34,215 bases of DNA from Alphaproteobacteria bacterium. GTDB taxonomy: Bacteria > Pseudomonadota > Alphaproteobacteria > Bin95. The notes beneath the pieces are model-generated. The model saw nothing but the letters and a program-made list of their open reading frames with translations. It ran no database searches and was not told where the DNA came from. How positions within the stretch are numbered: the first letter of the stretch is position 1; each line of letters opens with the position of its first letter. Below are positions 1 to 34,215 of the stretch, one piece after another. The position numbers were made by a program, and so were the translations under genes. The DNA is taken from contig JAJEIH010000026.1 in NCBI GenBank assembly GCA_022827685.1, forward strand, positions 1 to 34,215, written 5' to 3'.

Positions 1-137
1 CACCCGGAGGCGTCCGGAAAATGATCGTCTGACCCCCCTCCAACGCCCAAAAACTGAAATGTAGTGCCCCACGCAAAAATATTGCTTCTTAACACGCTGA
101 TAATAAACGAACTTTAATAAAGTCTGTTAAACTTGGG
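1..137. other. AT-rich non-coding left edge
   Basis: This is the most AT-rich stretch in an otherwise very GC-rich window, especially from about 55 to 135. It lies beyond the 3' end of the reductase gene. Short open frames at the extreme left end quickly and cannot be assigned. On the minus strand a TTAACA-like element followed 17 bases later by TTTATT could be a promoter reading off the left edge, but no start codon with a convincing ribosome site is visible inside the window. Confidence 0.4.
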
Positions 138-1094
138 CTAAGTCGGCAGGAAGCGTTCGCAATGGATGCGCTCCTCGGCGATGCCCGCCGCGCGGAGCCG
201 CGCGCGGGCCGCCTCGATCATCGCCGGCGGCCCGCAGACATAGGCGTCAATGTCGCTTGCGGGCGGGTCGATCAGCCCGGTGACGAAGCCGGCTTGGTAG
301 CACGGGTTTCCGCCCGGCTCCTCCACGGCGATGCTCACCTTCGCGCCGCTCGCGGCCAGGCGGTCGAGCGCGAACAGGCGCTCCTCGGAAGCCGCGCCGA
401 ACAGAACCGCCGCCGGCTGGCGGCCGTCCAGTGCCTCCAGCATGGCGAGGATCGGGGCAAGGCCGGTGCCGCCCGCCACCATCAGGACGGGCCGGGCCGG
501 CTCGCGCAGGAAGAACCCGCCATAGGGCCCCGACAGGTCGAGCCGGTCGCCGGGCTTCGCGCGCGCCGCCAGATAGTTCGACATCAGGCCGTCCGGCAGC
601 AGGCGCGCATGGAACTCGGCCCGGTCGCGGCGGGAAAAGGAAAAGGCCCGCTCCGCCTCCGTGCCGGGCACGCCGATGCGCGCATACTGGCCCGGCAGGA
701 AGGGCAGCTCCGCATCGAGCGCAAGCTCGAACCGGACCGTGTCCTCGGCCACGCGCTCCACGGCCTCCAGCACCGCCTGCATGCTCATCGCGCCGCCGGT
801 CAGCGAGAAGGGATAGGGGAAGCGCAGAGTGCAGTCGCCGAGCGGCAGCATCTGGCAGGTCAGCACAAGGCCGGCGGCCTCCTCCTCGGCGGTCAGCGCC
901 TCCGGGCTGGCGTCGCCCACATCGTATTCGCCCTCGGTGCAGCGCGCCTTGCAGGTGGCGCAGGCACCTTCCCGGCAGTCGGTCGCAAGCTCGATGCCGT
1001 GGGCCTGGGCCGCCTGGAACACCGTCTGCCAGGGCAGGCCCGCGATCTCCCGCTCCGTGCCGTCCTCGAAGGCGAGGCGCAGGCTGAGGCTCAT
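138..1094 (-). CDS. 2Fe-2S ferredoxin / FAD-NAD(P)H oxidoreductase (oxygenase reductase component)
   Basis: This is a 318-residue flavin-dependent reductase that would pass electrons from NAD(P)H through FAD to a 2Fe-2S centre, and then to an oxygenase. The N-terminal plant-type ferredoxin domain has cysteines at residues 40, 45, 48 and 80 in a C-x4-C-x2-C...C pattern. An FAD-binding barrel follows with R149-x-F-S-F-S, then an NAD-binding domain with GGTGLAP at 208-214 and CGPP at 287-290. This order (ferredoxin first) is that of benzoate dioxygenase reductase (BenC-type) proteins and related CDP-deoxyglucoseen reductases. It is the last gene of an operon, 40 bp after the dioxygenase stop. 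The neighbouring dioxygenase is of the 2-oxoglutarate type and should not need a reductase, so the true partner (for example a Rieske oxygenase) may lie beyond the left edge. The reductase assignment is firm; the substrate is unknown. Confidence 0.88.
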   Translation of the reverse strand: MSLSLRLAFEDGTEREIAGLPWQTVFQAAQAHGIELATDCREGACATCKARCTEGEYDVGDASPEALTAEEEAAGLVLTCQMLPLGDCTLRFPYPFSLTGGAMSMQAVLEAVERVAEDTVRFELALDAELPFLPGQYARIGVPGTEAERAFSFSRRDRAEFHARLLPDGLMSNYLAARAKPGDRLDLSGPYGGFFLREPARPVLMVAGGTGLAPILAMLEALDGRQPAAVLFGAASEERLFALDRLAASGAKVSIAVEEPGGNPCYQAGFVTGLIDPPASDIDAYVCGPPAMIEAARARLRAAGIAEERIHCERFLPT

Positions 1095-1134
1095 GCCTTC
1101 TCCGCGCTGTTCCGGGGCGCGGACCGGGGCCGTC

Positions 1135-1923
1135 CTATTCCGCCGCCACCGCCTGCTGCACCAGGCAGTCGTCGGGCAGCACGCGGATGGGGTCGAACTC
1201 GCGGTGCGCGATCCACTCGGCGCGCGTGAAGCGCGTGATGTGGTTGGAGACCGCGCAGAGGCTGAGATAGACGATCACCCGGTCCCACGGGCTGATATTG
1301 GGCGGGCTCGCATGGACGAGATTGCTGTGGAACATCACCACCGAGCCCGGCGCGCCGGTCGGGGCCGCGATGCCGCCCTCGTCCGCCAGCCGCGCCACCG
1401 TCTCGCGGTCCAGCGTCCAGAGCGGGTAGCTCGTCGTCTCCAGGTCGTGCCCGGCCTCGAAGACGCCTTCCCGGTGGCTGCCCGCGAGGAACATCAGCGG
1501 CCCGTTCGCCGCCGTCACCGGATCGAGGAAGACGGCGATATTCATGGCGCGCGGCTCGGGCATGCCGTCATCGCGGTGCCAGGTGCCGAAATCCTGGTGC
1601 CACTGCCAGACCGCGCCGTCGAAGGCTGCCTTGGCGTTGACCTTGTACTGGTGCATGTAAACCGGCTCGCCGAGCAATTGCTCGACCGGGCGGATGAGCC
1701 GCGGATGCGCGCCGAGGCGCCCGAACATGCCGTTGTAGCGGTGCGCGGCGAAGGCCGTGCGCGGGGCGCCGTTGTCCTCGCGCCAGACCTCCTCGCGGCC
1801 GCTGGCGAACACGGTGTCGGCCTCGCGGCGCAGCAGCGCCGCTTCTTCGGCGCTGAACACGCCTTCGAGAAAGAGGTAGCCCTCCCGGTTGTAGCGGGAG
1901 ACCTGTTCGGGGGTGAGTTGCAT
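1135..1923 (-). CDS. Phytanoyl-CoA dioxygenase family protein, ectoine hydroxylase (EctD)-like
   Basis: This is a 262-residue Fe(II)/2-oxoglutarate-dependent oxygenase. The iron ligands are visible as H109-x-D111 and H204. The surrounding stretch WHQDFGTWHRDDGMP (residues 108-122) strongly resembles the ectoine hydroxylase signature (W-H-S-D-F-E-T-W-H-x-E-D-G-M-P), but with Ser to Gln, Glu to Gly and Glu to Asp changes. The segment NGPLMFLAGSH (140-150) and the HASPPNISP stretch near the second histidine also match that subfamily's layout. A strong GAGGAGG ribosome site precedes the ATG, which lies 14 bp after the acyl-CoA ligase stop, so the two genes are co-transcribed. No ectA, ectB or ectC is present. 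It may hydroxylate ectoine, or an acyl-CoA or another small molecule in a catabolic pathway. The family is certain; the substrate is not. Confidence 0.85.
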   Translation of the reverse strand: MQLTPEQVSRYNREGYLFLEGVFSAEEAALLRREADTVFASGREEVWREDNGAPRTAFAAHRYNGMFGRLGAHPRLIRPVEQLLGEPVYMHQYKVNAKAAFDGAVWQWHQDFGTWHRDDGMPEPRAMNIAVFLDPVTAANGPLMFLAGSHREGVFEAGHDLETTSYPLWTLDRETVARLADEGGIAAPTGAPGSVVMFHSNLVHASPPNISPWDRVIVYLSLCAVSNHITRFTRAEWIAHREFDPIRVLPDDCLVQQAVAAE

Positions 1924-1937
1924 CGCTCCGGTCCTCC

Positions 1938-3428
1938 TCAGCAGAGGTCGCGTTTCAGGATCTTGCCGGTCGCGCCCAGCGGCAGGCTTTCGCGCAACTC
2001 GACGATCCGGGGATACTTATACCCCGCCAGGCGCTCGCGCGCCCAGGCGACAATGGCTTCGGGTTCGGGGCTGGCACCGGCGGCGGGCACGACAAAGGCC
2101 TTGACCTCCTCACCATACTGCTCGTCCGGCACGCCGACCACGGCGGCAAGCGAAATCCCGGGATGAGTCACCAGCAGCTCCTCCACCTCGCGCGGATAGA
2201 CGTTGAACCCGCCGCGGATGATCATCTCCTTCAGCCGGTCCACGATATACAGGTAGCCGTCCTCGTCGAAGCGGCCGATATCGCCGGTGTGGAACCAGCC
2301 GCCGCGCAGCGCTTCGGCGGTTTCCTCGGGGCGGCCCAGATAGCCCTTCATCACGCAATGCCCGCGCACCACCACCTCGCCCGGCTCGCCCGCCGGCACG
2401 GGACTGTCCTCCGGGTCCACCACCTGCACCTCGACGCCCCAGACCGGCAGGCCGACCGAGCCCACCTTCCGTTCGCGGTCGCGCCGGTTGAAGCTCACGC
2501 CCGGCGAGGTTTCCGACAGGCCGTAGCCTTCCAGCACCGTCACATCGAACTTCTTCTCGAAGCCGCGCAGGATCTCGACCGGCGTCGAGGCGCCGCCCAC
2601 CGTGACCTGCCTGAGACTGGAGGCGATGGCGGCGAGGTCGTGCTTCTCCGCGTCGGGATAGGTCAGCAGCGCCCAGAGCATGGTCGGCACGCCGGAGAAC
2701 AGCGTCACCTTCTCGCTTTCCATGAGGCCGAGGCAGAGGCCCGGCTCGAAGCGCGGCGCCAGCACCATGGTCGCCGCCTTGCGGAACGCGGCCAGCATCT
2801 GCACCACCTGCCCGAATACGTGGAACAGCGGCAGCGCCACCAGCACGACATCCTCGGGACGCACCTCGCCGAGCTCCACGCAGATTTCGGCGTTCATCAG
2901 CAGGTTGGAGTGGGTCAGCATCGCGCCCTTGGGCCGCCCGGTGGTCCCGGAGGTGTAGAGCACGACGGCCGTGTCGTCGGGGCCGCGCTGCACGGTATCG
3001 AACGCAGCCTCCGCCACGGGCGCATCCGCCTCGATGAAATGCTCGCAGGCCGGCGCATCGCCGAAAGCGGCGCGGCCGACCTCGCCCAGCGGCAGTTCGG
3101 CCGAGCCCTCGTGGCAGACCAGCGCCTTCGCCCCGCTGTCGTTCAGCAGATAGGCCATCTCGTCGCGCTTGAGCAGGATCGAGACCGGCAGCACCGTCGC
3201 CCCGGCCTTCAGCACGCCGAAATAGAAAACCGGGAAGGCCGGCACATTGGGGCAGGCAAGCGCCACGATGTCGCCCGGCCCGATCCCGCGCCCCGCAAGG
3301 TCCGCCGCAACCGCCCGCGCCCGGGCGTCCAGTTCCCGGTAGCCGATGCGCGCCGGGCCCTGCGTGATGGCCGTCTTGTCCGGCCGGTCGCGGGCGCTGG
3401 TTTCCAGAATCGTGGCGAGCGAAAGCAT
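1938..3428 (-). CDS. AMP-dependent acyl-CoA synthetase / ligase
   Basis: This is a 496-residue member of the ANL adenylating superfamily. It activates a carboxylic acid to an acyl-AMP and then an acyl-CoA. The phosphate-binding loop YTSGTTGRPKG is at about 158-168. A GYGLSE adenine-binding segment and a TGD motif follow, then DRLKEMIIRGGFNVYP at the hinge, and the C-terminal catalytic lysine in PLGATGKILKRDL. The overall layout is that of fatty-acid and aromatic acid CoA ligases. The frame extends upstream to 3575, but the added residues are Arg/Pro-rich and look non-coding. I chose the ATG at 3428 because it begins a typical N-terminus and has GGAG 10 bases before it. It is the first gene of an operon with the dioxygenase and reductase. 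The acid it activates cannot be told from sequence. Confidence 0.88.
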   Translation of the reverse strand: MLSLATILETSARDRPDKTAITQGPARIGYRELDARARAVAADLAGRGIGPGDIVALACPNVPAFPVFYFGVLKAGATVLPVSILLKRDEMAYLLNDSGAKALVCHEGSAELPLGEVGRAAFGDAPACEHFIEADAPVAEAAFDTVQRGPDDTAVVLYTSGTTGRPKGAMLTHSNLLMNAEICVELGEVRPEDVVLVALPLFHVFGQVVQMLAAFRKAATMVLAPRFEPGLCLGLMESEKVTLFSGVPTMLWALLTYPDAEKHDLAAIASSLRQVTVGGASTPVEILRGFEKKFDVTVLEGYGLSETSPGVSFNRRDRERKVGSVGLPVWGVEVQVVDPEDSPVPAGEPGEVVVRGHCVMKGYLGRPEETAEALRGGWFHTGDIGRFDEDGYLYIVDRLKEMIIRGGFNVYPREVEELLVTHPGISLAAVVGVPDEQYGEEVKAFVVPAAGASPEPEAIVAWARERLAGYKYPRIVELRESLPLGATGKILKRDLC

Positions 3429-3794
3429 GAAAGCGGGTCTCCGGTTCGGCCGCCGGGCCCGCGGCCGTTTTCCACGCGCCAACCTAAGCCGCCGGCCCTC
3501 TGCCGCCAAGACCGCCCAACCCCGTTTCCTTCCCGCCTCGGCCCGTTTTGGGGGGCGGGGAGGCCCGGCGCCCAATTCGTCCGGGACCGTCTCTCAGACC
3601 CTGGCTCGAAACTCGTTCAATGCAGACAATGCCTTGCGAGGCGTCGTGTTGTGAGCCGGATGTGGGCGCTGTCGATCCACGCCTGTCTGGATGCGATTGA
3701 CTTCACGGTCGTCGGGATGCACCCAATGGCCGTCCGCCGTAAGGACCAGCCGGCTCCAGCAGCCGACGATGTCCTCAAGCCGCACTCCCCCCAT
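3429..3794. other. Intergenic region between gltA and the acyl-CoA ligase gene
   Basis: This is 366 bases with no recognisable gene. It must hold the promoter of the acyl-CoA ligase operon and the 3' end of the gltX-gltA transcript. A 66-codon frame (3594-3794, minus) begins immediately after the gltA stop (TGA then ATG), but its third-position GC is clearly lower than that of the real genes around it and it matches no family I know. I see no strong terminator with a T-run. Confidence 0.5.
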
Positions 3795-5102
3795 TCAACT
3801 CCTGTCGGCGAGGGGGACATAGTCCCGCTGGGGCGGGCCCATGTAGAGCTGGCGGGGGCGGTTGATCTTCTGCGAGGGGTCTTCGATCAGCTCGTTCCAC
3901 TGCGCGATCCAGCCGACCGTCCGGCCGACGGCGAACAGCGCCGTGAACATGGAGACCGGGAAGCCCATCGCCTTCAGGATGATGCCCGAATAGAAGTCCA
4001 CATTCGGATAGAGCCGGCGCGCGACGAAATAGTCGTCCTCCAGCGCCACCTTCTCCAGCGCCAGCGCGACCTCCAGCAGCGGGTCGTGCAGGCCGAGTTC
4101 GTTCAGCACGTCGTGGCAGGCCTTCTGGATCACCCGCGCGCGGGGGTCGTGGTTCTTGTAGACCCGGTGCCCGAAGCCGAAGAGCCGGAAGGGGTCGTCC
4201 GGGTCCTTGGCCTTCAGCACCCAGTCGCCCACCTTGTCGGCCGAGCCGATCTCGGCCAGCATCTTCAGCACTTCCTCGTTCGCCCCGCCATGGCTCGGCC
4301 CCCAGAGCGCCGCGCAGCCGGCGGCGATGCAGGCGAACGGATTGGCGCCGGTGGAGCCCGCCAGCCGCACCGTCGAGGCGGATGCGTTCTGCTCATGATC
4401 GGCATGGAGAATGAAGATCAGGTCCATCGCCTTGGCGAGCACCGGATTGACCTCGAAGTCCTCCGTCGGCACGGCGAAGCAGAGCCGGAGGAAGTTGGAG
4501 GCGTAGTCGAGGTCGTTGCGCGGATACATGAAGGGCTGGCCCATGGAATATTTGTAGGCCCAGCCCGCGATGGTCGGCATCTTGGCGATCATGCGATAGG
4601 ACGCCACGGTCCGGTGCCACGGGTCCTCGATGTCTATGCTGTCATGGTAGAAGGCCGACAGCGCGCCGACCACGCCGCACATCACCGCCATCGGGTGCGC
4701 ATCGCGCCGGAAGCCCCGATAAATGTTGGTGATCTGGTCGTGCAGCATCGTGTGGTGGGTAATGTCGTAGACGAATTTCGCCTTCTGTTCCGCGTTCGGC
4801 AGCTCGCCGAACAGGATGAGGTAGCAGGTCTCCATGTAATCGGAGTGCTCGGCGAGCTGCTCGATGGGATAGCCGCGGTAGAGCAGCACGCCCTCGTCGC
4901 CGTCGATATAGGTGACCTTCGACTGGCAACTTCCCGTTGCGGTGTAGCCCGGGTCGAAGGTGAAGTAGCCGAGCTCCTTGTAGAGGGCGCGGATGTCGAT
5001 GACGTCCGTTCCCAGGGTTCCGCTCATGATCGGCAGCTCAACGGTCCTGTTGTTGGCCCGATCCACAATGGAAACGCTGCGGCTGGTCATCTCGACTGTC
5101 AT
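3795..5102 (-). CDS. gltA: Citrate synthase
   Basis: Type II (hexameric, Gram-negative) citrate synthase of about 435 residues. It condenses acetyl-CoA and oxaloacetate to citrate at the entry of the TCA cycle. The catalytic histidines lie in [11 protein letters not shown] and [14 protein letters not shown], and the catalytic aspartate lies in NVDFYSGI. The N-terminal domain [21 protein letters not shown] is typical of the bacterial enzyme. The open frame reaches 5126. I prefer the ATG at 5102, but the ATG at 5090, which starts [12 protein letters not shown], is equally possible because GAGCGAGG sits upstream of both. It follows gltX on the same strand with a gap of about 50 bp and is probably co-transcribed. 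The identification is certain; only the start is open. Confidence 0.96.
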
Positions 5103-5151
5103 CCTCGCTCGATCCGGCCGCCACAATATGGCGGCGCGGAGAGATTGGCAA

Positions 5152-6540
5152 TCAGAGAGCCGCGTCGTGCAGGCGCCCCAGCGCCTCCTCGCGGCCGAGC
5201 GCCGCCAGCACCTCGAAGAGGCCCGGCGAGGCGGCGCGCCCGGTCAGCGCGGCGCGCGCCGGCTGGGCGACCCGCCCGAGACCGAGCCCTTCGGCTTCCG
5301 CGAAGGCCCGCGTCGCGGCCTCCAGCGCCGCCTCCGTCCACTCCGCGCCTTCCAGCGCCGCCGCATAGCGCGCAAGCAGCGCGCGGGCCGCCTCATTCGC
5401 CAGCAGGCGCGCGGCCTTTGCATCCGGCTCCAGCGGTCGCGCCGCCGTGTAGAAGGCGCCGGCGTCCGCCAGTTCGATCAGGGTCTTCGCTCGCGGGAGG
5501 AGCCCGCTCAGGCCCGCCCGCAGCCGCGCCCGGCCCGCCTCGTCCGGCGGCGCGGCGAGGAACGGTTCCACCAGCCGGAGCAGCCTGTCCACGTCGGCGG
5601 CGCGCAGATAGTGGGCGTTGACGCTCTCCAGCTTCTCGCGGTCGAAGCGCGCCGGCGACCGGCCGACCGCCTCCAGCCCGAACCAGGCCACGGCCTCCCC
5701 GGTGGAGACGATCTCGGCGTCGCCATGGCTCCAGCCGAGCCGCAGCAGGTAGTTGCGCACCGCTTCCGGCAGAAGCCCCATCTCCCGGTAGGCATCCACG
5801 CCGAGCGCGCCGTGGCGCTTGGACAGCTTGGCGCCGTCGGGCCCGTGGATGAGCGGTATATGGGCGAAGGCCGGCAGCGGCCAGCCCATCGCCTCGAAGA
5901 CCTGGGCCTGGCGGAAGGCGTTGTTCAGATGGTCGTCGCCGCGGATCACATGGGTCACGCCCATGTCATGGTCGTCCACCACCACGGACAGCATGTAGGT
6001 GGGCGTGCCGTCGGCGCGCAGCAGCACCATGTCGTCGAGTTCGGCATTGGCGACCCGCACCTCGCCCTGCACCAGGTCGCGGATGACCGTCTCGCCGTCC
6101 TGCGGCGCCTTGAGGCGGATTGCGAAGGACGCGCCTTCCGGCGCCTCCGCCGGGTCCCGGTCGCGCCAGAGCCCGTTGTAGCGGAAGCGCTCGCCGCGCG
6201 CGGCGGCGGCCTCCCGCATCGCCTGCAGTTCCTCGGGTCCTGCGAAACAGCGATAGGCCGCGCCGGCCTCCAGCATCGCCCGTGCGACCTCCGCATGGCG
6301 CTCGCGGCGCTGGAACTGGTAGGCCGGCGGCTCGTCGGGATCGAGGCCCAGCCAGGCGAGCCCGTCCAGGATCGCCGCAACCGCCTCCTCCGTCGAGCGC
6401 CGGCGGTCGGTATCCTCGATGCGCAGCAGGAACTGCCCGCCATGACGGCGCGCGAAGAGCCAATTGAATAGCGCCGTGCGCGCGCCCCCGATATGCAGGA
6501 GGCCGGTGGGCGAGGGGGCGAACCGGGTAACGACGGTCAT
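5152..6540 (-). CDS. gltX: Glutamyl-tRNA synthetase
   Basis: Class I aminoacyl-tRNA synthetase of 462 residues that charges tRNA-Glu with glutamate. The N-terminal signature [15 protein letters not shown] contains the HIGH-type motif at residues 16-19, and the KMSKS-type loop appears as AKLSKRHG near residue 240. The C-terminal anticodon-binding alpha-helical domain is present. Upstream residues in the longer frame (to 6675) are Arg/Ser-rich and lie inside comEC, so the ATG at 6540 is the start. That ATG shares two bases with the ATG of comEC on the other strand (CATG at 6538-6541). Its promoter must therefore lie within comEC coding sequence. Many alphaproteobacteria carry a second GltX-like enzyme; whether this one also charges tRNA-Gln is not decided here. 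Confidence 0.96.
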
Positions 6541-8623
6541 GGGCAGCAGGACTTCCGGGAAGGGGCGCGCGTTTATCGAAAGGCTGCGCGAAGAGGTCAA
6601 GGCCGTCGCCGCCCTGCCGGTGCGCGAGCGGGACCGGTGGGCGCTCTGGCTGCCGGTTTTCTTCGCGCTTGGCATCGGCGTCTATTTCTCGCTCGATTTC
6701 GAGCCGCCGGTCCCTGTGACGGCGTCGGCAGCCGGCCTGGCAGCCCTGCTTGCCGCATATCTGCGCCGGTCCGCCTTCTTTCCGGCGGGCATCGCCGCCG
6801 CCATTGCCGCCGCCGGCCTCTTCTGGGCCGGCCTCCACACCGAACTCGCCCGCGCCCCCATCCTGGAACGGCCCGTGGGACCGACCGAGGTAAGCGGCCG
6901 GATATTGCGCCAGGACCGGACCGGAGGCCCGTTTCGCATCGTGCTCGAGGATGCGCATGTGGCGCGTCTTCCGCCGGAGCGGACGCCGGAAAGGCTGCGC
7001 CTGCGTCTCACGGCCCTGCCGGCGGGCGCCGGCCCCGGCGCCCGCATCGCAGTGCTCGCCCGGCTCCAGCCGCTGCCTCAGCCCGCGCTGCCGGGCGGCT
7101 ACGACCCGGCGAGGCGGGCCTTCTTCGAGGGCATCGGCGCGACAGGCTTCGCGCTCGGCCGGGCGCGCCTTCTGGAACCCGCCGAAGATGCCGGCATCGA
7201 GCGCCTTCGCCACCGGATTGCGGCGCGCATTGGCGAGGCGATTGCGGACCCGGCAGCGGCCGGCGTCGCCATCGCGCTCACAACAGGACTTCGCGGCGAC
7301 CTGCCAAAGGCGGCGCATGACGCGATCCGGGATGCCGGCCTTGCGCATCTTCTCGCGATCTCCGGGCTACATCTCGGCCTCGTGGCCGGCCTTGTGTTCG
7401 CGGCCGTCAGGGCGGCGCTCGCCCTCTGGCCGGGCGTGGCGCTCCGATACCCGATCAAGAAATGGGCCGCCGCGGCGGCCATCGCCGCCGGCTTCTTCTA
7501 CATGCTTCTGGCGGGCGCGACCGTGCCGACGCAGCGCGCCTTCCTCATGGTGGCGCTCGCCCTGCTGGCGGTATTGGTGGACCGGCTCGAAATCGGCATG
7601 CGCCTCGTCGCGCTGGCCGCCTTCGCCGTGCTGGCTCTGGATCCCTATGCGCTCACCACCGCGAGCTTCCAGCTCTCCTTCGCCGCCGTCGTGGCACTGG
7701 TCGCCGTCTATGAAAGATTGGCCCCCTCGCTGTCCGAATTCCGCTCCCGGTCGGGGCGCGCGCCGCTCTTCCTGGCCGCAACCCTGCTCACCACCGTGGT
7801 GGCGACGCTCGCGACCGCCCCGTTCGCGGCGCATCATTTCGGCCGCATCGCCGCCTACGGGCTCGCCGCGAACCTGATCGCGGTGCCCCTTGCGGCCTTC
7901 TGGATCATGCCGGCCGCGATTCTTGCGATGGCCGCCATGCCGCTCGGCATGGAAATCTGGCCGCTCGCAGTCATGGAAGCCGGCATCGATGCGGTGCTTT
8001 GGACGGCGGAGACGGTTTCCGCATGGCCCGGAGCGGTGCACCGCTTCCCGCCCATGCCGGCAGCGGGGGCTGTCGCGGCGACGGCCGGCGGCCTCTGGCT
8101 CTGCCTCTGGCAGACCCGATGGCGGTTTCTGGGCATAGGCGGCCTGGCCGCCGCGCTCGCAATCCAGGCCGGCGCGCACCCGCCCGACCTGATGGCCGAC
8201 CGGGACGCCCGCCTGTTCGCCCGCCATGCCGAGGGCCGGCTCTATCTTTCGAAACCGCGCGCCGGCTTCCTGGGCCGGGTGTGGGCGGAAGCGGCGGGCG
8301 CAAGGGAGGCCAGCACCGCCGCGCCCGGGAGTCCCGGCCTTTCCTGCGACACGCTTGGCTGCTCAGCGCGCGGAGTCGCAATCGTGCTCCGCCACGAAGC
8401 CCTGGAAGAAGACTGCCGCGCGGCCGTCGTCCTGTCCGCGGTGACGGTCTCGCGCCGGGCCCGGCGGCGCTATTGCGCGGAAGAGGCGCTGATCGTGGAC
8501 CGGCAGCGGCTCCGCCGGCTCGGCGCCCACGCGATCCGCCTCACACCCCGGGGCCCTGTCGTCGAGACCGACTGGGACCGCCGCGGCCGGCGGCCCTGGG
8601 TCGCGCTGGCCGGGCCTCAGTAG
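6539..8623 (+). CDS. comEC: ComEC/Rec2 family competence membrane protein
   Basis: This is a multi-spanning inner-membrane protein of 694 residues of the ComEC family, which forms the DNA translocation channel in natural transformation. The N-terminal part has two or three membrane segments and then a soluble DUF4131-like region. The competence domain follows, with [16 protein letters not shown] as the recognisable signature, then many hydrophobic helices. The C-terminal region of roughly 130 residues is soluble and contains cysteines (CDTLGC, EEDC, RRYC). It lacks the HxHxDH metallo-beta-lactamase motif seen in longer ComEC proteins. The ATG at 6539 was chosen because it gives the usual start shortly before a helical stretch and RDRWALWLP; the frame is open further upstream inside gltX. 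It overlaps lexA tail to tail by 7 bp. The family is certain; active competence is not shown. Confidence 0.9.
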
Positions 8624-9294
8624 TCGCGCATAAGCGCGACCAGCCGGCCCTGGACCTTTACCTGCTCCGGCTCGTAGTCCTGCGTCGGATAGGCTTCGTT
8701 CGCGGCTTCCAGCACCACGCGGCCGTTGGACGGGCGCCAGATTTTCAGCGTCGCCTCCTCGGAATCGACGAGCGCGACCACGATGGCCCCGCTTTCCACT
8801 TCGTCGCACTCCTGGATGATGACCGTGTCGCCGTCCATGATGCCGGCATCGACCATCGAATCCCCGGCGATTTCGAGCGCATAATGGCGCCCGCCGCCGA
8901 GCATTCCCTGCGGCACGGCCACGGTGCTGTCCGGGTCGCGCAGGGCCTCGATCGGCGTGCCCGCGGCAATGCGCCCGTAGAGCGGAAGTTCGTTCTGCAC
9001 CGTGTCGGCAGGATCGAGGCGCCGGCGGAAGCCGCGAAAGGCGGACCGCCCGGCCCGGCTCCGGCCTTCATAGGCCTCCGCCTCCGGCAGGCGCGCGATC
9101 TCCAGCGCGCGAGCGCGGTTCGGGAACCGGCGGATGAATCCCCGCTCCTCCAGCGCCGTCACCAGCCTGTGGACGCCCGATTTCGACTTGAGCCCCAGCG
9201 CATCCTTCATCTCGTCGAAGGAAGGCGATACGCCGTCCCTGGAGATCTGCTGCGAGATGAACAGAAGCAGTTCATTTTGTTTCTTCGTCAACAT
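8617..9294 (-). CDS. lexA: LexA repressor (SOS regulator, S24 autopeptidase)
   Basis: This is a 225-residue SOS repressor. The N-terminal winged helix-turn-helix starts MLTKKQNELLLFI and includes the recognition region around SKSGVHRLVTALEERG (38-53). The self-cleavage site is A111-G112 in RIAAGTPIEA. The catalytic dyad is S146 (AGDSMVDAG) and K184 (EATLKIW). The ATG has a good ribosome site (AAGGGAG, 7 bases of spacing). A GTTC-N7-GTTC operator lies 54 bp upstream, overlapping a likely promoter, so the gene is autoregulated. In many alphaproteobacteria lexA follows moeA directly; here an opposite-strand membrane protein gene separates them and lexA has its own promoter. Its 3' end overlaps comEC. 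Confidence 0.96.
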   Translation of the reverse strand: MLTKKQNELLLFISQQISRDGVSPSFDEMKDALGLKSKSGVHRLVTALEERGFIRRFPNRARALEIARLPEAEAYEGRSRAGRSAFRGFRRRLDPADTVQNELPLYGRIAAGTPIEALRDPDSTVAVPQGMLGGGRHYALEIAGDSMVDAGIMDGDTVIIQECDEVESGAIVVALVDSEEATLKIWRPSNGRVVLEAANEAYPTQDYEPEQVKVQGRLVALMRDY

Positions 9295-9347
9295 ACCGCC
9301 ACTCCCTTCAGCGATGTTCCTTATACGAACCCGGTTTCGTTCCTTGC

Positions 9348-9362
9348 GTTCTATATTGGTTC
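9348..9362. promoter_or_regulatory. LexA operator (SOS box), GTTC-N7-GTTC
   Basis: The sequence GTTCTATATTGGTTC is an exact match to the alphaproteobacterial SOS box (GTTC, seven bases, GTTC). It lies 54 bp upstream of the lexA start and covers the proposed -10 element, as expected for a repressor that controls its own gene. Further GTTC or GAAC half-sites lie at 9316, 9327, 9339 and 9364. Confidence 0.85.
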
Positions 9363-9377
9363 GGAACGGGCGTCAAG
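9350..9377 (-). promoter_or_regulatory. Probable lexA promoter
   Basis: On the minus strand a CTTGAC -35 element (9372-9377) is followed after 16 bases by TATAGA (9350-9355) as the -10. CTTGAC is the usual -35 form of housekeeping promoters in alphaproteobacteria. The -10 lies inside the SOS box, so LexA binding would block polymerase. The predicted leader is about 50 bases. Confidence 0.55.
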
Positions 9378-9568
9378 CAGGATTGCACGACGCCAGCGGC
9401 ACATGTCTCAAAAAGGGACTAATTCGCAATCCGCAGGCATAGGTTCGGATACCTTCGCGCCCCGCTTCACGCCTGGCCCCGGAATGTTCCATGATGCCCG
9501 CCAAAGGCGTGCCGCCGCATCCGGTCCCGGCTTGTTCTCCGGCGCGCGCCCGGCTATAGGCGGAGCCC

Positions 9569-10069
9569 ATGACGATCTATTACTACCGGCCCACCTATAT
9601 CGCGCTGGCGCTTGCGGCCGGCCTCGTGACGCTCGCGCTTCTGGCGCTTCTGGTCAACGGCCTGGCGACGGGCAAGCCGGGGCCGCCGCTGGCGATGGCG
9701 GCGCTGCTGGCAGGGCTGCTCGGCGGCATTGCCGGCTATGCGGTCTGGATCGTCCGGCGCGCGCATCTGCCGGCCGTCACCTTCGACAAGAGCGGCATCG
9801 CCTTCCCGATCTTCGGCATCCCCCGACGGGACTGGTCCGCCATCCGCACGATCCGCCAGCAATCTCTGCTCAGCCGCAACGAACTCCTCATCCATTTCGA
9901 GCCGCCGGCGCCGTCCTTCCCCTGGATCGTGGTCGCGTTCGGCGGATTCTGGCGCGGCCGCAAGGCGGGCCATCTGCGCTTCAACATGAAGCGGATGAAT
10001 TGCGGCCGCGACAGCCTCGACTACGCGCTTCGGGAATACCCGCCGCCGGAACTGCGCAGCGGCCGGTAA
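9569..10069 (+). CDS. Small membrane protein with PH-like cytoplasmic domain, unknown function
   Basis: This is a 166-residue protein I cannot assign to a named gene. The N-terminus has two hydrophobic helices (about residues 10-30 and 40-63) and then positively charged RRAH. A beta-rich region follows (VTFDKSGIAFPIFGIPRRDW, then SAIRTIRQQ and LLIHFEP) that resembles bacterial PH-like domains of STM3941-type membrane proteins. The layout suggests an inner-membrane anchor with a cytoplasmic sensing or scaffolding domain. It lies on the plus strand between lexA and moeA, which read the other way, and it converges on moeA with a 16-bp gap. Its upstream region holds the lexA operator, but at about 200 bp this is too far to imply SOS control. 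It is a real gene by composition; its role is unknown. Confidence 0.7.
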   Translation: MTIYYYRPTYIALALAAGLVTLALLALLVNGLATGKPGPPLAMAALLAGLLGGIAGYAVWIVRRAHLPAVTFDKSGIAFPIFGIPRRDWSAIRTIRQQSLLSRNELLIHFEPPAPSFPWIVVAFGGFWRGRKAGHLRFNMKRMNCGRDSLDYALREYPPPELRSGR

Positions 10070-10085
10070 CGCCGGCGCGGACAGG

Positions 10086-11279
10086 CTACAGGCGGATGAT
10101 TTCCACGAGGTCGCCGGCGCTCGCCGGCGGAGCATGCGGGGCGCGAACCACCAGCGCATCGGCCTCGACGAAGCGCGCCAGCATGGAGCTGTCCTGCCGC
10201 GCGAAGGGTGTTGCGACCGGAAGGTCTTCGCCGTCGGTGGCGAGCCGGGCGCGCAGATAGTCCTCGCGCCGGTCGTTCGCGCCGAGGTCGGCGCCGAGCC
10301 GCGCCGGCTCCCGCGCGGGCGGTCCGGCCGGCAGGCCCAGCATGGCGTCGATCAGGGGGCGCAGGAAGAGCAGCGCGCAGACGAACGCCGAGACCGGATT
10401 GCCCGGCAGCCCCAGCACCAGCGCACCGCCCATGCGGCCGAACATAAGCGGCTTGCCGGGCCGCATGGCGATGCGCCAGAAATCGACTTCGAGCCCGTCC
10501 TCCGCCAGCGCCGACTGCACCAGGTCGTGCTCGCCGACCGATGCCCCGCCCATGGTCACGAGGATGTCCGCACCCTCGGCCCCGGCAGCGCGGGCGCGGA
10601 GCGCGGCCGTGCTGTCCTCGGCCACGCCGAGCGAGACCGCCTGGCCGCCCGCCTCCGCAACCAGGGCCGCCAGCCCCGGCCCGCTGGAACTCACGATCTG
10701 CTGCGGCCCGAGCGGCTCTCCCGGAAGCGCGATCTCGTCGCCGGTCGCGAGCAATGCCACGCGCGGGCGCCGCCTCACCGGCAGCCAGGGCCGGTTCATC
10801 GCCGCGGCAAGCCCGATATCGCGCGAAGTGAGCCGCCGCCCGGCGCGCAGCAGCACGTCGCCCTCCGCAAAGTCGAGCCCTGCCGGGCGGACGTAGGCGC
10901 CGGCCTTTGCCGCCTCGCGCACTGACACAAGGTCGCCTGTACGCTCGCAATCCTCCTGGATGACGATGGCGTCGGCTCCGTCGGGAACGGGCGCGCCCGT
11001 AAAGATTCGCGCCGCCTCGCCCGGTCCCACCGTCCCCGCCCAGGCCGCGCCGGCGGCAATTTCCGCCACGATGCGCAGCGCCGCCGGCACCCGCGCCGCG
11101 TCTTCGGCGCGAACCGCATAGCCGTCCATGGCGGACACCGCCGCCGGCGGCTGGGTGCGCCTCGATGCGAGGTCCTCCGCCAGCACACGGCCGAGCCCGT
11201 CGCCGAGCGGCACCATTTCGGCCGGCAGCGGCTCCACGCCTGCCAGAATGCGCGCAATCGCGTCTGCGACAGGGATCAC
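10086..11279 (-). CDS. moeA: Molybdopterin molybdenumtransferase MoeA
   Basis: This is a 397-residue enzyme that inserts molybdate into adenylated molybdopterin to make molybdenum cofactor. Recognisable segments are [38 protein letters not shown], the MoCF-fold [12 protein letters not shown], and [16 protein letters not shown]-terminal beta-barrel domain follows. The start is taken as GTG at 11279, which overlaps the moaC stop in a GTGA arrangement; the longer open frame upstream lies within moaC. It is the last gene of the DUF815-trpGDC-moaC-moeA operon and is probably translated by coupling to moaC. It converges on the plus-strand membrane protein gene. Confidence 0.94.
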
Positions 11280-11758
11280 GCCGGAGCTGCCCAGCTGCCG
11301 GACTTGCCGCCTTCCTTGCGCAGCAGGCGGACGGCCTCGACCCTCATGCCGCGGTCCACGGCCTTGCACATGTCATAGACGGTTAGCGCGGCCACGGAGA
11401 CGGCAATCAGCGCCTCCATCTCGACGCCGGTCCGGCCCTTGAGCCGGCATGTGGCGGTGATCTCCACGGCGGAGCCCGCCTCATCGGCGACCAGATCCAC
11501 GGCGACGGAGGTCAGCGCCAGCGGGTGGCAGAGCGGGATCAGGTCGGCCGTGCGCTTCGCGGCCATGATGCCAGCGAGGCGCGCCACGCCCAGCACGTCG
11601 CCCTTGCCGATCCCGCCCGCCTGGATCAATGCCAGCGTTTCCGGGGCCATGACGACGCGCCCGGCCGCAACCGCAATGCGCTCCGTCTCGTCCTTGGCGG
11701 ACACGTCCACCATGGCCGCGCGGCCTTCCTCGTCGAAATGGGTGAAGCGCGCGCTCAT
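11276..11758 (-). CDS. moaC: Cyclic pyranopterin monophosphate synthase MoaC
   Basis: This is a 160-residue enzyme of the early molybdenum cofactor pathway. With MoaA it converts GTP to cyclic pyranopterin monophosphate. Family hallmarks are the N-terminal [20 protein letters not shown] around residues 73-80, GVEMEAL, and [11 protein letters not shown] containing the conserved lysine. The length is normal for the family. The ATG overlaps the trpC stop by 4 bp and the gene's own stop overlaps the moeA start by 4 bp, so all three are one translationally linked unit. moaA is not in the window. Confidence 0.96.
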
Positions 11759-12552
11759 CCGGCTTCCCGCAGCATGTCGAGGCCGAGCAGCGCGCGGGTT
11801 GCGGCCGTCACATCCGCCTCGCGCATCAGCGATTCGCCCACCAGGAAGCGGGTGACGCCGACCCGCGCCAGCCGCTCCAGGTCGGCGGTGACGGCAAGCC
11901 CGCTCTCGCCGATGACGATGCGGTCCCCCGGCACGGCGGGCGCCAGGCGCTCCGCGGTGGCGAGGTCCACTTCGAGGGTCTTGAGGTTGCGGTTGTTGAT
12001 GCCGATGAGCGGCGAGGAGAGGCGGAGCGCGCGCTCCAGTTCGGCCTCGTCATGCACCTCGACCAGCGCGTCCATGCCGAATTCGAAGGCCGCCGCCTCC
12101 AGCTCTCCCGCCAGCACATCGTCCACGGCGGCGAGGATGATGAGGATGCAGTCCGCCCCGAGCGCGCGGGCTTCCGCGACCTGCCACGGGTCCACCATGA
12201 AGTCCTTGCGCAGCACCGGCACCGGCGCGGCGTTGCGGGCTTCTGCCAGATAACGATCCTCGCCCTGGAAATAAGGTTTGTCGGTCAGCACGGAAAGGCA
12301 GGCGGCACCGCCTTTGACATAGGCCCGCGCCAGGGTCGCCGGGTCGAAATCGGCGCGGATCAGCCCCTTGCTGGGCGAAGCCTTCTTGATCTCCGCGATG
12401 AGGCCGTAGCCTTCCGTGCGGGCCAGCGCCGCCGCAAAGCCGCGCGGCGCGCCGCCACCCGCCGCTTCCAGCCATGCGCGGGACCGCTCGCGCTTCATCC
12501 GCGCTACATGCCCGCGCTTTTCGGCGACGATCCTGGCGAGAGTGTCCGACAT
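11755..12552 (-). CDS. trpC: Indole-3-glycerol phosphate synthase
   Basis: This is a 265-residue TIM-barrel enzyme of tryptophan synthesis that closes the indole ring from the carboxyphenylamino-deoxyribulose phosphate. Family signatures include [13 protein letters not shown] with the catalytic lysine, [25 protein letters not shown], and VIGESGL near the C-terminus. It is a stand-alone TrpC, not fused to TrpF. It starts 21 bp after the trpD stop and overlaps moaC by 4 bp. The coupling of trpDC to moaC-moeA is a common alphaproteobacterial arrangement. Confidence 0.96.
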
Positions 12553-12573
12553 GCGTCTTCCGGCCTTCCTGCC

Positions 12574-13593
12574 TCAGCCGCCGTTGGTGACGCGCACCAG
12601 CGCCGCCAGACGGTCCCGCGCGGCGCCGCTGTCTATGGCCTCCTCGGCCAGCGCCCGGCCTTCGGCCAGCGTGCCTGCGCGCTCCGCCACCACCAGGGCG
12701 GCGGCGGTGTTCAGCACCACGATGTCGCGATAGGGCCCGGCCTCGCCGTCCAGCAGGGCCCGCATCGCACCGGCATTGTATTCGGAGTCGCCGCCCTCGA
12801 GGTCCTCGGGCCGTGCGAGGGCCAGGCCGATCTCGCGCGGATCGACCTCGAAACGCCGGACCGCCCCGCCCTTCAGCTCGGCCACATAACTGACGCCCGT
12901 GGTCGTGAGCTCGTCCATGCCGTCCGAGCCGTGGACGACCCAGGCGCGCTCGCCGCCGAGATTGCCGAGCACATGGGCGAGCGGCTCGATCCAGCGCTCG
13001 GCGAACACGCCGACAAGCTGCCGGCGCGCGCCGGCGGGATTGGAGAGCGGCCCCAGCAGGTTGAAGATCGTGCGGGTGCCGAGCTCGACCCGCGTGCCGG
13101 CGACATGGCGCATGGCGCCGTGATGGCGGGGCGCCATGAGGAAGCATATGCCCGCCTCGTCGAGCGCCTTCGGGACGAGCGCCATGTCGCAGTCGATATC
13201 GACGCCGAGCGCGCCCAGCACATCGGAGGCGCCGGTCTGCGACGAGAGCGCCCGGTTGCCGTGCTTGACCACCGGCACGCCCGCGCCGGCCAGCAGCAGC
13301 GCGGCGGCGGTGGAAATGTTGAGCGTGCCCTTGTCGTCGCCGCCCGTGCCGGCGGTGTCGATCGCATCCGCCGGCGCCTCGATGCGCAGCGCCTTCTCGC
13401 GCATGATCCGCGCCGCCCCGGTGATCTCGTCGATGGTCTCGCCGCGCACCCTGAGCGCCATCAGGAAGGCGCCTGTCTGCGAGGGCGTGGCGTCGCCCGA
13501 CATCAAGATCTCGAACGCCGCCTCCGCCTCCGCTTCGCCAAGCCGCGCGCCGTCGGCGACGCGTGCCAGAATGGCTCTCAGATCGCCGCTCAC
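12574..13593 (-). CDS. trpD: Anthranilate phosphoribosyltransferase
   Basis: This is a 339-residue enzyme that transfers phosphoribose from PRPP to anthranilate in tryptophan synthesis. The PRPP-binding region DTAGTGGDDKGTLNIST lies near residue 80, with KHGNRALSSQTGASDVLGALG and the conserved NPAGARRQLVGVF further on. The start codon is GTG, and it overlaps the trpG stop in a GTGA arrangement, so translation is likely coupled. There is no fusion to a glutaminase domain; the partner is the separate trpG immediately upstream. Confidence 0.96.
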   Translation of the reverse strand: MSGDLRAILARVADGARLGEAEAEAAFEILMSGDATPSQTGAFLMALRVRGETIDEITGAARIMREKALRIEAPADAIDTAGTGGDDKGTLNISTAAALLLAGAGVPVVKHGNRALSSQTGASDVLGALGVDIDCDMALVPKALDEAGICFLMAPRHHGAMRHVAGTRVELGTRTIFNLLGPLSNPAGARRQLVGVFAERWIEPLAHVLGNLGGERAWVVHGSDGMDELTTTGVSYVAELKGGAVRRFEVDPREIGLALARPEDLEGGDSEYNAGAMRALLDGEAGPYRDIVVLNTAAALVVAERAGTLAEGRALAEEAIDSGAARDRLAALVRVTNGG

Positions 13594-14216
13594 GCCGCGA
13601 ATACCCGCCGCTCCGGCAGCGGCTTCGGCACCCCGGCCGGCGGCCGGCCCGCCACGGAGGTGAGAAAATTGGCGAGCAGGCGGTGGCCGTGCTCGGAGGC
13701 GATGCTCTCGGGGTGGAACTGGACGCCGTGGACGTCGAGCGTCCGGTGGCGCACGCCCATCGCCATGCCGTCCTCGGTCCAGGCGTTGACGGCCAGCTCG
13801 TCAGGCATCGTCCGGCGCTCGACGACGAGCGAGTGGTAGCGCGTCGCCTCGAAGGGGGACGGCAGGCCGGCAAACACGCCGGTGCCGTCATGGTGGATGC
13901 GCGAGAGCTTGCCGTGCATGCAAACGGGCGCGCGCAGGACCTGCCCGCCGAAGACCTGGCCGATGCACTGGTGGCCGAGGCAGACGCCGAACACCGGCAC
14001 CCGGCCGGCCGTCTTGCGGACCAGCTCCAGGCAGATGCCCGCCCTGTCGGGGTCGCAGGGGCCGGGCGAAATCACGATGGCTTCGGGCTCCATCGCCAGC
14101 GCTTCGTCGGCGGTCAGCGCGTCGTTGCGCCGGACCTCGATATCGGCCCCGAGCTCGCCCAGGAAGTGCATCAGGTTGTAGACGAAGCTGTCATAGTTAT
14201 CGATCAGCAGGATCAT
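13590..14216 (-). CDS. trpG: Anthranilate synthase glutamine amidotransferase component
   Basis: This is a 208-residue class I glutamine amidotransferase that supplies ammonia to anthranilate synthase TrpE. It may also serve PabB, since a single TrpG/PabA is common. It begins MILLIDNYDSFVYNL. It has the ISPGPCDP oxyanion region, the nucleophile cysteine in GVCLGHQCIGQVFGG, and the catalytic His-Glu in GVQFHPESI. The longer frame to 14321 only adds Arg-rich residues within the ATPase gene. The ATG at 14216 has a GGGAGGGG ribosome site and overlaps the upstream DUF815 gene by 4 bp. No trpE is present in the window. Confidence 0.95.
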   Translation of the reverse strand: MILLIDNYDSFVYNLMHFLGELGADIEVRRNDALTADEALAMEPEAIVISPGPCDPDRAGICLELVRKTAGRVPVFGVCLGHQCIGQVFGGQVLRAPVCMHGKLSRIHHDGTGVFAGLPSPFEATRYHSLVVERRTMPDELAVNAWTEDGMAMGVRHRTLDVHGVQFHPESIASEHGHRLLANFLTSVAGRPPAGVPKPLPERRVFAA

Positions 14217-15088
14217 GCCGGCCCGCCCCTCCCGTTCAGCTTCCGGCCGAGCCGGCCCGCAAGGTCCTGCACGAACTGCCAGGCGACGCGGCCGGAGCGC
14301 GCGCCCCGCGTGACGGCCCATTCGTTCGCCTGCCGGCGCAGCGCACCGCTCTCGACCTCCAGGCCGAAATGCGCCGCATAGCCCTCCACCATCTCAAAAT
14401 AGGTCGCCTGGTCGCAATTGTGAAAACCGAGCCAGAGGCCGAAGCGGTCCGACAGCGAGACCTTCTCCTCGACGGCCTCGGCGGGATTGATGGCCGTCGA
14501 GCGTTCGTTCTCGATCATGTCGCGCGGCATCAGGTGGCGGCGGTTGGAGGTGGCGTAGAAGACGACATTCTCCGGGCGGCCCTCCAGCCCGCCTTCGAGC
14601 ACCGCCTTGAGCGACTTGTAGGTGGTGTCGCTGCCGTCGAAGGAGAGGTCGTCGCAGAACAGCACGAAGCGCCGGCCCGCGCCCCGGAGCAGCGCCAGCA
14701 GGCCCGGCAGCGAGCCGATGTCCTCCCGGTGGATTTCCACCAGCGCGAGCGCGCCCGGCCGCTCGGCCGCGATATGCGCGTGAACCGCCTTGACCAGCGA
14801 GGACTTGCCCATGCCGCGCGCCCCCCAGAGCAGCGCGTTGTTGGCCGGCAGCCCCTCGGCGAAGCGGCGCGTGTTCTCCAGCAGGATGCCCGTCACGCGG
14901 TCTATGCCGCGCAGCAGCGGCAGCGCCACATGGCTCACCTCCGCCACCGGCGCGAGCCGCCCGCCCTCGGCGTGCCAGACGAAGGCGTCGGCCGAATCGA
15001 GGTCCGGCGCCGCCCCCGCCCCGGGAGCCAGCCGCTCCAGCGCGTCGGCGATGCGCACCAGCAGCGGAACGAGCGCCGCTTCGGTCAT
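14213..15088 (-). CDS. DUF815-family AAA ATPase
   Basis: This is a 291-residue P-loop ATPase of the DUF815 family. The Walker A motif is GARGMGKSS at residues 89-97. A Walker B-like segment is RRFVLFCDDLSF (139-150). The family-typical stretch ATSNRRHLMPRDM follows, then an alpha-helical C-terminus. Members are cytoplasmic, and no biochemical role is established that I know of. It is the first gene of the trpGDC-moaC-moeA operon and overlaps trpG by 4 bp, so it is probably co-translated with it. A perfect 15-bp palindrome lies just before its start. There is no family-based reason to expect a tryptophan-related job; the link may be positional only. Confidence 0.85.
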   Translation of the reverse strand: MTEAALVPLLVRIADALERLAPGAGAAPDLDSADAFVWHAEGGRLAPVAEVSHVALPLLRGIDRVTGILLENTRRFAEGLPANNALLWGARGMGKSSLVKAVHAHIAAERPGALALVEIHREDIGSLPGLLALLRGAGRRFVLFCDDLSFDGSDTTYKSLKAVLEGGLEGRPENVVFYATSNRRHLMPRDMIENERSTAINPAEAVEEKVSLSDRFGLWLGFHNCDQATYFEMVEGYAAHFGLEVESGALRRQANEWAVTRGARSGRVAWQFVQDLAGRLGRKLNGRGGPA

Positions 15089-15098
15089 GCGAAGTCCC

Positions 15099-15113
15099 TT
15101 CGTTCGGAACGAA
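15099..15113. promoter_or_regulatory. 15-bp perfect palindrome upstream of the DUF815 operon
   Basis: TTCGTTC-G-GAACGAA is an inverted repeat with 7-bp arms and a one-base centre. It lies 10 bases before the operon's first start codon. It is suitably placed to be an operator for a dimeric regulator, but it is not the GTTC-N7-GTTC direct-repeat form used by LexA here. The function is inferred only from symmetry and position. Confidence 0.35.
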
Positions 15114-15159
15114 CGCCGCCTTGTAGCCCCCCGCCCCGCCGGGCGGCAAGCGGGCGCGG

Positions 15160-15564
15160 TCAGTCCGAGACCTTGGCGCCCCAGGCGTTGGTGGCGTAGT
15201 CGGCGGTGACGATGTCGAAGACGACGCCGTTGGGGTCGTAGAACTTGATCTCGGTCGCGCCCTCGGCCGAATCCGGCAGCCGCATGTGGTAGCGGCCGCC
15301 ATTGGCCTCGATCTCCCGGCTCATGGCGTCGATGTCATCGACCACGAAGCCCATATGGTGCAGGCCGTGGAAGTCCTTGCCGCGTTCGTCGCCCGCCTGC
15401 TCGTCGGTCTTGAACTTCAGGATCGCCAGGCTGACCACCCCGTCGGAAAGCAGGATCGCAATGTCGGACTGCATCTGCCGCGTCATGCCGAATGTGTTCT
15501 CATAGAACCGCGCCGCCGCCTCCAGGTCCGGAACCGTGACCGCGATATGCCGAAGTTTCGCCAT
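15160..15564 (-). CDS. VOC superfamily (glyoxalase/dioxygenase-fold) protein
   Basis: This is a 134-residue protein with the paired beta-alpha-beta-beta-beta fold of glyoxalase I and extradiol dioxygenases. The N-terminal half opens LRHIAVTVPDLEAAARFYENTFGM. The second half has LHHMGFVVDDIDAM and IKFYDPNGVVFDIVTADY. Likely metal ligands are H6 and H70. The position that is usually glutamate in the last strand is D117 here. I took the ATG at 15564, which has GGAGG 7 bases upstream; the frame remains open to 15612. It is a stand-alone gene between the DUF815 operon and the M20 peptidase. It could be a lactoylglutathione lyase-like or epimerase-like enzyme; the substrate is unknown. Confidence 0.82.
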   Translation of the reverse strand: MAKLRHIAVTVPDLEAAARFYENTFGMTRQMQSDIAILLSDGVVSLAILKFKTDEQAGDERGKDFHGLHHMGFVVDDIDAMSREIEANGGRYHMRLPDSAEGATEIKFYDPNGVVFDIVTADYATNAWGAKVSD

Positions 15565-15649
15565 GCAAGCCTCCCTGTTCGCCTCGGTTGAAGACACAGA
15601 GTTCGTCCTCACCCGTCGTTTGCCCGGAAGATAGCACGCCGCCTCTCTG

Positions 15650-17026
15650 CTACGTGCCGATGTCCCAGAAGATGCCGGTCATCATCTCCAGGCCCTCGCG
15701 CAGCAGGGGGGCCAGCGCGTGTTCGTTGGGGGCGTGCTGGGAGCAACCGGCGAAGGAATGCGGCACCCAGACCGTCGGCATGCCGAGCACATCGGTGAAC
15801 ACGTCGTTCGGGATCGAGCCGCCGAGATTGGGAAGCAGCGCCGGGGGGCGGCCCAGCGTCTTGTCGATCGAGGCTATGACGCGGCGCACCCAGGGGTCGT
15901 CGAGCGGCGTGCGGGTGGCCTTCATGGTGGTGCGCATGGGCGCGGCCTGCACGTCCTCGAAGCCGTTTGCGTCCAGATGCGCGCGGATGGCGGGCAGGAA
16001 GGCCTCGTCGTCGGAGCCCGCAACGAAGCGCATCTGGATGACGGCCCGCGCACTCGGCGGGATGGCGTTCACCGGCCGCTCGGCGTCGCCCGCGCCCAGG
16101 GCCAGCACTTCGAGCGCGTTCCAGCCGAAGACGCGCTCCCAGGGCGTGAGGCCCGGCTCGCCCCAGTCCGGGTCGATCTCGGGCGCGCCCGGCCCGCCGT
16201 CCACGGCGCAGTCGGCGATCGCGGTGCGCACCGCGTTCGACATGGGCGGCGGCCTCAAACCCTCGACCAGGATGCGCCCGCGCGCGTCCACCATGCTGGC
16301 GACGGCGCTCGCGAGCCGGGTCGCCGGGTTGGAGAGCAGGCCGCCCCAATTGCCGGAATGGTGGCCGCCCTCGCGGGCCTCGATGTCCAGCGCGAAGTTG
16401 ATGACGCCGCGCGAGCCCAGATAGACGGTCGGCCGGTCGGGCGCGACGCGCGGCCCGTCGGACGCGACCAGCACGTCCGCAGCCAGCCGTTCCCGGTTGG
16501 CTTTGGCGAAGGCGCGCAGGCCCTTCGAGCCGGTCTCCTCGCTGGTTTCCACCAGCAGCTTCGCGTTGAAGCCGAGCCGCCCGCGCTCCGCCAGCACGGC
16601 CTCCAGCGCAGCGAGGTTGATGCCGTGCTGGCCCTTGTTGTCCACCGTGCCGCGCCCGTAGAGCTTCTCGCCGTCCCGGTCGAGCGTCCAGGGGTCGCGG
16701 CCCTCCCGCCACTGCCCCTCATGGCCGAGCACGGTGTCGCCGTGGCCATAGACGAGCACGGTCGGCAGCGCCGCGTCCTCCTGCCTGACGGCCGTCAGCA
16801 GCGGCCCGCCGCCCTCCTCCGGATTCGGCTCCACCCGGACCTCGAAGCCCATGCCGCTGGCCGCCGGCGCGATCTCCTCTTCCAGGTAGCGCCAGAGATG
16901 CGGCGCAAAGGCCGGGTCCTGGCTGGTGGAGGGCACCGCCACCCGGCGCGCCAGCGTCTCTATGAACGCGCCGCTGTCATAGTGGTCGCGGATGCGAGCG
17001 AGCGCGCCCTCGCGGGTTCCGGTCAT
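15650..17026 (-). CDS. M20 family metallopeptidase / dipeptidase
   Basis: This is a 458-residue zinc-dependent hydrolase of the M20 family (dipeptidases and amidohydrolases). Metal and catalytic residues are visible as H95-x-D97 in YGHGDT, D129 in GRGTVDNKGQ, the Glu pair E163-E164 in ETSEETGSKG, and a C-terminal histidine in CSQHAPNEH. A central dimerisation domain lies between the two halves. The length fits the carnosinase-like CNDP group rather than the shorter ArgE/DapE proteins. It is cytoplasmic, with no signal peptide. It begins 8 bp after the folD stop and is probably co-transcribed with yggT and folD. The substrate is unknown. Confidence 0.88.
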   Translation of the reverse strand: MTGTREGALARIRDHYDSGAFIETLARRVAVPSTSQDPAFAPHLWRYLEEEIAPAASGMGFEVRVEPNPEEGGGPLLTAVRQEDAALPTVLVYGHGDTVLGHEGQWREGRDPWTLDRDGEKLYGRGTVDNKGQHGINLAALEAVLAERGRLGFNAKLLVETSEETGSKGLRAFAKANRERLAADVLVASDGPRVAPDRPTVYLGSRGVINFALDIEAREGGHHSGNWGGLLSNPATRLASAVASMVDARGRILVEGLRPPPMSNAVRTAIADCAVDGGPGAPEIDPDWGEPGLTPWERVFGWNALEVLALGAGDAERPVNAIPPSARAVIQMRFVAGSDDEAFLPAIRAHLDANGFEDVQAAPMRTTMKATRTPLDDPWVRRVIASIDKTLGRPPALLPNLGGSIPNDVFTDVLGMPTVWVPHSFAGCSQHAPNEHALAPLLREGLEMMTGIFWDIGT

Positions 17027-17034
17027 CGCCGGGA

Positions 17035-17922
17035 TCAGCCCTCCGGCTCCGCCACGCCCGCCTGCCGGCAGGCGGCGGTCACGGTGTTGGCGAGCAGGCA
17101 GGCAATCGTCATCGGGCCGACGCCGCCCGGCACCGGCGTGATGGCGCCCGCGACCTCGGAGGCGCCGGCGAAATCAACATCGCCGACGAGCCGCGTCCTG
17201 CCCTCCTCCGCCGCCGGTATGCGGTTGATGCCGACATCGATCACCGTCGCGCCGGGTCGGACCCAGTCGCCCTCGATCATGCGCGCGCGCCCGACGGCCG
17301 CCACCAGGATGTCCGCGCCGCGGCAGACGCCGGGCAGGTCCTGGGTGCGGGAGTGCGCGAGCGTCACCGTGCAATGCTGGGCGAGCAGCAGGGCCGCCAT
17401 CGGCTTGCCGACGATGTTGGAGCGCCCGACGACCACCGCGCGCTTGCCGACCAGCCCGTCCGGGTGGACCTCGGCCAGCATGGTCATGCAGCCGCGCGGC
17501 GTGCAGGGCGCGAGCGCCGGGGCGCCGGTCCAGAGCGCGCCCACATTCTCCGGGTGGAAGCCGTCAACATCCTTGGCGGGGTCGATGGCGCGCAGCACCT
17601 TGGCGGAGTCGATCCCGTCCGGCAGCGGCAATTGCACGAGTATGCCATGCACCGCCGGGTCCCGGTTCAGGCTCGCCACGAGCGCCAGCAGCTCCGCCTC
17701 GGGCGTGTCGTCGGGCAGCCGGTGCTCGAAGGACGCCATGCCGGCGGCCTGCGTCTCCCGGTTCTTGTTGCGGACATAGACGGCGCTTGCCGGGTCGTCG
17801 CCGACCAGCACCACGGCGAGGCCGGGCAGGACCGTGCCGTCCAGCGCGGCGACCTGCGCCGCCACGCGCTCGCGCAGCTTCGCCGCCAGCGCCTTGCCGT
17901 CGATGATGCGGGCTCCGCTCAT
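17035..17922 (-). CDS. folD: Bifunctional methylenetetrahydrofolate dehydrogenase/cyclohydrolase
   Basis: This is a 295-residue enzyme that interconverts methylene-, methenyl- and 10-formyl-tetrahydrofolate with NADP, supplying one-carbon units. The catalytic lysine is K53 in [11 protein letters not shown]. The substrate region [12 protein letters not shown], the [12 protein letters not shown] segment, the Rossmann motif [12 protein letters not shown] and the C-terminal [15 protein letters not shown] are all conserved. It lies between yggT (16 bp gap) and the M20 peptidase (8 bp gap). Confidence 0.96.
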
Positions 17923-17938
17923 GGAAGCTCCCTCCCCC

Positions 17939-18238
17939 TCAGGCCATGGAAAAGATCATGCGCCCGACCACGCCGCGCAGGAAGTAGATCAGGAGCAGCA
18001 GGATCAGCGGCGAAAAGTCCAGCCCGGAGACCATCGGCACGAAGCGCCGGATCGGGCGGAGCGCCGGCTCCGTCAGCCGCCAGAGCACGTTCATCGCCGT
18101 GCGCACGAAGCCGTTGGAGGTGTTGACGACGTTGAAGGCGGCAAGCCAGCTGAACACCACCCAGACGATCAGGACGATCTGGTAGAGCTCCAGCACGACA
18201 TCGAGAAGCTGGAGCAGCGGCACGAGAATGACATTCAT
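17939..18238 (-). CDS. YggT family integral membrane protein
   Basis: This is a 99-residue inner-membrane protein with two hydrophobic segments (about residues 4-36 and 74-94). The family-typical loop between them reads [15 protein letters not shown], near residues 54-68. YggT proteins are linked to osmotic or potassium stress tolerance and septum-associated functions in some bacteria, but the mechanism is not settled. It is the first gene of the yggT-folD-M20 unit, on the strand opposite the tRNA-Ala gene. Confidence 0.88.
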
Positions 18239-18282
18239 GGGCCCGGTCGCCTCCGGCGGATGGACTCGGCTCTGGCCGGACC

Positions 18283-18311
18283 TTGACAGGCTCCGGCGCG
18301 TTGAACATAAC
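18283..18311 (+). promoter_or_regulatory. Promoter of tRNA-Ala
   Basis: TTGACA (18283-18288), preceded by CT to give the CTTGAC alphaproteobacterial form, is followed by exactly 17 bases and CATAAC (18306-18311). A run of C and G directly follows the -10, a GC-rich discriminator typical of stable-RNA promoters under stringent control. Transcription would start about 38 bases before the tRNA. Confidence 0.65.
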
Positions 18312-18355
18312 CCCGCTTCCCGGCTGCCGCCTAGAGGCGGCGTCGTGCGATCTGT

Positions 18356-18431
<76 letters not shown>

Positions 18432-18459
18432 CTCCGCTTTCCGGGAAACCGCCTCCGCG

Positions 18460-18485
18460 CCCGGCGGGCCGCGAGCCGCGCCGGG
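18460..18485. terminator. GC-rich hairpin between tRNA-Ala and mgtE
   Basis: CCCGGCG (18460-18466) pairs perfectly with CGCCGGG (18479-18485). The intervening bases can add a GGC/GCC extension. It lies 28 bases after the tRNA and 5 bases after the convergent mgtE stop, so it could end both transcripts. There is no clear T-run on either side, so this is a structural prediction only. Confidence 0.4.
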
Positions 18486-18490
18486 ACGGG

Positions 18491-19810
18491 TCAGATCAGC
18501 CCCGAGAGAAGCGTTGCGATGCCGAGAAAGCTGAAGAAGCCGGCGATGTCGGTGATCGTGGTGAGCACGATGGATGAGGATTGAGCGGGGTCCTGGCGAA
18601 GGGTCGTCAGCAGGATCGGGATGGCGGCGCCCGAGATGCCCGCGATCGTCATCGAGACCACCATCGAAACGGCGATAATGCAGGCGAGCCCGTCCGAACC
18701 GCTCCAGATATACACCCCGGCGGCGGTCGTCAGGGCCACCGCCACGCCGTTCAGCAGGCCGACATTCGCTTCCTTGGCGACGACCCGGAACCACTGCGCG
18801 GGCCGGATCTCGCGAAGCGCCAGACCCCGCATGGTTACCGCGAGCGCCTGCGCGCCGGTGTTCCCCGACTGTCCGGCGACCACCGGAAGCAGCACCGCCA
18901 GCGCGGTGTACTGGGCGATGGTGTTCTCGAACAGCCCGACGACTGCGGCGGCGACGAAGGCGGTGGCAAGGTTGATCTCCAGCCAGGGCAGGCGTTTGCG
19001 CACGGCGAAAGCCGCCGTCGAGGTCGCCCGTTCTTCCCTGCTCACGCCCACCATGGTCTGGATGCCGAGGCTCGTGCTCTCCAGTTCCGCTTCGATCACC
19101 GAGGCGTGGCGGATCGTCCCAAGCAGCCGGCCGTCATGGTCGACCACCGCGAGGTCCGCCAGGGGATTCTGTTGGAGGAAATCCCCGACCTCCTCCATCG
19201 TCGCCATCGGACCGACCGATCCGCCGACCGGCCGGACCAGGCTCCCGATGCGCTCTTCGGGCTCGGCCAGCGCAATGTCCTGCATGTCCACCCAGCCGGC
19301 GAGGCGGTTGCCGGAATCGACCGCGAAGCAGCCCGTCCGGCCGGGCCTGCGGTCCTGGCGTAGCCGCGCGCGCATGTCGGCCACGGTGCCGGACTGCCGG
19401 AACAGCTGCACCCTTGTGTCCATCATCGCGCCTGCGCGGTCGGGCGGATACCGCAGGAGGAAACGCACTTCCTTCGCGATGCGTTCCGCGACGAGCGACA
19501 GCAGCTCTTCGCGTTCCTCCTCCCCGAACACGGCGAGGAGGCGCGCGAGCCGGCCGGGATCGAGCTTTTGCATCGTCTCGACTGCGAGCGGCCGGGAGAG
19601 CGCCGACAGCAGCCTCACGGCGATATCCGGGGAGAGGCGCTCCCAGACCGGCAGCATCGTCGAGACGGGCAGGCGTTCGAAAATCGCAACCTGTTCCGCG
19701 GTCTCCAGCAATTCGAACGAGTCGGTCGCGGCGGCGGGGTAGCGCGAAAAGAACTCCTCTTCAAGGCGGCGTTCGGTTTCGGAGATCCCGTTCGTGATGG
19801 TGTCGGCCAT
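18491..19810 (-). CDS. mgtE: Magnesium transporter MgtE
   Basis: This is a 439-residue Mg2+ channel of the MgtE family with all three regions. A helical N domain (to about residue 110) and a CBS-domain pair (about 115-240) form the cytoplasmic Mg2+ sensor. The C-terminal membrane domain begins LPWLEINLATAFVAAAVVGL. It carries the family motif VAGQSGNTGAQ and the pore-lining aspartate in TITDIAGFFSFLG. The ATG at 19810 has GGAGGAG 7 bases upstream, embedded in the end of the preceding gene. The longer upstream frame is only the antisense-composition shadow of that gene. It follows the amber-split MgtE-N/CBS gene with a 4-bp gap, so translation is probably coupled. Confidence 0.93.
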   Translation of the reverse strand: MADTITNGISETERRLEEEFFSRYPAAATDSFELLETAEQVAIFERLPVSTMLPVWERLSPDIAVRLLSALSRPLAVETMQKLDPGRLARLLAVFGEEEREELLSLVAERIAKEVRFLLRYPPDRAGAMMDTRVQLFRQSGTVADMRARLRQDRRPGRTGCFAVDSGNRLAGWVDMQDIALAEPEERIGSLVRPVGGSVGPMATMEEVGDFLQQNPLADLAVVDHDGRLLGTIRHASVIEAELESTSLGIQTMVGVSREERATSTAAFAVRKRLPWLEINLATAFVAAAVVGLFENTIAQYTALAVLLPVVAGQSGNTGAQALAVTMRGLALREIRPAQWFRVVAKEANVGLLNGVAVALTTAAGVYIWSGSDGLACIIAVSMVVSMTIAGISGAAIPILLTTLRQDPAQSSSIVLTTITDIAGFFSFLGIATLLSGLI

Positions 19811-19814
19811 CGGC

Positions 19815-20123
19815 CTACTCCTCCGGGGGCGCTTCAGCCTCCCCGTCTTCGTTCGCCGGGCCGGCGAGGAAGAAGAACGCTGTGCGCCAGTAGAGTTCCG
19901 CGAGATCGAGAGCCAGACCGCCGAGACTGTCCTTCGGGGCCGCGCCGCCCGGTTCGGCTGTCGCGCGGAGCAGGGCCGCCCGGCGCACCACACCGAGAAA
20001 CACGCCCCGGCGGTCCGTCGCCGGCAGAACGTCGAACCGCTCCCATGCCTCCAGCAGGCTCGCCTGCCGGAGACCGCCGCCGGCCCGCAGCGCGACCGGC
20101 CCGGCCCGCTGGACCTCGCGCAT
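19815..20123 (-). CDS. C-terminal part of a split MgtE-N/CBS protein (second CBS domain)
   Basis: This is a 102-residue frame beginning MREVQRAGPVALRAGG. It reads as the second CBS motif of a CBS pair (GPVALRAGGGLRQASLLEAWERFDVLPATDRRGVFLGVV). A hydrophobic segment ALDLAELYWRTAFFFLAG and an acidic tail follow. It is in the same reading frame as 20139-20651 and is separated from it by a single TAG codon and five sense codons (DAGRP). The two parts therefore make one gene of about 278 codons with a nonsense codon. It may be translated only by readthrough of the TAG or by restart at the ATG at 20123, whose ribosome site is weak. It could equally be a decaying pseudogene. It has no MgtE membrane domain. 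Confidence 0.55.
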   Translation of the reverse strand: MREVQRAGPVALRAGGGLRQASLLEAWERFDVLPATDRRGVFLGVVRRAALLRATAEPGGAAPKDSLGGLALDLAELYWRTAFFFLAGPANEDGEAEAPPEE

Positions 20124-20138
20124 CGGCCGCCCGGCGTC

Positions 20139-20651
20139 CTAGAGTACGCAGTCGCGCGCATCGACGACGCCGGCAAGCCGCTGGTCTTCGTCCAGCACGT
20201 AGAGATATTTGCGCAACGCCTCGGGAGCGCGGCGCGCGACTTCGACCGCCTCTGCGACGGTCGTCTCCGGCCGCACCGTGACGACATCGGGGTCGATGAG
20301 CGAACCGACGCTTCCCGAGGGAAACCGGAGCGCCATCGACAACCGCGCCGACGCCCGCGCGGGCAGGGCCTTCGTCAACGCCGCGCGCTCGGCCCGGCCC
20401 AGACGGAGCAGCAGCGGTGCGGCCAGTTCGGCGGGCAAGTGCGAGACCGGCCCGGCCGCCGCCGCGGCCGGCAGCATTCCGAGCGTTTGCGCCGCGGCAT
20501 CCGGCAGCATGGCCCGGAGGAGCGCCGCCCCGGCGGGGGCCGGCGCGCCGGAGAGAACGTCCGCGACGATCCCGGGATCGGCCGGCTCCAGAACGCGGGC
20601 CGCGTCTGCGGGATAGGCTTCGACGAATCGCATGGCGACCGGACCGAGCAC
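20139..20651 (-). CDS. N-terminal part of a split MgtE-N/CBS protein, ended by an in-frame TAG
   Basis: This is a 170-residue frame from a GTG at 20651 (an ATG at 20633 is an alternative). Residues up to about 105 form an Ala/Leu-rich helical region like the MgtE N domain. Next comes the first CBS motif (SLIDPDVVTVRPETTVAEAVEVARR, then YLYVLDEDQRLAGVVDARDCVL). The stop TAG (20139-20141) falls exactly at the junction between the two CBS motifs, and the frame continues beyond it into 19815-20123. It begins next to the stop of the MscS-like gene and is co-directional with mgtE. The most economical reading is a recent nonsense mutation; a sequencing error, a functional split or readthrough are alternatives. 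Confidence 0.6.
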   Translation of the reverse strand: MLGPVAMRFVEAYPADAARVLEPADPGIVADVLSGAPAPAGAALLRAMLPDAAAQTLGMLPAAAAAGPVSHLPAELAAPLLLRLGRAERAALTKALPARASARLSMALRFPSGSVGSLIDPDVVTVRPETTVAEAVEVARRAPEALRKYLYVLDEDQRLAGVVDARDCVL

Positions 20652-20652
20652 G

Positions 20653-21513
20653 TCAGGCGTCCGGGTCGCGGAGGATCGAGGTCTGTTCGTCGAACAAACG
20701 GGCCGGCACCGTCGCGCGGCCCTGTTCGGTATCGAGCACGACGGCCGTACGGGTGATTTCCAGAATCTCGCCTTCGAACGCGCCCACGGCGACCCGCTGG
20801 CCCATGCGGTAGCTCCGGCGGACGTAAAGGGCGGCGATCAGGTTGCCCGCCGCGCCGCCCGCACCGATCCCGAACGCCACCGCGCCGCCGCCGAGAAGTA
20901 CCGCCGTCGCGATGGTGACCACATTGACGAGCAGGGTGACATCGATCCCGATCTGGCCTGCCGCGATGATGCCGGCGAAAACGAGGACGACGATCCTCGC
21001 CAGCCGTCCGAGCAAATCCGGGTTGGAAAGCCCCGCCGAGCGCGCCGCCGAGGCGGCGGCGGTGGAGACAAGGCCGCTCGCCACATAGACCGCGAACACG
21101 GCCGCCGCCCAGACAAGCAGCAGCGGCAGGTAGAGCAGAAGCTGGCTGAAAATGTCGACCAGCCCCGGCAGAGCCAGCAATTTGGAGGCGGCGGCGAGGA
21201 AGAAGACGATGACCAGCCAGTATGCGCTGTGCGCCAGGATCCGCGAGACCGGCCAGCGGAGTTCGGTTTGCGCCTGACCCATCCGGTCGCGCGCGGCGGA
21301 GACCATGCGGTCGATCCCGGTTCCGAACCGGACGATCGCCGCCCTCAACCCGATCGCGATGAGCCAGCCGGCGAGCAGGAGCAGCACCGCGCCGACAGCG
21401 CCCGGAACGAACGCCGCGGCCGCTTCGACCAGCTCCCGGAAGGTGTTGTCCAGCGCGGCGAGCCAGATCTCATAGGTCGACCGCCAGGCCGATTCGTTCG
21501 CTTCCTGCGACAT
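20653..21513 (-). CDS. MscS family mechanosensitive ion channel
   Basis: This is a 286-residue membrane protein with about five hydrophobic segments: near residues 26-48, 85-107, 120-145, 170-190 and 192-225. The last two carry the Gly/Ala-rich pore helix LGGGAVAFGIGAGGAAGNLIA that is typical of MscS channels. After it comes the short beta domain (VGAFEGEILEITRTAVVLDTE and TVPARLFDEQTS). It lacks the larger C-terminal alpha/beta domain of E. coli MscS, so it belongs to a shorter subfamily. The ATG at 21513 was preferred; the frame is open to 21579. It is the first gene of a unit with the split MgtE-N/CBS gene (1-bp gap) and mgtE. Confidence 0.88.
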   Translation of the reverse strand: MSQEANESAWRSTYEIWLAALDNTFRELVEAAAAFVPGAVGAVLLLLAGWLIAIGLRAAIVRFGTGIDRMVSAARDRMGQAQTELRWPVSRILAHSAYWLVIVFFLAAASKLLALPGLVDIFSQLLLYLPLLLVWAAAVFAVYVASGLVSTAAASAARSAGLSNPDLLGRLARIVVLVFAGIIAAGQIGIDVTLLVNVVTIATAVLLGGGAVAFGIGAGGAAGNLIAALYVRRSYRMGQRVAVGAFEGEILEITRTAVVLDTEQGRATVPARLFDEQTSILRDPDA

Positions 21514-21701
21514 AGACCGATCCTCGAAAGACCCGCTGCGGGGCCCTGTGGGAAGCGGGCCGTTTCCCGACGGAAACATCGGCGCCGGCCCCGCGAATGC
21601 CCTCGGTCTTCCACTGTCGCAAACTTAAAGGTCGAACGGGGACTCCGCAATATCGCCCGCCAGCGGCCGCTATGGCGGGACCCAAGCCGGCCGCGGACGC
21701 C

Positions 21702-22322
21702 TCAGCCGTCCAGGTCTTCGCTGGCGAGCACCGCCATCAGCGCATAGACGCCGACCTCGCCCTGCCCCGCGAGCGCCTCGGCCGCGCGCCGCGCCGCGCC
21801 CTCGGTTGTTGTCTGCACCAGCACGGCCCGCGCCGCCTGCGTGTCCGGGCCGCGGATCGAGGCTTCCACGGTCGGGCTGCCCGTTGCCGCCATGTCGAGA
21901 TGCCAGCGCGCCGCGCTCAGGGCCTCCCCGGCGCCGGCCAGCCCCTCCAGATCGACCGCGCCGAGGCCCTCGTCCGCGCGCAGCACCGCCGCCCAGGCGC
22001 CTATGGACGCCTCGCCCGTCTCGGCCTCGACCGTCATGGCCGAGCGGATCGTGTTGCGGAAGACATGCATCACGCGCTCCGTCCACCCGGTCGGGTCGTT
22101 CAGCCGGTCGCGATAGGCTTTCGACGCCAGCACGCCCACATTCTCCGTGCGGTACCAGGTGAAATAGCCCCGGTCGGCCTCGACCGCGCGGTAGCGCACG
22201 CCCCTGAGGAAGCCCGGCACGCCCACCCGCTCCGGCAGGTGCTCGCGGTTGTACCATTCGTTGAAATCCGCCTCGCCTTCCGCGGCGCAGTCGGTCCACA
22301 CCGCCAGGATTCCGTTGCCCAT
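21702..22322 (-). CDS. Dimeric alpha/beta-barrel-like protein, unknown function
   Basis: This is a 206-residue cytoplasmic protein. The start GILAVWTDCAAEGEADFNEW, then WYNREHLPERVGVPGFLRG, resembles the ferredoxin-like dimeric alpha/beta-barrel families that include EthD and DUF4286. The second half (from about residue 100) looks like a second, more diverged copy, with AVLVQTTTE and VYALMAVL as beta strands. I know no role for it. The ATG at 22322 has a strong GGGAGGGG ribosome site. It is divergent from glnD with a gap of about 100 bp and stands alone on its strand. Composition and ribosome site indicate a real gene; the fold assignment is tentative. Confidence 0.7.
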   Translation of the reverse strand: MGNGILAVWTDCAAEGEADFNEWYNREHLPERVGVPGFLRGVRYRAVEADRGYFTWYRTENVGVLASKAYRDRLNDPTGWTERVMHVFRNTIRSAMTVEAETGEASIGAWAAVLRADEGLGAVDLEGLAGAGEALSAARWHLDMAATGSPTVEASIRGPDTQAARAVLVQTTTEGAARRAAEALAGQGEVGVYALMAVLASEDLDG

Positions 22323-22419
22323 AAACCCCTCCCGTGACTGCATCGGGCAAGGCCCGCCGCCTTGACGGGCCGTCCTCTGCCGCCCATGGTCGCGCCAGAA
22401 TGCAGCGGGGGCAAGGCGC

Positions 22420-25161
22420 GTGGACGGAACCGGCCTGCAATTTGCCGGGGAGAGCGCCCGGCAGGCGGCGCAGACGGTCGCCCGGCTCGATGCGCTGGGC
22501 TCCGAGACGCGCCCCGACCGGGGGCGGGTGCTCGCTATCCTGAAGGAGGGCGTGGAGGAGACGCGCGGGTCCGTGCGCGCGGCCTTCGAGGCCGGGCAGC
22601 CGGCCGATGTCTCCATGAACGACCTTTCCGCCTCCATGGACAGGATCGCCGGCGGCCTGTTCGACTTCGTCGCCGGAACGGTGTTCCCGGCCGCGAACCC
22701 CACCACCGGCGACCGCTTCGCGCTGGCGGCCCAGGGCGGCTACGGCCGCGGCAACCTCGCGCCCTATTCGGACCTCGACCTTCTGTTCCTCCTGCCCTGG
22801 AAGGTCACGCCGAGGGTCGAGCAGATCGTCGAGTATGTGCTGCTGCTGCTCTGGGACACGGGCCTCAAGGTCGGCCACGCCACCCGCTCGGTCGAGGAAT
22901 GCCTCCGCCTCGCCGGGCGGGACACGACGATCTGCACAAGCCTGCTGGAGACGCGCTTCCTCTGGGGCGAAGCCGGGATTTACGAGGAGTTCCGCACCCG
23001 TTTCGCCGACGAGTTGGTCAGGAAGACCGGCCCCGAATTCGCCGAGCGCAAGCTGGCCGAGCGCGACGAGCGGCATCTGCGCTTCGGCGACAGCCGGTAT
23101 GTCGTCGAGCCGAACGTCAAGGAGGGCAAGGGCGGGCTGCGCGACCTCCACACCCTCTACTGGATCGCCAAATATCTCTACCGGGTGGACGAAGTGGGCG
23201 AGCTGGCGGCGAAGGGCGTGTTCTCGCCCGCCGAGCTTGCGGCCTTCGTGCGCGCGGAGCGCTTCCTCTCTACCGTCCGGTGCCATCTGCACTACCTGGC
23301 CGGGCGGGCCGAGGAGCGGCTGACCTTCGACCTCCAGCAGGAGATCGCCGCGCGCCTGGGCTACCGCAGCCGCGCCGGCGCGCGCCCGGTCGAGCGCTTC
23401 ATGAAGCACTATTACCTGGAGGCGAAGAAGGTGGGCGACCTGACGCGCATCTTCTGCGCCGCGCTGGAGGACGAACACCGCCGCCGGCCGCTGTTCTCGA
23501 TCTCGCGGCTGCTGACCCGCGACAGGCAGATGGGGCCGTTCACCGCCGAGGGGGGCTGGCTCAACCTTGCGCACGAGGACGCCTTCGCCGAAGACCCGGC
23601 CGCCATGCTGCGGCTGTTCCACGAGGCGCAGCACCACGAGCTGGACATCCATCCAGCGGCGCTCCGCCAGGTGACACGGAACCTGCACCGGATCGACTCC
23701 GGCTTCCACCGCCGGCCGGAGGCCGCCGGACTGTTCCTGGACATGATGACCTCGGAGAAAGCGCCGGACATCACGCTCCGGCGGATGAACGAGGCCGGCG
23801 TGCTCGGCCGCCTGATCCCGGTGTTCGGGCGGGTCGTGGCGCAGATGCAATACGACATGTACCACACCTACACGGTGGACGAGCACACCATCCGGGCCAT
23901 CGGCATCCTGCACCGCATCGAGCAGGGCGAATTGCGGGACGAGACCCCTGTCGCCTCCGAGGTCGTCCACAAGGTGCTGTCGCGCCGGGCCCTTTATCTC
24001 GCCGTCTTCATGCACGACATCGCCAAGGGGCGCGGCGGCGACCATTCGGTGCTGGGGGCCGAGGACGCGCTCAGGCTCGGGCCGGAGCTCGGCCTCACCG
24101 ACGAGGAGACCGAAACCGTCTCATGGCTGGTGCGCCATCATCTTGCCATGAGCGCGGCCGCCTTCAAGCTCGACCTCAACGATACGCGCGCCATCGCCGA
24201 TTTCGCGGACCTCGTGCAGTCTCCGGAACGGCTCCGGCTGCTGCTGGTGCTGACCGTGGCAGACATCCGCGCGGTCGGCCCCAATGTCTGGAATGCGTGG
24301 AAGGCCGCATTGCTGCGCGAGCTCTATTTCAAGACCGAGGAGTTGCTGACCGGCGGCGATGTCCGTCTCGCCGCCGCCGAGCGGGTGCAGGAAGCGCAGG
24401 ACGAACTGCGCGCCGCCCTGCCCGGCTGGCAGGAGGAAACCTTCGCCGCCTTCGCCGACGCCGCGCCCGCGAGCTACTGGCTCGCCTGGGATCTGGACAC
24501 GCTGGTGCATCACGCCGGCATGATCGCGGAGGTCCGGCACGATCCCGCCGCGCTCTCCGTGAAGGCCCGCATCGACGAGAGCCGGGCGGTCACCGAGGTG
24601 GTGTTCTGCGCCCACGACCATCCGGGCCTGTTCTCGCGTTTCGCGGGCGCGCTGGCGGCGTCGGGCATGAGCGTCGTCGAGGCCCGGGTCTTCACATTCG
24701 CCAACGGCATCGCCATCGACACCTTCCAGGTCCAGGACGCCGAGGCTCAGGCCGTGACCGGCGCGCGCCAATTGCAGGCGCTGGAGCGCCGGGTGCGGGA
24801 AGCGCTGGGGGGCGAGATCGACCTCCGGCGCGAGGTCCGGCGCCGGCGGTCCTGGCCCTCGCGCACCGCCGTCTTTACCGTGCCGCCGCGCGTGCTGATA
24901 GACAACCGCGCCTCCGCCACCCACACCGTCATCGAGGTCAACGGGCGCGACCGGCCGGGCTTCCTGTTCGACGTGGCCCGCGCGCTCTCGGACCTCAGCC
25001 TCCGGATCACCACGGCGCGCATCGCCACATACGGCGAACGGGTGGTCGATGTGTTTTACGTGAAGGATGTGTTCGGGCTGAAAGTCGTCCATGACGGCAA
25101 GCTCGCCCGCGTGCATGAGAGGTTGCTGCAGGCGGTCGCGGGCCCGGACGAAACCGGCTGA
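22420..25161 (+). CDS. glnD: Bifunctional uridylyltransferase/uridylyl-removing enzyme GlnD
   Basis: This is a 913-residue nitrogen sensor that uridylylates PII proteins when glutamine is low and removes UMP when glutamine is high. The N-terminal nucleotidyltransferase domain has GGYGRGNLAPYSDLDLLF with metal-binding aspartates at residues 118 and 120. A GlnD-specific helical region follows, then the HD domain with YTVDEHT and FMHDIAKGRGGDHS. Two C-terminal ACT domains for glutamine binding start at about residues 725 and 835 (VVFCAHDHPGLFSRFAG and EVNGRDRPGFLFDVARAL). The start is GTG at 22420, with purine-rich sequence upstream and no better in-frame ATG. It is followed by murJ 9 bp after its stop. 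Confidence 0.95.
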   Translation: MDGTGLQFAGESARQAAQTVARLDALGSETRPDRGRVLAILKEGVEETRGSVRAAFEAGQPADVSMNDLSASMDRIAGGLFDFVAGTVFPAANPTTGDRFALAAQGGYGRGNLAPYSDLDLLFLLPWKVTPRVEQIVEYVLLLLWDTGLKVGHATRSVEECLRLAGRDTTICTSLLETRFLWGEAGIYEEFRTRFADELVRKTGPEFAERKLAERDERHLRFGDSRYVVEPNVKEGKGGLRDLHTLYWIAKYLYRVDEVGELAAKGVFSPAELAAFVRAERFLSTVRCHLHYLAGRAEERLTFDLQQEIAARLGYRSRAGARPVERFMKHYYLEAKKVGDLTRIFCAALEDEHRRRPLFSISRLLTRDRQMGPFTAEGGWLNLAHEDAFAEDPAAMLRLFHEAQHHELDIHPAALRQVTRNLHRIDSGFHRRPEAAGLFLDMMTSEKAPDITLRRMNEAGVLGRLIPVFGRVVAQMQYDMYHTYTVDEHTIRAIGILHRIEQGELRDETPVASEVVHKVLSRRALYLAVFMHDIAKGRGGDHSVLGAEDALRLGPELGLTDEETETVSWLVRHHLAMSAAAFKLDLNDTRAIADFADLVQSPERLRLLLVLTVADIRAVGPNVWNAWKAALLRELYFKTEELLTGGDVRLAAAERVQEAQDELRAALPGWQEETFAAFADAAPASYWLAWDLDTLVHHAGMIAEVRHDPAALSVKARIDESRAVTEVVFCAHDHPGLFSRFAGALAASGMSVVEARVFTFANGIAIDTFQVQDAEAQAVTGARQLQALERRVREALGGEIDLRREVRRRRSWPSRTAVFTVPPRVLIDNRASATHTVIEVNGRDRPGFLFDVARALSDLSLRITTARIATYGERVVDVFYVKDVFGLKVVHDGKLARVHERLLQAVAGPDETG

Positions 25162-25170
25162 GGGCTGGCG

Positions 25171-26733
25171 ATGGCGCTCCTGCGCGCCGCCGCGACCGTT
25201 GGCGGCTACACGATGGCAAGCCGGGTGCTGGGCTTCGTGCGCGACCTGGCATTCGCCGCGCTCCTCGGCGCCGGACCCATAGCCGACGCCTTCCTCGTCG
25301 CCTTCCGGCTGCCAAACCTGTTCCGCCGGCTGTTCGCGGAGGGCGCCTTCGCGGCGGCCTTCGTGCCGATGTTCTCGGGACGGCTCCAGCAGGACGGGCG
25401 GAGGGCGGCGCTCGCCTTCGGCGAAGAAGTCATGGCGGTGCTGTTCGCGGCGCTGCTCGTGTTCACCGCGCTCGCCGAAGCCTTCATGCCGATCCTGGTC
25501 GCGGTGCTGGCGCCGGGCTTCCTCGACCAGCCGGAACGCTTCGGCCCGGCTGTGCTGTTCTCGCGCCTCACCTTCCCCTATCTCATGTGCATGGCGCTGC
25601 TGGCCTTCTTCGCCGGCATATTGAACAGCTTCTACCGCTTCGCCGTGCCGTCGGCCGCGCCGATCCTGCTCAATGTCGTGCTGATCGCGGCGCTGGCCGT
25701 CTCCGCGTTCTGGACCGGCGCGCCGGGGCTCGCGCTCGCCGTCGGGGTCTGCCTTGCAGGGTTCGGGCAACTGGCCCTGATCCTCTGGGATATGCGCCGC
25801 GCGCGGCTCAGGCTCCGGCTGCGCCGCCCCCGGCTCACGCGCGGCGTCCGGCGGCTGCTGCGCCAGCTGGTTCCAGGCGCGCTGTCGGCGGGCGCCCTCC
25901 AGATCAACCTCCTGATCGGCACGATGATCGCCTCGCTGCTGCCGACCGGGGCCGTCGCCTGGCTGCATTATGCCGACCGCATCTACCAGCTTCCCCTCGG
26001 CGTGGTCGGCATCGCGCTCGGCACGGCGCTGCTGCCGCGCCTCACCCGCACGCTGGAGGCCGGCGACACGAGGGGTGCGTCCGACGAGATGAACCGGGCG
26101 GTCGAGATCGCCATGCTGCTGGCACTTCCGGCCGCGGCCGCGCTCATCGCCATGCCGCACGCGGTCGCGGGCGTCCTGTTCGAGCGCGGCGCGTTCACGG
26201 CCGCGGACACGGAGGCCACGGCCGCGGCCATCGCCGCCTTCGCCGCAGGCCTGCCCGCCTTCGTGCTGGTGCGGGTTCTGCAGCCGGGCTTCTTCGCGCG
26301 CGGGGACATGCGCACCCCGTTCCGGATCACGGTTGTCGTCGTGGTGCTCAACACCGGCCTCAGCCTGGCGCTCTACCGCGTCATCGGCCATGTCGGCATC
26401 GCCGCGGCGACGAGCGCCGCCGCCTGGGCGAACACGGCGCTGCTCTGGGCCGCGCTCCGGCGGCGCGACCATTGCCGGGCGGACAAGCGCCTGCTCTCCC
26501 GCTTGCCGCGCGCGGCCGGGGCGGCGCTCATCATGGCGGCGGCGCTCCTCGCCGGGCTCGAAGCGGCCGATACCTGGCTCGCCGGCGGGGAGGCCCGGCG
26601 GATCGCGGCGCTGGCGGCGCTCTGCGGCGGCGGCCTCGGGGTCTTCGTTCTTGCAGCGATCGGTCTCGGCGCCGTCAGGGCGGGCGAGATACGCCGGCTG
26701 CTGTCGTCCGGGTCCGGCCGCACCGAGGCATGA
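25171..26733 (+). CDS. murJ: Lipid II flippase MurJ
   Basis: This is a 520-residue polytopic membrane protein of the MurJ/MviN family (MOP exporter superfamily), with about 14 transmembrane helices. It flips lipid II across the inner membrane for peptidoglycan synthesis. The N-terminus MASRVLGFVRDLAFAALLG, then ADAFLVAFRLPNLFRRLFAEGAF, is diagnostic. The central YADRIYQLPLGVVGIALGTALLPRL is the conserved second-bundle motif. The ATG has GAGG 7 bases upstream. It forms an operon with glnD, a pairing often seen in alphaproteobacteria. It converges on the potassium channel gene with a 27-bp gap. Confidence 0.95.
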   Translation: MALLRAAATVGGYTMASRVLGFVRDLAFAALLGAGPIADAFLVAFRLPNLFRRLFAEGAFAAAFVPMFSGRLQQDGRRAALAFGEEVMAVLFAALLVFTALAEAFMPILVAVLAPGFLDQPERFGPAVLFSRLTFPYLMCMALLAFFAGILNSFYRFAVPSAAPILLNVVLIAALAVSAFWTGAPGLALAVGVCLAGFGQLALILWDMRRARLRLRLRRPRLTRGVRRLLRQLVPGALSAGALQINLLIGTMIASLLPTGAVAWLHYADRIYQLPLGVVGIALGTALLPRLTRTLEAGDTRGASDEMNRAVEIAMLLALPAAAALIAMPHAVAGVLFERGAFTAADTEATAAAIAAFAAGLPAFVLVRVLQPGFFARGDMRTPFRITVVVVVLNTGLSLALYRVIGHVGIAAATSAAAWANTALLWAALRRRDHCRADKRLLSRLPRAAGAALIMAAALLAGLEAADTWLAGGEARRIAALAALCGGGLGVFVLAAIGLGAVRAGEIRRLLSSGSGRTEA

Positions 26734-26760
26734 AGCCCCGAAGCGCGGTCCCGGACCCTG

Positions 26761-27876
26761 TCACGCCGAACCTTCGCCTTCCTCCCGGATCAACCGTTCC
26801 AGCATGTCCGGGGCGGGTTCGTGGCCTTCCTTGACCATCAGGAAGAGCGCCGATGCGAACACCTGGCGGTCCGGCCGCGGATTGACGATCACCTCGCCGT
26901 CGTCCGCGCTGGCATAGGCCAGCGCCGTTCCCGCGCCGGCGGAGACCAGCCGGGCGGCCAGGCGGCCCCAGGGGACGCCGGCGACAGGCACCTCGTAGCG
27001 CACGCATTCGTCGCCGTGGCGCGTGAACAGGTCCTCGATGATGGCTTCCGAGCCGGGCGCAATCAGCGCCCGGACCAGCATCTCGGGATAGCCGCGCATG
27101 GGGCGCATGACCGTCGAGGCGCCGGCGTCGCGCAGCCGGTCCCGGTTCCGGTCGTCCACGCATTCCACGGCAATCCGCCCTTTCGCCCCCATTTCCACCA
27201 GCCTGTGCACGAGATCGAACGCCGTTCCGTCGGACGCGGCATCCTTCTCGTCATTGGCGAGCACCACCACCGCCGCAGCGTCCGCCGCGCCCGAGTCCTC
27301 CAGCTTCTCATCCGAGGCGGCCCAACCGTGGACATGAACGACACCGAGACGGGTCAGGCTTTCCGGAAGGCCCTCCGGCCAGCAGGTCGAGAGGATCAGA
27401 ACGTCCCTCTTCCGTCCCCATCCGGTTTCCCGGAACTGCCGAAGCAACGTTTCGAAATAGGGATCCGCGCCCGCACTCGGCGCATTGACGATCAAGACAT
27501 GGTCCTTCAACCGCCACCTCCAGAGGCCGCGCTGCCTGAGCGCACGCCTGTTTGACCTGTACTCGAAATAGTCCGCCGCTCCCTTGCCCAGCGCGAACAC
27601 GCCCCCGACATACACCAGAATTACGGTGGACCAGCGCCCCGCTGCCGTGGATGCCGACAGGTCGCCGTAGCCGACGGTTGTCATCGTCGTCGCGGTGAGC
27701 CAGGCGGCGTTGCCGAAGTCCAGCCCCTCGAACGCCATCATGGCCAGCGTATGGCTGACCGTTATCGCGGCCAGGTAGGCCGCCAGCACGACCAGGCCGC
27801 GCCGCGCGCCCGCGACGTCGGCATTCGGCAGACCCTTTCGCTTCCGCCACCGGGAGCGAAACAGTATTTCCAGCAT
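26761..27876 (-). CDS. Two-TM potassium channel with C-terminal RCK-like domain
   Basis: This is a 371-residue ion channel. The first membrane helix is LVVLAAYLAAITVSHTLAMM (29-48). The pore helix and selectivity filter TTMTTVGYGD follow, and the second helix is VILVYVGGVFALGKGAADYF. The cytoplasmic part has two Rossmann-like and regulatory segments, as in RCK/TrkA-N channels. The first strand reads HVLIVNAPSAGADPYF where a GxGxxG dinucleotide motif would be expected, so ligand binding may differ. A TrkA-C-like end (YEVPVAGVPWGRLAARL) is present. It begins 42 bp after the ABC ATPase stop on the same strand and may be read through from that operon. Potassium selectivity is inferred from VGYGD. 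Confidence 0.87.
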   Translation of the reverse strand: MLEILFRSRWRKRKGLPNADVAGARRGLVVLAAYLAAITVSHTLAMMAFEGLDFGNAAWLTATTMTTVGYGDLSASTAAGRWSTVILVYVGGVFALGKGAADYFEYRSNRRALRQRGLWRWRLKDHVLIVNAPSAGADPYFETLLRQFRETGWGRKRDVLILSTCWPEGLPESLTRLGVVHVHGWAASDEKLEDSGAADAAAVVVLANDEKDAASDGTAFDLVHRLVEMGAKGRIAVECVDDRNRDRLRDAGASTVMRPMRGYPEMLVRALIAPGSEAIIEDLFTRHGDECVRYEVPVAGVPWGRLAARLVSAGAGTALAYASADDGEVIVNPRPDRQVFASALFLMVKEGHEPAPDMLERLIREEGEGSA

Positions 27877-27918
27877 GGAGTTCAGCTTGTCCTCCAGCCC
27901 GGTCGGGTTCGAAACCGG

Positions 27919-29748
27919 TCAGGCAGGGGCCGAACCTTCCAGGAACTCCGCCTCGCTCCGGTGGCATTCGATAGCGTGCCGGCCGCCGAGACGCCGGACG
28001 GGCGGCGTCTCGCGGTCGCAGGTGCCCTCGATGGCGATCGGGCAGCGGTCGAAGAATGGGCAGCCCGTATCGGTCATCCTGACGACGCGGTCGATGCCCG
28101 CCTGCGCCTCCTGGCTCTCCATCGTCTCTTCCAGCCAGCCGATGCGCAGTTCCGGGACCGAGGCGATCAGCAGCCGGGTATAGGGGTGGTAGGGAGGAGA
28201 GAGCACGCGGTCGGTCGGCCCCTGCTCCACCACCCGCCCGGCATAGAGCACGACAATATCGTCGGCGAAGGACGCGACGGTGGACAGGTCGTGGCTGATG
28301 AAGACGAAGGAGACGCCGCTCTGCCTCCTGAGCCGCTTGAGGAGTTCGATGACATTGGCCCCGACGATGGTGTCGAGCGCGGAAATCACCTCGTCGCAAA
28401 GCAGCACTTCGGGCGACGCCGCCAGCGCGCGGGCGAGGTTGACCCGCTGCTTCTGCCCGCCGGAAAGCTCCTCGGGATAGCGCCCGGCGAACTCCGGCGG
28501 CAGCTCCACCATCTGCAGCAGATCGCCGACGCGCCGGCGCCTCTCCCTGCCGCGGAGACCGAAATAGAATTCCAGCGGCCGGCCGAGAATGCTGCCGATC
28601 CGCTGGCGCGGATTGAGCGCGACATCGGCCATCTGGAACACGAACTGGATCTTCTGGAGCTCGCTGCGGTCGCGCTGCTGGAGGCCCGGCCGGAGCACCT
28701 GCCCATCCAGCAAAATGTCGCCGTCAGTCGCGGGCAGCAGGCCGGACATGACCCGCGCGAGGGTGGATTTGCCGCAGCCCGACTCTCCGATGATCCCGAC
28801 CGTGTGGCCCCGCTGCACGGTCAGGTTCACATCGCGCAGCACCTTGACGGTCACGGAGCCGTCCATGCGCCGGCCGTAGCCCGCATTGACGCCCTTCACC
28901 TCTATGGCGGGGCTGTCCCGCAGATGCTCGGCCAGCGCCTCGTCGCCCTGGCCCGCGGCCGGGGGCGGGCGCACGGCCGCCATCAGCCGGCGCGTATAGT
29001 CGTGCGCCGGCCGGTTGATGACCTGGTCGGCGTCCCCGTGCTCCAGGATGTCGCCCGCATAGAGGACGACGATTCGGTCCGCGATCTGCGCGACGACGGA
29101 GAGGTCGTGGGTCACGTAGAGCGCCGCCGCCCCCTCGCGCTTGATGACGGACTTGAACGCCTTGAGCACCTCGATCTGGGTGGTGACGTCGAGGGCGGTG
29201 GTCGGCTCGTCCAGAATCAGCAGGTCCGGCCTGCCGCAGAGCGCCATGGCCGCCATCAGCCGCTGCAGCTGCCCGCCCGACACCTGGTGGGGGTAGCGTT
29301 TGCCGAGGCGGTCCGGGTCCGGCAGCTCCAGGGCCCGGTAGAGTTCCTCCGCCCGGTCCTCCGCCTCCTCACGGCTCATCTGCCCGTGTAGGACGGGCGA
29401 CTCGGTCACCTGCTCGCCGATGGTGAGCGCCGGGTTGAAGGTGGCGGCCGCGCTCTGGGCGAGATAGGCGACGCGCTGGCCGCGCATGTCGCGCTTCTCG
29501 TCCGGCGGCATGGTGATCACGTCGCGGCCGTCCAGGCGAACCTCGCCGCCGGTGAACTCCAGGCCGGGCTTCGAGTATCCGAGCGCCGAGAGGGCGATGG
29601 TGGTCTTGCCCGAGCCGGACTCGCCGATGAGCGCCACCACCTCGCCGCGCTCGATGCCGAAGCTCACGCCCTTGACGATGGGCGCGAGGCTGCCGTCGTC
29701 CTTGCGCGCGTCTATCGTCAGGCCGTCGACTTCGAGGAGCGCCGCCAT
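27919..29748 (-). CDS. ABC transporter ATP-binding protein, fused double ATPase (peptide/nickel type)
   Basis: This is a 609-residue protein with two complete ABC ATPase domains in one chain, equivalent to DppD plus DppF. The first half has Walker [10 protein letters not shown], signature VSGGQLQR and Walker [13 protein letters not shown]. The second half has Walker [10 protein letters not shown], signature LSGGQKQRV and Walker [13 protein letters not shown]. The C-terminal cysteine-containing oligopeptide-transporter extension is [10 protein letters not shown]. It couples ATP hydrolysis to import through the two permeases upstream. The ATG at 29748 overlaps the last permease codon (TGATG), so the genes are translationally coupled. 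The substrate class (oligopeptide, nickel or other) cannot be decided. Confidence 0.93.
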
Positions 29749-30683
29749 CAGATCATCCTTTTCGCCAGCCGCCCGCCGGCATGGGCGGACACGTCGTCCA
29801 CGATGAGGTTTATGGCGATGGTTAGCGTGGCGATCGCGAGCGCCGGCACCAGCGGCGCGACGGAGCCGTAGGGAAGCCCGGAGAGGCTCTCCCGGACCAT
29901 GCTGCCCCAGTCCGACTGGGGCGGCTGCACGCCGAGGCCGAGGAAGCTCAGGCTCGAGATGAAGAGGATGACATAGACGAAGCGCAGCCCGAAATCGGTC
30001 GCCATCGGCATGGCGACATTGGGCAGGATTTCGCGGGTGACGATCCACCACAGGCCCTCGCCGCGCACCCGCGCCGCCTCGACGAAGTCGCTCACCTTCA
30101 CATCCAGCCCGAGCGACCGCGCTATCCGGAACACGGTGGAGGCGTATATGAGGCCGGTCAGCACGATCAGTATGGGGATGGTGCTGCCTATGGCGGCGAT
30201 CACCACCAGCGCCAGCATGATGCTCGGGATCGACAATATGGCGTCGTTGAAGCGGCTGAGCGCGGAATCCATGACGGTTCCGCCCACCGCCGCCGCGATG
30301 CCGAGCGTGACGCCCACGAGATAGGCGAGCAGGGTCGAGGCAAGCGAGATGCCGATGGTCGTGCGCGCGCCGTACAGCGTTCGGGAGAGCGTGTCGCGGC
30401 CGAGATAGTCGGTGCCGAGCCACGCGACCGAGCTTGGCGGCTGGTAGTCCGTCTCGGGATAGGGATTGTCGCTGCCCGGCACGATGAACAGCGCCTCGTC
30501 CAGGATGTCGGCCTCGTGATAGGGCGAGATCGACGGCCCGATGAAGACGATGGCCATCCAGAAGGCGACGACGCAGACCCCGAGCCTGCCGCTCCAGGAG
30601 AGCCGGAGCCGGCGGCGCGGCGGCGCGTCGGGCAGCTCCTCGAAGGCGGCCCGGGCTTCGGTCTTTTCGACACTGTCAGCCAT
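29748..30683 (-). CDS. ABC transporter permease, DppC-like
   Basis: This is a 311-residue inner-membrane permease of the peptide/nickel importer family. A cytoplasmic N-terminus of about 32 residues precedes the first helix (LGVCVVAFWMAIVFIG). The periplasmic stretch WLGTDYLGRDTLSRTLYGART is the family hallmark of DppC-type subunits. The EAA loop that contacts the ATPase is DFVEAARVRGEGLWWIVTRE. It overlaps the ATPase gene by one base and follows the DppB-like gene with a 10-bp gap. Confidence 0.93.
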   Translation of the reverse strand: MADSVEKTEARAAFEELPDAPPRRRLRLSWSGRLGVCVVAFWMAIVFIGPSISPYHEADILDEALFIVPGSDNPYPETDYQPPSSVAWLGTDYLGRDTLSRTLYGARTTIGISLASTLLAYLVGVTLGIAAAVGGTVMDSALSRFNDAILSIPSIMLALVVIAAIGSTIPILIVLTGLIYASTVFRIARSLGLDVKVSDFVEAARVRGEGLWWIVTREILPNVAMPMATDFGLRFVYVILFISSLSFLGLGVQPPQSDWGSMVRESLSGLPYGSVAPLVPALAIATLTIAINLIVDDVSAHAGGRLAKRMI

Positions 30684-30693
30684 GAAACTGCCT

Positions 30694-31665
30694 CTATCTC
30701 GGGTGCCGGAGGCGGGGATTGGACAGGATCGACACCATGTCCGCGATGAAGATCAGCACGATGTAGGTGGCGCAGAAGATCATGGCGCAGGCCTGCACCA
30801 GCGGCAGGTCGCGCGTCTGCACGGCGTCGATCATGAGCTTCGCCAGCCCCGGATAGGCGAAGACCGTCTCGACGATGACCACGCCGCTCACGAGATAGGC
30901 GAGGTTGAGGGCGATGACATTGGCGATGGGCCCGATGGCGTTGAACAGCGCATGGCGCAGGATGATCCGCTTGCGCGGCACGCCCTTGAGGATCGCCATC
31001 TCGATATAAGGAGAGCTCATGACGTTGAGCACGGTGGCCCTCGTCATGCGCATGATCTGCGAGGAAGCCACGATAATCAGCGTGAGCGCCGGCATCGCCA
31101 GCGCCCGGACCAGCTTCATCCCGGTCTCCTGCCCGCTGATATAGGCCGTGGCGGGCAGCCAGCCGAGCTGGACCGCTACCACCAGCACCAGCAGGGTGGC
31201 GACGAGGAACTCCGGCACGGAGATGAGCCCGAGCGTGGTGAAGGTGACCGCACGGTCGAGCTTCGTGCCAGGATACATCGCGGCCAGCAGCCCCACCGTC
31301 ACCGCGAACGGGACAGCGACCACAGCAACGGCAGTGGCCAGGCGCAGTGTATTGACCAGACGCGGCATCAACATTTCGGAGATCGGGGTGCCGATGGTCC
31401 CGGCGCCGGCGCCGGCCTTCGAGAAACCGAGGTCCCCGGTCAGCAGGTCGCTCAGCCAGATGAAGTACCGGACATGCGCCGGCTCATCCAGGCCGAGCTT
31501 GGCCCGCAGCGCCGCCAGGGATTCGGGCGTCGCCATCTGGCCGAGGATGATGTTCGCGACGTCGCCCGGCAGAATGCTGGTGCCGACAAAGATCAGCACT
31601 GACACGACGAACAGGGTTACGACGCCGAGCGCCGTCCGGCGCAGTATCGCGTTTAGGAGTGCCAT
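30694..31665 (-). CDS. ABC transporter permease, DppB-like
   Basis: This is a 323-residue inner-membrane permease. The N-terminal helix RTALGVVTLFVVSVLIFVG is followed by the periplasmic DppB-type segment with LPGDVA, and later PRLVNTLRLA. The EAA loop is YIEMAILKGVPRKRIILRHAL. It is partner to the DppC-like permease 10 bp downstream. A strong hairpin (31754-31781) lies in the 146-bp gap between the binding-protein gene and this gene, which would reduce permease mRNA relative to binding protein. Confidence 0.93.
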   Translation of the reverse strand: MALLNAILRRTALGVVTLFVVSVLIFVGTSILPGDVANIILGQMATPESLAALRAKLGLDEPAHVRYFIWLSDLLTGDLGFSKAGAGAGTIGTPISEMLMPRLVNTLRLATAVAVVAVPFAVTVGLLAAMYPGTKLDRAVTFTTLGLISVPEFLVATLLVLVVAVQLGWLPATAYISGQETGMKLVRALAMPALTLIIVASSQIMRMTRATVLNVMSSPYIEMAILKGVPRKRIILRHALFNAIGPIANVIALNLAYLVSGVVIVETVFAYPGLAKLMIDAVQTRDLPLVQACAMIFCATYIVLIFIADMVSILSNPRLRHPR

Positions 31666-31753
31666 TTTCTGGACGGTCCCGAACGGGCCGCCATGCCTTG
31701 CTGGAAGCTGCCGGACTGCCGGTCACGGCTTCGCAGCAGCGGCCGGAGAAGAA

Positions 31754-31781
31754 GGCCCGCGCAGCCGAAACCGCGCGGGCC
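31754..31781 (-). terminator. Intra-operon hairpin, possible attenuator between binding-protein and permease genes
   Basis: GGCCCGCGC and GCGCGGGCC form a perfect 9-bp stem around a 10-base loop. On the transcribed strand the stem is followed by TTCTTC, a weak T-rich tail. Such elements after substrate-binding-protein genes commonly protect the upstream mRNA or stop some of the transcripts. Confidence 0.55.
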
Positions 31782-31811
31782 CGTCTCATCCGGACGACGG
31801 CACGGCCGGGC

Positions 31812-33392
31812 TCACTCGTCCATCCAGGCGAACTCGATCCATTCATAGGCGCCGAGCGAGCCGAACGGCACGTTCGGGATGCCCTGGATCTTGTTGCTGG
31901 CGCCGTCCACCTCGTTCACATGGCAGGGAATCACCATGCCGCTGCCATTGTGGATGAGGGTCTGCATCTCGCAGAGCATGCCGTGGCGCTTGGCCGGATC
32001 GGTCTCGGCGAGCTGGGCCGTCAGCAGCTGGCCCATCCGCTCGTTGTTCCAGAAGGTGTCGTTCCACGCCGCACCCGGAGCGAACTGGATGGCCATTTGC
32101 GCATTCGCCGTGGGGCGCATGTTCCACGACACGACGTTCATCGGCTCCTTCATCCACACCGCGCCCCAGTAGCCGTCCGTCGGCACCTTCTTGATCCTGA
32201 GGTCGAAGCCGATCTTCTTGAGATTGGCCTGCATCAGGAGGCAGATTTCCACGATGCCGAGGCGAACCGGCGCGACATGGAGCTCGGCGGAGGTGACGCC
32301 GGACTTCTCAAGGTGGAACTTGGCCTTGTCCGGGTCGAACGCGCGTTGCGCCAACTCGGCGCAATGGTCCGGACCGAAGGCCGGCCCGACCGGGTGGTCG
32401 TTGCCGATCGTCCCGTGCCCCTTGAGGATCGAGCGCACGATGCGCTCGCGATCCTGGATATACTGCATGCCCTTGACGAAATCGTCGTTCTCGCCGGGCG
32501 CCGTGTTCTTCAGGATGCAGATGCCGGTATAGGCGCTGGTCGGCGTCGAGATAACGCGCACGCCGTCGGCCTCCTCGACGCGGGGGATGCTCTTGGAGTC
32601 GACCTGGTTGATGAGTTCGACATCGCCCGCGATCAGCGCGTTGGCCCGCGCCAGCGGGTCGGTGATGGCGGTGATCTCGAGAGCCTCGAAGTTCGCGCCG
32701 TCCCGCCAGTAGTTGGGATTGCGCACATGCGTGGACCGCACGCCGGCCTCGAAGGACTCGAGCACGAACGGACCCGTGCCGTTGCCCTTCTTGAAGTCCT
32801 CGGTATCCATCTTGGCGATCTTCGCCTGCTTCTCGGTGAGCTTCGCGGGAAGATCGGAATCCGGCGTTTTCAGGATGGCCTTGACGGTGTGCCCGTCCAC
32901 CTTCTTCCACTCCTGCACCGACTGGAAGAGCGCCTTGGCGACCGAGGGAGAGTCCTCGCCGAGATGGCGGTTCATGCTCCAGACCACATCATCGGCGGTC
33001 AGCGGCGAGCCGTCGTGGAATTCCACGCCCTTGCGGATCTTGAAGGTGTATTCGGTGGCGTTGCTGTTCGCCGACCACTCCTCGGCGAGTTCGGGCGCGA
33101 GAGCCATGTTGTCGCGCATCTGGACGAGGCCGTTATAGGTCGCCCTGCCGCGCGTGTAGTCGATGCCCGACGTGAAGACGATCGGGTCCATCTGGTCGTC
33201 GGGCCCGTGGAGGTTGTTCGCATAGCGCACCGTCCCGCCCTTGCGCGGCGTTGCCGCGAGCGCGCTTGACGAGTGCAGGAAGCCCGTAGCGGCGGCGCCG
33301 GTAACGCCGAGCGCGCCCAGGGCGGCGAGGAAGTCGCGGCGGCCCATTACGCCGTCGCGAACCATCTGCTGGAACTTCAGGATATCTTTCAT
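31812..33392 (-). CDS. ABC transporter substrate-binding protein, family 5 (DppA-like), Tat-exported
   Basis: This is a 526-residue periplasmic binding protein of the SBP_bac_5 family, the first gene of the importer operon. The N-terminus has a twin-arginine signal: GRRDFLAALGALGVTG with R18-R19, then a hydrophobic stretch ending in SSALA-AT, a likely cleavage site. The mature part contains family segments such as YTFKIRKGVEFHDGSPLTADDVVWS and the later NPNYWRDGANFEAL. The ATG at 33392 has GGGAG 9 bases upstream; the longer frame to 34178 crosses the non-coding region and the opposite-strand SDR gene. A Tat signal means the protein is folded before export. The ligand is unknown. Confidence 0.93.
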   Translation of the reverse strand: MKDILKFQQMVRDGVMGRRDFLAALGALGVTGAAATGFLHSSSALAATPRKGGTVRYANNLHGPDDQMDPIVFTSGIDYTRGRATYNGLVQMRDNMALAPELAEEWSANSNATEYTFKIRKGVEFHDGSPLTADDVVWSMNRHLGEDSPSVAKALFQSVQEWKKVDGHTVKAILKTPDSDLPAKLTEKQAKIAKMDTEDFKKGNGTGPFVLESFEAGVRSTHVRNPNYWRDGANFEALEITAITDPLARANALIAGDVELINQVDSKSIPRVEEADGVRVISTPTSAYTGICILKNTAPGENDDFVKGMQYIQDRERIVRSILKGHGTIGNDHPVGPAFGPDHCAELAQRAFDPDKAKFHLEKSGVTSAELHVAPVRLGIVEICLLMQANLKKIGFDLRIKKVPTDGYWGAVWMKEPMNVVSWNMRPTANAQMAIQFAPGAAWNDTFWNNERMGQLLTAQLAETDPAKRHGMLCEMQTLIHNGSGMVIPCHVNEVDGASNKIQGIPNVPFGSLGAYEWIEFAWMDE

Positions 33393-33809
33393 GTTTGCGC
33401 TCTCCCTGCCGTCTGTCCCGGTCGCGTTATGGGTGATGTGGTCCGATACAGAAACTCCCACCGGCCAGACGGGCGATTTGTCGATCTCTCCCCGCGGCGC
33501 AGGAGCAACCATAGTCGTGACAGGCCCGAACCCTGCCGCCGCCATGTCTTCGCCCGGCGGGCCGCCGGGCGGCCGGCCCAGTGCGCCGACAGGGGAGTTA
33601 TGCCGGTATCGGGCGGACCCGTCAAACCCGCGGTCCGTCCCGGCGGCCTCGTTGACAAGCGGCGGGAAGCCGAAAGGCAGGCGGCAGCGCCGGTTTCCGG
33701 ACGATCCCCGGGCCTGCGGCCGAGGCCGGATGCGGGCGCGCTCCCGGCGCTCGCACAGGCGGGCGCGGCAATCTATGCTGGCGCCGACACAGATTGGGGA
33801 GCCGTTTGG
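33393..33809. other. Divergent intergenic region between the importer operon and the SDR gene
   Basis: This is 417 bases with no gene I can support. It must hold the promoters of the leftward importer operon and the rightward SDR gene. A GC-rich inverted repeat lies at 33552-33570 (7-bp arms, 5-base loop). TTGACA occurs on the plus strand near 33652 but lacks a matching -10 at the usual distance. I recognise no riboswitch. Confidence 0.5.
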
Positions 33810-34215
33810 ATGGGCGTATTGGAAGGCAAGGTTGTTCTTGTGACGGGGGCGGGCCGGGGCATCGGTCGCGAGGTAGCGGTTCTGGCGGCGGGCGAGGGCG
33901 CGCAGGTGGTCGTGAATGATCTCGGCGGCGATGTCGGCGGGGCGGGGGCGGATGCGACGCCGGCGCAGGAGACCGCCGCGATGATCGAGGCGGCGGGCGG
34001 CGAGGCGGTCGTCAACGGCGACAGCGTTGCGGACTACGAGGCGGCGGGCCGGATGGTGGGCCAGGCGGTGGAGGCCTTCGGGCGCATCGACGGGGTCGTG
34101 AATGTGGCCGGCATCCTGCGCGACGTGATCTTCCACAAGATGAGCGAGGCGGACTGGGATGCGGTGATCTCGGTGCATCTCAAGGGCTCGTTCAATGTGG
34201 CGCGCAATGCGGCGG
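33810..34215 (+). CDS. SDR family oxidoreductase, partial (runs off right edge)
   Basis: The first 135 codons of a short-chain dehydrogenase/reductase are present. The nucleotide-binding motif TGAGRGIG is at residues 12-19. The insert VVVNDLGGDVGGAGADATPA and the later SVHLKGSFNVAR resemble the dehydrogenase part of multifunctional enzyme type 2 and 17-beta-HSD4-like proteins, which act on 3-hydroxyacyl-CoA or steroid-type substrates. The usual NNAG is NVAG here. The ATG has GGGGAG 8 bases upstream. The catalytic Ser-Tyr-Lys lies beyond the window, so function cannot be completed. Confidence 0.88.
   Translation, partial: MGVLEGKVVLVTGAGRGIGREVAVLAAGEGAQVVVNDLGGDVGGAGADATPAQETAAMIEAAGGEAVVNGDSVADYEAAGRMVGQAVEAFGRIDGVVNVAGILRDVIFHKMSEADWDAVISVHLKGSFNVARNAA

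Follow-up and report, generated by a model that had tools for sequence, protein, structure and literature searches.

A single in-frame TAG in the MgtE_N-CBS gene of a conserved three-gene operon, probably a recent nonsense substitution

The middle gene of a conserved three-gene operon, which encodes an MgtE_N-CBS protein without transmembrane segments, is interrupted by a single in-frame TAG codon in the window (the whole 34,215-nt stretch of alphaproteobacterial DNA that was analyzed). The stop probably reflects a very recent, private single-base nonsense substitution, a C-to-T change from CAG to TAG, that truncates the gene. Such an event resembles a single-substitution nonsense pseudogene in its one sense-to-stop change, intact relatives, lack of a frameshift and recent date. 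Nothing essential differs from this class, although here the change is seen in a single draft assembly and the loss of function is predicted.

The interrupted frame and its intact homologues

On the minus strand, positions 20651-19815 form a single frame of 278 positions that begins with GTG directly after the stop codon of the upstream gene and ends with a terminal TAG. An earlier note on this DNA had read the region as one protein gene split by a single TAG between its two CBS motifs, with coding character resuming directly behind the stop and with the ribosome site of the downstream mgtE gene located inside the end of the interrupted gene. Our analysis agrees with each of these observations. 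The frame contains exactly one internal stop, the TAG at codon 171 (20141-20139), which falls into the linker between the two CBS motifs in an AlphaFold2 model, and the GGAGGAG ribosome site of mgtE overlaps the gene end. The codon-usage score is 0.23 before and 0.30 after the TAG, compared to a gene mean of 0.33, and is thus coding-like past the stop. Since this score continues and both sides of the TAG are 97% identical to an intact gene, the split frame represents more than a chance arrangement of open reading frames.

Features of the operon region and of the interrupted gene (window coordinates)
Feature	Position	Strand	Remarks
tRNA-Ala(CGC)	18356..18431	+	one edge of the operon insertion
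Short mgtE	18491..19810	-	intact, 439 aa; own GGAGGAG ribosome site
MgtE_N-CBS gene, interrupted	19815..20651	-	middle gene of the operon; intact homologues L025, L026, L027
3' part from possible restart ATG	19815..20123	-	CBS2 and C-terminal helix, 102 codons
In-frame TAG	20139..20141	-	codon 171; the three closest homologues have CAG (Gln), one base different at 20141
5' part	20142..20651	-	MgtE_N domain and CBS1, 170 codons
MscS-like channel gene	20653..21513	-	first operon gene, 286 aa; weak Pfam match in the window, clear in operon homologues

The nearest copy of the middle gene, L025 (JAJDVM010000231.1, from a MAG labelled Defluviicoccus sp.), shares 97% identity with the window protein over 278 residues, while L026 and L027 (the latter the same locus as G003) show 77% and 61%, respectively. 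Alignment of homologues at the position of the stop, which the earlier note had asked for, revealed that codon 171 is CAG in all three and that the Gln is invariant among them, indicating that one C-to-T step at 20141 accounts for the TAG. In more distant members the residue at position 171 varies, as expected for a loop residue.

Searches that covered the class, the phylum and an additional family yielded 17 copies of the middle gene besides that of the window (L025, L026, L027, G199, G122, G080, G136, G355, G097, G303, G211, G477, G492, G409, G704, G758 and G760), which stem from Alphaproteobacteria and another class. All 17 are uninterrupted and none carries an internal stop, so that the window copy is the only interrupted one and the same stop, for which a search in related genomes had been proposed, was not found in any relative (0/17). 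The earlier note had also reckoned with homologues in which the two halves are unrelated separate genes; the reverse was found, as the homologues are single genes, and a reading as two unrelated neighboring genes was rejected.

Comparison of the window with L025 showed 12 differing codons in the middle gene. When L026 and L027 were used as outgroups, the TAG was the only one of these to fall on the window branch, six fell on the L025 branch and five could not be placed. Throughout the middle gene, on either side of the TAG, no other synonymous or nonsynonymous change could be attributed to the window branch; the mgtE gene of the window has 17 changes on its own branch. This lack of any sign of decay in the middle gene indicates that the mutation is very recent, or an error, and a long-dead pseudogene was rejected because no other change could be placed on the window branch. 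In line with this, the undecayed 3′ part with its retained coding score fits a very recent mutation, and would fit an error or a read-through product as well. Raw pN/pS ratios (0.78 vs. 0.28) hinted at relaxed selection after the stop, but they comprise only 6 and 5 changes, and the polarizable ones lie on the L025 branch. The ratio of nonsynonymous to synonymous changes between the window and L025 is 2:3 in the 5′ part and 4:2 in the 3′ part, which is no significant difference (p = 0.57).

Explanations of the stop codon

Among the options that the earlier note had listed, recent pseudogenisation (or a sequencing error) is supported, whereas amber recoding and a restart into two halves are not. 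A sequencing error would mean that a base-call or strain-consensus mistake at one position of the draft hides an intact gene with a sense codon. The genome assembly (4.3 Mb, 98.95% complete) is a draft of 167 contigs with 2.43% contamination in which one base could be wrong, and the CAG in three close homologues as well as the lack of window-branch changes and of decay in the rest of the gene are compatible with such a mistake. However, no homopolymer or repeat was noticed around the TAG, and single-base consensus errors are generally rare relative to real nonsense mutations. An error in the draft is thus rather unlikely, and less likely than a recent private nonsense mutation.

The earlier note had favored a functional split for testing because of the precise location of the stop at a domain boundary. 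Translation would terminate at the TAG and restart at the ATG at 20123, generating an N-CBS1 and a CBS2-tail polypeptide that pair up. The TAG is indeed located in the linker between the CBS motifs, the frame offers an ATG six codons further on, and both parts retain coding character. Nevertheless, the 17 other copies are single unbroken genes with no split relative among them, and the restart residue Met177 is an Ile in L027. Moreover, the duplex energy with the 16S tail before the ATG at 20123 is −5.8 kcal/mol, a value equalled or beaten by 29% of the ATGs in the window, compared to −9.5 kcal/mol for the mgtE ribosome site, which is reached by 5% of them. An AGGA motif is located 13 bases upstream of the ATG; however, it is older than the stop, as it is part of a Gln-Asp coding sequence that is also found in the uninterrupted L025. 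With a weak ribosome site and a Met that is not conserved, a restart at 20123 was rejected, and a functional split appears highly improbable.

The position of the stop itself argues for a split less than had been thought. In the MgtE_N-CBS gene, a single transition can create a stop at only eight codons, among them codons 171 and 181, which are located in or beside the linker, so that a stop landing there is unsurprising. Thus, we do not take the precise domain boundary as evidence for design.

Amber read-through or recoding, with an amino acid inserted at codon 171 to give a full-length protein, is just as improbable. Although the frame past the TAG is open and conserved in relatives, no tRNA with a CUA anticodon, which would read UAG, is present among the 42 tRNA matches in the genome typed by ARAGORN, and the gene for RF1 (prfA) was detected above the curated cut-off. 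In addition, the sequence past the TAG matches that of the homologue with CAG, indicating that no special context has evolved. The terminal stops of 263 long genes (428 kb of the 4.3 Mb) comprise 171 TGA, 76 TAG (29%) and 16 TAA codons, and coding stops at TAG: within the 40 codons that follow, the codon-usage score drops to −0.27 for TAG and −0.36 for TGA, compared to a mean of 0.33 inside genes. Coding continues in frame just as often after TAG (4/76) as after TGA (8/171), without a TAG excess. TAG is an ordinary stop in this genome, and the tRNA set, the presence of RF1 and the terminal-stop statistics all argue against stop reassignment.

Predicted fold of the middle protein and effect of the truncation

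Pfam searches with the window protein detected an MgtE_N domain at residues 14-96 (PF03448; 26.5 bits at a cut-off of 25.9, with stronger matches in distant homologues) and a CBS motif at 115-169. The transmembrane MgtE domain (PF01769) is absent from the middle gene and present in the downstream gene. An AlphaFold2 model of an intact homologue, based on an eleven-sequence alignment (mean pLDDT 85.5) and replacing a poor earlier model from three sequences (pLDDT 63), predicts a helical N domain at 2-108, CBS1 extending to 169 with a closing helix at 165-169, CBS2 at about 183-232, and a terminal helix of low model confidence at 243-262. Foldseek aligned this model with the MgtE cytosolic domain (PDB 2yvy) over 229 columns with an rmsd of 2.9 and a TM-score of 0.70 by query and 0.77 by target, and a profile matches 2yvy by sequence, too (E 1.7e-28). 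A CBS pair is thus present, with CBS1 identified by Pfam and CBS2 by the structure model and the 229-column match to 2yvy. In the window genome, this pair is cut by the TAG.

The middle protein is predicted to share the fold of the cytosolic domain of Thermus thermophilus MgtE (PDB 2yvy, 2yvx, 5x9g), which consists of a superhelical N domain and a CBS pair. In contrast to the T. thermophilus protein, it is a separate protein of about 280 residues that lacks the five transmembrane helices and ends in one helix with hydrophobic residues, and its gene directly precedes a complete mgtE. MgtE forms a homodimeric Mg2+ channel; Mg2+ sensing and ATP binding take place in its cytosolic N and CBS domains, and most of the contact to its membrane part is made by CBS2 (PMC5529423).

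By analogy with the MgtE cytosolic domain, the intact middle protein may serve as a Mg2+/nucleotide-sensing subunit without transmembrane segments, with the operon MgtE or the channel-like neighbor as its target. The 170-residue product, which comprises only the N domain and CBS1, would be non-functional, as both CBS motifs are required for a CBS module and the conserved tail is missing. As the stop removes CBS2 and the tail, the sensor subunit is probably absent in the window genome. MgtE would still be made from its own ribosome site, leaving a transporter without a separate sensor. Elsewhere, the genome carries a second, canonical mgtE (G000:C46:42350-43582, 467 residues) with matches in most genomes of the genus; this gene may make the loss tolerable.

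A conserved three-gene operon at different genomic positions

The interrupted gene belongs to a conserved set (18491-21513) that encodes a CmpX/MscS-like channel, the transmembrane-less MgtE_N-CBS protein and a short MgtE. The same gene order was found in all 13 loci outside the window for which upstream sequence was available. Across these loci, the MgtE_N-CBS gene has 272-334 codons as called and the short mgtE 431-445 codons (with one longer ORF call), and gene ends within the set often overlap. The operon occurs in several families of the window's class and, outside it, in a second class of the same phylum (G477, G492, G409, G704); judged by these matches, it is present in at least two classes of Pseudomonadota. 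When the MscS-like gene of the window was aligned with that of L025, a 30-base in-frame gap was observed.

In the window as well as in L025, the three genes are flanked by tRNA-Ala(CGC) and an ORF at about 21702. The corresponding site is empty in the genome that harbors L027 (G062), where about 36 bases separate the flanks (L033, about 1550-1600) and the operon copy is found on another contig, and the genome of L026 carries the operon at a third place. Judged by this comparison of flanks, the operon (18431-21706) is an insertion beside tRNA-Ala(CGC), and its different genomic positions in the window and L025, L027 and L026 genomes suggest that the three genes move together. A passing look at its surroundings showed no integrase. 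Identity between the window (15152-33459) and the nearest genome (G060:C238) is mostly 97-99% per 500 bases across the set and thereby higher than in much of the flanks, where it is about 92-95% just beside the operon and 83-93% further right. This unevenness points to recombination in the operon region or to its recent transfer.

In the open-access literature that we searched, no description of the MgtE version of the operon was found, and it is apparently undescribed. The nearest printed parallel is the cmaX-cfrX-cmpX operon of Pseudomonas aeruginosa, which likewise combines an MscS-like channel (CmpX) with a Mg2+-transport protein. In contrast to the operon described here, its transport protein CmaX is a CorA homologue rather than an MgtE, and no MgtE_N-CBS protein has been described in it (PMC7641640). 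The operon copy in the L027/G062 genome (L086, 9725-11606) adjoins a second MscS-like gene and an ORF that by eye resembles an ECF sigma factor, an arrangement that recalls cmpX-sigX in Pseudomonas.

By itself, the stop is just another nonsense mutation or draft error; its value lies in pointing to a conserved operon in which a free-standing MgtE sensor module is flanked by an MscS-like channel and a short MgtE. Tentatively, the three gene products could be coupled physically or functionally, with a stand-alone MgtE_N-CBS protein sensing Mg2+/nucleotide for MgtE and the MscS/CmpX-like channel, and with the window genome as a natural sensor-less variant. Should the middle protein act as a Mg2+ sensor of its own, the operon would represent a link between osmotic channel function and Mg2+ uptake.
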